Positions 1-64,000 of a DNA stretch of 64,000 bases are shown here, piece by piece. The translations under genes were made by a program, and so were the position numbers. Source of the DNA: Solwaraspora sp. WMMD792 (lineage in GTDB: Bacteria > Actinomycetota > Actinomycetes > Mycobacteriales > Micromonosporaceae); NCBI RefSeq assembly GCF_029626105.1, contig NZ_JARUBH010000009.1, positions 4,340,001 through 4,404,000 on the forward strand. The letters run 5' to 3'. The notes below the pieces were generated by a model. That model saw only the letters and a list, made by a program, of their open reading frames with translations. It was not told where the DNA came from and searched no databases. Within the stretch, counting starts at the first letter, position 1. The number at the start of each line of letters is the position of its first letter.

Positions 1-399
1 GTCGTCCCCGTCGACCTCGCTGGTCGCCAACGTCGGCCGGTTGCGGGTGAACCGACCCCGTCCTCGGGCCAGGTCATGGCCGACCGCCACGGCCTCCATC
101 TCGTACTGCAGGCGGTTGTTGCCGTCGCCGTCCACCCAGTCGCGGGTGTAGAGCCGGCCGACCACGACGACCGGGTCGCCGAGCATGACCGAGGAGCAGA
201 CCCCTTCGGCCAGCTTGCGCCAGCAGTTCACCCGGACCCGCAGGCTGTTGCCGTCGACCCAGCGGTTGCTCTCCCGGTCGAGCCGGCGCGCCGTCGAGGC
301 CACTTTGAAGTTGGCGACCAGTGTGTTGGTCTGGGTGGTACGCCGCCACTCCGGCGTGGTCAGCACGTTACCGACAACCGTTACGTACGTATCGAACAT
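1..399 (-). CDS. ssb: Single-stranded DNA-binding protein, 3' end cut by window edge
   Basis: The protein binds single-stranded DNA in the cytoplasm during replication, recombination and repair. The visible 133 residues start MFDTYVTVVGNVL and contain the OB-fold pattern of bacterial SSB: an N-terminal strand ending VVGNV, VANFKVAS, then the RWVDGNSLRVRVNCW and VGRLYTRDW strands. The acidic C-terminal tip is beyond the window, so it cannot be checked. The start is the ATG at 399, preceded by GGAG. The gene is far from rpsF/rpsR context as far as can be seen, so this may be an accessory SSB paralogue rather than the main one. Family assignment is confident; paralogue status is open. Confidence 0.9.
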   Translation of the reverse strand, partial: MFDTYVTVVGNVLTTPEWRRTTQTNTLVANFKVASTARRLDRESNRWVDGNSLRVRVNCWRKLAEGVCSSVMLGDPVVVVGRLYTRDWVDGDGNNRLQYEMEAVAVGHDLARGRGRFTRNRPTLATSEVDGDD

Positions 400-569
400 C
401 GCATCTCCGCAGGGGCTCGTCGGATTGATCTGATCGAGTCGACTCGACGCTCAGCATTGATGGACGGCACCCCTGCCGGCCAGCCACGGTCCGGCGGCGC
501 TGTGGACAGATCCCCGGCTGTGGACAACCGCTCCGATACCGAGTTGATCTGCTAAGGCGCGAAACGGAA

Positions 570-607
570 CCGGCGGGTGGGCCGCTACTCAGCGGCCCAC
601 CCGCCGG
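570..607. terminator. Strong hairpin terminator
   Basis: A perfect 17-bp inverted repeat (570-586 and 591-607) with a 4-base loop lies 37 bases beyond the stop of the minus-strand SRPBCC gene. There is no T-run, as is usual for high-GC actinomycete terminators. The rest of 400-644 shows no gene. Confidence 0.8.
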
Positions 608-644
608 ATGGAAGTCGGATGGTGTCCGGTGGTGACCGGTAGGC

Positions 645-1082
645 TCAGCTACCGACCTCGGACCGGCTCTTGGCGATGAACTTGGGAAGACTGTCCTTGA
701 CGTAGTATCCCCAGGCGTCGCTGCAGCCGTCGTAGCACTCGAACTGCGGTACGAGCCCCTCGTGGGTGAACGTGACCTCCGTCTTGCCGTCCTTTTCCGC
801 GATGTCGAAGACGACCCGGGTGTCCTTCCACTCCGTCCGATCCGTCACGAACGTGATGTCGGCCTCGGTGACGAGCCAGACGACCTTTTTCCCGGGCACG
901 AACTCGGTGACCTTCTGCTTCGAGTAGTGCAGCGCGCCGTGTCGGTAGGTGAACTCGGCGCCGAGACTGTCGGCCGTTCCCTCGATCTCCCCGTCCCACC
1001 ACCCGCGTACGTCGTTGATGGCGTGGAAGACGTCCTCCGGGTTCTGGTGCACGGTGAAGGACGTCGTGTAGCTCTCGCTCAT
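645..1082 (-). CDS. SRPBCC (AHSA1-like) domain protein
   Basis: This 145-residue cytoplasmic protein has the START/Bet v1-like fold of the activator-of-Hsp90-ATPase (AHSA1) family, which forms a hydrophobic ligand cavity. The visible pattern is TTSFTVHQNPEDVFHAINDVRGWW at the N terminus, a central strand run with TYRHG and KVVW, and TEVTFTHEGL near residue 110. The start is chosen at ATG 1082 because AGGAGG lies just upstream; a longer reading frame to 1139 has no ribosome site. It is a paralogue of the protein at 8416-8907 (shared GWW, EIEG, FTH-GLVP-FECY). The ligand is unknown. Cyclase-, carrier- or detoxification-type roles are possible given the oxidoreductases around it, but this is inference. 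Confidence 0.8.
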   Translation of the reverse strand: MSESYTTSFTVHQNPEDVFHAINDVRGWWDGEIEGTADSLGAEFTYRHGALHYSKQKVTEFVPGKKVVWLVTEADITFVTDRTEWKDTRVVFDIAEKDGKTEVTFTHEGLVPQFECYDGCSDAWGYYVKDSLPKFIAKSRSEVGS

Positions 1083-1395
1083 GTTCTTCCTCCTGGTTGG
1101 GATGTTGCGGTGGACGCAGGCGGCCCCGGATGTGAACACGACACTGCGTCGGGCGGGCCATCGGTCCTCGCCGCCCGGCGAGACTCACGCCTTCTTCTCG
1201 CCAGCGTACGGCGCACCACACGGTCCCCGGGGATCCTGCTCTACATTGGGCAAAATTGGAGAACCGCGAGACCGGTCGCCGGCCCGGTGACGTTCGCCGT
1301 GCCCTTGCCGCCGCGCCGGATCGGTACCGTGGGAATCCGGAGCAGCTGCGGATACCGGCAGTACGGCCCCTCAGCCCACGAGTTGGAGTGAACCC
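1083..1395. other. Divergent intergenic region, 313 bp
   Basis: This region separates the minus-strand SRPBCC gene from the plus-strand nitroreductase-like gene and must carry both promoters. It has a relatively AT-rich patch at about 1238-1260. I see no convincing -35/-10 pair and no strong palindrome. Confidence 0.5.
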
Positions 1396-1833
1396 ATGCC
1401 ACTGATGCCCAGGGACGAGGCCATCGACTTCAACCGAAGGGTCATCGAGGAGTTCCGCGCGAACGCGGGTCGCGTCGGCGGGATCCTGGCCGACTCCCTC
1501 GTGATCCTGGTGCACCACGTCGGCGTCCGGACCGGGATCGCCCGGATCACGCCGCTGATCTGCTTTCCGTTCGACGACCAGCGCCGCTACGCCGTCATCG
1601 GATCCAACGGCGACTCTCCGGTCCGTCCAGCCTGGTGCGCGAACCTGGCCGCGATGGCGAGCACGACCGTCGAACTGGGCGAGGAGACCTTCCGGGTGAC
1701 CGTCGAGCCGCTCGGCGATGAGGCCCGCAGCCGGCTGTGGTCGGAGCTGTTCGGCGAGACCACCGGCCCGGACGAGTTCGCGGCCAGGACTGGACGGCGG
1801 CTGCCGATGTTCCTGCTGACCCGGACGGACTGA
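1396..1833 (+). CDS. Deazaflavin (F420)-dependent nitroreductase-like protein
   Basis: The protein has 145 residues, the normal length for the Ddn/nitroreductase F420-binding family with a split beta-barrel fold. The segments RRVIEEFRANAGRVGG, LVILVHHVGVRTGIARITPLICF, YAVIGSNGDSPVRPAWCANL and TFRVTVEPLG are the expected landmarks; the GS-GG-x(4)-W-like stretch normally contacts F420. ATG 1396 follows GGAGTGAACCC, a good ribosome site. Members use reduced F420 to reduce quinones, nitro groups or other electrophiles. The substrate is unknown. It stands between the SRPBCC gene and the HxlR regulator and could be co-regulated with them. Confidence 0.85.
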   Translation: MPLMPRDEAIDFNRRVIEEFRANAGRVGGILADSLVILVHHVGVRTGIARITPLICFPFDDQRRYAVIGSNGDSPVRPAWCANLAAMASTTVELGEETFRVTVEPLGDEARSRLWSELFGETTGPDEFAARTGRRLPMFLLTRTD

Positions 1834-1884
1834 CGGCGCGACTCCGGTCAGCGGGGCGGTCACCCGGCCAGTTCAACACATCCG

Positions 1885-1899
1885 CTTGCACCACGCAAG
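1885..1899. promoter_or_regulatory. Candidate HxlR operator in the hxlR promoter
   Basis: The palindrome CTTGC-accac-GCAAG lies 23 bases ahead of the chosen HxlR start. Its reverse complement, CTTGCGTGGTGCAAG, matches 12 of 15 positions with CTTGCGTGACACAAG at 8234-8248 ahead of the second SRPBCC gene. A second looser inverted pair (CAAG...CTTG) follows at about 1908-1922. Autoregulation is inferred, not shown. Confidence 0.45.
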
Positions 1900-1921
1900 C
1901 CGACATGCAAGACTTCGACTT

Positions 1922-2401
1922 GTGCTGGGACGCCTGTACGCCAACGAGGTCTGCTCTGCCGCGCGGACACTCGAGGTCGTCGGCGAGCGTTGGAGCCTGC
2001 TCATCATCCGAAACGCGATGTTCTTCGGGATGACCCGGTTCACAGACTTCCAGCGGGACCTGGGTGTGGCCACGAACATCCTGGCCAAACGGTTGAGCGA
2101 GTTCGTCGAGGCGGGCGTCTTCGAGACACAGCCGAGTGCCGGTGGTGCCCATGTCGAATACGTGCTCACCGAGAAAGGTCGCCAACTGCAACCGGTCATC
2201 ATCGCGCTCACCGAGTGGGGTGACCGCTGGGCCAATCCGGACGGGCGGCCGGTCACCTTCGAGCACGAAGGCTGTGGCGGCCACGTCAGTCTGCAGGCCG
2301 GGTGCGCCGGGTGCGGCGGCTCCCCGGCACCCAGCGACGTAGCGGCGCGCGCCGACTCCCGGTTCATCGCGCTGCGCGAACAGCGCAGACAGCGACGCTG
2401 A
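1922..2401 (+). CDS. HxlR-family winged-helix transcriptional regulator
   Basis: This 159-residue DNA-binding protein carries the HxlR hallmark: CSAARTLEVVGERWSLLIIRNAMFFG, then TRFTDFQRDLGVATNILAKRLSEF (recognition helix region) and the wing VEYVLTEKGRQL. A cysteine cluster near the C terminus (CGGH...CAGCGG) could bind zinc or act as a redox switch; HxlR relatives often sense quinones or electrophiles through cysteine. The start is uncertain: GTG 1922 gives the typical N terminus LGRLYANEVCS, while TTG 1886 in frame would add 12 residues but overlaps the palindrome at 1885-1899. It probably controls some of the neighbouring oxidoreductase genes. Confidence 0.88.
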   Translation: MLGRLYANEVCSAARTLEVVGERWSLLIIRNAMFFGMTRFTDFQRDLGVATNILAKRLSEFVEAGVFETQPSAGGAHVEYVLTEKGRQLQPVIIALTEWGDRWANPDGRPVTFEHEGCGGHVSLQAGCAGCGGSPAPSDVAARADSRFIALREQRRQRR

Positions 2402-2422
2402 CCCGCCGCAACCTCGACCGTC

Positions 2423-2476
2423 CTGCTGACTCGACCAAGTCTGCTGGCTCGACCAGGTCTGCTAGTGCGACCGTGC
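2423..2476 (+). repeat. Three tandem 18-bp imperfect repeats
   Basis: Units start at 2423, 2441 and 2459 with consensus CTGCTGRCTCGACCARGT, and the third unit is degenerate. They lie just after the HxlR stop, in non-coding DNA. Confidence 0.7.
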
Positions 2477-2535
2477 GGCTGGTACGGGGAACAGCTGCGG
2501 GAAACCGCGTGGTCCGCTGGTCTCGCACAAACGAA

Positions 2536-2568
2536 CGCGTGGCCGGAACCATGAGGTCCGGCCACGCG
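2536..2568. terminator. Bidirectional terminator hairpin
   Basis: A perfect 12-bp stem (2536-2547 and 2557-2568) with a 9-base loop lies between the convergent ends of the HxlR gene and the flavin monooxygenase gene. Confidence 0.75.
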
Positions 2569-2581
2569 AACGAGGCACCGT

Positions 2582-3766
2582 CTACAGGAACATCGTGTTG
2601 GGCTCCAGGCCGCACAGAACACGGCCGTAGGTCTCCAGGTTCGTGTTCGGGTGCATGATGCCGTGCAGGTTGATCGTCTGGACGTCCCGCTCGATCCGCT
2701 GGATCGGCACCTCGGAGTACACCGACGAACCACCGCTGGCGTTGTTCAGGATGTCCACGGCCTCCTTCGCCCGTGCGCACACGGCACCGGCGTCCATCCG
2801 TGCCGCAGCGCGGTCCTCCAGGGTCCACGGCTCGCCGCTGAGGGCCTTCTCATCGAGTCGGCGCACCGCCCGGTGCAGGTGGAACTCCGCTTCGTCGATC
2901 TTGACTCGCGCCTCGGCAACCTGCAGGTGGGTCAGCGTCGCCTCGATCTGCTTCTCGTAGTTGGTGTAGGTGATCCGCCGGCTCGGCAGCCGCTCCATGA
3001 AGGCGTCCCAGGCGGCCCGCGCCATGCCGAGCGCCGGGGCGGCCGCCACGGCGACCGCGAACTGCAGGAACGGCACCCGCCATGCCTGATAGTCGGCGTT
3101 GATCTTCGACGCGTGCTGGTTGTGCATCATGACCGGCACCATGTTCAGCACCCGGTTCTCGGGCACGAACAGGTCCTGGGCGATGGTCGTGACACTGCCG
3201 GTGCCGCGCAGGCCGACCGTGTGCCAGTCGTCCACGATCGTCAGGTCCGAGACCGGAACGACCGCCATACCCGGCACCATGTTGCCGTCACCGAGGTCGA
3301 TCATGATGGAGTGCGTGTCCCACTGTGCCTGCGGGGCACCGGTGTTGAAGTGCCACCGACCGTTCAGGATGTAGCCACCCTCGGTCTTCACGGCGACCCC
3401 GTTCGGGCCGACCGAGCCGCAGAACCGGTCCTCCGGGTTCGCGAAGATCTCGTCCTGCGCCTCATCCGGCAGCAGGCCGGCCAGCCAGGCACCGATAGTC
3501 ATGGTGCTGATGGTCCAACCGGTGGAGCCGTCGCCGTGGCCCAACTCGGCGACCACGTCCACCACCGTACGCGCGTCCGGCACGGTACCGCCGTACCGCG
3601 CCGGGAACCGCAACCGGAGCAGGCCGGCCTCCTTCAGCGCGTCGAGCACCTCCGGGTGCAGGACGCGGTTCTCCTCCTGCCACGCGGCATGCTTCTGGAT
3701 CAGCGGGACCAGGTCCCTGGCTCGCTGTACGAGTTCGGGCTGTGGCGCGGACTCGATTACCGTCAT
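2582..3766 (-). CDS. Acyl-CoA-dehydrogenase-fold flavin monooxygenase (group D) or dehydrogenase
   Basis: The protein has 394 residues with the acyl-CoA dehydrogenase fold: N-terminal helical domain (VLDALKEAGLLRLRFPARYGG, DGSTGWTIS), central beta domain (CGSVGPNGVAVKTEGGYILNGRWHFNTG, TVGLRGTGSVT) and a C-terminal four-helix bundle ending LHGIMHPNTNLETYGRVLCGLEPNT. The catalytic base glutamate of true acyl-CoA dehydrogenases is not obvious, and the GWxxS-type start with an H-G-MHPNT end resembles HsaA/ActVA-type two-component hydroxylases that take reduced flavin from a partner. I infer aromatic or polyketide hydroxylation. It follows the SDR on the same strand, but 280 bases and a strong hairpin intervene, so it probably has its own promoter. 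Confidence 0.75.
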   Translation of the reverse strand: MTVIESAPQPELVQRARDLVPLIQKHAAWQEENRVLHPEVLDALKEAGLLRLRFPARYGGTVPDARTVVDVVAELGHGDGSTGWTISTMTIGAWLAGLLPDEAQDEIFANPEDRFCGSVGPNGVAVKTEGGYILNGRWHFNTGAPQAQWDTHSIMIDLGDGNMVPGMAVVPVSDLTIVDDWHTVGLRGTGSVTTIAQDLFVPENRVLNMVPVMMHNQHASKINADYQAWRVPFLQFAVAVAAAPALGMARAAWDAFMERLPSRRITYTNYEKQIEATLTHLQVAEARVKIDEAEFHLHRAVRRLDEKALSGEPWTLEDRAAARMDAGAVCARAKEAVDILNNASGGSSVYSEVPIQRIERDVQTINLHGIMHPNTNLETYGRVLCGLEPNTMFL

Positions 3767-3961
3767 CTTTACTCCTCCAGACGATGGCAGAAATGGGTGC
3801 CTGGCGCAGCTACTGCGGCAGGATGCCGGGGGGACGTCCCGTCGTCACAAACTCTGGCATGAGGCCCCTACGGTCCACATCTCTCACGTTGCTCAGGAAC
3901 GAACTGCATACCGATCCTCCGGCTGAGTTCCAGTCCAACAGAACATTCGCGGGCTGAACGC

Positions 3962-4005
3962 AGAAGGGCAGTGGACGCCATTCCGACGGCGTCCACTGCC
4001 CTTCT
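3962..4005. terminator. Strong hairpin terminator after the SDR gene
   Basis: A perfect 18-bp stem (3962-3979 and 3988-4005) with an 8-base loop lies 41 bases past the SDR stop on the minus strand. The remainder of 3767-4046 shows no gene and should hold the promoter of the flavin monooxygenase. Confidence 0.85.
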
Positions 4006-4046
4006 CTGACCCGCATCGGGCGGTACCGCCCGTCGTAGGTTGTCGC

Positions 4047-4784
4047 TCAGGCGGACTGAGCTGCGGCGATCTGCGCCGCCATCTGCGCGTACTGGCGCTC
4101 CAGGTTCTTCCCCCCGCCCGAACGCCAGCTGTCGGCCAGCGGCTCGGCCATGGCATCGGGGAAGATTTCCTCCTCGCCCTTCTCCAGCCCGTCGTAGACG
4201 TTCTTGGCCACGTGCTCGGGCGCCGCCTTGGCCATCACGTCGAAGCCTTTGGTCATGTCGGTGTCGACGAGCCCGGTCATGACGGCGTGCACGCCGACGC
4301 CCTTACCCGCCAGCAGACCACGAAGCGACTGAGACAGGTTGAACGCCGCCGCCTTGGCTGCCGAGTACGAGGAGACCAACGGGAACGGCGCGAACGCGTT
4401 CACCGAAATGTTGTTGATGATCGCGCCCTGGGACCGGATCAGCGCCGGAAGGAACGCCTGAATGGTGTCGTACACCCCGAAGAAGTTCACCGCGAACATC
4501 TTCTCGAGCACCGCGCGATCGCTCAGGTCGTCGAACGTGACCTCGCCGGCGTTGTTCACCAGCACGTCGAGTTCGCCGACGGTCTTCGCGGCCTGTGCGA
4601 TCTGCTCCGCGTCGGTAACGTCCAGCGTCACCGCGGTGACCCGCCCGTCCGGGTGGTCGAACGGCTGACGGGTCCCGGCGTACACCCGCTTCGCGCCCCG
4701 GTTGAGCGCCTCCTCGAGCAGCGCCCGGCCGATGCCACGGTTGGCGCCGGTCACCAGGACCGTCTTACCGGTGATCGTGTGCAT
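4047..4784 (-). CDS. Short-chain dehydrogenase/reductase (SDR)
   Basis: This is a 245-residue classical SDR that oxidises alcohols or reduces ketones with NAD(P)(H). The cofactor motif TGANRGIG is at residues 12-19, NNAG at 77-80, and the catalytic set S127, Y140, K144 (SSYSAAK) is intact. A basic residue (R16) in the glycine loop favours NADPH. ATG 4784 follows AAGGGAG at good spacing. It lies 43 bases after the exported oxidase gene on the same strand and is likely co-transcribed with it, ending at the 3962-4005 hairpin. The substrate is unknown. Confidence 0.92.
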   Translation of the reverse strand: MHTITGKTVLVTGANRGIGRALLEEALNRGAKRVYAGTRQPFDHPDGRVTAVTLDVTDAEQIAQAAKTVGELDVLVNNAGEVTFDDLSDRAVLEKMFAVNFFGVYDTIQAFLPALIRSQGAIINNISVNAFAPFPLVSSYSAAKAAAFNLSQSLRGLLAGKGVGVHAVMTGLVDTDMTKGFDVMAKAAPEHVAKNVYDGLEKGEEEIFPDAMAEPLADSWRSGGGKNLERQYAQMAAQIAAAQSA

Positions 4785-4827
4785 TCCGTACTCCCTTTCG
4801 TCTGGACTTCTTCTGACACCCGTCCGA

Positions 4828-6456
4828 TCAGGACGGGAGCTCGACCGACTGGCGGTGGTTGAAGAAGTTCCGCGGGTCGTAGGCCTTCTTCACTGCCTGC
4901 AGCCGGCGGTAGTTCTCCTTGTAGTAGAGGTCGTGCCAGGCGAAGGCCGACCCGTTCCAGGCCGGATCGCTCAGGTCGGCGTCCGGATAGTTGACGTAGC
5001 AGCCGTCGGTCTGATCGTTCGGTACGGGTACGCCACCGGTGTCCGCGAAGGTGTCCCGATAGGTCTCCCGTGCCCACGCGATGTTCGCCGCATCGTCCGC
5101 CGGATTGGCCCACTGCGCCTGCCAGAGCAGTTTGTAGGCGGCCTCCCGGTGGGGAATCGCCGTCGCGGCGTTGGGCACGGCCGCGGTCCTGCCGCCGTAC
5201 GGGCTGATGACGATGTTCAGGTTCGGGTTGTTGATGTCCGACCGGGTCATCGCCCGGTAGATCGCTGCGGCCTGCGCCGTGGTGAAGGTGTCCTTCATGA
5301 AGGCGGACTTGTACTCACCGCGTAGCGTCGGGTCGTTGTTCAGCGTGTTGGTGGTACCGGTGAGCTTGCAGAACTGCAGCCACGGCATGGTGCTCTGCGC
5401 GGCGAACACGGCCGGCGTCACACCGTTCTGCAGATGGGCCAGGTAGCTGTCCAGCATCTGTTGCGCGTTCGGCACGGCGGAGTCGACGAAGGCGTACATG
5501 TGGATTTCGCCGTTGGACCGGTGGAACGACTGAATCAGACTCGTCACCTCGCGGGTGGGGCTGTCCGGCGAGATGTTCGCGACGTGCCAGCTGGCGTAGT
5601 TCTGCAGCAGGCGGATGTAGTCGGCCTCGGTCATGGTGCTCCAGCTCCACAGGGCGAAGCTGGACAGCACCTTGGACGGCGGTTTCGGCAGGAGTTGCGC
5701 CGGGCTCCGACCGTGGGCCCCCGGTGAGCGGAAGAAGTAGCGGGTGACGACGCCGAAGTTCCCACCGCCGCCACCGGTGTGGGCCCACCAGAGATCGCGG
5801 TGCGGGTCCCGCCGGTCCCGGGTGGCGATGATCGTGTTGACCCGGCCGGCGGCGTTGACCGTGACCACCTCGACGGCGTACAGATGGTCGACGATCAGTC
5901 CGTTGCGACGGACGAGCCAGCCCCAGCCACCGCCGGCGACGTGGCCGCCCATCCCGACGGAGTAGCAGACGCCACCAGGCAGCGTGACGCCCCAGGTCTG
6001 GTAGAGCTTTTCGTAGACGTCGAGCAGAATGGCACCGGCCTCCACCGCGACAGCTTTCATCCTCGTGTCGTAGTAGATCCGGTTCATGTTCGTCATGTCG
6101 ATGATCGTTTCGACTTCGCTGTTGTAGACGAAGTCTTCAAATCCGTGACCGCCGCCTCGGACGGTCAGCTTGGTTCCGCGACGCACCGCGCGTCGGACGA
6201 TCGGGGCAACCTGGTGCGGGGAATCCACCACGTACACCGAATCGGGCGTCGCAGTCCACCGGTTGTTCAGCCCCATCACGAGGTCGGGGTACTGGGGGTC
6301 AGCCGGGGTGACAGGCGCCACCAGCGCAATCGACTCACCATTTCCGTGGGCGTGTGCCGTGCCGGGCAGCGCGGCACCGGCCAGGGCGACGCCTCCGGCC
6401 CCCGCTGCACCGGCAAGGAACGTACGCCGTTCGAACTTCCGCTCTTCGTCAGTCAT
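4828..6456 (-). CDS. Tat-exported FAD-linked oxidase, berberine bridge/AknOx type
   Basis: The 542-residue flavoprotein carries a Tat signal (R10 R11 in ERRTFL, hydrophobic stretch to about 30, cleavage after TAHA). The PCMH FAD domain has RGGGHGF, where H104 is the expected covalent FAD ligand, and GGVCYSVGMGGH, where C164 is the expected second covalent ligand. The 60-residue spacing matches the bicovalent flavin enzymes such as aclacinomycin oxidoreductase. A BBE domain closes the protein (YVNYPD, DPRNFFNH near the C terminus). Such enzymes oxidise sugar or alcohol groups of natural products with O2, here outside the cytoplasm. The first gene of a likely pair with the SDR. The start at ATG 6456 has only a weak upstream GAGAGG. 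Confidence 0.9.
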   Translation of the reverse strand: MTDEERKFERRTFLAGAAGAGGVALAGAALPGTAHAHGNGESIALVAPVTPADPQYPDLVMGLNNRWTATPDSVYVVDSPHQVAPIVRRAVRRGTKLTVRGGGHGFEDFVYNSEVETIIDMTNMNRIYYDTRMKAVAVEAGAILLDVYEKLYQTWGVTLPGGVCYSVGMGGHVAGGGWGWLVRRNGLIVDHLYAVEVVTVNAAGRVNTIIATRDRRDPHRDLWWAHTGGGGGNFGVVTRYFFRSPGAHGRSPAQLLPKPPSKVLSSFALWSWSTMTEADYIRLLQNYASWHVANISPDSPTREVTSLIQSFHRSNGEIHMYAFVDSAVPNAQQMLDSYLAHLQNGVTPAVFAAQSTMPWLQFCKLTGTTNTLNNDPTLRGEYKSAFMKDTFTTAQAAAIYRAMTRSDINNPNLNIVISPYGGRTAAVPNAATAIPHREAAYKLLWQAQWANPADDAANIAWARETYRDTFADTGGVPVPNDQTDGCYVNYPDADLSDPAWNGSAFAWHDLYYKENYRRLQAVKKAYDPRNFFNHRQSVELPS

Positions 6457-6984
6457 GGCAATCCCGTCCTCTCGGAATCAGAGACAGTGAGAGCGGACGA
6501 CACCAATGTTCGCCGGCCACGTCCGCACATCGGTCGCCAGGCTATGAGCCGGCGGCACCCGCTTGCTTCCTTGAAATTGCCCTCTCCCGGCGACCGCTTC
6601 TTTTGCCACTACTCGTTGCGGTTGATTGAAAAATTCGGCGGGCAGGATCGCGATTAGACCGGCGACGACGGCGAGGTCGGTAACCAACAGGGCAATACAG
6701 AAGTGGCCGAGGAACCTGAAAGATTGGCACAGTCGAGCGCGCGTCCCAGTTCCGGGCAACGACCCGAACCCACCGTCCGACGTGGGTGGCCAGTAGTCAG
6801 GTGACGGTCCTTCGGGGCGGGCCAGCGTCGCACCGGCGTTGCTGCGTCACACCATGGTCCGCGCCTGGAGAGGGCTGGAGGCGGCTGCGGAGAGACAGCA
6901 ATCGAGAAGAATACATTCTTCGCTAATCGTCATAGCTTGGACGCAACCCGCCACATGCGGTCGACGAGAGGAAGAGGTAGAGCC
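6457..6984. other. Divergent intergenic region, 528 bp
   Basis: The region lies between the exported oxidase (minus) and the exported epoxide-hydrolase-like gene (plus). Parts of it (about 6570-6660 and 6895-6950) are clearly less GC-rich than the coding DNA around. It contains the palindrome at 6906-6921. A 93-codon open frame at 6478-6759 on the minus strand has no ribosome site and no family resemblance, and I do not call it. Confidence 0.5.
6906..6921. promoter_or_regulatory. Palindromic operator-like site
   Basis: GAAGAAT-AC-ATTCTTC is a perfect 7-bp inverted pair around a 2-base centre in an AT-rich stretch, 63 bases ahead of the start at 6985. It looks like a repressor site for the hydrolase and possibly the divergent oxidase. 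The regulator is unknown. Confidence 0.45.
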
Positions 6985-8061
6985 ATGTCGTCACGGTTGG
7001 TCGATGCTCGGGTCAGGGGATCGCGGTTGACACTCAAACGGATGATCGTCGGAGGGATCACCGCCCTGGCAGTCACCGTCGGTAGCGTCGGGGCAGCGGT
7101 GGCTCATGACGCGAACGGCGCCGCCGACGCCACCGCAGCGCGAGGTGGACACGCCCAGCGCGAGCCGGTCGTCGGTCGCGCGATCTTCGACCGGACTTTC
7201 CGCCACGGTCTGGTCCACACCGACGGCGGCAAGGTGCACTACGTCAAGGGCGGTTCCGGGCCGGCCCTCGTGCTGCTGCACGGCTGGCCCGAGACCTGGT
7301 GGGGTTGGCACCTGGTGATGCCCGAGCTGGCCAAGACGCACACCGTGATCGCGTTCGACCTGCCCGGCCTCGGCTACTCCGCGATCCCGCGGGACGGCTA
7401 CGACCAGAAGACCACGGCCGCACGTCTGCACCAGGCGGTGAACCGGCTCGGGTACCGCGAGGTGAAGGTCATGGGGCACGACATGGGCGTGCTGGTCGGC
7501 TACGCCTGGGCCCGGGACTACCCCCGCGAGGTGACCCGCCTGGCGGTGCTCGACTCGCCGCTGCTGGGCTTCGGCCTGGAGGACGCGTACCCGCTCAGCT
7601 TCCACTTCAAGCTGAACATGGCGCCGTCGCCGGTTCCGGAGAAGATCGTGGACAACAGCGACGTGGCCACCTACCTGAACTACGTCTTCGAGTTCGCGGC
7701 GGTCCCCGACGCGATCGACCGCGACAGCCACATCCGCGCCTACCTGCACCCGGCCCGGCGCAGCGCCGGCTACAACTACTACCGGGCCTGGCCGGAGAAC
7801 GCGGAGGACACCAAGGCCAACGCCGAGTCCAAGCGCCTGACCCAGCCGGTGCTCGCGATGGGTGCCGAGTTCGTCTTCGGGCTCGGTGTCGCGGCCTCGT
7901 TCGAGCAGGTGGCCGATGACGTCCGTGGTGTCGTGGCCCCCGGTGCCGGCCACTGGATTCAGGAGGAGACCCCGGAGTTCCTGATCGACTGCGCCAACCT
8001 CTTCTTCGGACCTGAGGGCGTGCCCGCGCCCACCGAGCCACTCTCGAGCTGCGTCGCCTGA
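6985..8061 (+). CDS. Exported epoxide-hydrolase-like alpha/beta hydrolase
   Basis: The 358-residue protein has a basic N terminus, a hydrophobic segment at about 20-40 ending AAVAHD (signal peptide or anchor), then an alpha/beta hydrolase domain. The oxyanion motif HGWPE is at 99-103, the nucleophile elbow is GHDMG with aspartate D166, and the catalytic histidine H323 sits in GAGHWIQEE. An aspartate nucleophile with HGxP is the epoxide hydrolase / haloalkane dehalogenase signature. ATG 6985 was chosen because GAGGAAGAGG precedes it; a frame start at 6937 lacks one. Together with the divergently transcribed exported oxidase this suggests processing of a compound outside the cytoplasm, an inference. 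Confidence 0.85.
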   Translation: MSSRLVDARVRGSRLTLKRMIVGGITALAVTVGSVGAAVAHDANGAADATAARGGHAQREPVVGRAIFDRTFRHGLVHTDGGKVHYVKGGSGPALVLLHGWPETWWGWHLVMPELAKTHTVIAFDLPGLGYSAIPRDGYDQKTTAARLHQAVNRLGYREVKVMGHDMGVLVGYAWARDYPREVTRLAVLDSPLLGFGLEDAYPLSFHFKLNMAPSPVPEKIVDNSDVATYLNYVFEFAAVPDAIDRDSHIRAYLHPARRSAGYNYYRAWPENAEDTKANAESKRLTQPVLAMGAEFVFGLGVAASFEQVADDVRGVVAPGAGHWIQEETPEFLIDCANLFFGPEGVPAPTEPLSSCVA

Positions 8062-8068
8062 CCTGCCT

Positions 8069-8110
8069 CGCGGGCACGGTCCACCGGGTACCCGGTGGAC
8101 CGTGCCCGCG
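8069..8110. terminator. Perfect 42-base palindrome, terminator
   Basis: Two 21-base arms (8069-8089 and 8090-8110) are exactly complementary with no unpaired loop bases in the ideal cruciform. It begins 8 bases after the stop of the epoxide-hydrolase-like gene. Confidence 0.85.
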
Positions 8111-8415
8111 TCGTGACCTGCGGTTCCAGCGACGCAGGCGAGCCAACAACATCGATTGGTACCACTACCGGAAAGTGCGTATTGCCAGCATGTGAACCTT
8201 GCTTGACGGCACGCCGACACGCCCCACACGTGACTTGCGTGACACAAGTACACGCATTAGCCTAGTTCAGTGGGTGCGCGACACAAGCCGGTCATCCGGA
8301 AAGGATGCCGACGTTCCGACAGCTCCGTCCGATGCGGAGCATTGCCGACTTCCGCGACGCAGGGTCGCGGGACGTCGCCAACCCCTTTTCCGCATATCAC
8401 GAATGCGAGGAATTC
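8111..8415 (+). other. Intergenic promoter region of the second SRPBCC gene
   Basis: About 300 bases between the palindromic terminator and ATG 8416 contain no supported gene. They hold the HxlR-like site at 8234-8248. The relatively AT-rich string after it (CGCATTAGCCTAG, about 8252-8264) could include a -10 element. Confidence 0.45.
8234..8248. promoter_or_regulatory. Second copy of the candidate HxlR operator
   Basis: CTTGCGTGACACAAG matches 12 of 15 bases with the reverse complement of the palindrome at 1885-1899. It lies about 170 bases ahead of the SRPBCC start at 8416. Confidence 0.4.
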
Positions 8416-8907
8416 ATGACCGGGCCGAGTTACACCACCGAGTTCTCCGTGGACCAGTCCCCGAAGGAGGCGTACGAGGCCATCACCAATCCGCAGGGAT
8501 GGTGGTCGGCCGAGATCGAGGGCAGCGCCGAGAAGGCCGGCGACGAGTTCCGGTACCACTACGAGGACCTGCACCGCTGCACGATCCGGGTGACCGAGTC
8601 GGTCCCTGGTGAGAAGGTCACCTGGCACGTGGTGGACAACTACTTCTCGTTCGTCAAGGACAGTTCCGAGTGGGTCGACACCACGATGACCTTCGACATC
8701 TCGGAGGAGGGTGGCAAGACCAAGGTCGTCTTCACCCACCATGGGCTGGTGCCCGAGTTCGAGTGCTACAACGCCTGCCAGGAGGGGTGGGGCAACTACA
8801 TCAACGGCAGCCTCAAGGACCTGATCGGCAAGGGCCAGGGTGCCCCCAACGCCACGGGCCAGGCCCAGACCACCGCTGAGGTGGAGCTCGGATCGGCCAG
8901 CCGCTGA
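8416..8907 (+). CDS. SRPBCC (AHSA1-like) domain protein, paralogue of 645-1082
   Basis: This 163-residue protein has the START/Bet v1-like fold. It aligns along its length with the protein at 645-1082: SYTTEFSVDQSPKEAYEAITNPQGWWSAEIEG, KVTWHVVDN, TKVVFTHHGLVPEFECY. The extra C-terminal tail (about 20 residues rich in A, G, T and Q) is low complexity and absent from the paralogue. ATG 8416 follows GAGG at 5 bases; an open frame reaching back to 8305 is not needed. The two paralogues flank the whole oxidoreductase set, which argues for a single functional region. The ligand is unknown. Confidence 0.82.
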   Translation: MTGPSYTTEFSVDQSPKEAYEAITNPQGWWSAEIEGSAEKAGDEFRYHYEDLHRCTIRVTESVPGEKVTWHVVDNYFSFVKDSSEWVDTTMTFDISEEGGKTKVVFTHHGLVPEFECYNACQEGWGNYINGSLKDLIGKGQGAPNATGQAQTTAEVELGSASR

Positions 8908-8912
8908 TCCAT

Positions 8913-8947
8913 CGTGGGGCCTCGGTCAACCCGACCGGGGCCCCACG
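8913..8947. terminator. Hairpin terminator after SRPBCC gene
   Basis: The 9-bp arms CGTGGGGCC and GGCCCCACG close a partly pairing 17-base loop, 6 bases past the stop codon. Confidence 0.7.
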
Positions 8948-8964
8948 TGCCGGCCGTCCGGGCT

Positions 8965-9025
8965 GTCACCCGGGCACGCCCGAACCCGTGCACACCCGAA
9001 CCGTCACCGGGCACGCCCGAACCCC
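8965..9025 (+). repeat. Imperfect direct repeat, about 23 bp
   Basis: Copies at about 8965-8987 and 9003-9025 share the core GGGCACGCCCGAACCC and are followed by similar CCGTGCAC strings. They are non-coding, between the convergent SRPBCC and PPOX genes. Confidence 0.6.
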
Positions 9026-9026
9026 A

Positions 9027-9437
9027 TCACCCGTGCACGTCCGGGCCGGCGTGCGTGACGCTCACCCGGATCGCCACCCGCTTGTCGCGCCGCATCGCAG
9101 CCCGGTAGTCGTCCCAGTCGGAATGCTCCCCCGAGATCCGCCGGTAGTAGTCGACCAGCACGTCGAGCGCTTCGGGCAGCCGTACCACTTCTGCCTGTCC
9201 GTCGATCTGCACCCAGTCTCCGAAGAACCGGTCCGTGGTCACGCAGAACGTTACCCGTGGATCGCGCAGCAGGTTGCGCACCTTGACCGCACCTTCCCTG
9301 GTGCTGACCAGCACCCGGCCGGCATCGTCGACGGCGACCAGCACCGGGCTGGTCTGCGGCCGGCCGTCCGGATGCCGGGTCACCATCACCGCCCGATGGT
9401 TCGCCCGCAGAAACGCCGTCGCCTGTTCTGCCTTCAT
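9027..9437 (-). CDS. PPOX-class (pyridoxamine 5'-phosphate oxidase fold) F420/flavin-dependent protein
   Basis: The 136-residue split-barrel protein has the pattern of the actinobacterial PPOX class F420-dependent oxidoreductases: FLRANHRAVMVTRHPDGRPQTSPVLVAVDDAGRVLVST, KVRNLLRDPRVTFCV, GDWVQIDGQAEV and a terminal RVAIRVSVTHAGPD. ATG 9437 follows AGGAGG at 6 bases; the longer frame to 9461 is not supported. It probably binds F420 or FMN and reduces a small molecule of unknown identity. It is separated from the divergent hydrolase gene by 116 bases. Confidence 0.87.
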   Translation of the reverse strand: MKAEQATAFLRANHRAVMVTRHPDGRPQTSPVLVAVDDAGRVLVSTREGAVKVRNLLRDPRVTFCVTTDRFFGDWVQIDGQAEVVRLPEALDVLVDYYRRISGEHSDWDDYRAAMRRDKRVAIRVSVTHAGPDVHG

Positions 9438-9553
9438 CTCGCACCTCCTCGCACCACGCACCGCCGCTCGGCCGCTGGCAGTGCCGCCTTTGATTGTGCG
9501 ACGCGCAGCGCGGTCCTACCCGGAGGTAACCGTCCGGCGGTACGGTCGAGGTC

Positions 9554-10579
9554 GTGCAGCCTGACATCCTCGGACTCCCGTACGAGCAGCAGGTCATCGA
9601 GCTGGACCCAGACGACGAGGGTCCGGTCGTCGCGACCCTGGTCCGCCGCCGAGCGGACCGCCCGGCCGGGCGGGCGGTGCTCTACCTGCACGGCTTCGTC
9701 GACTACTTCTTCCAGACCCACCTGGCCGACCACTTCGTCCGCGGCGGCTGGGACTTCTACGCCCTCGACCTGCGCAAGTACGGCCGGAGCCTGCTGCCGC
9801 ACCAGACCCCGAACTTCTGCCGCGACCTCAGCGACTACTTTCCGGAACTGGACGCCGCCGCCCGGATCATCCGCGAGCAGGACGGCAACGAGACGTTGCT
9901 GGTCAACGGCCACTCGACCGGTGGGCTGATCGCCGCGATCTGGGCCGACGCGCGGGCCAGCCAGGGCACCGCACCGGACGGGCTGTTCCTGAACAGCCCG
10001 TTCTTCGACCTCAACGCACCGTGGCTGCTCCGCCGACCGGTAGCGGCGGCCGTCTGCCGCCTCACCGGCCGCTCGCCCTACCGCGTCGTCCCGGTCGGGC
10101 TTTCCCGGGTGTACGGGCAGAGCGTGCACGCCTCCCAGCGCGGACACTGGAACTACGACCTGGAGTGGAAGCCGCTCGCCGGGTTCCCGGTGCGGGCAGG
10201 TTGGCTGACCGCCATCCGACGCGCCCAGCGGCGGCTACGTGCCGGACTGCACATCACCGCGCCGGTCCTGCTGGCCTGTTCCTCCCGGTCCTACCGCAGC
10301 CACAGCTGGCACGATTCGGCTACCCTGGCCGACGCGGTACTCGACGTCGAGCACATGGCCCGGTGGGCCCCCCGGCTCGGCCGGCACGTCACCGTGGTCC
10401 GCATCGACGGCGGCCTGCACGACCTGACCCTGTCCCACCAGCCGGCCCGCGACGAGCTGTTCAGCGAGCTGGACCGCTGGCTGCGCGGCTACTTCACCAC
10501 CGAGCCGCTAGGCCCGGACCCCGGTCAACCGGTGGAGGCGCAACGCCCGGTCGACCGAGGGTTACCGGAGACCGACTGA
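9554..10579 (+). CDS. Alpha/beta hydrolase, serine aminopeptidase S33 / lysophospholipase-like
   Basis: The 341-residue protein has the hydrolase-4 (S33) pattern: AVLYLHGFVDYFFQTHLADHFVRGGWDFYALDLRKYGRSL, nucleophile elbow GHSTGG with S121, and a late GGLHDLTLS containing the likely catalytic histidine. No signal peptide is seen. The start is GTG 9554, with a GAGG-like string just before it. The C-terminal 30 residues are proline-rich and variable. The substrate, an ester or lipid, cannot be told. The gene ends 56 bases before the tRNA-Arg gene. Confidence 0.85.
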   Translation: MQPDILGLPYEQQVIELDPDDEGPVVATLVRRRADRPAGRAVLYLHGFVDYFFQTHLADHFVRGGWDFYALDLRKYGRSLLPHQTPNFCRDLSDYFPELDAAARIIREQDGNETLLVNGHSTGGLIAAIWADARASQGTAPDGLFLNSPFFDLNAPWLLRRPVAAAVCRLTGRSPYRVVPVGLSRVYGQSVHASQRGHWNYDLEWKPLAGFPVRAGWLTAIRRAQRRLRAGLHITAPVLLACSSRSYRSHSWHDSATLADAVLDVEHMARWAPRLGRHVTVVRIDGGLHDLTLSHQPARDELFSELDRWLRGYFTTEPLGPDPGQPVEAQRPVDRGLPETD

Positions 10580-10635
10580 CTCGTCACGACAACCTGCGAC
10601 CACTACTATGTGCACGCCAGGACGAAGATCAGCAA

Positions 10636-10711
10636 GCGCCCGTAGCTCAGCGGATAGAGCAGGGGACTTCTAATCCCAAGGTCGTAGGTTCGAACCCTAC
10701 CGGGCGCACCA
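10636..10711 (+). tRNA. tRNA-Arg (anticodon TCT), with encoded CCA
   Basis: The cloverleaf can be drawn by hand: acceptor GCGCCCG (10636-10642) with CGGGCGC (10701-10707), D stem GCTC/GAGC, anticodon loop CTTCTAA with anticodon TCT, T arm GTAGG-TTCGAAC-CCTAC, discriminator A10708 and CCA at 10709-10711. One anticodon-stem end pair is G-A. The 3' 41 bases of the tRNA (10667-10707) are duplicated at 27003-27043, so this gene is the integration target of the element to its right and stays intact after insertion. Confidence 0.95.
10667..10707 (+). repeat. attL core, 41-bp direct repeat inside tRNA-Arg
   Basis: This is identical to 27003-27043. It covers the anticodon loop to the 3' acceptor strand of the tRNA, the usual target of AICE tyrosine integrases. 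Confidence 0.95.
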
Positions 10712-10766
10712 CCATCACCGCAGGTCACGGCGTTGACGACCACCCCGGTCACGGTCAAGAACCACC

Positions 10767-10789
10767 CCGTACAGCCATTCGTACAGCCA
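10767..10789 (+). promoter_or_regulatory. Candidate arm-type integrase site at attL
   Basis: Two copies of CGTACAGCCA separated by TT lie between the attL core and the int stop codon. The same 23 bases recur at 26894-26916 inside attR and I do not see them elsewhere in the element. Confidence 0.6.
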
Positions 10790-11926
10790 TCAGCCGAACA
10801 GGTGCCGCGCGGCCTCATCGACCGCAGCCCGCTCGATCTCCGGCAGGACATGCGCGTACGTGTTCATCGTCAACCCGATCTGGCTGTGCCCGAGCACCTT
10901 CATCACCGTCCGGGGCGACGCACCCGACACCAGCAGGAACGTCGCGCACGCGTGCCGCAGGTCATGCAGCCGCAGCCAGCCCAGACCAGCCGCCGCCCGG
11001 ATCTTGTGCCAGGTCCGGTCGATGTTGTCCGGGTCCATGAACGTCCCGACCCGCGACGGGAAGACCAGCCCGTGATCATGCCACCGCTCCCCCGCCGCCA
11101 GCCGGGCCGCCGCCTGGTGCCGCCGATGCGACCGGAACAGCGCCAACGTCTGCGCCGGCACCGGAACGGTACGCCGCGACCGGTGCGTTTTCGGCGCGAC
11201 GAACTGCAGCCGACCATCGGCCCGTTGAACGGTCTGCCGCACCGTCAACACGCCCGCGTCGAAGTCGATATCCGACCAGCGCAGCCCGAGCAGCTCCCCG
11301 CGCCGCAGCCCGACCGTCAACGCGCAGACGAACAGCGCTTCCAGCTGATGCCCGGCCAGCACCTCAAGCAGCCGCTTCGCCTCCTCGACCGTCAACGCCC
11401 GCCGCTCCACCTGCTGAACCGACGGCGGCCGCACCGACTTGGCCGCGTTGCGGTGCACCAACTCCTCCCGCTCCGCGTCGCCCAGGGCGTTGCGGATCAG
11501 CCCGTGCACGTGCCGGACCGTCGTTGCCGAAAGACCGGCGTCGGTCTTCTGCGCCAACAGCCGCCGGATCATCAACGGCGTCAGCTTGTCCAACGCCACC
11601 CGACCCAGCACCGGCCGTACGTGATTCTCGATCAGCTTCCGGTACCCCTGAAGCGTCGACGGGCGGGTACCGTCGCGCTCCTTCATCGACATCCACTCAT
11701 CCAGCCAGTCCCCGAACGTACGGGGCGCGGCCGCCAGGTTCTGCCCCTTCTCCTGACGACGACGCAGATCCGCCAGCTTGTCCAGCACCTCACGTTCGGT
11801 CCGGCCGTAGACCCACTTGCGGGACCGCTTACCGGTGTCCCAGCCCGTTTCGAGTACGGCCGCGTACCCGTTGCGGTACGGGAACACCGCGCCTTCCCCG
11901 TGCGAGCGCCGCCGGTTCCGGCTCAT
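10790..11926 (-). CDS. int: Tyrosine site-specific integrase
   Basis: The 378-residue recombinase integrates and excises the element at tRNA-Arg. There is an N-terminal AP2-like/arm-binding region (GEGAVFPYRNGYAAVLETGWDTGKR), a SAM-like core-binding domain (TFGDWLDEWMSMKE...LIENHVRPVLGRVALDKLTPLMI), and a catalytic domain with R in LRRGELLGL (about 207), HDLRH (about 320-324), LGHSQI and the nucleophile tyrosine in NTYAHV (about 356). All catalytic residues are present. Its ATG overlaps the xis stop (ATGA), so it is translated at the end of the rep-xis-int operon. The stop at 10790 abuts the arm-type repeats and attL, the normal AICE arrangement. Confidence 0.96.
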   Translation of the reverse strand: MSRNRRRSHGEGAVFPYRNGYAAVLETGWDTGKRSRKWVYGRTEREVLDKLADLRRRQEKGQNLAAAPRTFGDWLDEWMSMKERDGTRPSTLQGYRKLIENHVRPVLGRVALDKLTPLMIRRLLAQKTDAGLSATTVRHVHGLIRNALGDAEREELVHRNAAKSVRPPSVQQVERRALTVEEAKRLLEVLAGHQLEALFVCALTVGLRRGELLGLRWSDIDFDAGVLTVRQTVQRADGRLQFVAPKTHRSRRTVPVPAQTLALFRSHRRHQAAARLAAGERWHDHGLVFPSRVGTFMDPDNIDRTWHKIRAAAGLGWLRLHDLRHACATFLLVSGASPRTVMKVLGHSQIGLTMNTYAHVLPEIERAAVDEAARHLFG

Positions 11927-12132
11927 GCCGCGTACTCCTCGGTTGCCGAAAGAAGTTCCTCAATCGCGGTGACCGGGATCAGCCGAGCCCGGCCGACCTT
12001 GACCGACCGCAGCCGACCAGCCCGCATCAGCACGTACACCGTGTCTCGACACACCCCGAGCAGCGCCGCAGCTTCCGCCGGCCGCACGCTCCGAGGCTGT
12101 ACGGGAAGCCGCCGCCTGTTCGCCGAGATCAT
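11923..12132 (-). CDS. xis: Excisionase-like helix-turn-helix protein
   Basis: This 69-residue protein of the MerR-like excisionase family has VRPAEAAALLGVCRDTVYVLMRAGRLRSVKVGRARLIPVTAIEELL, a classical excisionase winged helix. It would bind the attachment region and direct Int to excision. The start ATG at 12132 overlaps the rep stop by one base (TGATG) and its stop overlaps the int start (ATGA), so rep, xis and int are translationally coupled. The assignment rests on the fold signature plus the position immediately upstream of int. Confidence 0.92.
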   Translation of the reverse strand: MISANRRRLPVQPRSVRPAEAAALLGVCRDTVYVLMRAGRLRSVKVGRARLIPVTAIEELLSATEEYAA

Positions 12133-13913
12133 CAATCGCGTCCTTCCTGGTCGAGGGGTTCCGATCCGGTGCCGCCGCTGGCCTCCTGTGCCGCCCGGTC
12201 CTTCGCGGCGAGGAGTTGAGCGCGCCAACGCGCCCGTTCGGAGATGGAGCGCAGCAGCCGATGCCCGAGCGGCGTGACGTCCGGGTCGTCGGGCCGGGCC
12301 AGTTCCCACGCATGCCGCACCGAGCCCGCGCCATCGATGCCGGTGGCCTGGTCGACGCCGGCCAGGTCGGTGGTCGCGCCGAGTAGTGCCCGGACCCAGG
12401 CGCGTGCGTCGTGTTTGTGGTCGGTCAGGGTCTTGCCGGACCAGTCGCGGGAGATGAGGATGCGTCGGCCGCCGATGCCGAGGGTCGCGCGTTGGTGGAC
12501 TTTGCCCCGGCAGCGTCCCGGCCGCAGCTTCGCGGAGGCGTTCTTCGGTTGGACGCCGTAGAGCAGCCAGTTGGCGCACCGGTCGGTGCAGGGGGTGACC
12601 TGCAGTTGTTGCCAGAACCGTTCGAGATGCTGGCGTTGCCGGCCGCTGGTGGTGGTGTGGCAGTCGGCGGCGTGTTTGGTGATGTACTTCGTGATGTAGC
12701 GGATGGTCCGTTCCGCATCCTGCGTGCCGGGCATGACGCCGCGTGCGTCGACCTGGGAGCCGAAGCGGACCACGTGGACCGGTTGCGCGTCCGGGTCGGA
12801 GTCGACCGCGTCGAGTGCTTCCGCCCAGCCGGTCAGCGGCTCGCGGGTGTCCGGGTCGACCCACGCCGCCTGGTCGACGTCCCACACGGGCAGGTGCTCC
12901 CCGCCGTAGTGCTGGACATCAACGGACGGCCACCACACCTGGTGATAAGTCGCCGCCGCCACCGTCCGCAGCGTCTGCCGGGGAATGGTCCCGCGGATCG
13001 CGAAGTGCGCATGAGGCGCCAACCTGCGTTGCGGCTCGACACAACCCGCGTACTGGACGTTCCAGCCTTCACAGCGCCGCAGGTTCTGCCAGAACCGGTC
13101 CAGCAGTCGAGGGAAGTGGACCGCGTCCCACGCGGCACGGCGGTAGTCGTACCGGTCGGGGTTGACCGGGGTGCCGTCCGGGCGTACGGGTCCGTAGGAG
13201 CCGAGGGTGAGCGTGAGCCACATCGACGGCCGGTAGGTGTTGCCGTCGGGCGCGGTGTACGTCTTGCCGACCGTGCGTGCCTCCACCGGCCGGCGGGGTA
13301 GGTCGGGTGCGTCCTGCCGCCGTCTGGTCGACCGCTTGCGCCGTTTGCCGTTGTCCTGCGTGTCGCCCTGGTCGACGCCATCGCCGTCGGTGGTGTGGGG
13401 TGGTGCGACGCGGCCGCGTAGTCCTTCGGCGGTGATGGCGTCTTCGACTTCGCGGATGGCGTCGTCGAGGTCGGTGACCTGTCGCCAGTCGGCTTCCCGT
13501 AGGGCCGCGTCGCGTTCGAACTCGAAGTGCGCCCGCAGCACGATCAGCGCCTTCTGCTCATCCGTTGCCGGTTCGGGTGGCGGTAGTGGTTCGTCGTCGC
13601 GGTGCCAGCCGTCGCGGATCTGCGCTTGGCGTAGTCGGCGGTTCCGCTTCGCGCACGGCGGGCATTTGTCCTCGCGGGTCGCGCCGCAGGGTAGGTCGAT
13701 GACCTCGGTACGGCCGGTGTCGAGATCGGTCCGCCGCATGGCGAGGGGGCGGATGCAGACGCCGTATTCGGTGGCGACGTCGCGGAGGACGTCGACCGAG
13801 CGGGGTAGGCCCATCCGCGCGGCACGGGAGCCGGGCCGAGGTTGTTGGTCGACTGTCGCCGGATGGTCGGTGGTGGGTGTGTCGAGTCCGGGGAGGGTGG
13901 TGGGTGCGGTCAC
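12132..13913 (-). CDS. RepSA-like rolling-circle replication initiator (HUH endonuclease)
   Basis: The 593-residue protein carries the AICE/pSAM2 replication initiator layout: an N-terminal zinc finger (CGATREDKCPPCAKRNRRLR), an acidic-basic linker, WLTLTLGSYGPV, the metal-binding HUH motif PHAHFAIRG at about 297, and the catalytic tyrosine region YITKYITKH at about 404. A C-terminal segment (QRATLGIGGRRILISRDWSGKTL) is conserved in RepSA relatives. It nicks the origin (presumably nearby or in this gene) and starts rolling-circle replication of the excised circle. The start is a GTG at 13913 overlapping the upstream stop (GTGA). Confidence 0.9.
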   Translation of the reverse strand: MTAPTTLPGLDTPTTDHPATVDQQPRPGSRAARMGLPRSVDVLRDVATEYGVCIRPLAMRRTDLDTGRTEVIDLPCGATREDKCPPCAKRNRRLRQAQIRDGWHRDDEPLPPPEPATDEQKALIVLRAHFEFERDAALREADWRQVTDLDDAIREVEDAITAEGLRGRVAPPHTTDGDGVDQGDTQDNGKRRKRSTRRRQDAPDLPRRPVEARTVGKTYTAPDGNTYRPSMWLTLTLGSYGPVRPDGTPVNPDRYDYRRAAWDAVHFPRLLDRFWQNLRRCEGWNVQYAGCVEPQRRLAPHAHFAIRGTIPRQTLRTVAAATYHQVWWPSVDVQHYGGEHLPVWDVDQAAWVDPDTREPLTGWAEALDAVDSDPDAQPVHVVRFGSQVDARGVMPGTQDAERTIRYITKYITKHAADCHTTTSGRQRQHLERFWQQLQVTPCTDRCANWLLYGVQPKNASAKLRPGRCRGKVHQRATLGIGGRRILISRDWSGKTLTDHKHDARAWVRALLGATTDLAGVDQATGIDGAGSVRHAWELARPDDPDVTPLGHRLLRSISERARWRAQLLAAKDRAAQEASGGTGSEPLDQEGRD

Positions 13914-14557
13914 CGGCCGACCACCATCCCGTTTGCCCGTCGCGGTTGGACGACCCCGAGCGGCGGCAGCACCGAGGCGTGTCCGGCGACGCGGACCGGT
14001 TCGACGACCGCAGGCCGCTCGACCAGATCGGTTGCCCGGTCGGTGCGCTGGTCGGGTGTCGGGTCGGTGTCGGCGGTCGGGACCTGGTCGACGGCGTCCG
14101 CCTGGTCGACGCGCACCCGCTCAGCCGAACCAACCGGATCGGTCGGGTTGGCCGCCGCAGCCGAGGCCGCCGGACCGGCCGGGACAGCGGGTGCGCTGGA
14201 CAGGACGACTTTGACCAGGGCCAGGAACGCCAGCGACGGGACAGCCGCGACGATCCAGCCCCACACGGACGGTTCGGCCTCGGCGACCTGCGCGGCCAAC
14301 GACAGGAGTGCGAAGCCGACGAGGAGGACTGCGACGAACCCGACCGGTCGACCCGCCCGACGCCGAGCCCGGATTTCCAGACCCAGGTAGATAGCCATCA
14401 ACTCGACGGCGACGGCGTTGGCCCAGCCGATCCAGTGGGGTTGGCCGTGGGCGACGGACAGGTCATGGACGTGGGTGAACGCGGCCGCGCCGGCCATCGA
14501 GCCGATGGCGAGCAGGATCACCAGCCGCAGCACCGTTTCGGCACGCTGCCAGCTCAT
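13910..14557 (-). CDS. DUF2637-type membrane protein of the AICE transfer region
   Basis: The 215-residue protein has four predicted membrane segments (LRLVILLAIGSMAGAAAF; IGWANAVAVELMAIYLGLEI; VGFVAVLLVGFALLSLAA; WIVAAVPSLAFLALVKVV) followed by about 100 residues of a polar, Ala/Pro/Asp-rich tail. This matches the DUF2637 proteins that sit between rep and traB in AICEs and conjugative Streptomyces plasmids, where they are linked to intramycelial plasmid spreading (Spd). It overlaps the genes on both sides by ATGA/GTGA. The role in spreading is by analogy only. Confidence 0.75.
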   Translation of the reverse strand: MSWQRAETVLRLVILLAIGSMAGAAAFTHVHDLSVAHGQPHWIGWANAVAVELMAIYLGLEIRARRRAGRPVGFVAVLLVGFALLSLAAQVAEAEPSVWGWIVAAVPSLAFLALVKVVLSSAPAVPAGPAASAAAANPTDPVGSAERVRVDQADAVDQVPTADTDPTPDQRTDRATDLVERPAVVEPVRVAGHASVLPPLGVVQPRRANGMVVGR

Positions 14558-14766
14558 GCGCGGTCCTTGTCGTCAGTGACGGTGAGGTCGATGCGGATGC
14601 GTCGGCCGGGGCGTCCGTGCCGGTGCAGGAACGTGCTCAGCCCGGTCAGGAAGGAGGCGAGTTGATCGGCGGGGCCGGTCGCGGTGATGCGGATCGGCCG
14701 GTGCAGGAGTCGGGCCAGCCACGGCAGCCGCACGAGAAGCCAGGAGGGGCGGTTGAGGGATGGCAT
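14554..14766 (-). CDS. Small conserved AICE protein of unknown function
   Basis: This 70-residue basic protein runs MPSLNRPSWLLVRLPWLARLLHRPIRITATGPADQL...RRIRIDLTVTDDKDRA. The start at ATG 14766 has a clear GGAGG ribosome site, and the stop overlaps the next start (ATGA). No domain is recognised. It belongs to the traB-int operon. Confidence 0.7.
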   Translation of the reverse strand: MPSLNRPSWLLVRLPWLARLLHRPIRITATGPADQLASFLTGLSTFLHRHGRPGRRIRIDLTVTDDKDRA

Positions 14767-14772
14767 CGGGGG

Positions 14773-15042
14773 TTACCTCCCTGTCGGGTGGATGGTGGTG
14801 CGGATGTGGTCGGGTGGGTCGCCGAGGGAGGCGACCGCTTCGGACAGGCAGCGCCACAGCGCCCACGCCTCACCGGGGGTCAGGTAGACCCGTCGCCGGC
14901 CGCCACCGATGGCGACATACAGCGGGTACGGGTCGGGCCGGTCGGTGTCGACCCGCACGGAGACGGCTGTTCCGCGTCCGCCGTCGGGGGTGGGGGTCCG
15001 CAGCCGGTAGAAGCGCCGCCCCGACGTCTGCGTCTCGCTCAC
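14773..15042 (-). CDS. Small AICE protein of unknown function
   Basis: The 89-residue protein runs MSETQTSGRRFYRLRTPTPDGGRGTAVSVRV...VYLTPGEAWALWRCLSEAVASL, predicted as a beta-rich N half and one helix. The start GTG 15042 overlaps the traB stop (GTGA) and the gene is followed after 6 bases by the 70-residue gene, so it is coupled in the operon. No family is recognised. Confidence 0.68.
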   Translation of the reverse strand: MSETQTSGRRFYRLRTPTPDGGRGTAVSVRVDTDRPDPYPLYVAIGGGRRRVYLTPGEAWALWRCLSEAVASLGDPPDHIRTTIHPTGR

Positions 15043-16706
15043 CGGGAACCACCCCCGTTGTTCGGGGTGTCGGTGTCGCCCTGGTCGTGCCGGAGGATGT
15101 TGAGTAGCGAGTCAGGTAGCAGCGGCCCGGATGGCTTACGAGGCAGCGGAATTCGCCGGGTCGACGCGGCAGCCTGTTCCGGTTCGGGGGCGGTTTCCCG
15201 GCCGACCTGGGCGAGGATGTCCGCAGCGGCCACCGGTGCCGCGTATTCGGCCGCCATGGTTTTGATGTCGGTGTCGGTGAGGTAGGAGAACCGGACCCGG
15301 ACCGGGTCGGGGGTGCCGTCCAGCAGGACGTAGCCGACGCCTTTGGCCCACGACGGCATCTGATCCGCCAACGCACCCCGTGTCCGTGCGCCGTCGCCCA
15401 ACACCATGTCGACCTGCGACGCCTCGGTCAGCCCGAGCGCGATCCGGGTGGGGAACAGGTCCCGGAACGGCAGCACCTCCTTGCGCGGGTCCTGCAACGC
15501 GGCCACGACCAGGACGCCGACGCCGGCACCCTGGGACAGCAGCAGCCCCAACGAGGCGGCGATCCGCTTGCGCAGGTCGACGTCTTGCAGGTACGCGGTC
15601 AGGGCCGCCATCTCGTCGATCACCACGACAACGAGGGGGTCATCGGTCGTGGGTGTGTGGACCCGTACCGTGCCGGCAAGACGCGCCTGCCGCTCCCGCA
15701 GCACCGCGACCGCTTCGTCTAGCAGATCGGCCATGGCGTCGAAGGAGGTGGAGGCGAACCGGGCGAACATCGGACGGCCGAACGCGAATTCCATCCCGCC
15801 CTTGGGGTCGATCACCCACAGCCGGACCAGCCCGGACGCCACCCCACCCGCCAGGGACCGCACGAGGGACCAGAGAACGGAGCCTTTCCCGCGTCGGGTC
15901 GCCCCACCGATCAGCACATGCGTCGCCAACAGCCGCAGGTGCCAGGTCCGCAGGTCTTCCCGCACGGCCAGCGGGAGCGCGGTGAAGTCCGGCACCGTCG
16001 GCACCAGGAACGGCGGAACCGTCCGGCGTAGGGCGTCGGTGCGGACCAGCACGATGTAGACCACGTCGGGCCGGTCGCGGAACCGGTAGGCGTCGACCTG
16101 ACGCAGCAGCCAGCCCACCCAGCCGCCGCCACGCACGGGAAGTTCATCGGGTCGTTCGGTGTACACCCGTGCGTGCCGCCGGCCGAACGCATAGGCAAGC
16201 TGCTCGGTCGCGCGTTGGAAGTCGGCGGGGGTCTGGCCGCGCAGCATCCGCACCGACAACACGTCAAGGGCCTGGTCACAGTGCACGGCGAGGAGCTGCG
16301 GTAGCACGGTCTGGTGTTGGTAGACCCGCGACAGGTCGCACATGGTCATCGCTTCGCGCCACACCCGCCGGTACACGACGGTGTGCCGCCACCGGCCGAG
16401 CAGCGGACCGCCGCACCACGCCCACCAGGACGATTCGTGCCGCCACCGCCACACCGCCGACCCCAACCCCGCCAGCACAACCGGCGTCACCAGGCCGGCA
16501 ATGCCGTAGTCGATGTACACAGCGACCGTGATCACCGAAACCGTGAGGATGCGCGGATGTTTGAGACACCACCACAGGCCCCGACCCGACCAGCGGACCA
16601 GCAGACCGAGCACGACCGCCCACCAGGGCAGCCGCAACCGCCGAGGCCGGACCACAAGCAGGTCACCGGAAACGGTGGTGACGACCTCACCACGCGGACG
16701 CCCCAT
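15039..16706 (-). CDS. TraB-like FtsK/SpoIIIE-domain DNA translocase
   Basis: The 555-residue ATPase is the likely conjugation motor of the element, pumping double-stranded DNA between hyphae as TraB/TraSA does. Two membrane segments lie at about 25-90, then a helical linker, then a RecA-like domain with Walker A GGATRRGKGS (about 267-276) and Walker B LVVVVIDEMAAL (about 355-366). The variant K-G-S after the glycine-rich loop keeps the lysine. ATG 16706 is chosen because it overlaps the upstream stop (TGATG); a longer frame to 16799 lies inside the neighbour. No type IV secretion genes accompany it. Confidence 0.9.
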   Translation of the reverse strand: MGRPRGEVVTTVSGDLLVVRPRRLRLPWWAVVLGLLVRWSGRGLWWCLKHPRILTVSVITVAVYIDYGIAGLVTPVVLAGLGSAVWRWRHESSWWAWCGGPLLGRWRHTVVYRRVWREAMTMCDLSRVYQHQTVLPQLLAVHCDQALDVLSVRMLRGQTPADFQRATEQLAYAFGRRHARVYTERPDELPVRGGGWVGWLLRQVDAYRFRDRPDVVYIVLVRTDALRRTVPPFLVPTVPDFTALPLAVREDLRTWHLRLLATHVLIGGATRRGKGSVLWSLVRSLAGGVASGLVRLWVIDPKGGMEFAFGRPMFARFASTSFDAMADLLDEAVAVLRERQARLAGTVRVHTPTTDDPLVVVVIDEMAALTAYLQDVDLRKRIAASLGLLLSQGAGVGVLVVAALQDPRKEVLPFRDLFPTRIALGLTEASQVDMVLGDGARTRGALADQMPSWAKGVGYVLLDGTPDPVRVRFSYLTDTDIKTMAAEYAAPVAAADILAQVGRETAPEPEQAAASTRRIPLPRKPSGPLLPDSLLNILRHDQGDTDTPNNGGGSR

Positions 16707-16933
16707 CACCGGCCACCCCCGACGACGGGGAGGAAACGGCCGCGAGCGTCGCGCAACCTTGGGAACGGCAACACCAGCTGACCGGCGCACAACCCACACC
16801 GGGCCGCATCCCCGCCAACCGTCGCGGCGTTGTCGGTGTCGCCCTGGGCGTCGGTCGGGGTGGTGGTGAACATGTTCTTGCAGTCGGCACAGCGGATCCG
16901 CGCCCGATTCTGGGCGCGCTTAACCTGGGACAC
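16706..16933 (-). CDS. Small zinc-ribbon protein
   Basis: This 75-residue protein has two cysteine pairs, CADC at 15-18 and CGLC at about 47-50, typical of a zinc ribbon, and a basic N terminus (SQVKRAQNRARIR). It is the first gene of the operon that runs through traB, rep, xis and int, with its stop overlapping the traB start by one base. Proteins of this sort are common just ahead of traB in AICEs. Its function is unknown; DNA or protein binding is the likely mode. Confidence 0.72.
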   Translation of the reverse strand: MSQVKRAQNRARIRCADCKNMFTTTPTDAQGDTDNAATVGGDAARCGLCAGQLVLPFPRLRDARGRFLPVVGGGR

Positions 16934-16985
16934 GTCGGAACCTCACCGAATCTGAAGAAGGAAGAGGAGGAGGGGAAGACACCAA

Positions 16986-17027
16986 GGGGTGGGGCTGCCG
17001 TCCGCCAAGACCAGACAGCCCCACCCC
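16986..17027. terminator. Hairpin between pra and the transfer operon
   Basis: Perfect 12-bp arms (16986-16997 and 17016-17027) with an 18-base loop lie 10 bases beyond the pra stop on the minus strand. This suggests pra is mostly transcribed alone. Confidence 0.7.
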
Positions 17028-17037
17028 GAACCGAGCA

Positions 17038-17457
17038 CTACGAACCCGTGGCCGCCCGCGCCTTACCGGTGCCGTTGCTCGCCAGGCCAGCCGGGGCGCG
17101 CATCCCCGACGCCCGCAACGAGTACGCCATCCGCCCGTTGCTCGCCACGTACGGCGTGACCGTCATGTCGTCGAACTCCACCGCCTCGAACGGCACCCCC
17201 GTCGGCGGAACCGGCTGGTAGTCCGCCGAGATCTTCACCGTCGTCTCCCGCGACCGCTTCCCCAACTCCGGATCCAGGTCCATCACCCGGACCTGCCACA
17301 CCCGCTGACCCGTCAGCTTGTCCTTCGCCGGCGACCGCCGACCTGTCTTCTCGTCGTAGTCCTCGACCTCACCCAACGACTCGGGCACCAACGCGCACCC
17401 CGCCGGGAACACGTCCGAACACCGGACCGAGAACCTCGTTCCGCCTCGCAGAGCCAT
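17038..17457 (-). CDS. pra: Pra-like activator of replication, integration and excision
   Basis: The 139-residue protein matches the pattern I know for Pra of pSAM2-type elements: FSVRCSDVFPAGCALVPESLGEVEDYDEKTGRRSPAKDKLTGQRVWQVRVMDLDPE, KISADYQPVPPTGVPFEAVEFDDMTVTPYV and YSLRASGM. In pSAM2, Pra switches on the rep-xis-int operon and is itself kept off by KorSA. ATG 17457 follows GGAG; a frame extension to 17505 would run through the promoter. The upstream DNA carries a promoter-like pair with a repressor-type motif in its spacer. The terminator at 16986 follows. Confidence 0.85.
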   Translation of the reverse strand: MALRGGTRFSVRCSDVFPAGCALVPESLGEVEDYDEKTGRRSPAKDKLTGQRVWQVRVMDLDPELGKRSRETTVKISADYQPVPPTGVPFEAVEFDDMTVTPYVASNGRMAYSLRASGMRAPAGLASNGTGKARAATGS

Positions 17458-17476
17458 CTCTGCAACTCCCAACTTG

Positions 17477-17529
17477 TAGTAACGTCTGCCAACCGGCAGG
17501 ACCAAAGGTAGGGACTACTTGGCAGACAT
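17477..17529 (-). promoter_or_regulatory. Candidate pra promoter with GntR (KorSA-like) operator
   Basis: Reading the minus strand, TTGGTC (17505-17500) and TTACTA (17482-17477) are 17 bases apart and could be the -35 and -10 elements. The spacer contains GGCAGACGT (17490-17482). An inverted partner, GGCAGACAT, lies at 17521-17529 on the plus strand. The same core occurs ahead of the GntR gene at 19301-19309. Repression by the element's GntR protein is inferred. Confidence 0.5.
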
Positions 17530-17706
17530 GTCAACAAGTCTCGGAAAGTGGTCCGGTATACCCCGAATGACCCTTGCGAACAGCGGCACAACCGCGCCGG
17601 AGCTCTGTTACCGGGGCGGACGGACGTCGACGAGCACGGGAAGACGTCGACGGGCACGCAAAGAGGCCCCACCGGTCGGCTGTGGACCAGGCGAGGCGGG
17701 TGCCGG

Positions 17707-18471
17707 TTAGGAAAGGGTGACCGTGGCGTTCAGCTTGGCCAGCGCCCGTACCCGTGCGTCGATAATCCGCATCCGGGCCGCGTGTTCGGCCGGTTCGCGG
17801 TGCGCGGCCTGGCTGGTGACCTGACCGGGCCACTTGCGGTACAGCAGGCCGGTTTCGGCGTGAAAGAAGCCGCCGGTGATGGTGCTCGCGGCCAGGAGAA
17901 GGCCGGTGTCCTCGGACGCGGGCAGGGCCATCCAGCCGCCCAGGGCGAACAGCACATCCGTGCGCAGACACAGCGTCGCCGGATGCACCGGTGCCCGGTA
18001 GTTGTTGGCGAGCCAGAACGCGTGCACGTCACCGCAGGCGATCGGCCCGGCGGGCGGGTCGGAGTCGAAGCCGACCGTGGACCCGTCCGGCAGCAGATCC
18101 AGCACCCGCGACGTCGTCCACCCAACCGACGGGTGCGCGGTCAGGGTGGCGATGTCCCGGGCGAGGACACCCGGGGTGAGTTGGTCATCGGCGTCGAGGA
18201 CCTTCACCAACGGCCCGTCGACCCGTTCCATCGCCAGCGTCCGGGCGACACCGGGGCCGCCGGGTCGGCCGACACCGACCGAGATACGCGGGTCGTCGGG
18301 CAGGGCGTCGGCAACGGCCCCGGTACGTCCGTCCTCCTGGACCAGCCACCGCCACCCCCAGCCGTCCGGCATCTGCTGGGCGGCCAGGGAGGCGTAGGCA
18401 TCGGCGAGATAGCCGATACTCGGCAGGTGCACCGGCGTGATGACCGAAACGACCTGGGTCAAGCAGGCCAC
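17707..18471 (-). CDS. Family 2 (GT-A) glycosyltransferase in the AICE
   Basis: The 254-residue cytoplasmic enzyme has a GT-A fold: VVSVITPVHLPSIGYLADAYASL at the start (nucleotide-sugar strand), GGPGVARTLAMERVDGPLVKVLDADDQLTPGVL with the metal-binding D-A-D-D (DXD), and a later GWMALPASEDTGLLL acid motif. It would move a sugar from a nucleotide-sugar donor, acceptor unknown. The GTG start overlaps the end of the GntR gene by 13 bases, so it is coupled to the repressor operon. A glycosyltransferase beside the repressor is seen in other AICEs, but no role is known; surface modification or entry exclusion are possibilities only. Confidence 0.8.
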   Translation of the reverse strand: MACLTQVVSVITPVHLPSIGYLADAYASLAAQQMPDGWGWRWLVQEDGRTGAVADALPDDPRISVGVGRPGGPGVARTLAMERVDGPLVKVLDADDQLTPGVLARDIATLTAHPSVGWTTSRVLDLLPDGSTVGFDSDPPAGPIACGDVHAFWLANNYRAPVHPATLCLRTDVLFALGGWMALPASEDTGLLLAASTITGGFFHAETGLLYRKWPGQVTSQAAHREPAEHAARMRIIDARVRALAKLNATVTLS

Positions 18472-19271
18472 CGCGCAAGCGAGTTCGAGTACACCAACTC
18501 GGTGCGGTCACCGGGCATGACGACGTCAGCGACCTCCACCACCCGCCCGCCGATGTCCACCGACGTCTTCCGCACCGTCAGCACGGACACGCCCGGATCG
18601 ATGTCGAGGAGTTCGGCCTCATCCGGCGACGGCGGCCTAGCGCGGATCTCATCCACGATCCGATCGAGTTCGATCCCGACCGTGTACAGCTGATGCTGCG
18701 TACCACCCGGCCACGGCTCCTTGCCCGCGTCGAGCAGGTCCGGGTTCCCGGCGATCAACGCCACCGGCAGGAACGAGTACGACACCGACAACGGAGCCGA
18801 CTCCGTGCGCGTCGTCGTCCAGTACACCCGACGCAGCAACTCCGTGCCCGCCTCGACGCCGAACGCGGCGGCCATTTCGGCATCGGCCGGTACGCGGGTG
18901 TACTCGGCGTGGAACTTCAGATCATCGACCGTCAGACCGGTGTCATGCTCCGTGCCGCCCGTCGCCCGCCGTTCCGCCTCCGACAGCAGGACGCGGTCCT
19001 TCTCCCACTGGTAGCGCTCCGTGTTGCGCCGCCGGACCCGCTGACGAGGAGCCCGCACATACGTGCCCCGCCCTTGTTCGGCGCGGACCAGACCCCACTC
19101 CCGCAGCTGCCGGATCGCGTTACGGACACTCGTACGCGACAGGCCCGACGAGTCGGCCAGCTCGGTTTCCGACGGCATCAACGTGCCCGGCGGCATGTCC
19201 CCGGACAGGATCTGACCTCGCAACTGCTCAGCGAGTTGCAGATACCGGGGTCGCCAGTCCTTGGCCGTCAC
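18459..19271 (-). CDS. GntR-family regulator with UTRA domain (KorSA-like)
   Basis: The 270-residue repressor has an N-terminal GntR winged helix (WRPRYLQLAEQLRGQILSGDMPPGTLMPSETELADSSGLSRTSVRNAIRQLREWGLVRAEQGRGTYV) and a C-terminal UTRA effector domain (SVSYSFLPVALI, SVLTVRKTSVDIGGRVVEVADVVMPGDRTELVYS). By position it corresponds to KorSA, which silences pra and itself. GTG 19271 gives the typical start and leaves room for the operator-bearing DNA at 19285-19310. An ATG at 19382 in the same frame overlaps the upstream stop (ATGA) and is a real alternative start. Confidence 0.85.
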   Translation of the reverse strand: MTAKDWRPRYLQLAEQLRGQILSGDMPPGTLMPSETELADSSGLSRTSVRNAIRQLREWGLVRAEQGRGTYVRAPRQRVRRRNTERYQWEKDRVLLSEAERRATGGTEHDTGLTVDDLKFHAEYTRVPADAEMAAAFGVEAGTELLRRVYWTTTRTESAPLSVSYSFLPVALIAGNPDLLDAGKEPWPGGTQHQLYTVGIELDRIVDEIRARPPSPDEAELLDIDPGVSVLTVRKTSVDIGGRVVEVADVVMPGDRTELVYSNSLARWPA

Positions 19272-19284
19272 ACCGGCAACGCTA

Positions 19285-19310
19285 CCCCCTAGACGTTCAT
19301 ACGTCTGCCA
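19285..19310 (-). promoter_or_regulatory. Candidate autoregulatory operator ahead of the GntR gene
   Basis: On the minus strand TGGCAGACGT is followed by ATGA and ACGTCT, giving an AGACGT/ACGTCT inverted pair. GGCAGACGT is the same core as in the pra promoter. The site lies inside the reading frame if the ATG at 19382 is used. Confidence 0.45.
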
Positions 19311-19378
19311 GGTGGTCGGCGCTCCCGGACGGTCCGCCCACACCCGGCCCCGCACCACCCGGCGCGTGATCCGCTGGG

Positions 19379-19891
19379 TCATGGTCCGATCACCAGCGGC
19401 TCCATATCGGCCGGCACCAGCACCGTATAGACCGGGCCGCCGGACTCCTGCCGCACCGACAACAACGCCGCCGTCGGGAACTCCGGAACCTCGTCGGTGT
19501 CGACGACCAGGACCACACCACCGAACAGCAGCACTCGCATTCCCGGCTCCAACCGCGACGCCCGCCGGAACGCCAACCCCTCCACCGGCACGCTCGGACG
19601 GGTGAACGCATGCAGCAGCCGGGTCGCCTGATTGATGCCGCCGAGGAACCGCGCCGCCGGACCCGCCTGCAGCAACACCGTCTGCGTCGACGCGTACCGG
19701 GTGACGTCCACCTTCACCCGCACGTCCAACACGGCCCCGTGATCGGCGATCACATCCGCACTCACCCACCCCGTGCGCTCCGTCCCCGCCGTCACCACGC
19801 CGGCCCGGTGCATCCGGTCACGCGGACCACACCCCGCACACCACACCGGACACAACACCAGCCCACCCGGCCGAACGTCCTCCCCGTTCAC
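19379..19891 (-). CDS. Hypothetical AICE protein
   Basis: The 170-residue protein runs MNGEDVRPGGLVLCPVWCAGCGPRDRMHRAG..., with a CxxxCxxC-like cysteine cluster near residues 14-21 and a predicted all-beta remainder (VLDVRVKVDV, GMRVLLFGGVVLVVDTDE, GPVYTVLVPADMEPL). It overlaps its neighbours on both sides by ATGA. No family is recognised. Composition and codon use match the backbone rather than the cargo. Confidence 0.65.
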   Translation of the reverse strand: MNGEDVRPGGLVLCPVWCAGCGPRDRMHRAGVVTAGTERTGWVSADVIADHGAVLDVRVKVDVTRYASTQTVLLQAGPAARFLGGINQATRLLHAFTRPSVPVEGLAFRRASRLEPGMRVLLFGGVVLVVDTDEVPEFPTAALLSVRQESGGPVYTVLVPADMEPLVIGP

Positions 19892-20250
19892 GACCCCGCC
19901 ACCCCACCCCGGCCGCCGCCGTTGTCGGCATCAAGGGCCGCGTCCGCCTGGGCCAGCAGTACGCCCAACGCGTCGACGAGCTTGCGCACCTCGGTCAGCC
20001 GCAACTCAGCACACCCGGACCCCATCCCCGGAGCAGCCGCATGCACCGCCACCAGAGGCGGCAACCGGTCACCACCGATCAGATACGCGACCACCCCGCC
20101 GCCCGCTACACCCGGCGTGCCCGCCTGCCACAACCGCGACCGATGCCGCCGCACCATGTGCGCGAACAACGGAGGCACCACATGCCCACACCGCTCCCGC
20201 GCACACCACGCCGGATGCTCCACCCCCTCCGGCCCGCCGGTCGAGATCAC
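19888..20250 (-). CDS. Hypothetical AICE protein with cysteine/histidine cluster
   Basis: The 120-residue protein is read from GTG 20250, which overlaps the upstream stop (GTGA). The N terminus EHPAWCARERCGHVVPPLFAHMVRRH has C-x4-C-H and further histidines that could bind zinc; the C-terminal half (CAELRLTEVRKLVDALGVLLAQADAAL) is helical. A longer open frame to 20349 is possible but would overlap the upstream gene. Its function is unknown; it belongs to the operon that leads to the GntR repressor. Confidence 0.62.
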   Translation of the reverse strand: MISTGGPEGVEHPAWCARERCGHVVPPLFAHMVRRHRSRLWQAGTPGVAGGGVVAYLIGGDRLPPLVAVHAAAPGMGSGCAELRLTEVRKLVDALGVLLAQADAALDADNGGGRGGVAGS

Positions 20251-20444
20251 CGCGACCACCGCCCACCAGCAGCCCGGAACCGCTGACCTACCGTCAACAA
20301 CGGCGCACCCACCACCAGCGGAGACACCTGCGTCGGCTCCACCGCCCACCCAGGAACGACACGGGCCACCGCCCGCACCTCAACGGCCGGGCCGGTCCGA
20401 CGTCGACGACGCCACCAGGCCACCAGACGCGAAGTCCTCATCAT
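20247..20444 (-). CDS. Small basic AICE protein
   Basis: The 65-residue protein starts MMRTSRLVAWWRRRRRTG, followed by a hydrophobic-polar stretch ending QRFRAAGGRWSR. The start is supported by GGGAGG just upstream of the double ATG at 20444. It is the first gene of the minus-strand operon running to the glycosyltransferase. It is strongly basic at the N terminus; membrane or DNA association cannot be told apart. Confidence 0.55.
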   Translation of the reverse strand: MMRTSRLVAWWRRRRRTGPAVEVRAVARVVPGWAVEPTQVSPLVVGAPLLTVGQRFRAAGGRWSR

Positions 20445-20784
20445 CAGCACCTCCCACGCTGACAGGAGACCGGCGACCCCGCACGCAACCGGGGGGAAAC
20501 GCACAGAGCCGCCGGCCCCACCGCGAGATACGGCGCACCGCCCGGCGGGCGGAGTCGGGTCACGCCGCACCCCGACCAGGACGCGCACCACCCGCACCCC
20601 CACCACTGGAGGCGCAGACAGACAGTGCGCGAGACGTGTGGCCGGGACACCGAACGCAGCCAACCCCTTGATCACGAGCGGCTAACCCGACCACACACAG
20701 GGAAACGTACCTACAAGTGGACCTGTTGTCCAGACGTAGAAACGAGCAGCCAGACGGCACTTGACTACACAACAGACAGGTAAC
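20445..20784. other. Divergent regulatory region of the AICE, 340 bp
   Basis: The region lies between the minus-strand repressor operon and the plus-strand GntR-NACHT operon and should hold both promoters. An AT-richer stretch at 20690-20784 contains an imperfect ACAAGTGGACC-TGTTGT palindrome (about 20714-20730) and CCAGACGTA (20730-20738), which resembles the GGCAGACGT core. TTGACT at 20761 looks like a -35 box but lacks a well-spaced -10. Confidence 0.45.
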
Positions 20785-21591
20785 GTGGCACGAGTGCCAA
20801 CCCCGCACTACGGAACACCCCGCTACCGCCGCGTAGCCGACCAACTCCGCGACCGCATCACCAGCGGCGCCATACCACCCGGCGCACTCCTACCCTCTGA
20901 AGTCGCGCTCGCGAAAGAGTTCAACGTCGCACGCGGCACCATCCGCGCCGCCATCAACGCCCTACGACAAGACGGACTCGTCACCACCGAACACGGCCGA
21001 GGTACATACGCTCAACCCGCAGTCGCCCTTCCGAACCCGGCAAGCCGGCAAATCACCACTAACTGCCGCCAGGACGAGACGAAACCGCGTGGAGGTGGCG
21101 AACAGATTGTCACGCTACTCGACAGAGAGCACGTTTCAACCCGAGATGTCATCGCCGTCGAAGCCACCTACGAGGATGTACCCGCCAGTCCTCACCTTGC
21201 GGCCTTGCTTGGTTGCGAACCCGGAACCCCGCTGCTGGAGCGCCGCTTCTTATTCAAGACCGATGGCCATGCCCACCACTTAACAACGACCTACAATCTC
21301 CTTGATCTCGTCGCCGGCACACCCATAGCCGATCCCGCCAACGAACAAGGCCAGAGTGACGAAGCGAGCATATTATTCGCGCACGGAATTAGAGTCACAC
21401 ACGTAGATCTACGAGTCACCGCCCGAATGCCCGATCGGACCGAAATCGAGGCCCTCAATTTCGATCACCAGACTCCAGTGGTAGTAATTGAACGGAGAAT
21501 ATTCAGAGAGCAGGAAGTAGTCGGAATTTCACAAGACCTGCTATCTGCACATGTCGCATTGAAAATCAGAATAGCATCGCAATATCAATAA
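20785..21591 (+). CDS. GntR-family regulator with UTRA domain, upstream of NACHT gene
   Basis: The 268-residue regulator has a GntR winged helix (YRRVADQLRDRITSGAIPPGALLPSEVALAKEFNVARGTIRAAINALRQDGLVTTEHGRGTYA) and a UTRA effector domain (TPLLERRFLFKTDG, VDLRVTARMPDRTEIEALNF, VVVIERRIFREQEVVGISQDLL). GTG 20785 is chosen; GTG 20794 is possible. It ends 26 bases before the NACHT gene, so they are very likely co-transcribed. By eye the first 270 bases are as GC-rich as the backbone, while the UTRA-coding part grades into the AT-richer cargo, hinting at a join near 21050. Confidence 0.88.
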   Translation: MARVPTPHYGTPRYRRVADQLRDRITSGAIPPGALLPSEVALAKEFNVARGTIRAAINALRQDGLVTTEHGRGTYAQPAVALPNPASRQITTNCRQDETKPRGGGEQIVTLLDREHVSTRDVIAVEATYEDVPASPHLAALLGCEPGTPLLERRFLFKTDGHAHHLTTTYNLLDLVAGTPIADPANEQGQSDEASILFAHGIRVTHVDLRVTARMPDRTEIEALNFDHQTPVVVIERRIFREQEVVGISQDLLSAHVALKIRIASQYQ

Positions 21592-21617
21592 GCAGCATAC
21601 TTTCGATCGGAGTCGAC

Positions 21618-24608
21618 GTGCCAATAGAAGGAAATATTATTGGTCTAATAACAAAATCCGCCACATTTATCTTCTCGCATATAGAAAGAACAGTAAAGCG
21701 AAAAATAGAAGAATCAGAGCAAGAATTTTTTAGAACCTACATAAATTCGGATCGAGTAAGCCAGTCAGTCGCGTTGCACTCAGTTTCTGAGCCAAACGAT
21801 ATCGACAAGACCGAGCTGGAGAACTTCCTATCGGGACCAACCGCGCGCGCGATAGTACGAGAATTGCTAACCTCACACCTTGCGACAAGCGACTTCGACA
21901 GTCGACGACTTCGGGCGGCCTGGCAAATTAGCGCATGGTCAGAAATAAATCGAGTTCAAGCGTCAATCCTCAATCCATATCTGAATAAACTTTTCGACTG
22001 CATCGATGGGGAATCGCGCCGTCTATCTAGATTATTTGAGGAGAAATGTCCAAAAATCGCAGAAGACATCAGGAACGACGCAAAAATTGAACGGTTATCA
22101 AATATTCTAGAGTCAATGGAAAGGCACCTCTCATCCCTCCAGAGTATTAGCGCTGCCCAAATCGATAGCGAAGCAGATTTGATCGGCAAATACCGAAAGC
22201 AGGCAGCAAGGGCTCACGGATCTATCGAGCCTCCCGACTTCGAACGCCGAAGAAGACTGCACTACTCGACAATATACGTGAGCCCAAAATTTGCCGAAAG
22301 CGGTCGTCGCGAGACGGAACTCAACCTAGAAGATCTGATAGAGGAAATTGATCGAACGGTAATCTTGGGCGACCCGGGCGGTGGAAAATCGACTGCAGCT
22401 AACGTCATAACCACGATCTTCGCAGCAACTCCTACCTACCAGATACCGTTTTTTGTGTTACTGCGGGACTTCGCAGGCGAAATGGGCGAAAAATCAATCA
22501 TCGATTACTTAGCCCATCGATCATCGAGCCACTACCAGGTTGACCTATCCAGGGAGCTAATCCAGCGCCTTCTTGATACCGGCCGCGTGCTGGTAGTTTT
22601 CGATGGACTGGATGAGTTGCTCGATACGAGTCGCAGACGAGAGGTCGCGGACAGGGTCGAGCTTTTCTGCGCCAGGTACCCGTTATGCGCGGTGCTCGTG
22701 ACGTCTCGCCTAGTTGGATACCAGCGCGCGCCCATGGATCCAAAGGAGTTTCGAGTTATCGAAATTTCACGGTTCGACGATCAAGATGTACAGCTGTATG
22801 CAGAAAAGTGGTTCTCGCAGGAAAATCTATCGAGTACCGAAAAGCAGTTGGTTATTTCCTCATTTGTTGAGGAAAGCAAGGTATCCCCAGACCTACGGTC
22901 AAACCCGCTGATGCTAGCCCTCCTATGCATCATCTATAGAGGAGAACACTTCATTCCGCGGAATAGACCGGCAGTATATGAGAAATGCGCCACGCTTCTA
23001 TTCGATAAGTGGGATAGTAGCCGGCGCATCTACTCCAATCTTCAGGCCGGACACGCCGTGGATCCCGCGATGAAGTACCTAGCGTACTGGATGATGATGA
23101 ACGATAGTGCGGGAGAAGGAGTCACAGAGCACCAGCTGGTCGATCGAACGACGACCTATCTTAAGGGATACCTGTTCGAAACCGATGACCAAGCACGCGA
23201 AGCCGCGCGGGAGTTTGTAGAGTTTTGCAGGGGCCGAGCTTGGGTCTTTAACGACGCAGGCACGACCGCAGACGGCGAAGTCCTATACAAGTTTACCCAT
23301 CGTACATTTTTGGAGTACTTCGCGGCTTACCACATTACGCGGATAGGGGATTCACCCGAGCAGATCGCAGGCATGCTGGCACCCCACATCCTGCGGGAGG
23401 AGTGGGATATTGTCGCACAGCTTGCTACGCAAATCACCGATCGCCATAGCGAGAGAGGCGGCGAACGAATAGTTCGCTTCCTGCTTGCACAAATTGACAT
23501 AGATAATTCTACACGAAGCGCACTAATTTCCTTCGTTTCCCGATGTCTTTCATTCTTGGTGCTTCCCCCGACGCAAGTACGACAAATAGTATCTGAAGCA
23601 TATAGATTAATGACGGAATGCGTCTGGATTACACCCAAACCTTCAGGTTCCCCAAGCCCAAAGCAGGCGATGACCGCAATACTGGAAGCACTCACATCGC
23701 CAAACAATTCAACTATCCATGACGAGCTAACTTCCAGGATTAGAAACGACCTAAATTCAGAGGACACTTCGACAATAATGAGTGCTGCGGCATTCGCTTA
23801 TATGGGCATAAGGGCAGCAAGGCCCCGCGGATCACGCATTGCATTCGACATAGTCGAACCATCGCTCACGAAGATCATCCGGGACCACCGAGTCAAAATT
23901 GAACAGGCCGCAACGATCAACCATAACCTCTATGCCGGACTCCTGCCTCTCGAGGAGTTCAACATTGCCGAACCCTTAGCCAAGCACGGAATTGATTGGC
24001 TATTCGCCGGCTTTGACTACCCCGGATGGAGAATAGGGGTAACCCCATGTGCAGGGCAGATCCTAAGAACAATGGCCGGCGCTAGACAGAATCGAAACAA
24101 TATCTATTGGAGTCGAGTCGAGAAAATAAGCCAGTTTTTGCTTCAGCTCGACGACCCACCCTGGGGAAACGACCCAGAGATGGACCACACTCTGTCCCTG
24201 ACATCCGCGATGATGGACATCAGAAGGGCGGCCGGCTCAGGCAATTCCGAGAGTTCGGGGGACCTGAGCCCAGACGAATTAAACGTTGGCGGAGTTATTC
24301 TCTTCTTTATGCTTGAAAGCTCGGACACGTGGTTGTCAAAAGAGTCTGTTCTGGAATCTGGTCTAGGCCGGCTACAGTTCCTTTTGCCACTTATAAAGGT
24401 AAGGCTTGGTCAAGCAGAGGGGCCATCCTTCACTAAAGCACTGGACGATTTATCATCAGTTTACTCATCGGAGAAATCCTCGATGCTGCCGCTATTAAGG
24501 CGCTGGGCTCGTCGAGAAGTTAATTTCTCGGCACATACCTCGGTTGCAGTTCCTCAGCAGAGGGACTCACCCGAAAGAGAGCGTGCAGACTCCCCAGTTG
24601 CCGAATAA
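21618..24608 (+). CDS. NACHT-domain STAND ATPase (bacterial NLR-like), AT-rich cargo
   Basis: The 996-residue protein has three parts. Residues 1-240 are mostly helical with no recognised effector. A NACHT module follows: Walker A ILGDPGGGKST (about 251-261), sensor/Walker B VLVVFDGLDEL (about 324-334), VTSRLVGY, LRSNPLMLALLCIIY and the winged-helix signature YKFTHRTFLEYFAAYHI (about 557-573). Residues 574-996 are helical with no clear repeats and probably sense the trigger. Bacterial NACHT proteins of this build are antiphage sensors. The start is GTG 21618 after GGAG. Base composition and codon use are plainly more AT-rich than every neighbour, including many ATA and AGA codons, a sign of recent acquisition. 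Confidence 0.9.
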   Translation: MPIEGNIIGLITKSATFIFSHIERTVKRKIEESEQEFFRTYINSDRVSQSVALHSVSEPNDIDKTELENFLSGPTARAIVRELLTSHLATSDFDSRRLRAAWQISAWSEINRVQASILNPYLNKLFDCIDGESRRLSRLFEEKCPKIAEDIRNDAKIERLSNILESMERHLSSLQSISAAQIDSEADLIGKYRKQAARAHGSIEPPDFERRRRLHYSTIYVSPKFAESGRRETELNLEDLIEEIDRTVILGDPGGGKSTAANVITTIFAATPTYQIPFFVLLRDFAGEMGEKSIIDYLAHRSSSHYQVDLSRELIQRLLDTGRVLVVFDGLDELLDTSRRREVADRVELFCARYPLCAVLVTSRLVGYQRAPMDPKEFRVIEISRFDDQDVQLYAEKWFSQENLSSTEKQLVISSFVEESKVSPDLRSNPLMLALLCIIYRGEHFIPRNRPAVYEKCATLLFDKWDSSRRIYSNLQAGHAVDPAMKYLAYWMMMNDSAGEGVTEHQLVDRTTTYLKGYLFETDDQAREAAREFVEFCRGRAWVFNDAGTTADGEVLYKFTHRTFLEYFAAYHITRIGDSPEQIAGMLAPHILREEWDIVAQLATQITDRHSERGGERIVRFLLAQIDIDNSTRSALISFVSRCLSFLVLPPTQVRQIVSEAYRLMTECVWITPKPSGSPSPKQAMTAILEALTSPNNSTIHDELTSRIRNDLNSEDTSTIMSAAAFAYMGIRAARPRGSRIAFDIVEPSLTKIIRDHRVKIEQAATINHNLYAGLLPLEEFNIAEPLAKHGIDWLFAGFDYPGWRIGVTPCAGQILRTMAGARQNRNNIYWSRVEKISQFLLQLDDPPWGNDPEMDHTLSLTSAMMDIRRAAGSGNSESSGDLSPDELNVGGVILFFMLESSDTWLSKESVLESGLGRLQFLLPLIKVRLGQAEGPSFTKALDDLSSVYSSEKSSMLPLLRRWARREVNFSAHTSVAVPQQRDSPERERADSPVAE

Positions 24609-24887
24609 CCCTGTATTGAATCAAGGCGCCGCGCCGGGCGCGGCGCGCGGGCGGCAAGCCCGGCCGGCGGCAGGCCGCCCCGGACGCCTACGGCGCCGGG
24701 GCGGTAAGCCGCCGATTGCCGCCGGGACACCGCCCTTTTCGAACCAGAGGCACCGGCCCGACCAGGCCGTGACGGAAGCGACGTGGCTGGCCTGGTCGCG
24801 GGTCAGGGCTTCCGACTGCCGCGCCAGTCCAAGCCCGGGACTGGCTTGCCACCGACCACTCGGTGACGCCCGCGGACCGCGGCCCGG
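24609..24887. other. Convergent intergenic region with several GC hairpins
   Basis: GC content jumps sharply after the NACHT stop. At 24626-24646 GCGCCGCGCC and GGCGCGGCGC are separated by one base. CCGCCCCGG (24675-24683) pairs with CCGGGGCGG (24696-24704), and GCCAGTCC (24823-24830) with GGACTGGC (24838-24845). These can act as terminators for both convergent genes. No gene is supported. Confidence 0.6.
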
Positions 24888-26447
24888 TCAGGTCATCAGC
24901 TCCGCGCCGGAGTCCGAAAGCTTGTAGCGGTAACGCGTGGGCTCCAGGTCCTCGTCCATAGGTGTCCATGCGACCCAGCGCCGCACGCGCCCGCCAGCCG
25001 TCGTGATCTCGCCACTCGGCCGACGTGCCCACTCGATCTGGTCCACCACGACCAGGTGCGTCACGGCCCCATGTGCGTGCCGTACCTCGTTCCGGGTCAG
25101 CTCTACCGTGTCCGCGAGACCCGACGAGCCCTTAACCTCAACGTGGACCTCTTCACCGTCCTTGGTGGCTCGGAGGTCGTACGACTCTCGGTCCCCCACG
25201 TCCTCGACAGTCCACCCCTTGTACAGGGCACCCGCCCGGCGCACCGCGTGCCGCTCCAGGGCACGACGAAGCAACGGATCGGCGACGTACCCGGAACCAC
25301 TGGCCCGGCGCGACCGCCGCTTGCCAGGACCACCAGCGGGAATCGGTTCAACCTGCGGCACGCGGCGCCGCGGAATCGCCGCCAGCTCGGGAACCGCGTC
25401 CAGGATGACCGCGGGGAACTTCACAAGGTACGCCTGCATCACCCGAACCGGCCTGCTGTCGGAGAAGGCGAACGGAAAGTACAGCGGCCCAGAGTACGCC
25501 GCCTCCAGCCTCGCCCGGATCTCCCGAAGCGCTGCCTCCGCCCGCTGGAAGGCCACCTGATCAACCGGCGTCGGCAACGCCGTGTAGTCGGCCAGCTCAT
25601 AGCGCCACGAGGGCTGAGGTCGTCCCACGGTAGGCCGCGCCTGCCCATACGAGCCACGGGCATGCCAGACCAACTCATCCTCGAACGGTCCATCCGCGGC
25701 AAACGAATAGCCGACGATTCCGGGCACCTGACGTTGCGTCTGGTGCCAGTGCAGCACCACATCCCCCGGCCGGAGCGCGGTTACCAGGGCATACGACCAG
25801 TTCTCGCGCCCACTGCCGTCGCGCTGGAGCGCTTGGACGTTGGCCCCGAGGTCATCCCGGTTGGTGATCTCCAGCCAGTAGCACTCAGCCGGATCAGTGC
25901 GCCACCACTCGTTGAGTCGTACCGTGCCCCGCTCGACGGACCCGCGAGACTGCGGCGGCACCGCGGACGACCGTCCGGAAGCAAGCGATACCGACGAGCC
26001 GGCGGCAAGGTCGGCGGACAGCCTGTGCACCTCACCCGGACTGTACCCAGGCACATGGAGTCGCAGGCGCAGCCGCTTGCGGTTGTTGCCCGCTTTGGGT
26101 GCGCCCGGTGGCTGACCGATACGGCCCTGCCGGCTCGTCAACTGGAGTCGCAGCGCCGCCAGGTCGTCAACGGCCGCCAAGGACACTGGCCCGTCCAGCA
26201 ACCGCCGCTCAGTCTCGGGTAGATGGGCTGTCCGCTTCGAGTCGACCAGGGCGTCGACGAGCACCGCGCCGCGAGATCGCAGTCGGGCGAGGAGCAGTTC
26301 CAAAGCCGTGGTGTAGTCGGAGTTACGCGACGGCGCCAGACCGCCCCGCCCGCCCGCGCTCTCCAAGAGAAGCGCAAACGCTGGGCCGTCTAGCTCCACG
26401 ACAAACTCAGCATTCAGCACACGGCCATCGTCATCGGTCATCCGCAC
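24888..26447 (-). CDS. EVE-like plus DUF3883 (PD-(D/E)XK-type) nuclease, probable modification-dependent restriction enzyme
   Basis: The 519-residue protein appears to have three parts. The N-terminal 1-135 (FVVELDGPAFALLLES...DYTTALELLLARLRSRGAVLVDALVDS, then NNRKRLRLRLHVPGYS) resembles the head region of ScoMcrA-type enzymes as I recall it. Residues about 188-250 (YWLEITNRDDLGANVQAL, LRPGDVVLHWH, VPGIVGYS) look like an EVE/PUA domain, which binds modified bases. The C-terminal DUF3883 region (GWTVEDVGDRESYDLRA...EEVHVEVKG) shows the D...E-x-K of PD-(D/E)XK nucleases. I infer cleavage of modified foreign DNA. The start is GTG 26447 or ATG 26441; neither has a good ribosome site. Confidence 0.78.
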   Translation of the reverse strand: MRMTDDDGRVLNAEFVVELDGPAFALLLESAGGRGGLAPSRNSDYTTALELLLARLRSRGAVLVDALVDSKRTAHLPETERRLLDGPVSLAAVDDLAALRLQLTSRQGRIGQPPGAPKAGNNRKRLRLRLHVPGYSPGEVHRLSADLAAGSSVSLASGRSSAVPPQSRGSVERGTVRLNEWWRTDPAECYWLEITNRDDLGANVQALQRDGSGRENWSYALVTALRPGDVVLHWHQTQRQVPGIVGYSFAADGPFEDELVWHARGSYGQARPTVGRPQPSWRYELADYTALPTPVDQVAFQRAEAALREIRARLEAAYSGPLYFPFAFSDSRPVRVMQAYLVKFPAVILDAVPELAAIPRRRVPQVEPIPAGGPGKRRSRRASGSGYVADPLLRRALERHAVRRAGALYKGWTVEDVGDRESYDLRATKDGEEVHVEVKGSSGLADTVELTRNEVRHAHGAVTHLVVVDQIEWARRPSGEITTAGGRVRRWVAWTPMDEDLEPTRYRYKLSDSGAELMT

Positions 26448-26538
26448 GCCGTATAGCGTGCCACCCGCGTGCGACGCCAGTAGGGATCAAAATCGCCAGG
26501 GCACCTCAGGTTCGACCGGACGCAAGTACCACTCGCAG

Positions 26539-26859
26539 TCATAGGATCAAGTCCGCGCCGAGTAGGAACGGCGAGCCAGGTAGGTCCGGCTGCCAGCCGC
26601 GCACGAGCGCCTGGCGGATGGTTGTGGCGACCATCGCCGGGCGGACCGGCGTCGCTTCGGCGTGGACCCAGTTGCCGGGATGGGCGGACGCCACCCGTAC
26701 GACGAGGATCGCGCGACCGGGCGGGTCGACCCGCTCAACCGCGAACGTCAGCGGCGCCCACGCCAGGGCCTGGCGGTAGGTCGGCTTCCGGCGAACCGTC
26801 CAGCGGTACCGGCAGCCGTCGACGACGATCGGCCGACTCCCCCGCTTGACGACCGCCAC
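26539..26859 (-). CDS. Small conserved actinobacterial protein beside the nuclease gene
   Basis: The 106-residue protein begins MAVVKRGSRPIVVDGCRYRWTVRRKPTYRQALAWAPLTFAVE and ends VRPAMVATTIRQALVRGWQPDLPGSPFLLGADLIL. The pattern VDG-YRW-V-R, HPGNW and RPA-VA--IR-AL--GW-P is one I know from many short uncharacterised actinobacterial proteins. GTG 26859 follows GGAGGGGG at good spacing; an extension to 26922 would run through the arm-type repeat. It is 92 bases upstream of the nuclease gene on the same strand, so co-transcription is possible. The function is unknown. Confidence 0.7.
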   Translation of the reverse strand: MAVVKRGSRPIVVDGCRYRWTVRRKPTYRQALAWAPLTFAVERVDPPGRAILVVRVASAHPGNWVHAEATPVRPAMVATTIRQALVRGWQPDLPGSPFLLGADLIL

Positions 26860-26893
26860 CGAACCCCCTCCGGTCTCCACAGGAGCGCCGCCG

Positions 26894-26916
26894 CCGTACA
26901 GCCATTCGTACAGCCA
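26894..26916 (+). promoter_or_regulatory. Candidate arm-type integrase site at attR
   Basis: The same 23 bases as at 10767-10789, in the same orientation: two CGTACAGCCA copies separated by TT. It ends 86 bases before the attR core. Confidence 0.6.
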
Positions 26917-27002
26917 AGGCACCCGGCCGGGGCGGACGTTGGCCGACAGTCACGGACGGGCTGACCAGGGGCGGAAGCTCCCGGCCAGCCATCCATGATC
27001 TT

Positions 27003-27043
27003 CTTCTAATCCCAAGGTCGTAGGTTCGAACCCTACCGGGCGC
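27003..27043 (+). repeat. attR core, 41-bp direct repeat of tRNA-Arg 3' half
   Basis: This is identical to 10667-10707 and marks the right end of the AICE. It carries only the 3' half of the tRNA, so it is not a functional tRNA gene. The following base is G27044, whereas the intact tRNA has A10708. Confidence 0.95.
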
Positions 27044-27235
27044 GCCCAGTCAACCCAGGTCACGGCAGTTGATCGATGAGTGTTGCCAGCTCGGTCCCCA
27101 CCCGCCAGCGATGACCGTTTGGCCCCCGCGTGTCGGCTTTGCGGAGGAAGTAGCTGGGTTGACTGGTGAGCCATTATAGAGGTTCCGGCACCACGTGGTT
27201 ACGGCAGGTGAACTCGACGACAGCGGAGTGCGGCG
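27044..27235 (+). promoter_or_regulatory. Upstream region of the SCO2524-like operon
   Basis: These 192 bases are the original DNA downstream of the tRNA. A perfect 12-bp inverted repeat (CAGTCAACCCAG at 27047-27058 and its complement at 27154-27165) spans about 95 bases. The AT-richer CCATTATAGAGG at 27171-27182 could hold a -10 element. No gene is supported here. Confidence 0.45.
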
Positions 27236-29080
27236 GTGCGGATTCAGCCTCGGCAACACCTATTGGACATCTGGCGCGCAACCGCGAAGGCGTCCTGGCG
27301 CGACCGACAGTGGATGTGGGGCGGACGGGACGGGGCCAACTCGCTCAGCGACGCGGAGCAGTTGCTCTGCATCCTGCTGCCCGCGACCCAGCTACCGATC
27401 TTCGCCCTAGACCAGCCGGACACCACCAGCAACAGAGTCGCCGAAGCGCTGCGCGTGATCGGCGATGTCCACGTCATTCCGGCGACGCTGGTCCGCGTGC
27501 TCACCCAGTACTTCCGCCGCTACTCCGACGAGAACGGGCGGCCCACCTTCGCTGGCGGCAGCTACTTCAACGCCAGTTCCGGTGAAGCGCCAACGCCGGA
27601 GCAGGCAAGACTCGACATCGTCGACTCGTTCGCGGTGTCGGTCACCTTGTCGCTGGCGACGATCGGTTTCTCCCGGGTCTACCGGGAAACGCCGCAGCAG
27701 CCGGAGGATCTCCGCACCGAGATCCAGGCGCTCGAGGGCCTCGCCGCGGTGCGACTGACCGCGGCCATGGTGGGGCTGCTACGCAGTTTCGCCGTCTCCA
27801 CCTTCCCTGTCGACTCGACCGAGGGCAGCACGCTGCTGCGGACGGTGAACCAGGAGAACAGCGACGAGGAGAAGCTGGCCCAGCGGCTCCGGGACGCCCT
27901 CCAGGAGACCACCGCCTCACTGGGTGAGGTCCTGATCGGCTCCGGCCAGGTCACCACGCTTCGGGAGCGCCCGAACGACCTGTACGAGTGTGGCTGGTCA
28001 TGGGGCGTCATCAAGGACGCACCGGAGATCGAGGTCGAGGACAAGTCGATCGCCCCCAAGATCGAACAGCCGAAGGGCGTCGCGCAGAACGCGCCGTACC
28101 TCTACTTCACGGTGCTGGCGTTGGACGCGATCGAAGATCTCTTCTCCGAGCGCACCCGGGTGCTCAACCTGCTCAACGAGGAACAGCAGCGGCTGACCCG
28201 TGCGCTGCAGCTGCGCTGGGACCTCACCCGGCGGTACTGGGCGACCGTCGCGACGTTCGGCAACGGCGCGCGTTGGCCCATCGAGGACATCCCGTGGCGG
28301 ACGACCGACCTCGACGAGTCCGACTATTACACTCTGCTCGTCACGTCCGCGGCGGTGAAGGGCCTCGCCCAGGAACGCGGCTCCGACGTACAACTGTCCC
28401 GGATCGGCGCGGTCCTGTCCGAACTGGCGCAACGCGCCCGGGTCACCCGACGCCCGGCCGGTTCCGACGACAGTGCCCAGGCGTTACACTCACCCGGTGT
28501 CGAGCTCACACTGGTGGGCAGCGAGATCGGCGGTGGCGAGCGGCTGCGCTGGCCGGTCAGTGAGTTCTCCTCGCTGCTCCTGCAACGCTCGGTGGTGATC
28601 GCGACGCTGATCCGCGACGTGGCACAGCGTGAGCGGATGTTGAACCTGGCCGATCAGGCCTGGGCGCACCTGGCGGTTCGTCGGCTGAGCAGTGACGTGC
28701 AGTTGTGGGACCAACCGGCTGAGGTCTTCCCGGGCGCCAAACGACACGAGAAGCCGTCCTGGTACTACACGGAGCGGGTGGTGCAGGCTCTGGTCAGCGC
28801 CGCCAAGCTGTTGATCCAGGAGCCGCTGGTCGATCCGGACCTGACCGAAATGGCGGCCGCGATGCTCGCCGAAGCCGAGCATCTGTACGACATGGAACTG
28901 ATGAACGGCTCGGTACCCAGCAACGTGAACGAACTCGGCAAGACCCTCATCAAGATCCGAATGCACCTGGAGCGTGGCCGGCAGATGGCGCGTACCCGCC
29001 CCGGCACCACCGTCGCGCTGGCAAGCGAGTCACTCAGGCTGCTGGACGAACTGGCATCGGCCCGGCAGGAGAACGTCTGA
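27236..29080 (+). CDS. SCO2524-family conserved protein
   Basis: The 614-residue protein begins MRIQPRQHLLDIWRATAKASWRDRQWMWGGRDGANSLSDAEQLLCILLPATQLP, which I recognise as the start of the SCO2524 family of actinobacteria. It is predicted to be soluble and almost all helical, with several long amphipathic helices in the second half. No enzymatic motif is seen. It is the first gene of a three-gene operon with overlapping stops and starts (ATGA to the next gene). The family has no established function as far as I know; members sit next to SCO2521, SCO2522, SCO2523 and SCO2525 homologues. The start is GTG 27236 with GCGGAG upstream. Confidence 0.8.
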   Translation: MRIQPRQHLLDIWRATAKASWRDRQWMWGGRDGANSLSDAEQLLCILLPATQLPIFALDQPDTTSNRVAEALRVIGDVHVIPATLVRVLTQYFRRYSDENGRPTFAGGSYFNASSGEAPTPEQARLDIVDSFAVSVTLSLATIGFSRVYRETPQQPEDLRTEIQALEGLAAVRLTAAMVGLLRSFAVSTFPVDSTEGSTLLRTVNQENSDEEKLAQRLRDALQETTASLGEVLIGSGQVTTLRERPNDLYECGWSWGVIKDAPEIEVEDKSIAPKIEQPKGVAQNAPYLYFTVLALDAIEDLFSERTRVLNLLNEEQQRLTRALQLRWDLTRRYWATVATFGNGARWPIEDIPWRTTDLDESDYYTLLVTSAAVKGLAQERGSDVQLSRIGAVLSELAQRARVTRRPAGSDDSAQALHSPGVELTLVGSEIGGGERLRWPVSEFSSLLLQRSVVIATLIRDVAQRERMLNLADQAWAHLAVRRLSSDVQLWDQPAEVFPGAKRHEKPSWYYTERVVQALVSAAKLLIQEPLVDPDLTEMAAAMLAEAEHLYDMELMNGSVPSNVNELGKTLIKIRMHLERGRQMARTRPGTTVALASESLRLLDELASARQENV

Positions 29081-30003
29081 TGTTCGTCTTCGCGATGTCC
29101 GACAAGGGGGGCACCGGCCGGTCGGTCACCAGCATCAACGTGCTCTATCGAGCCGCGATGCGCGGCGACGACGTGTGTTATCTCGACTTCGACTTCGGAT
29201 CGCCGACTGCTGGCGCGATCTTCGGAGTCAGCGGCGTCGAGCGCGGCACCGATGGCGGCAACGGACTACACCGGTACCTGCATGGCAAGGCGGTGGGCGA
29301 ACTCAAGCGCATCGACATCTGGCGGGAGGCGCGCGGGTTGGGGGGCCGACCGGCCGGTGCCGGCCAGCTCACCCTGTTTCCCGGTGACGAGGGCGGCGGC
29401 GAGTTCGCCCGTCCGCCCTCGGGCGAGATGATCGACCGCTGCGCCGACCTGTTCCAGCGACTCAGCGAGGAGTTCAGCGTCTGCCTGATCGATCTCAGCG
29501 CGGGCCGGTCCATCGCCACCGAGTTGGCTCTCGCCGCCACGAACCGCCCACAGACGACTCGGATCCACAGCCAGTGGCTGGTCTTCCACCGGTGGACCCG
29601 GCAACATGTGATCGCGGCGGCCGGGCTGGCGTTCGGGGTCAACGGGCTGCTGGAGCAGGCCGAGGCACGGGGCCACGATCCGGCCGGCTTCAACCGACGA
29701 ATCCGGTTCGTACGGACGGCGACCATCGACCCGGCAGTGCCCGCCCGGCTCACCGGCCTCAGCGCCACCCAGGTCGCCTGGCTACAGAAACGCAACCAGG
29801 AGCTCGACACGCTGGCCAGCACCAACGGCGTGGGCCGAAGCGTGAGACTCGGTACCGTACCGCTGGACCCGATGCTGCAATGGCAGGAGCAGCTGATTTC
29901 GGACGAGGACGTCGCGCGCGGAGTCGCAAACGGGGCGACACTGGAAGCGTTCGAAAACCTGGCCGAGCGCATCACGGACAAGTCAACCTGGGAGCAGTCC
30001 TGA
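29080..30003 (+). CDS. SCO2523-family variant P-loop protein (MinD/ParA-like)
   Basis: The 307-residue protein begins MFVFAMSDKGGTGRSVTSINVLYRAAMRGDDVCYLDFDFGSPTAGAIF. This is a MinD/ParA-type deviant Walker A in which the usual G-K-[ST] lysine is replaced by arginine (KGGTGRS), while the signature lysine of KGG is kept. The D-F-D-F-G-S stretch follows as Walker A'. A later VCLIDLSAGRS has the Walker B position. It may bind nucleotide in a dimer but with altered hydrolysis. The operon position between SCO2524- and SCO2522-like genes is the conserved one. The role of the group is unknown. Confidence 0.85.
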   Translation: MFVFAMSDKGGTGRSVTSINVLYRAAMRGDDVCYLDFDFGSPTAGAIFGVSGVERGTDGGNGLHRYLHGKAVGELKRIDIWREARGLGGRPAGAGQLTLFPGDEGGGEFARPPSGEMIDRCADLFQRLSEEFSVCLIDLSAGRSIATELALAATNRPQTTRIHSQWLVFHRWTRQHVIAAAGLAFGVNGLLEQAEARGHDPAGFNRRIRFVRTATIDPAVPARLTGLSATQVAWLQKRNQELDTLASTNGVGRSVRLGTVPLDPMLQWQEQLISDEDVARGVANGATLEAFENLAERITDKSTWEQS

Positions 30004-30947
30004 TGACGGTTACAGTGGCGTACGAGGAAAGCACGGCCGGGCCGCGCATGCAGCAGGCGGCGCTGGCACACGTCTCCGTCGAGCTGGGACACCTGTACGC
30101 TGAGGACTTCGAGCGCGGCCCCGACTATCTCACTGAGCACTTCGCCCAGGTACGGCCGTGGCTCGAGGTGGTCAGCGCGCAGCAGGTGGCGCGGACCGGC
30201 CGGCCGGCGCGGCTGAGCACCTGCTTTCTGATCGACGACTACTTCACCCCGTTCGGTAGCCCGCGCCAGGTCTTCGAGCAGTTGCAGAGCGCGGCAAGGG
30301 CCAGCGGCGTCCAGCTCGATCACATCGCCCGCGAGTCGGGGTGTGTCCTCGCCGATGGCGTCCGGTTGGCGGAACTGGTACTCGACAAACTGGTGTCGGA
30401 GCCGACCCCCAATACCACCGGTGCCCGGCCGCCGACCGCCGAGACCGGGTGGCTGGCAAACGGCCTACGGTCGGCCGGCACCGATCAGGCGATGTCGTTC
30501 GTGCCGTGGACACCGCCGCGGGAGAACGCACGGAACAGGCACTCGATCTTCGTCGACGTGGAGCTGTGGGACGACCAGGGCGAGGACCGGCGTTGGGCGT
30601 GCACCTACCTGGCGGCGGTCTGGCAGCTGGCCCGGCTGGGGGTTCTCCGCGACAAGGACGGCGACGTGGCGGTGCAGGCCTACAAGGTCGACGAACTGCC
30701 GGACCAGTGGGCGGACCTGCCGGCCGTCGTCCAGGTCAACCCGAAGGCGAATCCATTCACCGCCTACCGGACCTTCTCCATCCTCAACTCCCGGTATCTG
30801 CCGGTGGAACTTGCTGCCCGGATCGTGCTGGGCCAGGTCGCCATCGACGATCACATCGTGCTGCAGATTCTGGAGCGGGCCCGGCGGGAGGGCATCACCT
30901 TGGACAAGTCGACGGTCGGACGGATCGAGTACGCGTTCGTCAACTGA
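30003..30947 (+). CDS. SCO2522-family conserved protein
   Basis: The 314-residue soluble protein has family features: VSVELGHLYAEDFERGPDYLTEHFAQVRPWLE, STCFLIDDYFTPFGSPRQVFEQL, and late NSRYLPVELAARIVLGQVAIDDHIVLQILERARREG. LIDDYF is strongly conserved in the SCO2522 group as I remember it. Its ATG overlaps the SCO2523-like stop by one base (TGATG). Its 3' end overlaps the convergent NACHT-HEAT gene by 8 bases. The function is unknown. Confidence 0.8.
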   Translation: MTVTVAYEESTAGPRMQQAALAHVSVELGHLYAEDFERGPDYLTEHFAQVRPWLEVVSAQQVARTGRPARLSTCFLIDDYFTPFGSPRQVFEQLQSAARASGVQLDHIARESGCVLADGVRLAELVLDKLVSEPTPNTTGARPPTAETGWLANGLRSAGTDQAMSFVPWTPPRENARNRHSIFVDVELWDDQGEDRRWACTYLAAVWQLARLGVLRDKDGDVAVQAYKVDELPDQWADLPAVVQVNPKANPFTAYRTFSILNSRYLPVELAARIVLGQVAIDDHIVLQILERARREGITLDKSTVGRIEYAFVN

Positions 30948-33900
30948 TCCGGCCTGGAGCGACCGGATCGCCGAGATCGCCCGGACCCGTGTCGGGAAAG
31001 CGTTCGACCTCCGCCTCGCCGGTCCACACCAGGGTCGCCTCGATGACCCGACGCACGTCCGGCGGCTGCTCGCGCTGCAACGCCGCGGTCAGTGAATCGC
31101 GTACTGCCTGATCATGCCCGAGGCGGCGGCCGAGGATGTGTACGGCCACCGTACGAACTGGCCGCTCGCCGTCGGTCAGCAGCTGCAGCAGTAGCGCCCG
31201 GACGTCCGGTAGGTGCGCGGCGACGGCCACCGCAGCCAGGGCAACGCAGCGCAGCCGCAGGTCGCCGCCGGATGCGGCGACGGCCGACAGCCGCAGGCGG
31301 ACCTCCCGGTTGGACTGGCACCAGGTCGCCAGCGACCGAGCCGCCGCGCAACGAATGTCCGCGTTCGGATCGGACAACCTGGTCAGCAGGAGGCCTGGCA
31401 GGTCCGGCCGGTCGGCGAACTGACGGACGGCCGCAGCGGCCACGGCCGTGACGACGTCCGGGTCCGGGTCCTCCCGCAGCCGGCCGCATACCACCTGGTA
31501 CGCGCGGTCAACCACCGCGAACCGGTTGGCCAGCAGGGCCAGGGCGGCGGCGCGCAGCTCCGGATTCGCGTCGGCGGTTCGCAGCGCCACCACCTCGAAC
31601 ACGGCTTGGGCGGCGGAGACGTCGTCCATCCCCTTCATCAGATCAAGTACGGCCGCAGCGGCCAGGTCGAACACCTCGGCGTCAACGTCCCGGGCCAGGA
31701 CGCGTAGCAACAGCGGGTGGTGCTCCGGTTCGAGCCCATCCTGCAGAATCCGGTTCAGCGCCGCCCAGCGGACCCTGGCCGACCTGTCGTCGTCAACCAC
31801 ATCGACGAGCAGCCGCCTGGCGTCACCGGTCAACTGCCGGTTCGGCAGGGCGGCCACGGCTGCGAGTCGTACGCCGGTGTCCGGGTCGGTGGTGGCGACA
31901 GCCGCGAATGCCTCGGCCTCACCCTGCTCGGCCAGGGCAGGCGTCAGCGCCCGTACGGCGGCGAGGCGCACGGCCGGCACCTGTTGCAGGTCGCGGGCGA
32001 GGGCCAGCACGGCCCCCCGCTGCCGGGGGTCCCGCATCAAGCCGACGGCCGATCCCGCCGCCAGCAGCGCGACCCGCACCCCGGGGTCGGGGTCGACGCG
32101 GACCAGCCCGATCAGATCGTCGGCGGTCGCCTCCTCGACGGGCAGGACCTCGACGACGACGGCGGCGAGGGCGGCACGGACCGCCTCGTCGGAATCGGCC
32201 CGCAGCCTGGACATGAGAATCTCGCGCACCTCGGCGGGTCGGTCGGCCAGCACCGCCTGCGCGGCCGCCCGGACCACCGTCGCGTCGGCATCGGTCGTGA
32301 TCCGGCGCAGGAACAGGTCGGGTTGGGACACCGGGTCGACCTCACGGGCGAGAAGCTTGATGGCCGCCGCCCGGATCGCGGCGTCCGGGGCGTGCTCGGC
32401 CCGGTGGGCGAGTACGCCCCGCAGGGCGACCGCCAGGGGCGAGCGGGCGAGCAGGGGCGGGGCCGCCAGCAGCAGCACGTCGGCCTGGGTGTCCAGTTCA
32501 CAGCGGTCGAAGAGGGCCTGTTCCACCCGGTCGCCCGGCTCGGTCAGGGCCGCCAGCAGCCGTACCACGGCGGCCCGGACGACGTGGCGGGCGTCGCTGG
32601 CGCAGCCGAGCAGCACCGGCAGCAGGCTGGGCTCGGCGTCAAGTTCCGCTCCGAGGTGCTGGACGGCGGCCAGTCGCACGTACGCGTACGGATCGTTGCG
32701 GGTTCGGTCGACGAGGACGTCGCGGACCCGCCTGAGCGCAGCGAACCGGCCGAGTGCCTCTACCGCAGTCAGTCGCACGACTGCCCGGCCGTCGCCGGTC
32801 GCGGCGGTGACGAGTTCGTCCAGTGCGGTCCGACCCGCGCTGGCGGCCGCTCCGGTCGCCTGTTCCCGGTCGGCGGCCTCGGCCAGGCCCTGCAGGGCGG
32901 CGTTGGCGATGCGGACGTCTCCCTGCGCGGCGATCGCCTCGCCCTGCCGGGTGGGCAGCTGGTCGGCTGGTCTGGCCAGGAAGCTGGCCAGCCGGGCGGC
33001 GTGGCCCGCCACCGCGTCGTCGATCCACCGGCCACGCCGGACGTACCAGGACAGGTAGGCTTCCCGGCCGGGCCAGGCCGGACCGATCACCGCGGCTGCC
33101 GGCAGGATCTCGTCCTCGATCAGCACTGCGGCCGCCGTGATCGCGTCGCGGGGTGGCCGCAGCCCGGGCAGCGCCTCCTCCAGATCTGTCTCCAGCAGCG
33201 GCGCGCACTGTTCCAGCAGGATCACCAACCGGCGCAGCAGGTGTTCGGCGGCGGGCACCCGGCCGATCCGGCGTACCTGGGACAGGCACTGCACCGCGAG
33301 GGCGAGGTTCCAGGGTAGCGGTGCGTTCTCGGTCACCAGCCAGTCCCCGTTGGTCCGAGCCAGTTGGTCGATCAGTTCTCCGTTGTCGGCCTCGCTGAGC
33401 TCGCCGGCGAGCAGCCGGAGGACCTCCCGCCAGGATGCCTCGGGCCAGTGTTGCCCGAAGACCTCCTTGACCCGCTCGAAGGACCAGGCGCGCTCGTGGC
33501 GGAACTTGTCGAGAATCGCGGCGGCGGCGAAGAACTCCAGGAACGTCCGGTGTACGAATCCGTACATGTGCGAGCCGTAGAGGCTCAGGATGAAATTCCG
33601 CTCGCGCAACTGGTCGATCATCCGCCCGGCTGTCTGGTGTGCGGTGGCGCGGTCGTGTTCGTACCGCTCCACCAGGTATTCGACGAACACCTGTACCAGG
33701 TCCTCGCGGGCGATGTAGCCGCCGCTCTGCCCTATGTTGCCGGTCTGCATCTCGAATGCCAGCCTGCGTAGTAGCTCCTGCTTGTCCTCGGCATCGAACT
33801 GGGCGACCTCGCCGGGTACCAGGTCCCGACTGACCTCCCAGTGCTCGACCAGCACGTCGGCGGCATGGTGGTAGAGCTTCCAGCGGTCACGCGGCAGCGC

Positions 33901-35370
33901 CTGGTGCCGATTGATGATTGCCAGAATGGTCAGCAGCATCGGATTGCCTGCCAGTTCCCGCAGCGGCCGGGAGCCGGTGATGTCGCGCATCAGGCCGGCG
34001 CTGCGTTGCGCCGCGTCGCGGGCGTCCTGGCCGAGCACCCCGATGAACCAGCGGGTCAGAAAAGTCCTGATCTGTCCAAGATCGAGGTCCTGCAGGGTGA
34101 AATGCGCGAAACCGGCGTTGGCCAGGGTGCGCCGGACGTTTCCGTGCGCCCGGGAGGTGTATTCCAGGATACGTGAGGTCACGATGACCCTGACCGTGCT
34201 GAACTGGGTCGAGAACGCCGCGATCTGCTCGGCCACCTCCTGTCGACGACGGCCGTCGAAGATCTCGTCGAGACCGTCGAAGATGACCACCGTGGGTGCC
34301 CCGGCGGCGAGATGGTCGTCCAGGGCCTGCGGGTGGAGAGCGAAGACGCCGGCCTCGTACCGGTACCCGAGGTAGCCGAGGAAGTTGGCGCACTTGCCCT
34401 CGGCGCGGATGGCCGCGTACATCCGGACCTCGACCACGATCGGCAGGCACTCCCGCAGCGGCGCCAGCCGCGGATCAGCCTGGCTGTCGGCAAGCTGCAG
34501 CGCGAGGTACCGCGCGACGGTCGACTTGCCGGCACCGGGATTGCCGAGCAGTACGGTCAGCCGGCGTTCCGGCTCGACCAGGACGTCGAAGACCGGCTGT
34601 CGTGGTTTGGCCCGGTACGCGTCGTGCAGCATCGCCATCGGCTCGGCGGCCACGTCCTCGGACCCGTCCGGGCCCCGCCCCGGGTCCGCGTCGGACAGCC
34701 GCGCCCACCACTCCCGGGGAAGTTCCACCGGCGGCGGATCGGCGCGCACACTCGGCTCGACGAAGACCGAGGAGAGGCTGACCCGCAGGGTGCCGGGGTC
34801 GTTCTGCGGTGGAGTGAGGGTGTCCAGGTCAAGGTTGCCCAGCTGGCTGCGGAGCTGGTCGAGGTAGCGTCGACGCGCCTGTGTGTCGAGCACCGGCACG
34901 GCCGGCGAAGCGTTCGCCAGATGTACGGCCAGCGCCGCCGTCGCCTTGGCCGCCAGGTCAGAAGAGTCCACGAACTTGCTGCACAGGTAGGCTCCCTCCA
35001 GACGTCTGCGGAGGGCGTCGACGCGGGACGCGTCGGGTTCCCGGTCGACGTACCGCCGTGGCCACCTCGCTTCCTCGTCGAGCAGGAAGATCAGGCAGGG
35101 CTTGCCGGCAGCGGCGGCGGCCTGGAACTCAAGTTCGGTGATCGAAGCGTTGTGCCCGGACGGGATGAAACCGTACCGCCAGGCGAAGATACCGAGGTAG
35201 ATGTCGCAGCGACGGACATCGGCCAGACAGCGGTCGAGAGGGCGCCTCGGTTCAGCTACGTAGGACTCCATGGCGACGTCCTGCAGACCCAACCGGCGAA
35301 TCGCCTCGGCAACCGCTTCGCGGCAGTCCACCAGGTCCTCATACGTCGCGGAGACATAGACCTTGGCCAT
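30940..35370 (-). CDS. Giant DUF4062-NACHT-HEAT STAND protein
   Basis: The 1476-residue protein has an N-terminal DUF4062 domain (AKVYVSATYEDLVDCREAVAEAI...YVAEPRRPLDRCLADVRRCDIYLGIFAWRYGFIP, about 1-110), a TIR-like Rossmann domain also found in NWD1/TEP1-type proteins. NACHT follows: Walker A LLGNPGAGKST (about 273-283), Walker B VVIFDGLDEIFD (about 357-368), VTSRILEY, AGNPMLLTILAIIN, and MYGFVHRTFLEFFAA near 605. From about 790 to the end are some 15-20 HEAT-like repeats (for example VRAALAAVV, VRLAAVAAL, VRWAALNRIL). ATG 35370 follows GGGGAG; an extension to 35457 is unsupported. It fits an immune-type sensor: effector, switch and repeat ligand platform. Confidence 0.92.
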   Translation of the reverse strand: MAKVYVSATYEDLVDCREAVAEAIRRLGLQDVAMESYVAEPRRPLDRCLADVRRCDIYLGIFAWRYGFIPSGHNASITELEFQAAAAAGKPCLIFLLDEEARWPRRYVDREPDASRVDALRRRLEGAYLCSKFVDSSDLAAKATAALAVHLANASPAVPVLDTQARRRYLDQLRSQLGNLDLDTLTPPQNDPGTLRVSLSSVFVEPSVRADPPPVELPREWWARLSDADPGRGPDGSEDVAAEPMAMLHDAYRAKPRQPVFDVLVEPERRLTVLLGNPGAGKSTVARYLALQLADSQADPRLAPLRECLPIVVEVRMYAAIRAEGKCANFLGYLGYRYEAGVFALHPQALDDHLAAGAPTVVIFDGLDEIFDGRRRQEVAEQIAAFSTQFSTVRVIVTSRILEYTSRAHGNVRRTLANAGFAHFTLQDLDLGQIRTFLTRWFIGVLGQDARDAAQRSAGLMRDITGSRPLRELAGNPMLLTILAIINRHQALPRDRWKLYHHAADVLVEHWEVSRDLVPGEVAQFDAEDKQELLRRLAFEMQTGNIGQSGGYIAREDLVQVFVEYLVERYEHDRATAHQTAGRMIDQLRERNFILSLYGSHMYGFVHRTFLEFFAAAAILDKFRHERAWSFERVKEVFGQHWPEASWREVLRLLAGELSEADNGELIDQLARTNGDWLVTENAPLPWNLALAVQCLSQVRRIGRVPAAEHLLRRLVILLEQCAPLLETDLEEALPGLRPPRDAITAAAVLIEDEILPAAAVIGPAWPGREAYLSWYVRRGRWIDDAVAGHAARLASFLARPADQLPTRQGEAIAAQGDVRIANAALQGLAEAADREQATGAAASAGRTALDELVTAATGDGRAVVRLTAVEALGRFAALRRVRDVLVDRTRNDPYAYVRLAAVQHLGAELDAEPSLLPVLLGCASDARHVVRAAVVRLLAALTEPGDRVEQALFDRCELDTQADVLLLAAPPLLARSPLAVALRGVLAHRAEHAPDAAIRAAAIKLLAREVDPVSQPDLFLRRITTDADATVVRAAAQAVLADRPAEVREILMSRLRADSDEAVRAALAAVVVEVLPVEEATADDLIGLVRVDPDPGVRVALLAAGSAVGLMRDPRQRGAVLALARDLQQVPAVRLAAVRALTPALAEQGEAEAFAAVATTDPDTGVRLAAVAALPNRQLTGDARRLLVDVVDDDRSARVRWAALNRILQDGLEPEHHPLLLRVLARDVDAEVFDLAAAAVLDLMKGMDDVSAAQAVFEVVALRTADANPELRAAALALLANRFAVVDRAYQVVCGRLREDPDPDVVTAVAAAAVRQFADRPDLPGLLLTRLSDPNADIRCAAARSLATWCQSNREVRLRLSAVAASGGDLRLRCVALAAVAVAAHLPDVRALLLQLLTDGERPVRTVAVHILGRRLGHDQAVRDSLTAALQREQPPDVRRVIEATLVWTGEAEVERFPDTGPGDLGDPVAPGRIS

Positions 35371-35443
35371 CCGCAACTCCCCGGCAAGCGCCCACAGCGA
35401 GGTTCTACCGTAAACGCAACGCGCAAGGCGCGGTACCCCGTGT

Positions 35444-36388
35444 TCAGGCCGTGGCACCGACGAGTGCGAATGCCTCCTTTGCGCACGCCCAGGACAGGCT
35501 CACCCCGCTACCTCCGTGACCGTAATTGTGGATCAACCAGTCCTGCTCCCGTTCGACCCGAACACTGGGCCGCATCGGACGGAACCCGGCCCGCCACTCG
35601 AGAATTTCCGACCCGGCCAGCAACGGCTCGATCGCGGCGCACCGGGCGACGATGCGACGCAACGCGTCCGGACCGTTCACCGGCACGCTCTCCACGGTGC
35701 TCCCGAGCACCACCCGGTCCGGCCCATGCGGCACGAACCAGGTCAGCTCGGGTGCCTCGCCCGCTTCGGCAAAGAACGCGTCGAGGCCGGGATTGGTGAC
35801 CACCACGACCCGACCGAGCAACGGGGTGACCGACGGGTCCGGCACCAGTTGCCGCGCGCCGCTGCCGGTACAGTTGACGACCAGGTCTGCGGCGGCCCGT
35901 AGTGCGGCGAGGTCGTCGACGTCGGCGACGGCCATCGTGCCACCGGCGGCGAGGAGCCGCCGGGCGAGGTACGTCGAGTAGACCGGCATGTCGACCGACG
36001 CCGTGGTGAAGCGCCAACCGCTGTGGTAGCCCGACGGCAGGTCCTCCGAGCGGCAGTACTCGAACCCGGGGAGGTCACAGAGCAGTGCGTTCGGCTGTGC
36101 CGGTCCCCGGGCGGCCTCGATCCCGGAGACCAGCCGCACCCCGGTCTGCACCGGGTCGGCGGCGAGTACGGCGAGTTCGGACAGAGTATCGGCAGCCCAC
36201 CGCCCGCTGCGCGGATCGTCGGTGAGGTACGGCCCCCACATGGCGCCAGCGGCGCATGAGTCGGTGTTGGGTGGTAGCTCCCGGGCCAGTACCCGCACGG
36301 TCAGGCCGCGCTCAGCGAACCAGACGGCGGTCGTCAGACCGATCACTCCGGCGCCGACGATGCAGGCATCGACCACTCTAGAAGTCAC
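35444..36388 (-). CDS. D-amino-acid oxidase-like FAD enzyme
   Basis: The 314-residue flavoprotein has N-terminal VDACIVGAGVIGLTTAVWFAERGLTVRVLAR (FAD Rossmann, GxGxxG), TSDSCAAGAMWGPY-like early loop, VNCTGSGARQL, FVPHGPDRVVLGST, and the DAO C-terminal signature GFRPMRPSVRVE then NYGHGGSGVSLSWACA. DAO enzymes oxidise D-amino acids to keto acids with O2. The R in RPSVRVE is the usual substrate carboxylate partner. The start is GTG 36388; no strong ribosome site is seen, and a second GTG lies four codons in. It sits between the NACHT-HEAT gene and the SCO2521-like gene; no known link explains this. Confidence 0.87.
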   Translation of the reverse strand: MTSRVVDACIVGAGVIGLTTAVWFAERGLTVRVLARELPPNTDSCAAGAMWGPYLTDDPRSGRWAADTLSELAVLAADPVQTGVRLVSGIEAARGPAQPNALLCDLPGFEYCRSEDLPSGYHSGWRFTTASVDMPVYSTYLARRLLAAGGTMAVADVDDLAALRAAADLVVNCTGSGARQLVPDPSVTPLLGRVVVVTNPGLDAFFAEAGEAPELTWFVPHGPDRVVLGSTVESVPVNGPDALRRIVARCAAIEPLLAGSEILEWRAGFRPMRPSVRVEREQDWLIHNYGHGGSGVSLSWACAKEAFALVGATA

Positions 36389-36579
36389 TACTCGACATTA
36401 TGGGGTCACGGCGTGCCAACACATCGCCCGCTTCGTCTCGCCCGACGGAACGGACCCCCGGAGAGGGTCCTATCCTGCGCACAGCGTGCTGTTCGGTCAC
36501 CAGATGTCGTTAGTTGCAGAGACTGCGCGTCCGCCCCCAGGCGCCGGTGACCACGGCAGCCATCCACCACGGAGAAACA

Positions 36580-37527
36580 ATGTTCACCTTCGGCGAAGTC
36601 CACACGGGGCTGCTACAGAACTCCACGCCGCTCACCACGGACCGGGCGGCCGAGGTGCTGAGCCCGTTGTGCGGCGCACAGTTACAGCGATTCGAGCGAC
36701 CGATGCAACGGATCATAACTGCGGATCGCCCGATCGGCGTGGACTGCCGGCTTCCTGCTGCCTCCGGCGGAAACCCGCATGTTGTCGGTACCGTGCTGTG
36801 GCACGCCGGCATCACCGGGGGCCATCTCGCGCAGAGCAACGTGTTCGCGGCCGTGGTGCCGGCTGCGGAGCGGCGCCGGATGCCCTGGGAGCACTACACA
36901 GCCTTCCCCGGGCGCCTGGAGCTGCTCAGCGACGCCAAGCCCGAGGACCTGACACAGGGATACCTCCACGGTAGGAGTCGGCCCAACGATCTGGACACCA
37001 CAGCGATCGCGACCCAAGCGTTCGACCGGTTGCAGAGGTCGCAGTTGCTGGACCGGCGACCCACGCTGCGTACCAGGCGCACCAGGCTGCGCTGGACGGC
37101 CACCGGCACCGGAAAGACGCCCCAGCCGATCACCGTGACGTTCCGGATGGTCTCAGAGGACCTGCGTACCGTCGACGTCAAGGTGGCCGACGAGTTCGTC
37201 CCGGGTGTCCTGGGGCTGTGCGAGGATCTGGCGCTGCACGACTGGCTGCTGACCACCGTGTCCCGGTTGCTCGAACTCACCCTCACCACCCGACTCGGTC
37301 CGGTCGAGAAGGCCGACCAGCTGCGTCCCGCGGTGGAGTACTTCCTGCACCTGTGGATGCCGGGAGCCCGGGTCGACGAGGTACTCAAGCCGGTATGGCA
37401 GGAACTGGACCGCCGCCCCGGTTTCAGCCGGCAGTGGGACACGTCGGTGGCGCGGGTACGCGACCAGATCAGCCTGGGCACGATCGAGTTGCTGAAGCTC
37501 ACGCATGCACTGCGGCGAGATGCTTGA
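36580..37527 (+). CDS. SCO2521-family conserved protein
   Basis: The 315-residue protein starts MFTFGEVHTGLLQNSTPLTTDRAAEVLSPLCGAQLQRFERPMQRIITADRPIGVDCRLP, which resembles the SCO2521 family N terminus (GEV-TGLLQNS) as I recall it. A VGTVLWHAGITGGHLAQSN segment and a helical C-terminal half (WLLTTVSRLLELTLTTRLG, DQLRPAVEYFLHLWMPGARVDEVLKPVWQEL) follow. ATG 36580 follows GGAG; a frame extension to 36514 has none. In other genomes it is next to SCO2522-2525 homologues; here two minus-strand genes separate it from them. The function is unknown. Confidence 0.72.
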   Translation: MFTFGEVHTGLLQNSTPLTTDRAAEVLSPLCGAQLQRFERPMQRIITADRPIGVDCRLPAASGGNPHVVGTVLWHAGITGGHLAQSNVFAAVVPAAERRRMPWEHYTAFPGRLELLSDAKPEDLTQGYLHGRSRPNDLDTTAIATQAFDRLQRSQLLDRRPTLRTRRTRLRWTATGTGKTPQPITVTFRMVSEDLRTVDVKVADEFVPGVLGLCEDLALHDWLLTTVSRLLELTLTTRLGPVEKADQLRPAVEYFLHLWMPGARVDEVLKPVWQELDRRPGFSRQWDTSVARVRDQISLGTIELLKLTHALRRDA

Positions 37528-37581
37528 GCCGACGTTTCAGGCCGGGACGCCAATGGCGGCGACCGGGCTGACCCGGGCGGA

Positions 37582-38202
37582 TCAGCTGGTCGGGAAGTCC
37601 TCGCCGAGGATGGTACGCAGCCGCTGCAGCGCCCGCATGCTGCACATCTTCACCGCCGAGCTGGTGATGCCGAGGATCTCGGCGACGGCCTGCACGCTCT
37701 GATCCTCCCAGTACCGCAGCACCAGCACCGCCCGGTCGCGCACCGGAAACTCCGCCAGCGCCTGCAGCAACGCCACCTGCAGCTCGGTCGAGCCGCCAGC
37801 GGTCGGCCGGGCCGCCGGCTCGGGCGGCTCGGCGAGCACCAGCTCGGTGCGGCTGCGCCGCTTCATCGCGTCGGAGACCGCGTTGATCAGGACCCGACGG
37901 CTGTACGCGTCCAGGTTCGCCGTGGGCCAGATCCGGTTCCACGAGGCGTACATCCGGGTGAAGGTGATCTGGGTGAGGTCCTGCGCGAGATGCCAGTCCC
38001 GGCACATCAGGTACGCGACGCGGCGCAGCCGGGGAGCCGCGTCGACGACGAACGCGGTGAACGCCTCGTCCCCGGCCACTCGCTGATTCCGACGGCTGGC
38101 GGCCCAGCGGGTCAGCGGACCGCCGCCGCGCTCAGACCTCGTCGGTGCCGGCTCCGCCGGTAGGTCCGCGGCGACCGGCGCTACGACCCGAACCCCACTC
38201 AC
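37582..38202 (-). CDS. SigE-type ECF sigma factor
   Basis: The 206-residue sigma factor has region 2 (FVVDAAPRLRRVAYLMCRDWHLAQDLTQITFTRMYASWNRI) and region 4 (LAEFPVRDRAVLVLRYWEDQSVQAVAEILGITSSAVKMCSMRALQRLR). This fits the actinobacterial SigE70 subgroup. The first 40 residues are an extra low-complexity tail. The start ATG at 38202 overlaps the stop of the preceding membrane protein gene (ATGA), so the sigma factor is translated after it, the reverse of the usual sigma then anti-sigma order. Confidence 0.9.
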   Translation of the reverse strand: MSGVRVVAPVAADLPAEPAPTRSERGGGPLTRWAASRRNQRVAGDEAFTAFVVDAAPRLRRVAYLMCRDWHLAQDLTQITFTRMYASWNRIWPTANLDAYSRRVLINAVSDAMKRRSRTELVLAEPPEPAARPTAGGSTELQVALLQALAEFPVRDRAVLVLRYWEDQSVQAVAEILGITSSAVKMCSMRALQRLRTILGEDFPTS

Positions 38203-38834
38203 TCGCCCACCTGCTTGTCCGTGCCGTACCGGCAGAACCAGCCGGTGACCGTCTCGACGCCGGGCATCGCCTGTAGTCCGCCGCTGACCTGCTGGTACGC
38301 CGATGGGTTCGCCAAGGTGATCCGAAAGGACTCTGGCAACTGGTCTGGGGTCACCTTCTCCATCAGGTCGGGATGATCGAGCAGAACGGCAGGATCGTCC
38401 TGGTACCGCCGTACGAACCGCTGGTATGCGTCCTGCCGGCTCTCATACTCCACCGACCCAACCTGCGGGTCGGCCCGCAGCGCCGCGTCGACAGCGCGCC
38501 GCTGCTCGGCGGTCACGTCGACGCTCAGGTAGACGGCAGCTTCGGTCGCCACGTCATCGCTGGTGGGACGCACCAGTTCGCAGCCGGGCGAGGCTGACGG
38601 CGTCGGCACCTGCGCCGGCACCGGGGCCGGTGCGTCCGGGACGGGTGCCGCCAGGCCGGCTGCGACGGCGGCGAGGGCGGCCACGGCGACAGCGGTACCG
38701 CCGATCGTGAGCCGCCGACGTCGACGTAGTCGGACACCGCCGGCCATGGCTGCTCGGGCCAGGTCGGCCGGCGGCGCCGGTGGTGCCGGTTCGCTGTCGA
38801 GCGCCCGGTCGAAGTACGTCCGCAACTGTTCCAT
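38199..38834 (-). CDS. Membrane protein with FtsX extracellular-domain-like region
   Basis: The 211-residue protein has a cytoplasmic N terminus of about 45 residues, one membrane segment (LTIGGTAVAVAALAAVAAGLAAP), a proline-rich linker and an extracytoplasmic domain. That domain (VYLSVDVTAEQRRAVDAALRADPQVGSVEYESRQDAYQRFVRRYQDDPAVL...VTPDQLPESFRITLANPSAYQQV) matches the FtsX extracellular domain. It lacks the four FtsX transporter helices. The short N terminus could hold the sigma factor at the membrane, so an anti-sigma or sensor role is plausible but inferred. ATG 38834 has no good ribosome site. Confidence 0.8.
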   Translation of the reverse strand: MEQLRTYFDRALDSEPAPPAPPADLARAAMAGGVRLRRRRRLTIGGTAVAVAALAAVAAGLAAPVPDAPAPVPAQVPTPSASPGCELVRPTSDDVATEAAVYLSVDVTAEQRRAVDAALRADPQVGSVEYESRQDAYQRFVRRYQDDPAVLLDHPDLMEKVTPDQLPESFRITLANPSAYQQVSGGLQAMPGVETVTGWFCRYGTDKQVGE

Positions 38835-39007
38835 GCAGAAGAAGACCGGTCGACGCGGCGGACCGGTCACGGCCGGGGGCCGGTGATCCGCAGATCGATC
38901 CGGTCCGGCTGGTCGTGCGTATTTGTGGGTGTCCGGTGGTACGGATATCGTGCTGAGTCCGGTCCGGCAGGGCGCACCGCCTGGCCGACTACCAGGAAGG
39001 CCCGAAC

Positions 39008-40831
39008 TTGTCCTCCGCCACGAACTCCGCCCCGGCCACCGCTGACGACGTGACGGACCAGGACCCCAAAACCGAGACTGCAGACCAGCCGGCAGCCGAC
39101 CAGACACCGGCCGAGCCGCCAGCGGCGGACCAGGCGACAGCGCAGGACGGGACGGACCCTGCGACGGCGGCGGACGGGACGGCACCGCCGACCGACGGCT
39201 GGCGCCAGCGGGTCCGGCGTACCGCCCGATGGTCGGCCGACGTGCTGGCGGTCGGCGGCGTGCTGGCCGCGATGACCCTGCCGTACCAGCTGGATCTGGT
39301 GGTCCCGGTCGCGTTCGCCCGGATCCCGGTCGAGGCGCTGGTCGCCGCCGCGCTGCTGCTGGTGCTGCCGGGCCGGGTCCGCACCCCGGTGGCTGCCGCG
39401 CTCGGCGCGCTGCTCGGCGTACTGATCACGCTGAAGGTCGCCGACATCGGCTTCTTCTCGGTGCTGGACCGGCCGTTCGACCCGGTCCTGGACTGGGGTC
39501 TGCTGGCCGACGGGTACCGGTTCGTCGACGCCTCCTACGGCCGGGCCGCGGCGGTCGGCGCGGCGGTCGGCACCGTCGTGCTCACGATCGCGGTGCTGGC
39601 GTTGATGGTCGCCGCGACGCTGCGGCTGGCCCGGCTGTTGGCCGCACACCGACGGATCGGCGGCGGTACGGTCGGTGCGCTGACCGCCGGCTGGCTGGTG
39701 TTCGCCCTGCTCGGCACGCAGGTGGTGGTCTACCAGGACGAGTGGCGCACGATCGGGCTGCCGGTCGCCGACCGGGCGACCGCCCGGTTGGCCTACGACC
39801 ACACCATGCAGATCGGCGCGAGCCTGCAGGACCGGCAGGAGTTCGCCGAGCTGGCGGCGGTCGACGCGTTCCGGGACGTGCCCGGCGACGAGCTGCTGAC
39901 CGCGCTGCGCGGCAAGGACGTGCTGCTGGCGTTCGTGGAGAGCTACGGTCGGGACGCGGTCACCCACCCCGACTTCAGCCCGCTGATCGGCGACCTGCTC
40001 GACGACGGTACGCAGCGGCTGGCAGCGCGGGGGTTCCAGTCGCGCAGCGCGTTCCTCACCTCGTCGACGGTCGGAGGCAGCAGCTGGCTGGCGCACGCCA
40101 GCACCCTGTCCGGGCTGTGGGTAGACAACCAGCAGCGCTACCGCAGCCTGGTGGCCAGTGACCGGCTGACGCTGACCCGGGCGTTCGGCCGCGCCGGCTG
40201 GCGGGTCGCCGGCTTCTTCCCCGGCAACAGCCGGGCCTGGCCGGAGGGGGCGTTCTTCGGCTACGACCAGGTCTACGACTCGCGCAACATGGGGTACGCG
40301 GGCGACAGGTTCAACTTCGCCTCGATCCCCGACCAGTACGTGCTGTCGGCATTCGACCGCTTCGAGCGACGCGACAACGACCAGCCGGTGATGGCCGAGG
40401 TGGCGTTGCTGTCCAGCCACGCGCCGTGGACCCCGCTGCCGCAGCTGGTCAACTGGAACACGGTCCGCGACGGCTCGGTCTTCGACCGGGAGGCGATGGC
40501 CGCCGGCCAGGCCAACAAGTCCGCGGAAGACGGATTGCGCAGCGACTACCCGAAGGCGGTGGCGTACTCGTTGAGCACGATCATCTCCTACATCGAGTCG
40601 CAGGGCGACGATGATCTGGTGGTGGTCTTCCTCGGCGACCACCAGCCGGCGCCGGTGGTGACCGGTCCGGCGGCCAGCCACGACGTGCCGGTCACCATCG
40701 TCACCAGCGACCAGGCGGTCCTCGACCGGGTCGCCGGCTGGGACTGGCAGGAGGGGCTGCGCCCCGGTCCGCAGGCTCCGGTGTGGCAGATGGACTCGTT
40801 CCGGGACCGGTTCCTCACCGCTTTCAAGTAG
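39008..40831 (+). CDS. Membrane-anchored sulfatase/alkaline-phosphatase-superfamily protein
   Basis: The 607-residue protein has a 65-residue Ala/Asp/Pro-rich N-terminal tail, about five membrane segments between 75 and 245 (for example LAVGGVLAAMTLPYQL, VEALVAAALLLVLPG, AVGTVVLTIAVLALMVAATLRL, VGALTAGWLVFALLG), then an extracytoplasmic sulfatase domain. In it, VLLAFVESYGRDAV carries the metal-binding acid, TVGGSSWLAHAS the probable nucleophile region (S/T), and VVVFLGDHQPAPV the D-H metal ligands. Relatives include LTA synthase-like phosphoglycerol transferases. TTG 39008 follows AGGAAGG. The substrate is unknown. Confidence 0.85.
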   Translation: MSSATNSAPATADDVTDQDPKTETADQPAADQTPAEPPAADQATAQDGTDPATAADGTAPPTDGWRQRVRRTARWSADVLAVGGVLAAMTLPYQLDLVVPVAFARIPVEALVAAALLLVLPGRVRTPVAAALGALLGVLITLKVADIGFFSVLDRPFDPVLDWGLLADGYRFVDASYGRAAAVGAAVGTVVLTIAVLALMVAATLRLARLLAAHRRIGGGTVGALTAGWLVFALLGTQVVVYQDEWRTIGLPVADRATARLAYDHTMQIGASLQDRQEFAELAAVDAFRDVPGDELLTALRGKDVLLAFVESYGRDAVTHPDFSPLIGDLLDDGTQRLAARGFQSRSAFLTSSTVGGSSWLAHASTLSGLWVDNQQRYRSLVASDRLTLTRAFGRAGWRVAGFFPGNSRAWPEGAFFGYDQVYDSRNMGYAGDRFNFASIPDQYVLSAFDRFERRDNDQPVMAEVALLSSHAPWTPLPQLVNWNTVRDGSVFDREAMAAGQANKSAEDGLRSDYPKAVAYSLSTIISYIESQGDDDLVVVFLGDHQPAPVVTGPAASHDVPVTIVTSDQAVLDRVAGWDWQEGLRPGPQAPVWQMDSFRDRFLTAFK

Positions 40832-40910
40832 GCCGCTCCGCTCATCACGGGCAGGTCGGCTCCGCTCGTCACGTGAGCCGGTCTCGTAAGGCCGGCCATC
40901 ATGCACTGTC

Positions 40911-40926
40911 TCAGCCGTACGGCTGA
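40911..40926. promoter_or_regulatory. 16-bp perfect palindrome upstream of the metalloprotease gene
   Basis: TCAGCCGTACGGCTGA lies 123 bases ahead of the TTG start of the metalloprotease gene, in a 217-base intergenic region. It could be an operator or a small hairpin. Confidence 0.35.
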
Positions 40927-41048
40927 TGGCTGTACCCGCTGCTCGGGGCCTAGCGTCGACTCTCGACCCTTGAGAGCCACGGCTTATCGGCCAGCACACC
41001 CCCTGGCCGTTCGGGTCATGGTTCGTCACGGACTCCCGAGGAGACATT

Positions 41049-44000
41049 TTGAGGAAGCCCTCGACGAGGCGCCACTCGTCGCCGAACGGCCGTTCGCAGC
41101 CACCGCCCGGGACCGGCCGGTCCGGCAACCGCCGCCTGATCGCCCTGCTCGTCGCCGTCGTCGCGGCGGCGCTGCTGCCGGCCGTCGGCCCGACCACGGC
41201 CGCCAGTGCCGCGCCGCAGGAAGGTACGCCGATCGCCGGCACCCCGTGGGCCGTGCTCGACGACGTACCGACGGCCAGCCGGTCCGGTCGCGCGCCGGAC
41301 ATCCAGGCGCACCGGTTCGCGGCGTACACCCTGGACCGGGAAGCGATCGCCGTACAGCTGGACCGGGCGCCGGACGAGTCGGACCGGGCCGCGCGGACCG
41401 CGCCGCTGGTGCTGGCCGTGCCGGATCCGGACGGCGTGGTGCAACGGTTCGCGGTGGTCGACTCTCCGGTGATGCAGGACGGGCTCGCCGCCCGGCACCC
41501 GGACATCCGGACGTACGCCGGGACCGGCGTCGATGACCCGACGGCGACCATCCGGGCCGACCTGACGCCGCTGGGCTTCCACGCCTCGGTCCGCTCGTCG
41601 ACCGGGTCCTGGTACGTCGACCCGTACCACCGCGACCAGAGCGTCTACGCCAGCTACCACGCCGGTGACCTGGTGAACCGGCACGGCCCGCTGACCGAGC
41701 GGGGCGACGTCGACGCGGCCGCCGAGCAGATCGGCGCGGAGATCGACCAGACGCAGGCCGACGACCCGGCCGGGGCGCTGGTCAAGCTGCGCACCTACCG
41801 GCTGGCGTTCCTCACCGACCCGTCGTACGCCGACTATTTCGGCGCGGCGAACGTGACCGCCGCCAAGGTGACGCTGGTCAACCGGGTCACCCAGATCTAC
41901 GAGGACGAGACCGCGATCCGGCTCGTGCTGATCAGCGACACCGACAAGACCAACCTGAACACCGTGGCGGCGGCCACCGGCCCGGACGGGCCGTGCGGTT
42001 CCGCGCCGTGCTTCTCCGAGGCTCAGCTGACCGGCTGTTCCGGTGCGACGCTCAACCGTAACCGGATCGTGCTGGGCCAACTGGTCGGGGCGAGCAGCTA
42101 CGACGTCGGGCACATCGGCTTCGGTCTGCCCGGTGGCGGGGTCGCCGGGCTGGGGGTGGCCGGCGGCGACGGCAAGGCGCGCGGCTGCACCGGTCTGCCG
42201 AACCCGATCGGCGACTTCTACGCCGTCGACTACGTGGCCCACGAGATCGGCCACCAGTTCGCCGGTAACCACACCTTCAACGGCACCCAGTGGAACTGCT
42301 CCGGCGGTAACCGCAGCGCCACCAACTCGTACGAGCCGGGCAGTGGTTCGTCGATCATGGCGTACGCGGGCATCTGCCAGCAGGACAACCTGCAGCCGCA
42401 CACCGACCCGTACTGGTCGCAGCGCAGCTACCACGAGATCACCACGTTCGTGAACTCGTCCCGGCCGGCGATCAACGAGGTGCAGACGGTGTCGCTGCGC
42501 GGTTTCGACACCGACGGCGACGCGTTCACGATCGTCTACAACGGGCAGTCGTCGGCGCCGATCGTCCGGGGGGTCAACTACACCACCGCCGGCATCAAGG
42601 CGGCGATCGAGGCGATCACCGGGTGGCCGGCCGGCGCGACGGTCAGCGTCGCGGCGTTCGGCGGCGTCGGTGCGCTCACCGACGCCGGTTTCCAGGTGAC
42701 GTTCGACGGCGGCGCGGTGGCCCGGACCAACGTACTGCCGCTCGGGTTGGCCGACCTCGACGGTGCCGCCGGTTTCGTCGGCGAGACCGCCAAGGGCGGT
42801 CCGGTCGACAACGGCGGCTGGCGGGTCGCCGAGACCACCAACCACGCGCCGGTGGTGACCGTGCCGGACTCGTTCACCGTTCCGGTGCGGACCCCGTTCG
42901 CGTTGACCGGCAGCGCCACCGACGCCGACGGTGACGCCCTGACGTACATGTGGGAGCAGAACGACCGCGGTGGCATCGCCGGGGTCAGCACCGCCGGCAC
43001 CGCGTTGACTGACAACGTCAAGACCAACGGCCCGCTGTTCCGGGTGTTCGGCACGGCGGCGCTGGTCGGCCCGGACGACACCGAGCAGTACTACTCCCCC
43101 GGGTTGAACGTGGTCGACGACGACCCGACCCGGGTCTTCCCGGACATGGCGCAGATTCTGGCCGGCAACACCAACGCGGTGACCGGGGCCTGCCCGGCCG
43201 CGCCGGCACCGCCGGCCAGCGGCAGCGCGTCGAACCTGCCGCAGGCGCTGGTCGACTGCTACTCGGAGTTCCTGCCGACCGCCGACTGGGTGGGCTACGA
43301 CAACGACCGGACCATGCATTTCAAGCTGTCCGCCCGCGATGGTCGGATCGGCGGCGGCGGGGTCGGCAGCGCCGAGACGATGCTGGTGCTCGCCCCGCAG
43401 GCAGGCCCGTTCCTGGTCAGCTCGCAGTCGGAGCCGTCGTTTTACCTGGGCGACTCCCGGCAGGAGATCACCTGGGACGTGGCCGGCACCGACGCGGCGC
43501 CGGTGAACGCGGCGCAGGTGCGGATCTCGCTGTCGACCGACGGGGCGAAGACGTTCCCGTACGTGCTGGCCGAGGCGGTGCCGAACGACGGTCGCGCCGT
43601 AGTGCGGATGCCAAACATCGACACCACCACCGGTCGGATCAGGATCGAGGCGGTCGGCAACGTCTTCTTTGACGTCAACGACGCAGACATCCGCATCGAC
43701 CGGGTGCAGCCGGCGCGGTACTTCCACTACGACGGGGACACCCTGGTGCACCCGGCCCCCGGTGCCGACGAGGCAGCGGTCCTGCTGCGGACCATCGTGG
43801 CCGTGGACGAGGGCGACGTACGCGGCACCCGAGCCTCCTTCACCTCCGGTGACACCGCACTGTGCGACGCCGAGGTACGGCTGGCGGTGCACGACAGCGA
43901 CAGCGACACCATCATCGGGTCGGCCAGCTGCGAGGCCATGCTGCCGGTCGGCGAACATGTGGTGACCATTACCCTGAGCGGGCGGTACACCGGGTCCGGC

Positions 44001-44495
44001 AGCTCGACGATGACCGTCGCCCCGACCACCGATTGGAGCGTCGACGGGGTCGGCTACCTGCGTAGCCAGCAGACCGACGGTGTCTACCCGCTCGACCCGG
44101 ACCACCGGCTCGAGTTCGACTTCGACGGGCGGTTCGGCAACGGTGGAAACCTGGCCGGCAAGGTGCTGGTGGGCTACCGCAGCGGGGACAAGCGGTACAA
44201 GTTCCAGGGCTCGACGCTGGAGGCGTTGGGCTTCTGGTCGAGGGCCGGGATACCGCAAGCGTATCTGCGCTACCAGGTCACCCTGTACGACCTGTCCACC
44301 CCGCAGCAACCGGTACCGGTCGCGACCGACCTCACTCTGCAGATGGAGGTGTCCGATGCGGGGCACGGTCGCCAGGACTCCATCGCGATCACCATCTGGG
44401 ACGGTGACCTGCTGATGTTCTCGTCGCGGTGGACCGGCCACGGCTCCAACCGGGTCAATCCGACCGGGGCCCCCGGCAACATCGTCATCGGCTGA
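41049..44495 (+). CDS. Large secreted reprolysin-like zinc metalloprotease
   Basis: The 1148-residue exoprotein has a signal peptide (NRRLIALLVAVVAAALLPAVGPTTAASAAP, to about 54), a propeptide, and a metzincin catalytic domain with HEIGHQFAGNH at about 398-408, which is the HExxHxxGxxH zinc site. YEPGSGSSIMAYAGIC supplies the Met-turn. Downstream there is a Big/cadherin-like beta segment (NHAPVVTVPDSFTVPVRTPFALTGSATDADGDALTYMWEQND) and two more beta-rich regions, one with VFFDVNDADIRIDRV, the usual end of reprolysin-like exoproteases. TTG 41049 follows GAGGAGA. It probably degrades extracellular protein. Confidence 0.9.
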   Translation: MRKPSTRRHSSPNGRSQPPPGTGRSGNRRLIALLVAVVAAALLPAVGPTTAASAAPQEGTPIAGTPWAVLDDVPTASRSGRAPDIQAHRFAAYTLDREAIAVQLDRAPDESDRAARTAPLVLAVPDPDGVVQRFAVVDSPVMQDGLAARHPDIRTYAGTGVDDPTATIRADLTPLGFHASVRSSTGSWYVDPYHRDQSVYASYHAGDLVNRHGPLTERGDVDAAAEQIGAEIDQTQADDPAGALVKLRTYRLAFLTDPSYADYFGAANVTAAKVTLVNRVTQIYEDETAIRLVLISDTDKTNLNTVAAATGPDGPCGSAPCFSEAQLTGCSGATLNRNRIVLGQLVGASSYDVGHIGFGLPGGGVAGLGVAGGDGKARGCTGLPNPIGDFYAVDYVAHEIGHQFAGNHTFNGTQWNCSGGNRSATNSYEPGSGSSIMAYAGICQQDNLQPHTDPYWSQRSYHEITTFVNSSRPAINEVQTVSLRGFDTDGDAFTIVYNGQSSAPIVRGVNYTTAGIKAAIEAITGWPAGATVSVAAFGGVGALTDAGFQVTFDGGAVARTNVLPLGLADLDGAAGFVGETAKGGPVDNGGWRVAETTNHAPVVTVPDSFTVPVRTPFALTGSATDADGDALTYMWEQNDRGGIAGVSTAGTALTDNVKTNGPLFRVFGTAALVGPDDTEQYYSPGLNVVDDDPTRVFPDMAQILAGNTNAVTGACPAAPAPPASGSASNLPQALVDCYSEFLPTADWVGYDNDRTMHFKLSARDGRIGGGGVGSAETMLVLAPQAGPFLVSSQSEPSFYLGDSRQEITWDVAGTDAAPVNAAQVRISLSTDGAKTFPYVLAEAVPNDGRAVVRMPNIDTTTGRIRIEAVGNVFFDVNDADIRIDRVQPARYFHYDGDTLVHPAPGADEAAVLLRTIVAVDEGDVRGTRASFTSGDTALCDAEVRLAVHDSDSDTIIGSASCEAMLPVGEHVVTITLSGRYTGSGSSTMTVAPTTDWSVDGVGYLRSQQTDGVYPLDPDHRLEFDFDGRFGNGGNLAGKVLVGYRSGDKRYKFQGSTLEALGFWSRAGIPQAYLRYQVTLYDLSTPQQPVPVATDLTLQMEVSDAGHGRQDSIAITIWDGDLLMFSSRWTGHGSNRVNPTGAPGNIVIG

Positions 44496-44513
44496 CCGTC
44501 GGTCGGTCCCGGT

Positions 44514-44544
44514 GGGGGCGTCGGGCACCCTGCCCGACGCCCCC
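44514..44544. terminator. Bidirectional hairpin terminator
   Basis: Perfect 14-bp arms (44514-44527 and 44531-44544) with a 3-base loop lie between the convergent ends of the metalloprotease and the flavoprotein-methyltransferase genes. Confidence 0.85.
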
Positions 44545-44572
44545 GTCAGGTTTCGGTCGGACCCGGCCGGAG

Positions 44573-46225
44573 TCAGCGCTGGCGGACGGCGTGCAGCACC
44601 GCGTCGTGGATCGTGATCGGGTTGCCGTCCGGGTCGGTGGCCGACCGGGGTACCGTCTCGGCCCGGATGCTGGCCCACTGCCGCGGGTCCAGCGCCGCCG
44701 CCACCTGCTCGGCGGTGAACAGCAGGTCCCGCATCCGGGGCCGGCGCACCCCCGGCACGTCCAGGTCGGACGGGTGGTGGCCGACGATCAGCAGGGTGCC
44801 GCCGGGGCGTACCGCCGCTGCGAGCCGGCGGTGCAGCATCGCCCGGTCCGGGTCCGGCAGGTGCATGAACTGGGCGGTGACCAGGTCGAACCGGTCCGTA
44901 CCCGGATCCCAGGTACGGAGGTCGGCCGGCTGCCAGGTGAGCCGTCCGGCGATGTCGTCGCCGGCCGTCGCCGCCTGCTCGGCGCCGCGCCGCAGCGCCA
45001 CCGCCGACACGTCGACGGCGGTCACCTCCCAGCCTCGGCCGGCCAGCCAGATCGCGTCGGCACCCTCCCCGGCGCCGACGTCGCAGGCGGTGCCCGCCGG
45101 CAGCTTGTCGACGACGGTGACCAGTTGTGGATTGGGGTTGCCGCTCCACACCCGGTCGACGGAGCCGTACCGTTCGTCCCAGAAATCCTGGCTGATCATG
45201 GCGGCGACGTCCGCCGGGCCGTGGTGCACCGGCAATCCGGAGTCGTCCTCGCCGGCGACGGCGGCCCGGTGCCGGCGTACCGCGTCGGCGGTGTCCTCCT
45301 CGGCCAGCTCGCCGTTGACCGCCGCCGCCGCCATCGTGCCGGCCGACGCCGCCGCCATCACCTGGGCGAACGGGTTGGTCAGGTTGCCGGCGGCCCAGAC
45401 TCCCGGGATCGGGGTACGCCCGGTCGGGTCCGCCTCGACCTGTTCGGCCATCCCGCTCGGATGCCTGGTCACCGGCACCCCCAGCTTGGTCAGCAGCCGG
45501 TCGTCGACCCGCAGCCGGGAGGCGACGGTCACCGCCGCCCGGGGCACCACGGACCCGTCGGCGAGCCGTACCCCGGTGAGCCGGTCGTCGGTCACCTCCA
45601 ACCCGACGACTTCGCCCGGCACCACCCGGACACCGCGGGCCGCCAACTGTTCGGCCTGCTCGTCGGTGAGGTCGACACCGGTGTGGGTGAACAGCACCAG
45701 GTCCGAGGTCCACTGCCGGAACAGCTGCACCTGGTGCAGCGCCATCTCGCCGGTGGCGAGCACCCCGACCGGCTGGTCCCGGATCTCCCATCCGTGGCAG
45801 TACGGGCAGTGCAGCACGTCGCGGCCCCAGCGGTCCCGCAGTCCGGGGATGTCGGGCAGTTCGTCGACCACGCCGGTGGCGAGCAGCAGCCGCCGGGCGG
45901 CCACCGTACGGCCGTCGGCCAGGCGGATCTCAAATTCTCCGTCGACCCGCTCGACCGCCTCCGCCCGGCCGGGCAGCACCACGCCGCCGTACCGTTCGAC
46001 CTCCTGCCGGCCGGCGGCGACCAGCCCGGCCGGGCTGATGCCGTCACGGCTGAGGAAGCCGTGCACGCCGGCCGAGGGGGCGTTGCGGGGTTCACCCGCG
46101 TCGATCACGATCACGGCCCGCCGGGCCCGGGCCAGGGTCAGCGCCGCGCTCAACCCGGCGGCACCGCCGCCGATCACCGCCACGGCGACCCGGTACGTGG
46201 GTCCCCCCACCATGTTGTCAGCCAT
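44573..46225 (-). CDS. Fusion of thioredoxin-reductase-like flavoprotein and SAM methyltransferase
   Basis: The 550-residue two-domain protein begins with a thioredoxin-reductase-like flavoprotein domain of about 320 residues: VAVIGGGAAGLSAALTLARARRAVIVIDAG, a redox pair C-P-Y-C in LHCPYCHGWE (about 138-141), and GVWAAGNLTNPFAQV. After a linker, a class I methyltransferase domain has TACDVGAGEGADAIWLAGRGWEVTAVDVS and FDLVTAQFMHLPDPD. This fusion is known from actinomycete annotation. Whether the disulfide partner and the methyl acceptor are linked is unknown. ATG 46225 follows GGAGGTGGTCAGG; the frame to 46243 is not needed. Confidence 0.88.
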   Translation of the reverse strand: MADNMVGGPTYRVAVAVIGGGAAGLSAALTLARARRAVIVIDAGEPRNAPSAGVHGFLSRDGISPAGLVAAGRQEVERYGGVVLPGRAEAVERVDGEFEIRLADGRTVAARRLLLATGVVDELPDIPGLRDRWGRDVLHCPYCHGWEIRDQPVGVLATGEMALHQVQLFRQWTSDLVLFTHTGVDLTDEQAEQLAARGVRVVPGEVVGLEVTDDRLTGVRLADGSVVPRAAVTVASRLRVDDRLLTKLGVPVTRHPSGMAEQVEADPTGRTPIPGVWAAGNLTNPFAQVMAAASAGTMAAAAVNGELAEEDTADAVRRHRAAVAGEDDSGLPVHHGPADVAAMISQDFWDERYGSVDRVWSGNPNPQLVTVVDKLPAGTACDVGAGEGADAIWLAGRGWEVTAVDVSAVALRRGAEQAATAGDDIAGRLTWQPADLRTWDPGTDRFDLVTAQFMHLPDPDRAMLHRRLAAAVRPGGTLLIVGHHPSDLDVPGVRRPRMRDLLFTAEQVAAALDPRQWASIRAETVPRSATDPDGNPITIHDAVLHAVRQR

Positions 46226-46325
46226 CCTGACCACCTCCGGCACCCACGATCCGCCGCCGCCAGCGTAGCGGCAAACTTCCTTGCCGTTTTGGCAAACGCT
46301 GGTGATGAACCGGCTCCGAAGAGCT

Positions 46326-46946
46326 TCACCACCGGTCGTGGTGCAGGGCGTCGGTCACCGGTCGGCGCCGCCGCCAGCCGTGCCGCTCCAGGTCGGGTTC
46401 GTCGGCCAGCCGGCTGACCGGCCCGACGCAGAGCCAGGCCACCGGTCGGATGCCGGCCGGGATGGCGAGCAGGTCCCGCAGGAACGGCTCCCGGTAGAAG
46501 GAGACCCAGCCGACCCCGAGACCTTCCGCGGTGGCCGCCAGCCAGAGATTCTGAATGGCCAGGCAGACCGAGTAGAGGCCGGCGTCGGCGATGGCGTGCC
46601 GGCCGAGCACCGCCGGACTGCCCCGCTGCGGGTCGTAGGTCACCACGATCGACAGGGTGGCCTCCCGTACCCCGTCGATCTTGATGTGCGCGAACCGGGC
46701 CGCCGCGACCGGGTCGAGGGTCTGCGCGAACGTCTGCCGTTCCTGCTGCACATGGGCGTGGAAGGCGTCGCGCACTGCCGGATCGCGCACCAGCACGAAG
46801 TCCCACGGCTGGGTGAGCCCGACACTCGGCGCGGCGTGCGCGGCGGTCAGCACCCGGTGCAGCACCTCGTCCGGCACCGGCGCGCCGGTGAACTCGGCCC
46901 GCACGTCGCGGCGCCGATGGATGACGTCGTACAGGTCGATGAGCAT
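46326..46946 (-). CDS. bluB: BluB, 5,6-dimethylbenzimidazole synthase
   Basis: The 206-residue nitroreductase-fold enzyme would cleave its own FMN with O2 to make the lower ligand of vitamin B12. It shows the BluB pattern: YDVIHRRRDVRAEFTGAPVPDEVLHRVLTAAHAAPSVGLTQPWDFVLV, and GLGVGWVSFYREPFLRDLLAIPAGIRPVAWLCVGP. RRDVR and GVGWVSFY separate BluB from ordinary nitroreductases. ATG 46946 has only a short GGGA upstream. There are no other cobalamin genes nearby; the gene is divergent from a GNAT gene. Confidence 0.88.
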   Translation of the reverse strand: MLIDLYDVIHRRRDVRAEFTGAPVPDEVLHRVLTAAHAAPSVGLTQPWDFVLVRDPAVRDAFHAHVQQERQTFAQTLDPVAAARFAHIKIDGVREATLSIVVTYDPQRGSPAVLGRHAIADAGLYSVCLAIQNLWLAATAEGLGVGWVSFYREPFLRDLLAIPAGIRPVAWLCVGPVSRLADEPDLERHGWRRRRPVTDALHHDRW

Positions 46947-47009
46947 CGCGTCCCATTGTCCCAAGCCGCGCCGGGAATCCGATTGCCGGCCGGGGCCCGG
47001 CCTGATCGG

Positions 47010-47573
47010 ATGGCGACCATGCTGGTCAGACGGGAACGAGCCGGCGACGTCGCGGCGGTCCGGGCGGTGGTGGCGGCGGCCTTCAGCCGGCCTGCGGAGC
47101 CCGACGACCGACCGGAGACCGTGACCGAGGCCGAGACGCCGATCGAGGTCGGGCTGCTGGACGAACTGCGTGCCGACCCCGCGTGGATCCCGGCGCTGTC
47201 GCTGGTCGCCGTCGACGGCCAGATCGACGCGGGCGAGGTCGTCGGGCACGTGGTCTGCACCCGAGGGCAGCTCGACGGCCGACCGGTGCTGGGCCTCGGC
47301 CCGCTGGCGGTACGCCCGGATCGGCAACGCGCCGGCGTCGGCTCGGCGCTGATGCACGCGGTGCTCGCCGCCGCCGAAGCCCGCGACGAGACGCTCGTCG
47401 CGCTGCTCGGCGAACCGGCGTACTACCGCCGGTTCGGGCTGCGGCCGGCCAGCGAGTTCGGCATCGTCGCGCCCGATCCGCAGTGGGGAGCCTACTTCCA
47501 GGCCCGTCCGCTGGGCGGGGCCGCGCCGGCGCCGGGCCGGTTCCGCTACGCCGAACCGTTCGAGCGGCTCTGA
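47010..47573 (+). CDS. GNAT-family N-acetyltransferase
   Basis: The 187-residue acetyltransferase has the GNAT core: VVGHVVCTRGQL...GLGPLAVRPDRQRAGVGSALMHAVLAAAEARDETLVALLGEPAYYRRFGLRPASEFGI. RPDRQRAGVGSAL is the acetyl-CoA pyrophosphate loop. The PAYYRRFGL end is typical of the yhbS-like subgroup. The start is ATG 47010 or ATG 47019; there is no clear ribosome site, so it may be leaderless. It converges with the next gene with a 4-base gap. Confidence 0.87.
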   Translation: MATMLVRRERAGDVAAVRAVVAAAFSRPAEPDDRPETVTEAETPIEVGLLDELRADPAWIPALSLVAVDGQIDAGEVVGHVVCTRGQLDGRPVLGLGPLAVRPDRQRAGVGSALMHAVLAAAEARDETLVALLGEPAYYRRFGLRPASEFGIVAPDPQWGAYFQARPLGGAAPAPGRFRYAEPFERL

Positions 47574-47577
47574 CCGC

Positions 47578-49110
47578 TCAGGTGTTCACCGGCCGGCGGG
47601 CCACCAGCAGGACATGGGTGACCGGCCAGTCCATCGGACGACCATCTAGGGTGGACAGGGACGCGACCGGGGCGAGCCGGTGGTCGACGATCCAGTCGTT
47701 GCGCCACGCGCCGCTCGCCGGGTCGATCTCGAACCCGACGTCGGCCAGCAACGCCTTCCAGTCGGCGTACTCCAGTCCGCAGAACTGCTCGCGGGTCTCC
47801 GACAGCCAGTTGTCCGGGTAGTCCTTGCGGGTGAGGAAGTCCATCGCCGCGCCGAGCGTCGTCTCGACGACCTCCGGTGCCCCGTCGACCGGCCGATGAT
47901 CGAACGGGAAGGCGAAGTCGACGGCGAACTGGTCCAGCCGGGCCCGGGTGGACAACCCGCGCAGGTACGCGGCGACTTCAGCCGGCGGGGCGGCGGCGAG
48001 GTCGGTCCGGGGTTGCGCCGGGTTCGCACCGTCGGCTGTCGACAGTCGCAGCCGCACCGGGCGGTCGGCGCCGTCCGGGCCGCAGACATCGCTGTTGATC
48101 CACACCCCGCCGGGCACCGTGTGGTCGTAAATGGCCTGCACGAATCGGCGTACGGAGGCCATCCGCTCCCCGTACGACCAGATCTCGTGGGTCAACGCGA
48201 AGGTCAACGTGGTGTCCACCGACCGGGGTGCGAAGACCGCCCCGCCCAGCACGTTGCGCTGGTAGAAGTAGACGTTCGGGTTGCTGAACGCCCCCTGGGC
48301 CTTCTTGTGCACACACTCCTCGAACAGGTGCCGCGCCACCTCGACACCGATCAGGTCACTCTCCCGCAGCGCCGGTTCCCGGTCGGCCAGCTCCAGCACC
48401 GCGCCGGCACCGCAGCCGATGTCGACGATCCGGCCGGGTCGCACGTACCGGCGTACCGCGTCCCACTTGCGCCGGGCGGCCTCGGCGAACGCCTCGGCGT
48501 AGCTGCGGTAGTCGCGGGTCGCGGTCAGCCCGCCCTCCGCGCCGACCACCGGATCGTCGACCACCGACCGTACGTGGCCTTCCAGCCCGTACCGGTCGAA
48601 GACGTCGACGCTCGCCGGGTGGGCCAGGTCCCGCCAGCTGTCGTCGCCAGCGGCCAGCCGCAGCAGCACGTCCCACGGGCGCGGCGGCGGCGGGTCGACG
48701 TCAGCCTCCACCCCAGCCACCGGGAAGCCCAGCCGCCGGTACATCGCCGCCACCTCCGGGGTGGAGCAGGCCAGCACGGTGTCCGCCGGGGTCAGCTCCA
48801 GTCCGGTCACCGCCGCCACGGTCTTCACCGTCACCTCGGCGAACCGTTCGGTGGCCACGACGTCGAAGACCGGCACCACCACCGAGCGCAGCCCGGTCAG
48901 GACGCTGAACCGCTCGATCGCGGCCTCCCGCCGGTGGTACGGCACCGGGTTGCGCCGGGTGTTGCCGTGGTTGGCCGACGTCACCGCCCAGACGACGGTG
49001 CACGGCCCGTCGGACGCCGCCGCCTCGCGGGCGGCCAGCCGGCTCAGATAGTCGGCCTGGAACCGGGTGAGAACGTGGTGCCGACCGGGAAAGAGCAGGT
49101 AGCGGGCCAT
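47578..49110 (-). CDS. Fusion of NadM-like nucleotidyltransferase domain and SAM methyltransferase
   Basis: The 510-residue protein begins MARYLLFPGRHHVLTRFQADYL, resembling the start of NadM-type nucleotidyltransferases with an altered HxGH (HHVLT). TVVWAVTSANHGNTRRNPVPYHRREAAIERF follows as the NPF/ERxxMI-like part, up to about 140. A class I methyltransferase domain lies in the second half (RIVDIGCGAGAVLELAD at about 222-238, FALTHEIWSYGERM, VPGGVWINSDVCGP). The N-terminal assignment is from motif resemblance and is tentative. No Shine-Dalgarno precedes ATG 49110; it may be leaderless. Confidence 0.68.
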   Translation of the reverse strand: MARYLLFPGRHHVLTRFQADYLSRLAAREAAASDGPCTVVWAVTSANHGNTRRNPVPYHRREAAIERFSVLTGLRSVVVPVFDVVATERFAEVTVKTVAAVTGLELTPADTVLACSTPEVAAMYRRLGFPVAGVEADVDPPPPRPWDVLLRLAAGDDSWRDLAHPASVDVFDRYGLEGHVRSVVDDPVVGAEGGLTATRDYRSYAEAFAEAARRKWDAVRRYVRPGRIVDIGCGAGAVLELADREPALRESDLIGVEVARHLFEECVHKKAQGAFSNPNVYFYQRNVLGGAVFAPRSVDTTLTFALTHEIWSYGERMASVRRFVQAIYDHTVPGGVWINSDVCGPDGADRPVRLRLSTADGANPAQPRTDLAAAPPAEVAAYLRGLSTRARLDQFAVDFAFPFDHRPVDGAPEVVETTLGAAMDFLTRKDYPDNWLSETREQFCGLEYADWKALLADVGFEIDPASGAWRNDWIVDHRLAPVASLSTLDGRPMDWPVTHVLLVARRPVNT

Positions 49111-49206
49111 GGCACGTTGATAGCCTACGGCCGCCGTGGCCGGCCGGGCAGGGTCGCCACGGCCCACGACGGAGGGCCGCCACGGCCCGGTGAGGAGACG
49201 GGCACG

Positions 49207-49719
49207 GTGGATGCGAGCGCTCTGCTGGTGGAGACCTTCGACCGGCTACCCGACCTGGTTCGCGCGGCGGTCGACGGGCTGAGCCCGGACCAGCTGCGCT
49301 GGTCGCCAGCGCCGGGCACGAATCCGATCGGTTGGCTGGTCTGGCACCTGACCCGGGTCCAGGACGACCACCTGGCCGAGGTGATCGGCGAGCCGCAGGT
49401 CTGGGTCGGCGACGGCTGGGCGCGCCGGTTCGGCCTGACCGCCGATCCGGCGGACACCGGGTACGGGCACAGCGCCGAGCAGGTGGCGGCGGTGGCGCCG
49501 GAGAGCGCCGCCGCGCTGGTCGACTACTACACGGCGGTCGCCGACCGGACCCGGCGGTTCCTGGTCGGCCTGACCGACGCCGACCTGGACCGGATCGTCG
49601 ACGAACGGTGGGACCCGCCGGTCACCCTCGGCGCACGGCTGGTCAGCGTCGCCAACGACGACCTGCAGCACGTCGGTCAGGCCGGGTGGCTCCGGGGGCT
49701 GCTGAGCGCGACCAGCTGA
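49207..49719 (+). CDS. DinB/DUF664-type protein
   Basis: The 170-residue four-helix-bundle protein has LLVETFDRLPDLVRAAVDGLSPDQLRWSPAPGTNPIGWLVWHLTRVQDDHLAEV and a late LVSVANDDLQHVGQAGWLRGLL. The histidines in VWHLTRVQDDH and LQHVGQ form the expected metal triad. In actinomycetes DinB-like proteins often use mycothiol as a cofactor. GTG 49207 follows GAGGAG. The substrate is unknown. Confidence 0.85.
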   Translation: MDASALLVETFDRLPDLVRAAVDGLSPDQLRWSPAPGTNPIGWLVWHLTRVQDDHLAEVIGEPQVWVGDGWARRFGLTADPADTGYGHSAEQVAAVAPESAAALVDYYTAVADRTRRFLVGLTDADLDRIVDERWDPPVTLGARLVSVANDDLQHVGQAGWLRGLLSATS

Positions 49720-49737
49720 CCGCGACCGGCTACCCTT

Positions 49738-49766
49738 TTGACACGGTGTGCCGCAATAGGCATGCT
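49738..49766 (+). promoter_or_regulatory. Possible promoter of the methyltransferase gene at 49836
   Basis: TTGACA (49738-49743) and CATGCT (49761-49766) are 17 bases apart. The -35 is perfect, the -10 weak. Confidence 0.4.
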
Positions 49767-49835
49767 GTGTCTCCGGCCCGAGGCATGCCCTGTCTCCCCG
49801 GCTCGCCGGAGCACCCGCGCAGAGGAGTTCCCCTC

Positions 49836-50489
49836 ATGTCCGTACCCGTGTCGGAGAGCGCCACCACGCCGCAGCCCGCGCCGGTTCCGGCTGCCCGGCG
49901 CGGCGGCGACGCCGGGGCGTTCCTCCGCGAGTTCCTCCGGTCGCCCACCCGGATCGGTGCGGTCGCTCCCAGCTCGCAGCGGTTGGCCGAGGCGATCACC
50001 GCGCCGATCCCGGAACGCGGCGACCCGGTCGTCGTCGAACTCGGGCCCGGCACCGGCGCCTTCACCGGGGTGATCCAGCGGCGGCTCGGCGGCCGGGGTC
50101 GGCACCTGGCGATCGAGCTCAGCCCGTCCCTCGCCGACCTGCTGGCCGGCCGGCACCCGCAGGTCGAGGTGATCGTCGGCAACGCCGCCGACTGCCGGGC
50201 CCTGGTGGCCGGGCGGGGCCTGGCCACCGCCGACGTGGTGGTCAGCGGGCTACCGTGGGTCTCCTTCCCGCGTGATCTGCAGCTGTCCGCCCTCGGCGCG
50301 GTGTGCGACGTGCTGGGACCGGACGGGGCGTTCACCACGTTCGCGTACGTACTGACCGCGCAGACCCCGCCGGCCCGTCGGTTCCGGCAACTGCTGCGCG
50401 ACCGCTTCGAGGAGGTGGTGATGGGGCGTACGGTGCTCGGCAACCTGCCGCCGGCCTTCGTCTACCACGCCCGCCGGCCGCGCCGCTGA
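49836..50489 (+). CDS. PmtA-like phospholipid or rRNA-dimethylase-type methyltransferase
   Basis: The 217-residue class I SAM enzyme has FLREFLRSPTRIGAVAPSSQRLAEAI ahead of VVVELGPGTGAFTGVIQRRLGGRGRHLAIELSPSLADLL and VVVSGLPWVSFP. The RIGAVAPSS plus ELGPGTG pattern is that of phosphatidylethanolamine N-methyltransferase-type (PmtA) and ErmE/KsgA-like enzymes. The motif SGLPW (not NIPY) favours lipid methylation over rRNA. ATG 49836 follows AGAGGAG. The last codons lie in the 25-bp tandem repeat. Confidence 0.83.
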   Translation: MSVPVSESATTPQPAPVPAARRGGDAGAFLREFLRSPTRIGAVAPSSQRLAEAITAPIPERGDPVVVELGPGTGAFTGVIQRRLGGRGRHLAIELSPSLADLLAGRHPQVEVIVGNAADCRALVAGRGLATADVVVSGLPWVSFPRDLQLSALGAVCDVLGPDGAFTTFAYVLTAQTPPARRFRQLLRDRFEEVVMGRTVLGNLPPAFVYHARRPRR

Positions 50490-50544
50490 CCGCTCTTCCC
50501 GGCCGCGCCGCTGACCGCTCTTCCCGGCCGCGCCGCTGACCGCT
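50476..50544 (+). repeat. 25-bp tandem repeat, 2.8 copies
   Basis: Units start at 50476, 50501 and 50526; the third is cut after 19 bases. The first covers the stop codon of the preceding gene, so its last residues (RPRR) come from the repeat. Confidence 0.85.
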
Positions 50545-50565
50545 GAACCGCTCGCCCGCTGGGCG

Positions 50566-51240
50566 TCAGCCGGACTCGGCGAACCGCTCCACGTCGTCGA
50601 TCCTGCCCAGCACCAGGACGATGTCGCCGTACATCAGCACGGTGTCCGGGGTGGCGTAGGTGAACCGGGCGTCCGGGCCCCGTGCCTCGCTCTTCACCGC
50701 CACCACCGTCACGCCGTACCGGGACCGGACCCGCGACTCGCGCAACGGCACGCTGACCGCGTCCTGCGGCGGAGTCGTCTTGACCATCGCGAAGTCCCGG
50801 TCGACCTCCACGTAGTCCAGCAGCCGCCCGGTCAGCAGATGGGCGACCCGCTCGCCCATGTCGTGCTCCGGCAGGATCACGTGATGGGCGCCGACCCGTT
50901 CCAGGATCCGGCCGTGCTGCCGGCTGATCGCCTTCGCCCAGATGTCCGCCACGCCGAGCTCGGCGAGCAGCGAGGTGGCCAGGATGCTGGCCTGGATGTC
51001 GGTGCCGATGCCGACCACCGCCCGGTGGAACTCGTTCACCCCGAGCTGGCGCAGCGCCTCGACGTCGGTGGCGTCGGCGGTGGCCAGGTGCGGCAACTGC
51101 CCGCTGTAGCCCTGGGTGGTCCGGGCATCGCCGTCGATACCGAGCACCTCGGTGCCCCGGTTGTTAAGTTCGACGGCGAGCGCCCCGCCGAATCGGCCGA
51201 GCCCGATCACCACCACCGGTTCGTTGCGTGAGTCAGCCAA
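50566..51240 (-). CDS. trkA: TrkA/KtrA-type regulatory subunit of K+ uptake
   Basis: The 224-residue cytoplasmic RCK protein has VVVIGLGRFGGALAVELNNRGTEVLGIDGDARTTQGYS (NAD-binding GxGxFG...D) and a C-terminal TrkA-C domain (VPLRESRVRSRYGVTVVAVKS, TPDTVLMYGDIVLVLGRIDDVERF). It gates the membrane subunit encoded just upstream. TTG 51240 follows GGAGGAGAGG, and the gene overlaps the end of trkH by 8 bases, so subunits are coupled. Confidence 0.92.
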   Translation of the reverse strand: MADSRNEPVVVIGLGRFGGALAVELNNRGTEVLGIDGDARTTQGYSGQLPHLATADATDVEALRQLGVNEFHRAVVGIGTDIQASILATSLLAELGVADIWAKAISRQHGRILERVGAHHVILPEHDMGERVAHLLTGRLLDYVEVDRDFAMVKTTPPQDAVSVPLRESRVRSRYGVTVVAVKSEARGPDARFTYATPDTVLMYGDIVLVLGRIDDVERFAESG

Positions 51241-52576
51241 CGATGATCCTCTCCTCCGGAAGTTCGTAGCGCCGGCTCCGTTCCCGCAGCGCGAGTGCCG
51301 ACGCAACGGTCAACGGCCCGATCCGGCCCATGAACATCAACACGATCAGCAGGACGTCGGCCGCTGGCGGCAGGCCTGCGGTGATGCCGGTGGACAGCCC
51401 GACGGTGCCGAACGCCGAGACGACCTCGAACAGCACCTGGTCGAGCGGGTACCGGGTCATGGCGAGCAGGGTGAAGGTGGCCACCGCCACCGCGCCGAGG
51501 GACAGCAGCAGCACCGCGAGCGCCTGCCGCTGGTTGCCCTCCGGCACCCGACGGGAGCCGACGTTGACCCGGGTCTCGCCGCGCATCTCGGCCCACAGCA
51601 CGAAGGCCAGCAGGCCGACCGTGGTCACCTTGACCCCGCCGGCGGTGCCGGCGCTGCCGCCGCCGATGAACATCAGGATGTCGCTGAGCAGCAGGCTCTC
51701 CGGCCGCATGGCCGCGATGTCGACGCTGTTGAACCCGGCGGTACGGGTCATCACCGAGGCGAAGAAGCCGGCCAGCACCTTGTGCGCGCCGTCGAGTGGG
51801 CCGAACGTCGCCGGGTTGCGCAGCTCGACCAGGGTGAACACGATGGTGCCGATGGTCAGCAGGCTGGCCGTCAGCACCACGGTGATCCGGGTCAGCACCG
51901 ACCAGAGGCGGGGACGGTGCCAGCACCGGAGCAGTTCGAAGACCACCGGGAAGCCGAGTCCGCCGACGATCACCGCCAGGGCGACGGTGGTGGTGATCCA
52001 GGGATCGGCGACGAAGCGCATCAGGCTGTCGGCGTACAGGGCGAAGCCGGCGTTGTTGAACGCCGAGACCGCGTGGAACACCCCGTGGTACGCGGCCCGA
52101 CCCCACGGGTAGTCGTAGCCCACCGCGAACCGCACGGTCAGCACCACCGCGACCACGAGTTCACTGGCCAGGCTGAACAGCACGATGTTGCGCACCACCC
52201 GGCGGACGTCGCGCAGGCTCAGCGTCTTGGTCTCCGCCTGGGCGAGAAACCGGGCCCGCAGGCCGAGGCGGCGGGACAGCAGTACGGTGAACAGCGTGGC
52301 CAGGGTCATGATGCCCAGTCCGCCGATCTGGATCAGGCCCATGATCACCAGTTGGCCGAACGCCGACCAGTGACCGGCCGTGTCGACCACCACCAGCCCG
52401 GTCACGCAGACCGCGGAGGTCGCGGTGAACAGGGCGTCGATCAGCGGCGGCGAGGCGCCGGACCGGCTCGCCGCCGGCAGCATCAGCAACGCCGTACCGA
52501 GTGCGATGGCGGCAGCGAACCCGCCGGCGATCACCTGGGCCGGGTGCTGGAACCGGTCGGCACCGCGCCGCCACAT
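51233..52576 (-). CDS. trkH: TrkH/KtrB-type K+ translocating subunit
   Basis: The 447-residue membrane protein has four pore repeats with filter glycines in TSAVCVTGL, SAFNNAGF, MTRTAGFNS and SAFGTVGLSTG, plus the intramembrane glycine-rich loop (GGGSAGTAGGVKVTT) of KtrB/TrkH. It imports K+ with Na+ or H+ under TrkA control. The start chosen is ATG 52576 (MWRRGADRFQHPAQ), because the frame up to 52738 is low-complexity Arg/Gly/Pro and would overlap the start codon of the divergent channel gene. Confidence 0.92.
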   Translation of the reverse strand: MWRRGADRFQHPAQVIAGGFAAAIALGTALLMLPAASRSGASPPLIDALFTATSAVCVTGLVVVDTAGHWSAFGQLVIMGLIQIGGLGIMTLATLFTVLLSRRLGLRARFLAQAETKTLSLRDVRRVVRNIVLFSLASELVVAVVLTVRFAVGYDYPWGRAAYHGVFHAVSAFNNAGFALYADSLMRFVADPWITTTVALAVIVGGLGFPVVFELLRCWHRPRLWSVLTRITVVLTASLLTIGTIVFTLVELRNPATFGPLDGAHKVLAGFFASVMTRTAGFNSVDIAAMRPESLLLSDILMFIGGGSAGTAGGVKVTTVGLLAFVLWAEMRGETRVNVGSRRVPEGNQRQALAVLLLSLGAVAVATFTLLAMTRYPLDQVLFEVVSAFGTVGLSTGITAGLPPAADVLLIVLMFMGRIGPLTVASALALRERSRRYELPEERIIVG

Positions 52577-52736
52577 CGGTACCCGCCACCGGCGACGGCG
52601 ACCGGCCGGTGCGGACGGCCGACCGCCGGGCCGGATGCCCGGCCGGATGCCGCGCCAGCGCCCGGACCGGCGGTCGGCCGGGGTCGCGGCGGGGCCGGTG
52701 GCGGACCGGTTGCCGCCATCAGGCAGCCTGTCGGGC

Positions 52737-53615
52737 ATGTCTCTCCAGGATCCGGGGCCCGGCCCCCACCGCGAGGACCGAACCGCCAGGTGGGAGCGCC
52801 AGACAGCGGCCGGGTTGACCGTGCTCGCCGTGGCGTTCCTCGTCGTCTATGCCGCGCCCATTCTCTACCCGCAGATGCCGGCGCGCTGGCACGCCGTGTG
52901 TGTCGCTGCCAACATCGTCATCTGGGCGCTCTTCTGGGTCGACTACCTCGTCCGGCTGTGGCTGGCCGGCGACCGGTGGCGGTTCGTCCGCGCCCACCTG
53001 TTCGACCTGATCGTGCTGCTGCTGCCCATTCTCCGGCCGTTGCGGATGCTCCGGCTGGTCACCGCGGTGCTCCTGCTGACCCGGCGCACCGAGGTCTGGG
53101 CGCGTGGCCGGCTGGCGCTCTACGTCGGCTCGACCACTGTCCTGCTGGTGATCGTCTCCGGGCTGGCGGTGCTGGACGCCGAACGCAGCCACCCGGACGG
53201 TGCGATCAACACCTATCCGGACGCGCTGTGGTGGTCGGTGGTCACCATCACCACGGTCGGTTACGGCGACTACTACCCGATCACCAGCACCGGCCGGTTC
53301 GTGGCGCTGGCGCTGATGATCGGCGGTATCGGCCTGATCGGTTTCGTCACCGGTTCGCTGGCCAGCTGGATCGTGGAGCGGATCTCCACCGCCTCGGCTG
53401 AGGCCGCCGATGACGACGATGACGGCGCGGCTGCGGACGCCGCGACGACGCCGGCCACCCGGGCGGACGTCGCCGCGGTCACCGCGCAACTGGCGGCCCT
53501 GCGCGCCGAGGTGGCCGCTTTGCGGGCCGACGCCGGTGGTCCCGCTCAGCCGCCGGCAGCGGTACCGGAACAGCACCGCGCGGCGGACGCCGCGACGCCA
53601 ACCACCCCAGATTGA
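52737..53615 (+). CDS. Voltage-gated-type potassium channel
   Basis: The 292-residue channel has six membrane segments as in Kv-type channels, with the filter WWSVVTITTVGYGDYYPIT intact. The S4-like stretch RPLRMLRLVTAVLLLTRRTEVWARGR carries several arginines. The acidic and Ala-rich C-terminal tail has a short coiled-coil-like run (VAAVTAQLAALRAEVAALRA). It sits back to back with the TrkHA genes, making a K+ homeostasis group. ATG 52737 overlaps the alternative trkH start codon on the other strand. Confidence 0.9.
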   Translation: MSLQDPGPGPHREDRTARWERQTAAGLTVLAVAFLVVYAAPILYPQMPARWHAVCVAANIVIWALFWVDYLVRLWLAGDRWRFVRAHLFDLIVLLLPILRPLRMLRLVTAVLLLTRRTEVWARGRLALYVGSTTVLLVIVSGLAVLDAERSHPDGAINTYPDALWWSVVTITTVGYGDYYPITSTGRFVALALMIGGIGLIGFVTGSLASWIVERISTASAEAADDDDDGAAADAATTPATRADVAAVTAQLAALRAEVAALRADAGGPAQPPAAVPEQHRAADAATPTTPD

Positions 53616-53762
53616 TCAGTACGCCGTCTACCCAATTCGTGCCACTCCACCGACGGTGATCGTCCGGACGCACCGGGAAACTCCACTCTGGTCGACAACA
53701 GCCCACGGGACCCGCCCTCCGGGTGGCGCCACCCGTCGGCCCGGCGATTGCGGAGAACCACC

Positions 53763-55325
53763 ATGCAACAGCATCACCGCCCGACCCGACGTCCCTCCCG
53801 ACACCGACTGGCCACCCCCCTGGCCGCCGTCCTGCTCGCCGGGCTCACCCCGCTGCTCACCCCCGGCCCGGCCCAGGCCATCGTCGGCGGCCAACCGGTC
53901 GCCACCGGCGACTTCAGCTTCGTCGCCGAAGTCCGCAACACCGCCGTCGGCGGGCTCTGCACCGGCACCCTCGTCCACCCGGGCTGGGTGCTCACCGCGG
54001 CTCACTGCGCGGCGCCGACCTCCGTCGGCGACGTGACGGTACGGGTCGGCAACACCATCGCCGGCACCGGCGGCGAACTTCGCCGGATCCACCGGATCGT
54101 TGCCCACCCGCAGTACATCGGCGGGCACAACGACCTCGCGCTGCTCGAACTCAGCTCGCCGATCACCAGCGTCACCCCCGTCCGGCTGACCACACCGTCC
54201 GAGGCGCACCTGTCCGACGGCGTACAGGGCGGCCCGTTCACCCCGTACGATCAGGGCATCGCCGTCGGCTGGGGACTCGACGGCGCCGGCAACCTGCCGT
54301 CGCGGTTGCCGTTCGTCGGTGTCTTCATCACCCCGTCCCAGCCGGACAGCCTCGGCATCAAACGGCTGATGGTCGACCGGGGACCCTGCCAGGGCGACAG
54401 CGGCGGCCCGCTGCTGGTTCCCGCCGGCGGCACCTACGCGCAGGCCGGTGTGTTGAAGGCGGCCAGCTGCACCGGGCCCGCCTCCTACAGCGAGGTCGGT
54501 GCCGGCGGCAACCGAACCTGGTTGCTCGGCCAGCTCACCGCCGTGCCGTACACGCCGTTCGGGACGGTCGACTGGGACCGCGACGGCCACCCCGACATCA
54601 TCGCCCGGTACGACGCCACCGGCGACCTGTGGCTCTACCCCGGGCAGAGCGTCCGCGGCCTGTCCACCGCGCCCCGGGTACGCATCGGCAACGGCTGGCG
54701 CGGCTACACCGCCTTCGGCACCGTCGACTGGGACCGCGACGGCCACGCCGACATCCTCACCCGCAACGACACCACCGGCGACCTCTGGCTCTACCCCGGA
54801 CAGAGCAAGCGCGGCTACTCCACCGCCACCCCGGTGCGGTTGAGCACCGGCTGGGCCGGATTCACCCCGTACGGGGTCGGCGACTGGGACCGTGACGGCA
54901 ACCCCGACATCGTGGCCCGGCAGGACGGCACCGGACAGCTGTGGCTGTACCCCGGCACGGGCACCCGTGGACCGGCCGGCACCCCCCGCGTGTCGATCGG
55001 CTCCAGCACCAACGCCCACAGCCCGTTCGGGCTCGTCGACTGGGACGACGACGACCACGTCGACCTGATCAGCCGGGACAACGACACCGCCGACCTGTGG
55101 CTGCAGCCCGGACAGGGCGTCCGCGCCGGATCCACCATCCCACGGGTACGCATCGGCAACGGCTGGCGCGGCTACACCGCCTTCGGCACCGTCGACTGGG
55201 ACCGCGACGGCCACCCCGACATCCTCACCCGCAACGACACCACCGGCGACCTGTGGCTCTACCCCGGGCAGAGCAAGCGCGGCTACTCCACCGCCACCCC
55301 GGTGCGCATCGGCTGGGGCTGGTGA
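53763..55325 (+). CDS. Secreted trypsin-like protease with FG-GAP/VCBS repeats
   Basis: The 520-residue exoprotein has a signal peptide (RHRLATPLAAVLLAGLTPLLTPGPAQA) followed by the mature trypsin N terminus IVGG at 40-43. The triad is H81 (TAAHC), D124 (HNDLALL) and S213 (GDSGGP). From about 250 to the end come five FG-GAP repeats of the form TVDWDRDGHPDIIARYDATGDLWLYPGQ, each with a Ca-binding-like DxDxDG loop. ATG 53763 follows GGAGA. Two repeats are nearly identical in DNA. It is predicted to act on extracellular protein. Confidence 0.92.
   Translation: MQQHHRPTRRPSRHRLATPLAAVLLAGLTPLLTPGPAQAIVGGQPVATGDFSFVAEVRNTAVGGLCTGTLVHPGWVLTAAHCAAPTSVGDVTVRVGNTIAGTGGELRRIHRIVAHPQYIGGHNDLALLELSSPITSVTPVRLTTPSEAHLSDGVQGGPFTPYDQGIAVGWGLDGAGNLPSRLPFVGVFITPSQPDSLGIKRLMVDRGPCQGDSGGPLLVPAGGTYAQAGVLKAASCTGPASYSEVGAGGNRTWLLGQLTAVPYTPFGTVDWDRDGHPDIIARYDATGDLWLYPGQSVRGLSTAPRVRIGNGWRGYTAFGTVDWDRDGHADILTRNDTTGDLWLYPGQSKRGYSTATPVRLSTGWAGFTPYGVGDWDRDGNPDIVARQDGTGQLWLYPGTGTRGPAGTPRVSIGSSTNAHSPFGLVDWDDDDHVDLISRDNDTADLWLQPGQGVRAGSTIPRVRIGNGWRGYTAFGTVDWDRDGHPDILTRNDTTGDLWLYPGQSKRGYSTATPVRIGWGW
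54675..55306 (+). repeat. 164-bp near-identical duplicated segments within the trypsin gene
   Basis: 54675-54838 and 55143-55306 differ at only three positions by direct comparison, with an offset of 468 bases (156 codons). They encode whole FG-GAP blades. The blades between them are more divergent, so this looks like recent gene conversion or duplication. Confidence 0.85.
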
Positions 55326-55345
55326 CCAGCTGAGCGACCGTTGAG

Positions 55346-55376
55346 CGCCCCGGGCCGGGTCGACCGGTCCGGGGCG
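55346..55376. terminator. Bidirectional hairpin terminator
   Basis: The 11-bp arms (55346-55356 and 55366-55376, one G-T pair) enclose a self-complementary GGTCGACC loop, between the convergent protease and LLM genes. Confidence 0.75.
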
Positions 55377-56252
55377 TCAGCGCAGAGACGGCAACACGTC
55401 GGTCGCCACCTCGGCCAGCACCCGCTCGTCACCGGCGTACCAGCTGCTCCGGCGCGGCCAGTGGGTGATCACATCGGTGAAGCCGAGCGCGGCGGCCCGA
55501 CCGACCGCGTCGGCGAAGAAGTCGGCGCTGGTCAGCGAGAAGACCGGTGCCGAGTCCAGCGACAGGTACCGGCGCAGGTCGTCCCGGTCCCGCCCGGCCC
55601 GGTCCACCGCCGCGTCGCACCGCCGCGCCAACTGGGCCACCGAGGCCCACCAGGCGGCCTGGTCGTCGAAGACGGTGCCGGTGGTCACCCAGCCGGCGCC
55701 GTACCGGGCGACCAGGTCCAACGACCGGGGCCCGTTGGCGGCCAGGACGAACGGCACCCGGGGCCGCTGGCGGCAGCCGGGCGTGCTGCGGGCGTCCACC
55801 GCCTGGAAGTACCGGCCCTGCCAGGTCACCCGGTCGGTGCGCAGCAGCAGGTCGAGCAGCTCGACGAACTCGGCGTACCGGTCGACCCGGGCGCGCGGTG
55901 ACAACGGACCGGCGCCGAGCACCGTGGCGTCGAACCCGAGCCCGCCCGCGCCGACCCCGAGCAGCAGCCGGCCGGCGGAGATGTCGTCCAACGCGGTGAC
56001 CTCGCGGGCGAAGTGCACCGGGTGTCGGAAGTTCGGTGAGGCGACGAGGGTGCCGAGCGGGATCCGGGAGGTGACGGACGACGCGGCGGTCAGCGTCGGA
56101 ACCGCGTCGAACCACGGCCCCTCGACCAGGTCCCGCCAACCCAGGTGGTCGTATGTCCAGGCGTGGTCGAAGCCCCACTCCTCGGCCTGGCGCCAGCGGC
56201 GCGACGTCACCGACCACGGCTCGTCCGGCAAGATCACGATTCCTACCCGCAC
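55377..56252 (-). CDS. LLM-class (luciferase-like) F420-dependent oxidoreductase
   Basis: The 291-residue TIM-barrel enzyme begins MRVGIVILPDEPWSVTSRRWRQAEEWGFDHAWTYDHLGWRD and has ASSVTSRIPLGTLVASPNFRHPVHFAREVTALDDISAGRLLLGVGAG, the F420-binding hallmark region. GTG 56252 gives the usual start; GTG 56261 is also possible. It lies 46 bases past the debranching-enzyme gene in the same direction and may be transcribed with it. The substrate is unknown. Confidence 0.87.
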   Translation of the reverse strand: MRVGIVILPDEPWSVTSRRWRQAEEWGFDHAWTYDHLGWRDLVEGPWFDAVPTLTAASSVTSRIPLGTLVASPNFRHPVHFAREVTALDDISAGRLLLGVGAGGLGFDATVLGAGPLSPRARVDRYAEFVELLDLLLRTDRVTWQGRYFQAVDARSTPGCRQRPRVPFVLAANGPRSLDLVARYGAGWVTTGTVFDDQAAWWASVAQLARRCDAAVDRAGRDRDDLRRYLSLDSAPVFSLTSADFFADAVGRAAALGFTDVITHWPRRSSWYAGDERVLAEVATDVLPSLR

Positions 56253-56298
56253 GGTCGACACCCTACGCCCGGATGCCGGTCAGGCCGGACGGCCCGGG

Positions 56299-58368
56299 TC
56301 AGGCCGGCTGGCGCTCCTTGCGGTGGATGTCCATCCGGCCGCGACCAAACGCGTCGATATGGCCCCACCTACCGGGAATGTCCAGCAGTTCGATCCGGCC
56401 CATGCTCATCGGCAACGCCGGATCGACCACCAGATGCTCACCCTGCGGTTCCAGGCCGAGCAGGGTCCGCAGCAGCAGCAGGGTGGCCCCGGTCGACCAG
56501 GCCTGCGGACTGCAGGAGGTCGGATACTCCACCGGATACTTGGTCAGCGCCCGGTCGTAGCCGCCGAACGCCTCCGGCAACCGTCCGTTGAAGTACTGCG
56601 CGGCGTTGATGATTCCGTCGGCGATCCGGGCCGACTCCTCGACGAAGCCGTACCGGCGCAGCCCCCAGGCGATGAACGAGTTGTCGAACGGCCAGACCGT
56701 GCCGACGTGGTAGCCGATCGGGTTGAACCGGCCCTCCCCCTCGGCCAGGGTCCGCACCCCCCAGCCGGAGAACATCCGCGGGCTGACCAGATGCTTGGCG
56801 ATCTTCTTGGCCTTGCCGGCGTCGACGATGCCGCTCCACAACAGGTGGCCGATGTTCGACGACAACGCGTCGACCTGGCCGCCCTCCGGGTCCAGCGCGA
56901 GCGCGAAGTACTCCCCGTCGGCGACCCAGAAGTCCCGGTTGAACCGACGCTTGAGGTCGGCCGCCTCCCGCTCCAACTGGTCGGCGTACCCCGGGTCGTG
57001 CCAGATCTCGCGGGCCAACCGGGCGCCGCGCATCTTCGCGTCGTACGCGTACCCCTGCAGTTCGCAGGTCGCCCGGGGAAAGCCGGGCAACCGGCCGTCG
57101 CGGTAGCAGATCGCGTCCCAGGAGTCCTTCCAACACTGGTTCTCCAGGCCGGTCTCCACGTTGCGTCGCTCGTACCAGAGGTAACCGTTGTCGAGCAGGT
57201 CACCGTAGGTGTCGATCCAGCACAGCGCCTGCCGGGCCTCCGCCTCCAGGGACCGGACCAGCTTGACGTCGCCACTCCACCGCTCGTATTCGTCGAGCAG
57301 CACGACGAACAGCGGGGTCGAGTCGGCCGCGCCGAAGTACGGGGTGTGCGGCTGCTCCTCGAAGGCTGACGACTCGCCGTACCGGATCTCGTGCAGGATC
57401 TTGCCCGGTTCCTCGTCCCGGAAGTCGTCGAGTTTGCTGCCCTGCAACCCGCCGAGCAGGCGCAACGTCGCCGCCGCCAGCTCCGGCGCGAACGGCAACG
57501 CCTGCAGGCTGGTGAAGATGCTGTCCCGGCCGAACATGGTGGCGAACCACGGCACACCGGCGGCCGGCACCGACTGCCCGGCCAGCGACAACGGGGTGTA
57601 GCGCAGCGCGGCCAGATCCACCAGGCTCCGCCGGTACGTCGATGCCAGCGGCTCGCATTCACAGGCCAGCCGCGGTGCCCGGGCGATCCACTCGTCCAGT
57701 TCCCGGCGCATCTCCGGCTTGGCCCGGTCGAAGTGCTGCCCGAGCATTCCCTCACGCAGATCCCGCCCGTCCGGGCCGATCGCGGTGGTCTTCACCTTGA
57801 TGTGGGTGATCCACTTGCCGTGCGGCTCAATGACGATGGTGAAGCTGAACCCGTGCTCGTCGATCGCCGCCGGCTCGCTGCTGGAGATCACGGTCTCCCG
57901 GTGGAAGCTCTCCCGCTGGTAGCCGAGCCGCAGACAGTCCCGGTCGACGTGGGCGTAGTGCTTGCCGACCTTGTGCCGGACGTCCTTGATCTCGAACAGG
58001 TCGGCGAAGTCGCTGCCCGCCTCCAGCCGTACCGCGAGCTCCATCGGCTCCTGGGCATGGTTGAGGATGGTGATCTCCTCGTCGAAACTGCCGCCCACCC
58101 AGCGTTGCCGGATCACCGACATCTCGGCGTCGACGTAGTGGGTCGGCTCACCGGGCACCAGGAAGAACCGCGCCTCGAAGTACTGCAGGTCGTCGACCGA
58201 CAGTGAGGACAGCCGCTCGCCGTCGATGGTCAGCTGCCACTTCGACAGGAACCGGGTGTCGAACGAGAAGAGCCCGGTGGGCGCCGCTGGGGAGGCGTCG
58301 ATGTCGCCCTGGCTGTCGCTGACCACGAAGGTGTTGCCGTCCAGGATGCTGACCATTCCCTCGGTCAT
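56299..58368 (-). CDS. Glycogen-debranching-type amylo-1,6-glucosidase
   Basis: The 689-residue protein has an N-terminal GDE_N_bis domain (VSILDGNTFVVSDSQGDIDASPAAPTGLFSFDTRFLSKWQLTIDGE, beta-rich to about 240) and a C-terminal six-hairpin (alpha/alpha)6 glycosidase domain (AGVPWFATMFGRDSIFTSLQAL, NQCWKDSWDAI, GYHVGTVWPFDNSFIAWGLRRYG). The acids in FGRDS and CWKDSWD are the probable catalytic region. It would split alpha-1,6 branches of glycogen or related glucans in the cytoplasm; no signal peptide is present. Its ATG overlaps the SCP2 stop (ATGA), so the two are translated together. Confidence 0.9.
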   Translation of the reverse strand: MTEGMVSILDGNTFVVSDSQGDIDASPAAPTGLFSFDTRFLSKWQLTIDGERLSSLSVDDLQYFEARFFLVPGEPTHYVDAEMSVIRQRWVGGSFDEEITILNHAQEPMELAVRLEAGSDFADLFEIKDVRHKVGKHYAHVDRDCLRLGYQRESFHRETVISSSEPAAIDEHGFSFTIVIEPHGKWITHIKVKTTAIGPDGRDLREGMLGQHFDRAKPEMRRELDEWIARAPRLACECEPLASTYRRSLVDLAALRYTPLSLAGQSVPAAGVPWFATMFGRDSIFTSLQALPFAPELAAATLRLLGGLQGSKLDDFRDEEPGKILHEIRYGESSAFEEQPHTPYFGAADSTPLFVVLLDEYERWSGDVKLVRSLEAEARQALCWIDTYGDLLDNGYLWYERRNVETGLENQCWKDSWDAICYRDGRLPGFPRATCELQGYAYDAKMRGARLAREIWHDPGYADQLEREAADLKRRFNRDFWVADGEYFALALDPEGGQVDALSSNIGHLLWSGIVDAGKAKKIAKHLVSPRMFSGWGVRTLAEGEGRFNPIGYHVGTVWPFDNSFIAWGLRRYGFVEESARIADGIINAAQYFNGRLPEAFGGYDRALTKYPVEYPTSCSPQAWSTGATLLLLRTLLGLEPQGEHLVVDPALPMSMGRIELLDIPGRWGHIDAFGRGRMDIHRKERQPA

Positions 58369-58799
58369 CAGTCGTTCCTTTCCCGCCGGGCGAACGCGCG
58401 TGGGTCGTGGGAACCGGGCGGGCCGGGCATCATCCGCTCGATCAAGATCAGTAGCCGGAGATCACCGAGCACCATGATGTCGCCGCGTAGCATCGCCGCC
58501 ATCGGGTTGATCTCGCCCCGGGCCATTCCTTCGAAGACCTTCTGATCGGTACGCAGCACACTCTCGGCGTCCCGCTGCTCGCGCAGCAGGCTGGCCCGGC
58601 CGTTGTCGAAGGTGACGAACCAGTAGTCCACCTGTTCGTCGTGTGCCAGGTCGAATCGCACGGTCCCGGAGATCTGTCGCAGCAGCGCCGCGTTCTCCTT
58701 CCGGCCGAGGCGGTCGAAGAACTCCCGCGTCGCCGCCATCGGTTCCCGCGCCGAGGCGGTCCGTGTGGTCTGCTCCCGCTGCGTCGTCTGCGGCATCAT
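58368..58799 (-). CDS. SCP2 sterol-carrier-domain protein
   Basis: The 143-residue protein has an SCP2 domain: EFFDRLGRKENAALLRQISGTVRFDLAHDEQVDYWFVTFDNGRASLLREQRDAESVLRTDQKVFEGMARGEINPMAAMLRGDIMVLGDLRLLILIERM. The fold holds a lipid-like ligand. The start at the double ATG 58799 follows GGAGGGAGCGG. Coupling by ATGA to the debranching enzyme is odd for a lipid carrier and recurs in actinomycetes as far as I recall. The ligand is unknown. Confidence 0.85.
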   Translation of the reverse strand: MMPQTTQREQTTRTASAREPMAATREFFDRLGRKENAALLRQISGTVRFDLAHDEQVDYWFVTFDNGRASLLREQRDAESVLRTDQKVFEGMARGEINPMAAMLRGDIMVLGDLRLLILIERMMPGPPGSHDPRAFARRERND

Positions 58800-58920
58800 C
58801 CGCTCCCTCCACCCAGTGGCAGGGTCGCGGCCGACCGGGTGGTACGACATCACCCGTACCGGGTGAAGCCGGCCCGGAATCCACGCCCCGGCGCCGCTCG
58901 GCCCGACGCCGGCCCGGACG

Positions 58921-59583
58921 TCAGTCGGCGGAGATGCCGTACGCGGTCCAGCCCCGGTCGCGGAACCCGGCGGCCGAGGCCACCTTCGCCGACGCGGCGT
59001 TGCCCACCGCGTGCAGGTAGGTGGGGACGGCACCGCCGTCGAGCACCCGACGGGCGGCCTGGGCGACCAGCCGGCGGGCCAGGCCACGACCACGCGCCGC
59101 CGGTACGGTGCCGACCGCGATCTCCTGGCCGTGCGCGTCGTGCCGCTTCAGCCCGACCCCGGCCAGGAACGTCCCGTCGGCGTCCCGGGCGACCAGCACC
59201 GGGTTGGTGAACTGCCGCAGCCAGGGCGGCAACGACTCGTCAGCGGAGTCGATCCAGTCCCCGGCGTCGGGCAGCGGCGCCGGCGCCAGACAGTACCGGA
59301 ACACGGTGCGCTGCGCCCGCCAGCCGGGACGGCCGACCGCGGTGGGCAACTTGGCCAGCAGATCGGTGAGCGGCAGGTCGGTCAACGCGCGTACCGCCTC
59401 GACCTTGTCGGGTGGCACGGACAGCACCGCACCGCCGGGCGCCCCGACGCCGACCACCGGATGCGGCCGGCCGTCCCAGCCCGGTCGGACCCGCCGCTCC
59501 GAGCCGACCACCTGCAACGCCCGGCCGGCCGGCCACTGGCCCAGCCAGCTGACCAGATGGTGGTAGAGACGCTTGTCCAGCAT
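58921..59583 (-). CDS. GNAT-family acetyltransferase
   Basis: The 220-residue protein has an N-terminal alpha/beta part of unknown fold and a C-terminal GNAT domain: AVGTVPAARGRGLARRLVAQAARRVLDGGAVPTYLHAVGNAASAKVASAAGFRDRGWTAYGI, with the RGRGLAR acetyl-CoA loop. ATG 59583 follows GGAGGCAGGCAGG. The substrate is unknown. It is separated from the GDH gene upstream by 121 bases. Confidence 0.85.
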   Translation of the reverse strand: MLDKRLYHHLVSWLGQWPAGRALQVVGSERRVRPGWDGRPHPVVGVGAPGGAVLSVPPDKVEAVRALTDLPLTDLLAKLPTAVGRPGWRAQRTVFRYCLAPAPLPDAGDWIDSADESLPPWLRQFTNPVLVARDADGTFLAGVGLKRHDAHGQEIAVGTVPAARGRGLARRLVAQAARRVLDGGAVPTYLHAVGNAASAKVASAAGFRDRGWTAYGISAD

Positions 59584-59704
59584 CCTGCCTGCCTCCTGCC
59601 GTACGGGACGGCCCGCACGCCGCCCTGATGGAGAAGCCGTTCACCCGCCCGGAAATGCCTCTGTCTACCCTGCCGAAAGTATGCAGCTTTTCCGGCCGAT
59701 GTGG

Positions 59705-62700
59705 TCAGTTGGCCGAAGATGTGCGAACCAGTGTCCGGATCTGGCGCAGCAGCACCGACAGTGCGGCGAGGTCGGCCGGCGAGTGGGCGAAGTCCTCCAT
59801 CGCCCGCCGTACCCGGGCCACCGCGCTGGCGTTGTCCTGCTCCCACTGTTCGGCCCGGTCCTGCACCGCCAGCTCGCCCGGGGTGGCGGTGAGTACCTCG
59901 ACGGTGAGCGCCGCCAGCGCGGCGTACAGGTCGTAGCGCAGCGCGGTGCGGGCCAGCGTCTGCCAGCGGTCCCCCCGGGGCAGCAGCGAGATCTTGCTCA
60001 GCAGCCAGTCGACCCGGAACCGTTCGGACAGCATGAAGTACACCGAGGCTACCTCGGTGACGTCGCAGCCGGTGTCGGCGGCGGTCTCCACCACGTCGAG
60101 CAGCCCGAAGCTGTACATGATCCGAGTGGCCCGGTCGGCGAGATCCGGCGGCAGACCGCGACCGGTCATGGTGTCGATATGGGTCCGCAGCGACTCCCGC
60201 TCGTCGCCCCGGAAGTAGTCGCCCAGCTCCGGCAGCAGTCGCGACACCCCTTCGCGCAGCCGGGCGGTCTCTCCCGGCACGTCCAGCGGGGACTTGCGGT
60301 TGGTGACCAGCCAGCGGACGGCCCGGTCCAGCAGTCGCCGGCTCTCCAGGTAGACCGAAACCTGCGCGGCGGTGCCGACCACATTGTCCAGTGCGTCGAT
60401 GTCGGCCCACAGCGTGTCGAGCCCGAACACGTCGCGGACCACCACGTAGGCCCGCAGCACGTCGGCGGCCGACGCTCCGGTCTCCTCCATCGTCCGGTAG
60501 ACGAAGGACATGCCGCCCCGGTTGACCGCCTCGTTGACCAGGCTGGTCACCACGATTTCCCGGCGCAGTCGGTGGTCGGTCATCCGGGCGCCGTACCGCT
60601 CGCGCAGCGGCGTCGGGAAGTAGTCGGCCAGCACCCGGTCGGTCCACGCCTCGTCGGGCAGCCCGTCGGCCAGCACCTGCCCCTCGATGGAGATCTTGGC
60701 GTAGGCGAGCAGCACCGCGAATTCGGGCAGGGTCAACCCGTCCGCGCCGGCGCGGATCCGCTCCGCCAGATCGTCGTCGGACGGCAGCGCCTCCAACTCC
60801 CGGTCCAGCTGCCCGGACTGTTCCAGGTCGGTGATCATCCGCCGGTGCACCGGCAGCAGCGGACGCGCCTGGGCGCAGGCGTTGGCCAGGGCCCGAGCCT
60901 GGTCGTAGTTGTCCCGCAGCACCAGCGCGGCGACCTCGTCGGTCATCTCCACGAGCAACGCGTCACGCTGCGGTACGGTCAGCTCGCCATCGGCCACCGC
61001 GCCGCCCAGCAGGATCTTGATGTTGACCTCGTGGTCGGAGCAGTCCACGCCTGCCGAGTTGTCGATGAAGTCGGTGTAGATCCGCCCGCCGGCGGTCGCG
61101 TACTCGATCCGGCCCCGCTGGGTGAGCCCCAGGTTGCCGCCCTCGCCGACCACCTTCGCCCGCACCGACCGGCCGTCGACCCGGATCGGGTCGTTGGCCT
61201 TGTCGCCGACGTCGGCGTGCGACTCGCCGGAGGCCTTGACGTAGGTGCCGATGCCGCCGTTGAACAGCAGGTCCACCGGGGCGCGCAGGATCGCCCGGAT
61301 CAGCTCCGGCGGGGAGAGCAGGTCGACCCCGTCGTCGAGGCCGAGCGCCGCGCGGACCTGCCGGCTGACCGGCACCGACTTGGCGGTACGCGGATACACG
61401 CCACCGCCGGCCGAGATCAGTCCGGTGTCGTAGTCGGCCCATGACGACCGGGGCAGGTCGAACAGTCGCCGCCGCTCCGCGTACGAGGTGGCCGCGTCCG
61501 GATCCGGGTCGAGGAAGATGTGCCGGTGGTCGAAGGCGGCGACCAGCCGGACGTGTTCGGACAGCAGCATCCCGTTGCCGAACACGTCGCCGGACATGTC
61601 ACCGATGCCGACCACCGTGAAGTCCTGCCGCTGGACGTCCACCCCCAGGTCACGGAAGTGCCGCTTGACCGACTCCCAGGCCCCCCGCGCGGTGATCCCC
61701 ATCTTCTTGTGGTCGTAGCCGGCCGACCCGCCGGAGGCGAACGCGTCGCCCATCCAGAAACCCCGGGAGATCGAGATCGCGTTGGCCACGTCGGAGAAGG
61801 TCGCGGTGCCCTTGTCGGCGGCGACCACCAGGTACGGGTCGTCGCCGTCGTGGCGCACCACCCGCTGCGGCGGCACGATCTGCCCGGCGACGATGTTGTC
61901 GGTGACGTCCAGCAGACCGGAGATGAACTGCTGGTAGCAGGCCACCCCCTCGGCCTGGGCCGCCTCCCGGTCCGGTGGCTCGGCCGCCGCCCGACCGCGC
62001 GCGGTACCGCCGGGCTGCTTGACCACGAAGCCGCCCTTGGCGCCGACCGGCACGATCACCGCGTTCTTCACCATCTGCGCCTTGACCAGGCCGAGCACCT
62101 CGGTACGGAAGTCCTCCCGGCGGTCCGACCAGCGCAGCCCGCCCCGGGCGACCTCACCGAAGCGCAGGTGCACGCCCTCGAACCGGGGCGAGTAGACGAA
62201 GATCTCGTACGCCGGCCGGGGCGCCGGCAGGTCCGGGACGGCCTGCGGGTCCAGCTTGATCGCCACGTACGGGACCGGGCGGCCGTCGGCGCCGCGCTGG
62301 TAGAAGTTGGTCCGCAGGGTGGCCAGGATCAGCGTCAGGTAGCTGCGCAGGATCCGGTCCTGGTCGAGGCTGTCCACCTCGTCGAACTGGCGGCCGATCA
62401 CGGCGACCAGCTCCTGCCCGCGCCGGCGGCGTCGCTCGTCGTCGACGTCGGGCCCCGGCGCGAACCGGGTTTCGAAGAGTTGGATCAGCAGCGCGGCGAT
62501 CGCCGGGTAGGCGACGAAGGTGGACTCCATGTACTCCTGGGAGAAGACCGCGCCGGCCTGGCGCAGATACTTCGCGTACGCCCGCAGCACCACCACCTGC
62601 CGCCAGGTCAGCCCGGCGCGCAGCACCAGCTCGTTGAGGCCGTCGATCTCCGCCTCACCGCGCCAGGCCGCCGAGAACGCGTTCTCCACGTGCGGCCGGA

Positions 62701-64000
62701 CCTCGGCCATCGCCCGAGCGCCGACCGGCAGCCGCAGCCCGAAGTCGTACAGGTAGATCCGCTGGTCGACCCGGTCGATCTCGTACGGCCGTTCGTCGAT
62801 CACCTGCACGCCGAGCGAGTGCAGTACCGGCAGCACGTCGGACAGCACCATCGGTTCGCCGTACCGGTAGACCTTGAACCGCACGTCACGCTCGTCGACC
62901 CCGGTGCCGCCGGGCGGCCGGAACAGGTGCATCTCCAGCTGGCCGGGCTCCTCCAGCAGCTCCAGCTTGGCCAGGTCCTGGACCGCCTCGTACGCGGTGT
63001 GCTCCTCCTTGTACCCCTCCGGGTAGGCGTCGGCGTACCGCCGGTGCAGTGACTTGGCCGACTCGTCGCCCAGCTTGCGTTCCAGCACCAGCCGGAAGTC
63101 GTCCTCCCACAGCCGGGTGGCCTCGGCGAGCAGTTCGGCGAGCCGGTCCGGGTCCAGCTCGGCGGGCGGCGACGCCGGGTCGGTACGCACGATGAAGTGC
63201 ACCCGGGCCAGCATCGACTCGGTGACCCGGGTGGTGTAGTCGACGCCGACGCCGTTGAGCTCGCGCAGCAGGATCTGCTGCATCCGTAGCCGGTTGTGCG
63301 TGGTGAACCGGTCCCGGGGCAGGTAGATCAGGCAGGACAGGAACCGCCCGTACCCGTCGGAGCGCAGGAACAGCCGCAGCTGCCGGCGGCCGGCCATCCG
63401 CAGCACCCCGAGTACGGCGTGGTAGAGGTCGTCGGTGCGGATCTGGAACAGCTCGTCGCGCGGGTAGGTCTCCAGGATCTGCAGCAGGTCCTTGCCGGAG
63501 TGGCTGCGCGGGCTGAGCCCGGAGCGTTCCAGCACCTCGGCGACCTTGCGCCGGACCACCGGCAGCTCCTGCACGCTGGTCCGGTACGCGGCGGTGGAGA
63601 ACAGCCCGAGGAACCGGCGCTCGCCGACCACTGCCCCGGCCGAGTCGAAGACCTTGACGCCGACGTAGTCGAGGTAGGCGGCCCGGTGCACGGTGGCCCG
63701 CGAGTTGGCCTTGGTGATGATCAGCAGCCGCTGCTCCAGCGCCTTCGCCGCCGCCTGCGGGGTCATCGAGGTGAGCGGGCGCGGCCGGGTCTGGTCCTGG
63801 CGCAGGATGCCCAGCCCGGAACCGAGCACCGCTACCAGCGCCTTGTCCCCGTCCGCGCTGTCGACCAGCCGGTACTCCCGGTAGCCGAGAAAGGTGAAGT
63901 GGTCGTCGGCCAGCCAGCGCAGCAGCTCGACCGAGTCGGTGAGGTCCTTCTCCGGCACCGGCGGCGCGTCGGGTGATCCGGGCTCGGCCCGGTCGAGTTC
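59705..64000 (-). CDS. gdh: NAD-specific glutamate dehydrogenase, 180-kDa type, start beyond window
   Basis: Only the C-terminal 1431 residues are in the window; family members have about 1600. The enzyme oxidises glutamate to 2-oxoglutarate with NAD. Visible landmarks include FLGYREYRLVD (ACT-like region), GVDYTTRVTESMLARVHFIVRTDP, EIDRVDQRIYLYDFGLRLP, SPRFEGVHLRFGEVARGGLRWSDRREDFRTEVLGLVKAQMVKNAVIVPVGAKGGFV (catalytic domain with KGGF), GDMSGDVFGNGMLLS and NFNGGIGTYVK-like LLFNGGIGTYVK (NAD-binding). The reading frame is intact to the edge. It is typical of actinobacteria that use this as the catabolic GDH. Confidence 0.95.
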   Translation of the reverse strand, partial: ELDRAEPGSPDAPPVPEKDLTDSVELLRWLADDHFTFLGYREYRLVDSADGDKALVAVLGSGLGILRQDQTRPRPLTSMTPQAAAKALEQRLLIITKANSRATVHRAAYLDYVGVKVFDSAGAVVGERRFLGLFSTAAYRTSVQELPVVRRKVAEVLERSGLSPRSHSGKDLLQILETYPRDELFQIRTDDLYHAVLGVLRMAGRRQLRLFLRSDGYGRFLSCLIYLPRDRFTTHNRLRMQQILLRELNGVGVDYTTRVTESMLARVHFIVRTDPASPPAELDPDRLAELLAEATRLWEDDFRLVLERKLGDESAKSLHRRYADAYPEGYKEEHTAYEAVQDLAKLELLEEPGQLEMHLFRPPGGTGVDERDVRFKVYRYGEPMVLSDVLPVLHSLGVQVIDERPYEIDRVDQRIYLYDFGLRLPVGARAMAEVRPHVENAFSAAWRGEAEIDGLNELVLRAGLTWRQVVVLRAYAKYLRQAGAVFSQEYMESTFVAYPAIAALLIQLFETRFAPGPDVDDERRRRRGQELVAVIGRQFDEVDSLDQDRILRSYLTLILATLRTNFYQRGADGRPVPYVAIKLDPQAVPDLPAPRPAYEIFVYSPRFEGVHLRFGEVARGGLRWSDRREDFRTEVLGLVKAQMVKNAVIVPVGAKGGFVVKQPGGTARGRAAAEPPDREAAQAEGVACYQQFISGLLDVTDNIVAGQIVPPQRVVRHDGDDPYLVVAADKGTATFSDVANAISISRGFWMGDAFASGGSAGYDHKKMGITARGAWESVKRHFRDLGVDVQRQDFTVVGIGDMSGDVFGNGMLLSEHVRLVAAFDHRHIFLDPDPDAATSYAERRRLFDLPRSSWADYDTGLISAGGGVYPRTAKSVPVSRQVRAALGLDDGVDLLSPPELIRAILRAPVDLLFNGGIGTYVKASGESHADVGDKANDPIRVDGRSVRAKVVGEGGNLGLTQRGRIEYATAGGRIYTDFIDNSAGVDCSDHEVNIKILLGGAVADGELTVPQRDALLVEMTDEVAALVLRDNYDQARALANACAQARPLLPVHRRMITDLEQSGQLDRELEALPSDDDLAERIRAGADGLTLPEFAVLLAYAKISIEGQVLADGLPDEAWTDRVLADYFPTPLRERYGARMTDHRLRREIVVTSLVNEAVNRGGMSFVYRTMEETGASAADVLRAYVVVRDVFGLDTLWADIDALDNVVGTAAQVSVYLESRRLLDRAVRWLVTNRKSPLDVPGETARLREGVSRLLPELGDYFRGDERESLRTHIDTMTGRGLPPDLADRATRIMYSFGLLDVVETAADTGCDVTEVASVYFMLSERFRVDWLLSKISLLPRGDRWQTLARTALRYDLYAALAALTVEVLTATPGELAVQDRAEQWEQDNASAVARVRRAMEDFAHSPADLAALSVLLRQIRTLVRTSSAN

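What the first reader, a model, noticed from the sequence alone, without database searches (positions are those of the whole stretch)
27236..37527. Split SCO2521-2524-like set around a giant STAND protein: candidate undescribed system
Three genes with overlapping stops (SCO2524-, SCO2523- and SCO2522-like) and an SCO2521-like gene 5.6 kb away belong to a group known mainly by its constant co-occurrence in actinobacteria. Here a DUF4062-NACHT-HEAT gene and a DAO-like gene lie in the middle, and no SCO2525-type methyltransferase is visible. A variant P-loop switch, two large helical partners and an adjacent immune-type sensor suggest a multi-protein sensing or conflict system.
Basis: partly seen in the sequence, partly recalled or inferred. 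Interest (0 to 1): 0.78.

Follow-up and report, generated by a model that had tools for sequence, protein, structure and literature searches.

The report
Actinobacterial gene cluster with swappable outputs
A set of four function-unknown genes of actinobacteria travels here with a large immune-receptor-like protein that probably destroys the cell's NAD, while related species keep a different membrane protein in the same slot, which looks like an uncharacterised self-sacrifice or signalling system.

Summary
In detail: SCO2524, SCO2523 and SCO2522 family genes overlap head to tail, and SCO2521 follows 5.6 kb later, past a DUF4062-NACHT-HEAT protein and a D-amino-acid-oxidase-family gene. The 'split' is the normal layout of one subtype. 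Of 96 loci with SCO2522 and SCO2521, the slot beside SCO2521 holds the STAND in 28, a membrane protein with a DUF6879 domain in 56, both in 0, neither in 12; five of the twelve have a third membrane protein. From the other side, 30 of 30 STAND orthologues fetched sit beside SCO2521 or the oxidase; of six more copies read, two are linked and four stand alone. DUF4062 was reported in 2026 as a TIR-like antiphage NADase, and a Glu at the catalytic position is invariant in 26 of 26 STANDs.

Best reading: an undescribed core with an exchangeable output, here probably NAD-depleting. Against a defence role: flanks are not enriched in catalogued defence genes, and the SCO2525 methyltransferase partner is tied to growth and development. 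The set is accessory and lies beside an integrative element at tRNA-Arg.

The parts
27236..29080 (+). SCO2524-family protein, 614 aa, no Pfam domain
   Evidence: NF040567, 827 bits; no Pfam match at 0.001; 16-member alignment
29080..30003 (+). SCO2523-family MinD/ParA-like protein with variant P-loop SDKGGTGRSVT
   Evidence: NF040564, 429 bits; weaker match to NF047398 KGGVGR-motif variant AAA ATPase, 4.7e-9, under that model's cut-off; Arg at the usual P-loop Lys in 79 of 79 relatives
30003..30947 (+). SCO2522-family protein, 314 aa
   Evidence: NF040566, 410 bits; start; AlphaFold2 model mean pLDDT 87; only weak PDB fold matches, best a cysteinyl-tRNA synthetase at 9.6e-3
30940..35457 (-). 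DUF4062 (TIR-like)-NACHT-HEAT STAND protein; likely start ATG at 35370
   Evidence: Pfam DUF4062, NACHT, HEAT_2; Walker A Lys, DGLDE motif and E110 of the long frame in 26 of 26
35116..35364 (-). DUF4062 domain within the STAND, ending in the SITELEF motif
   Evidence: Pfam residues 32-114; weak sequence matches to solved human TEP1 (0.0018) and KpSwz (0.019)
34045..34563 (-). NACHT NTPase domain within the STAND
   Evidence: Pfam residues 299-471
35444..36388 (-). D-amino-acid/D-aspartate oxidase family flavoenzyme, upstream of the STAND on the same strand
   Evidence: Pfam DAO 1.4e-34; PDB 6rkf 9.5e-40
36580..37527 (+). SCO2521-family protein, 315 aa
   Evidence: NF040565, 338 bits; AlphaFold2 model mean pLDDT 94, no PDB fold match at 0.001
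37536..37580 (.). 45-bp remnant matching the 3' end of a permease-like frame present in a genus-mate, directly before conserved chromosome
   Evidence: 93% to L164:1785-1829; window 37580 onward matches L164:3366 onward; frame L164:1786-3234 (permease-like by eye, no family search)

Best explanation
The four core proteins SCO2521-2524 form a sensing or licensing module that controls one dedicated output protein encoded beside SCO2521. The output differs between lineages: a membrane protein with a DUF6879 domain, a channel-like membrane protein, or, as here, a TIR-like-NACHT-HEAT STAND receptor. In this subtype a trigger is read through the HEAT repeats and/or the core; the NACHT domain then oligomerises and the DUF4062 domain destroys NAD, stopping or killing the cell, most plausibly against phage or a comparable internal threat. 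Shown: families, co-occurrence, exclusivity of outputs, conserved motifs, accessory distribution. Inferred: NADase activity of this protein, oligomerisation, control of the STAND by the core, and the trigger.
For: Slot exclusivity: STAND 28, DUF6879 protein 56, both 0, neither 12 of 96 loci; a third membrane protein in 5 of those 12. Reverse linkage: of 30 STAND orthologues fetched (the window's own included), 28 show SCO2521 and 2 show DAO in the short flank; wider stretches of those two hold all four core genes. Nine or more of the 30 come from genomes already found through SCO2524 (and contig length), so the two tests overlap in part. The 12 related NACHT-HEAT proteins read whose match lacks the DUF4062 part have no SCO252x genes within 17 kb. 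Three long copies (frames of 2,018-2,162 aa) stand alone; the two scanned carry an added nSTAND NTPase and a TIR_2 domain, as if they did not need the core. DUF4062 proteins are reported as TIR-like antiphage NADases (PMC13174449: outline, abstract, passages and section 4 part 1 seen), and E110, facing the catalytic position, is in 26 of 26. An inactive MinD/ParA-like domain coupled to a STAND-type ATPase is described in actinobacterial conflict systems (PMC7159879, passages). Patchy distribution.
Against: No enrichment of PADLOC families beside the set, and no PADLOC family for the six proteins beyond weak matches, best 0.0015. No SCO2524 in 50,697 phage or 72,556 plasmid records, though one of the 80 named loci, L100, lies on a record titled plasmid. 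In some clades flanking genes are shared and look metabolic by eye, as in stable chromosomal loci. The STAND arises about once and the channel-like protein once on the tree, so exclusivity rests on about two swaps and the Fisher p-value is not valid evidence of many. Four of six further STAND copies stand alone, one of them (L219) of ordinary length. SCO2525 is linked to growth and development. Seven of 96 loci had no output recognised (one of these, L136, is an artefact of my scoring). The methyltransferase and oxidase are unexplained.
Confidence: 0.5

Rival explanations
1. It is a physiological signalling system of filamentous actinobacteria: the core and its membrane or STAND partner time growth, septation or differentiation, and any cell killing is part of development rather than defence.
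For: Operon sco2521-sco2526 is in a HupS-controlled cluster and SCO2525 is called necessary for normal growth (PMC11472566, one passage); another paper gives SCO2525 a morphogenetic role (PMC6344877, one passage). The primary 2004 report was not held. The core includes a MinD/ParA-like protein. No defence-gene enrichment in flanks. The 80 named loci are all from actinobacterial records.
Against: Patchy within genera: 38 of 199 and 1 of 7. SCO2525 itself is optional. A TIR-like-NACHT protein would be an unusual developmental output. In this genome the set sits in a variable region beside an integrative element and is missing from six genus-mates.
Confidence: 0.28
2. It is an enzyme pathway that makes or modifies a small molecule or aminoacyl/peptidyl signal: an NNMT-like methyltransferase, a D-amino-acid oxidase and SCO2522 with an aminoacyl-tRNA-synthetase-like fold, read out by the STAND or membrane protein.
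For: A SCO2525-type example matches PF01234 NNMT/PNMT/TEMT (3.3e-6). The oxidase matches solved D-amino-acid oxidases and a DAO-type gene lies near SCO2521 in 41 of 56 DUF6879-type and 5 of 28 STAND-type loci (threshold only 35 bits, so divergent forms count). Among the top SCO2522 fold matches are CysRS, ArgRS and a cyclodipeptide synthase.
Against: No fold match reaches 1e-3. Both enzymes are optional and both are missing from, for example, L040, L041 and L043-L045. Transporter-like neighbours (read by eye) recur in at most 8 of 80 loci. Precursor peptides were looked for only in three short gaps of the window.
Confidence: 0.15
3. The STAND and the core are neighbours without working together; the linkage is inherited passively.
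For: The STAND arrangement is close to one clade (28 of 29 rows), and four of six further STAND copies have no core beside them.
Against: The pair stays adjacent across STANDs with best-segment identities of 35-61% to the window's and in two opposite layouts, and was recovered from the STAND side in 30 of 30 fetched orthologues.
Confidence: 0.07

Closest known systems
SCO2521-SCO2525 set of Streptomyces coelicolor (NCBIfam NF040564-NF040568)
   Same: Same four families, all over curated cut-offs, order 2524-2523-2522; the five g79 loci read run MTase-2524-2523-2522-2521
   Different: Here SCO2521 is separated by DAO and STAND, the methyltransferase was not found in the genome, and the output is a STAND instead of the DUF6879-type protein that follows SCO2521 in those five g79 loci
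Swarozyc (DUF4062 antiphage NADase, PMC13174449, 2026 preprint)
   Same: DUF4062 domain with a Glu at the catalytic position
   Different: The studied Swarozyc protein has a helix-turn-helix/winged auxiliary domain that binds the phage portal; here DUF4062 is fused to NACHT-HEAT and tied to a four-gene core
TEP1/NWD1/NWD2/NPHP3-type eukaryotic proteins (same preprint)
   Same: DUF4062 next to a NACHT ATPase
   Different: Several of those have WD40 repeats; here HEAT repeats and a bacterial gene cluster
Bacterial NACHT/Avs STAND defence proteins (recalled as a class)
   Same: N-terminal enzyme-like domain, intact NACHT motifs, C-terminal superhelical repeats
   Different: Four-gene partner set; no PADLOC STAND model matched at 0.01 beyond generic ATPase models
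VMAP-ternary/FxSxx-type actinobacterial conflict systems (PMC7159879, passages)
   Same: Predicted inactive MinD/ParA-like domain coupled to an AP-type STAND ATPase; varied effector domains
   Different: No vWA, MoxR, peptidase or peptide-precursor component among the six genes

Membership tests
SCO2521-2524 set | All four families over curated cut-off, clustered | tested here: met
   cluster 27236-37527
SCO2521-2524 set | SCO2525 methyltransferase present | tested here: not met
   Not found in own genome; but not within 3 kb of SCO2524 in 21 of 56 DUF6879-type and 12 of 28 STAND-type loci either, so optional
Swarozyc | DUF4062 TIR-like domain | tested here: met
   Pfam 1.6e-22
Swarozyc | Catalytic Glu (E97 of KpSwz) | tested here: met
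   In the weak alignment to chain 10wc an Ala faces window E110 and a Glu faces E108. That the Ala is the E97A change of the published construct is inferred. E110 is in 26 of 26 and E108 in 24 of 26, so a Glu is kept on either reading in at least 24
Swarozyc | Helix-turn-helix/winged auxiliary domain that binds the phage portal | tested here: not met
   The rest of the protein is NACHT-HEAT by Pfam
Swarozyc | NAD hydrolysis and abortive infection | not testable with these tools
   Needs protein and phage assays
STAND/NLR-like proteins | NACHT with intact Walker A and B | tested here: met
   Walker A Lys and DGLDE in 26 of 26
Catalogued antiphage system (PADLOC-DB 2.0.0) | Match to a catalogued defence family | tested here: not met
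   Only weak matches for the six proteins, best 0.0015
Defence-island system | Enrichment of defence genes in flanks | tested here: not met
   At most 4 of 100 near versus at most 7 of 100 far; 100 of 146 and 100 of 119 deduplicated genes scanned
VMAP-ternary systems | vWA, MoxR and VMAP components | tested here: not met
   No vWA or MoxR match among the six proteins; VMAP has no model that I looked for by name

The most novel reading that the evidence does not exclude
SCO2521-2524 is the common core of a new class of actinobacterial programmed-death or immune systems: a four-protein sensor with a MinD-like non-canonical P-loop that plugs into at least three unrelated executioners (a TIR-like-NACHT NADase receptor, a DUF6879 membrane protein, a channel-like membrane protein), acting in trans as what standalone relatives carry as a fused second STAND-TIR tail.
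Probability: 0.4. Interest if true: 0.88.

Novelty: new variant of a known kind. Interest (0 to 1): 0.72.

Why it matters
The SCO2521-2525 families have curated names, but the one full-text search made for them (openly licensed PubMed Central papers only) showed no mechanism. Showing that their neighbour slot is filled by different outputs, one of them a receptor with a TIR-like NADase-family domain and the DUF4062-NACHT architecture of TEP1 and NPHP3, turns an orphan co-occurrence into a testable hypothesis: measure NAD and survival with and without the core. If true it adds an immune-type system that catalogued defence genes do not point to, and gives a possible reason why loss of a methyltransferase of this set disturbs Streptomyces growth.

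Tried and rejected
Rejected: the 'split set' as a rearrangement of this genome alone, because the same STAND-in-the-middle layout recurs in 8 named loci (L040-L046, L048) and the mirror layout in others. Rejected: SCO2525 as a fixed member. Rejected as proof: the Fisher p-value, because STAND and channel-like types are each about one clade. Rejected as established: an aminoacyl-tRNA-synthetase-like SCO2522, since no match reaches 1e-3. Rejected: defence-island linkage in general. Led nowhere: PDB sequence searches for SCO2522, SCO2521 and SCO2523 (0 matches); for SCO2524 and the DUF6879 protein only matches at 0.033 or worse; PDB fold search for SCO2521. SCO2524 was not modelled; both prediction jobs went to SCO2522 and SCO2521. 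A paper search on STAND, antiphage and NACHT terms was read as a listing only, and so was the listing apart from PMC13174449.

Count caveats: 5 of 101 loci were dropped for lack of SCO2522 or SCO2521 (L051, L078, L095, L113, L137). L136 is scored 'neither' although one of its two tandem clusters has the DUF6879 protein; it was left out of the tree. One search kept the best 80 of 351 relatives, so distant members are under-sampled. The counts include the window's own genome. The 30 loci include the window and at least eight genomes already in the SCO2524 sets. Of the long matches, G959:C32 and G969:C1:7905990 were not read, nor were several shorter ones. Gene calls in neighbourhoods are from my own GC-frame script, not an annotation. 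The tree is FastTree only, with long-branch warnings.
Full report
Observation. Curated NCBIfam models place SCO2524 at 27236-29080, SCO2523 at 29080-30003, SCO2522 at 30003-30947 and SCO2521 at 36580-37527, all on the plus strand and over cut-off (starts). The first three overlap as TGATG junctions. Between SCO2522 and SCO2521, on the minus strand, lie a DAO-family gene (35444-36388) and a DUF4062-NACHT-HEAT protein of about 1,480-1,505 residues (30940 to 35370 or 35457). SCO2522 and the STAND meet tail to tail with an 8-bp overlap, and DAO lies upstream of the STAND on the same strand. The oxidase matches solved D-aspartate and D-amino-acid oxidases over nearly its whole length.

Distribution. 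SCO2522 occurs in 1 of 7 genomes of the genus, the window's own. SCO2524 occurs in 28 of 298 genomes of the order, 7 of 396 of the phylum and 38 of 199 (over cut-off) of genus g79, inferred to be Streptomyces. It was found in 0 of 50,697 phage and 0 of 72,556 plasmid records, although one named locus (L100) lies on a record titled plasmid. A scan of genome contigs found 351 encoding stretches; the best 80 were kept with flanks.

Anatomy across loci. Beside SCO2521, 28 have the STAND, 56 a protein I call F6, 0 both, 12 neither. In 50 F6 members a simple hydropathy scan finds one or two hydrophobic segments, in the N-terminal 85 residues except for one extra in L101. In 24 aligned members, 21 match DUF6879 at 0.1 or better, best 1.8e-11. 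In five of the twelve 'neither' loci (L130-L134) a family of 274-370 aa frames, 35-49% identical apart from one 90% pair, lies tail to tail with SCO2521 and has two hydrophobic segments near its end; Pfam finds nothing convincing in the four scanned. 'Channel-like' is my reading of the motif, recalled, not a tool result. The other seven are L057, L112, L136 (a scoring artefact), L140, L141, L142 and L144. The SCO2525 methyltransferase lies within 3 kb of SCO2524 in 35 of 56 F6 loci and 16 of 28 STAND loci, and a DAO-type gene near SCO2521 in 41 of 56 and 5 of 28. One example of the methyltransferase passes the NCBIfam cut-off (321 bits against 240).

Phylogeny. A FastTree of three concatenated core proteins (95 loci) puts the 28 STAND rows in a clade of 29 and the five channel-like rows in one clade; F6 is widespread. 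So the exclusivity reflects about two replacements, not dozens. The window's nearest row is L040 (Paractinoplanes pyxinae, 74%).

Reverse test. A 690-residue N-terminal stretch of the STAND was searched in 200 genomes of the family; 53 match at 1e-30. Thirty loci were made automatically, the window's own among them: 28 have SCO2521 and 2 have DAO within the short flank, and wider stretches of those two hold the whole core (L200, L201). At least nine of the 30 come from genomes already seen from the SCO2524 side, so this is only partly independent. Six further copies were then read: L217 and L218 are linked; L214, L215, L216 and L219 are not. L214-L216 are longer frames; L214 and L216 carry an added nSTAND NTPase and a TIR_2 domain, and L215 looks alike by eye. 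L219 has ordinary length and is a plain exception. Twelve NACHT-HEAT proteins whose match lacks the DUF4062 part have no SCO252x genes in 17 kb; two of them were scanned with Pfam and show no DUF4062. Other matches were not read.

What the output does. A 2026 preprint (PMC13174449; outline, abstract, passages and section 4 part 1 seen) reports DUF4062 as TIR-like NADases, an antiphage system named Swarozyc that needs E97, and DUF4062 beside NACHT in human TEP1, NWD1, NWD2 and NPHP3. The window's domain matches solved TEP1 and KpSwz chains weakly (0.0018 and 0.019). In the KpSwz alignment an Ala faces window E110 and a Glu faces E108; I infer that the Ala is the published E97A change. E110 is in 26 of 26 relatives and E108 in 24 of 26; the Walker A Lys and DGLDE motif are in 26 of 26. 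NAD cleavage by the window protein is therefore likely but not shown.

The core. SCO2523 keeps the MinD-type KGG lysine in 78 of 79 relatives but has Arg for the P-loop Lys in 79 of 79. It also matches the KGGVGR-motif variant ATPase model (4.7e-9, below that model's cut-off). PMC7159879 describes predicted inactive MinD/ParA-like domains coupled to AP-type ATPases in actinobacteria (passages). SCO2522 gave a good model (mean pLDDT 87) whose PDB matches include class I aminoacyl-tRNA synthetases at the top and a cyclodipeptide synthase at rank 9, none at 1e-3. SCO2521 gave a very confident model (mean pLDDT 94) with no match at 1e-3.

Location in this genome. The left conserved flank ends at tRNA-Arg (10636-10711); the right one starts at about 37580. 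Genus-mates have roughly 2.3 to 22 kb between the same flanks against 26.9 kb here. An integrative element with an integrase, pSAM2-type RepSA, an FtsK/SpoIIIE-type protein and a GntR regulator is bounded by a 75-bp, 89% repeat of the tRNA end at 10667-10739 and 27003-27076. The set begins 160 bp beyond the right repeat, so it is outside the element as delimited here. A 45-bp remnant at 37536-37580 matches the end of a permease-like frame that is present in genus-mate G004.

Against defence. PADLOC has no family for these six proteins beyond weak matches. Next-door genes were no richer in PADLOC matches than genes more than 4.5 kb away: at most 4 of 100 against at most 7 of 100, from 146 and 119 deduplicated genes. 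Three papers hold any of the SCO2521-2525 numbers: one puts operon sco2521-sco2526 in a HupS-controlled cluster and calls SCO2525 necessary for normal growth, two cite SCO2525 in SAM effects or morphogenesis. Passages only were read, and the 2004 report that one of them cites was not held.

Verdict. A real, accessory, undescribed multi-gene system with an exchangeable output. The most likely function is a regulated self-killing or growth-arrest response, here through NAD loss (0.5), with developmental signalling the main rival (0.28).

Noticed in passing
window 10667-27076: Integrative element at tRNA-Arg(tct): integrase 10790-11926, RepSA 12132-13913, FtsK/SpoIIIE-like 15039-16799, GntR/UTRA regulator 18459-19769, tRNA-end repeats at 10667-10739 and 27003-27076. 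The class name, actinomycete integrative and conjugative element, is recalled.
   Followed up: partly
window 12183-21005: This 8.8-kb block has a second copy at 91% identity elsewhere in the same genome (C9:5906655-5915451), near-copies in G004 and G001 and a partial one in G002.
   Followed up: no
window 21618-24608 and 24888-26447: A second NACHT protein (996 aa) in a stretch of about 51% GC, and a NOV_C-domain protein, both inside the integrative element.
   Followed up: no
window 10728-37580: Variable region after tRNA-Arg in the seven genomes of the genus, roughly 2.3 to 26.9 kb.
   Followed up: partly
L214:7589-13771, L216:6945-13430: Very long standalone proteins with DUF4062, NACHT, HEAT, a second nSTAND NTPase and a C-terminal TIR_2 domain, that is two TIR-type domains in one chain.
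   Followed up: partly
L203:5899-9624, L210:7418-11500: Related NACHT-HEAT proteins without DUF4062 whose N-termini look like two hydrophobic helices by eye.
   Followed up: no
L136:2447-18316, L140:7886-14820: Neighbouring SCO252x copies in one stretch of genome that are only 51-54% identical in SCO2524/SCO2523 and 38% in SCO2521, a hint of diversification.
   Followed up: partly
L218 (G191): SCO2523 and the STAND beside SCO2521 are each matched in two frames, so they are probably broken there or misassembled.
   Followed up: no
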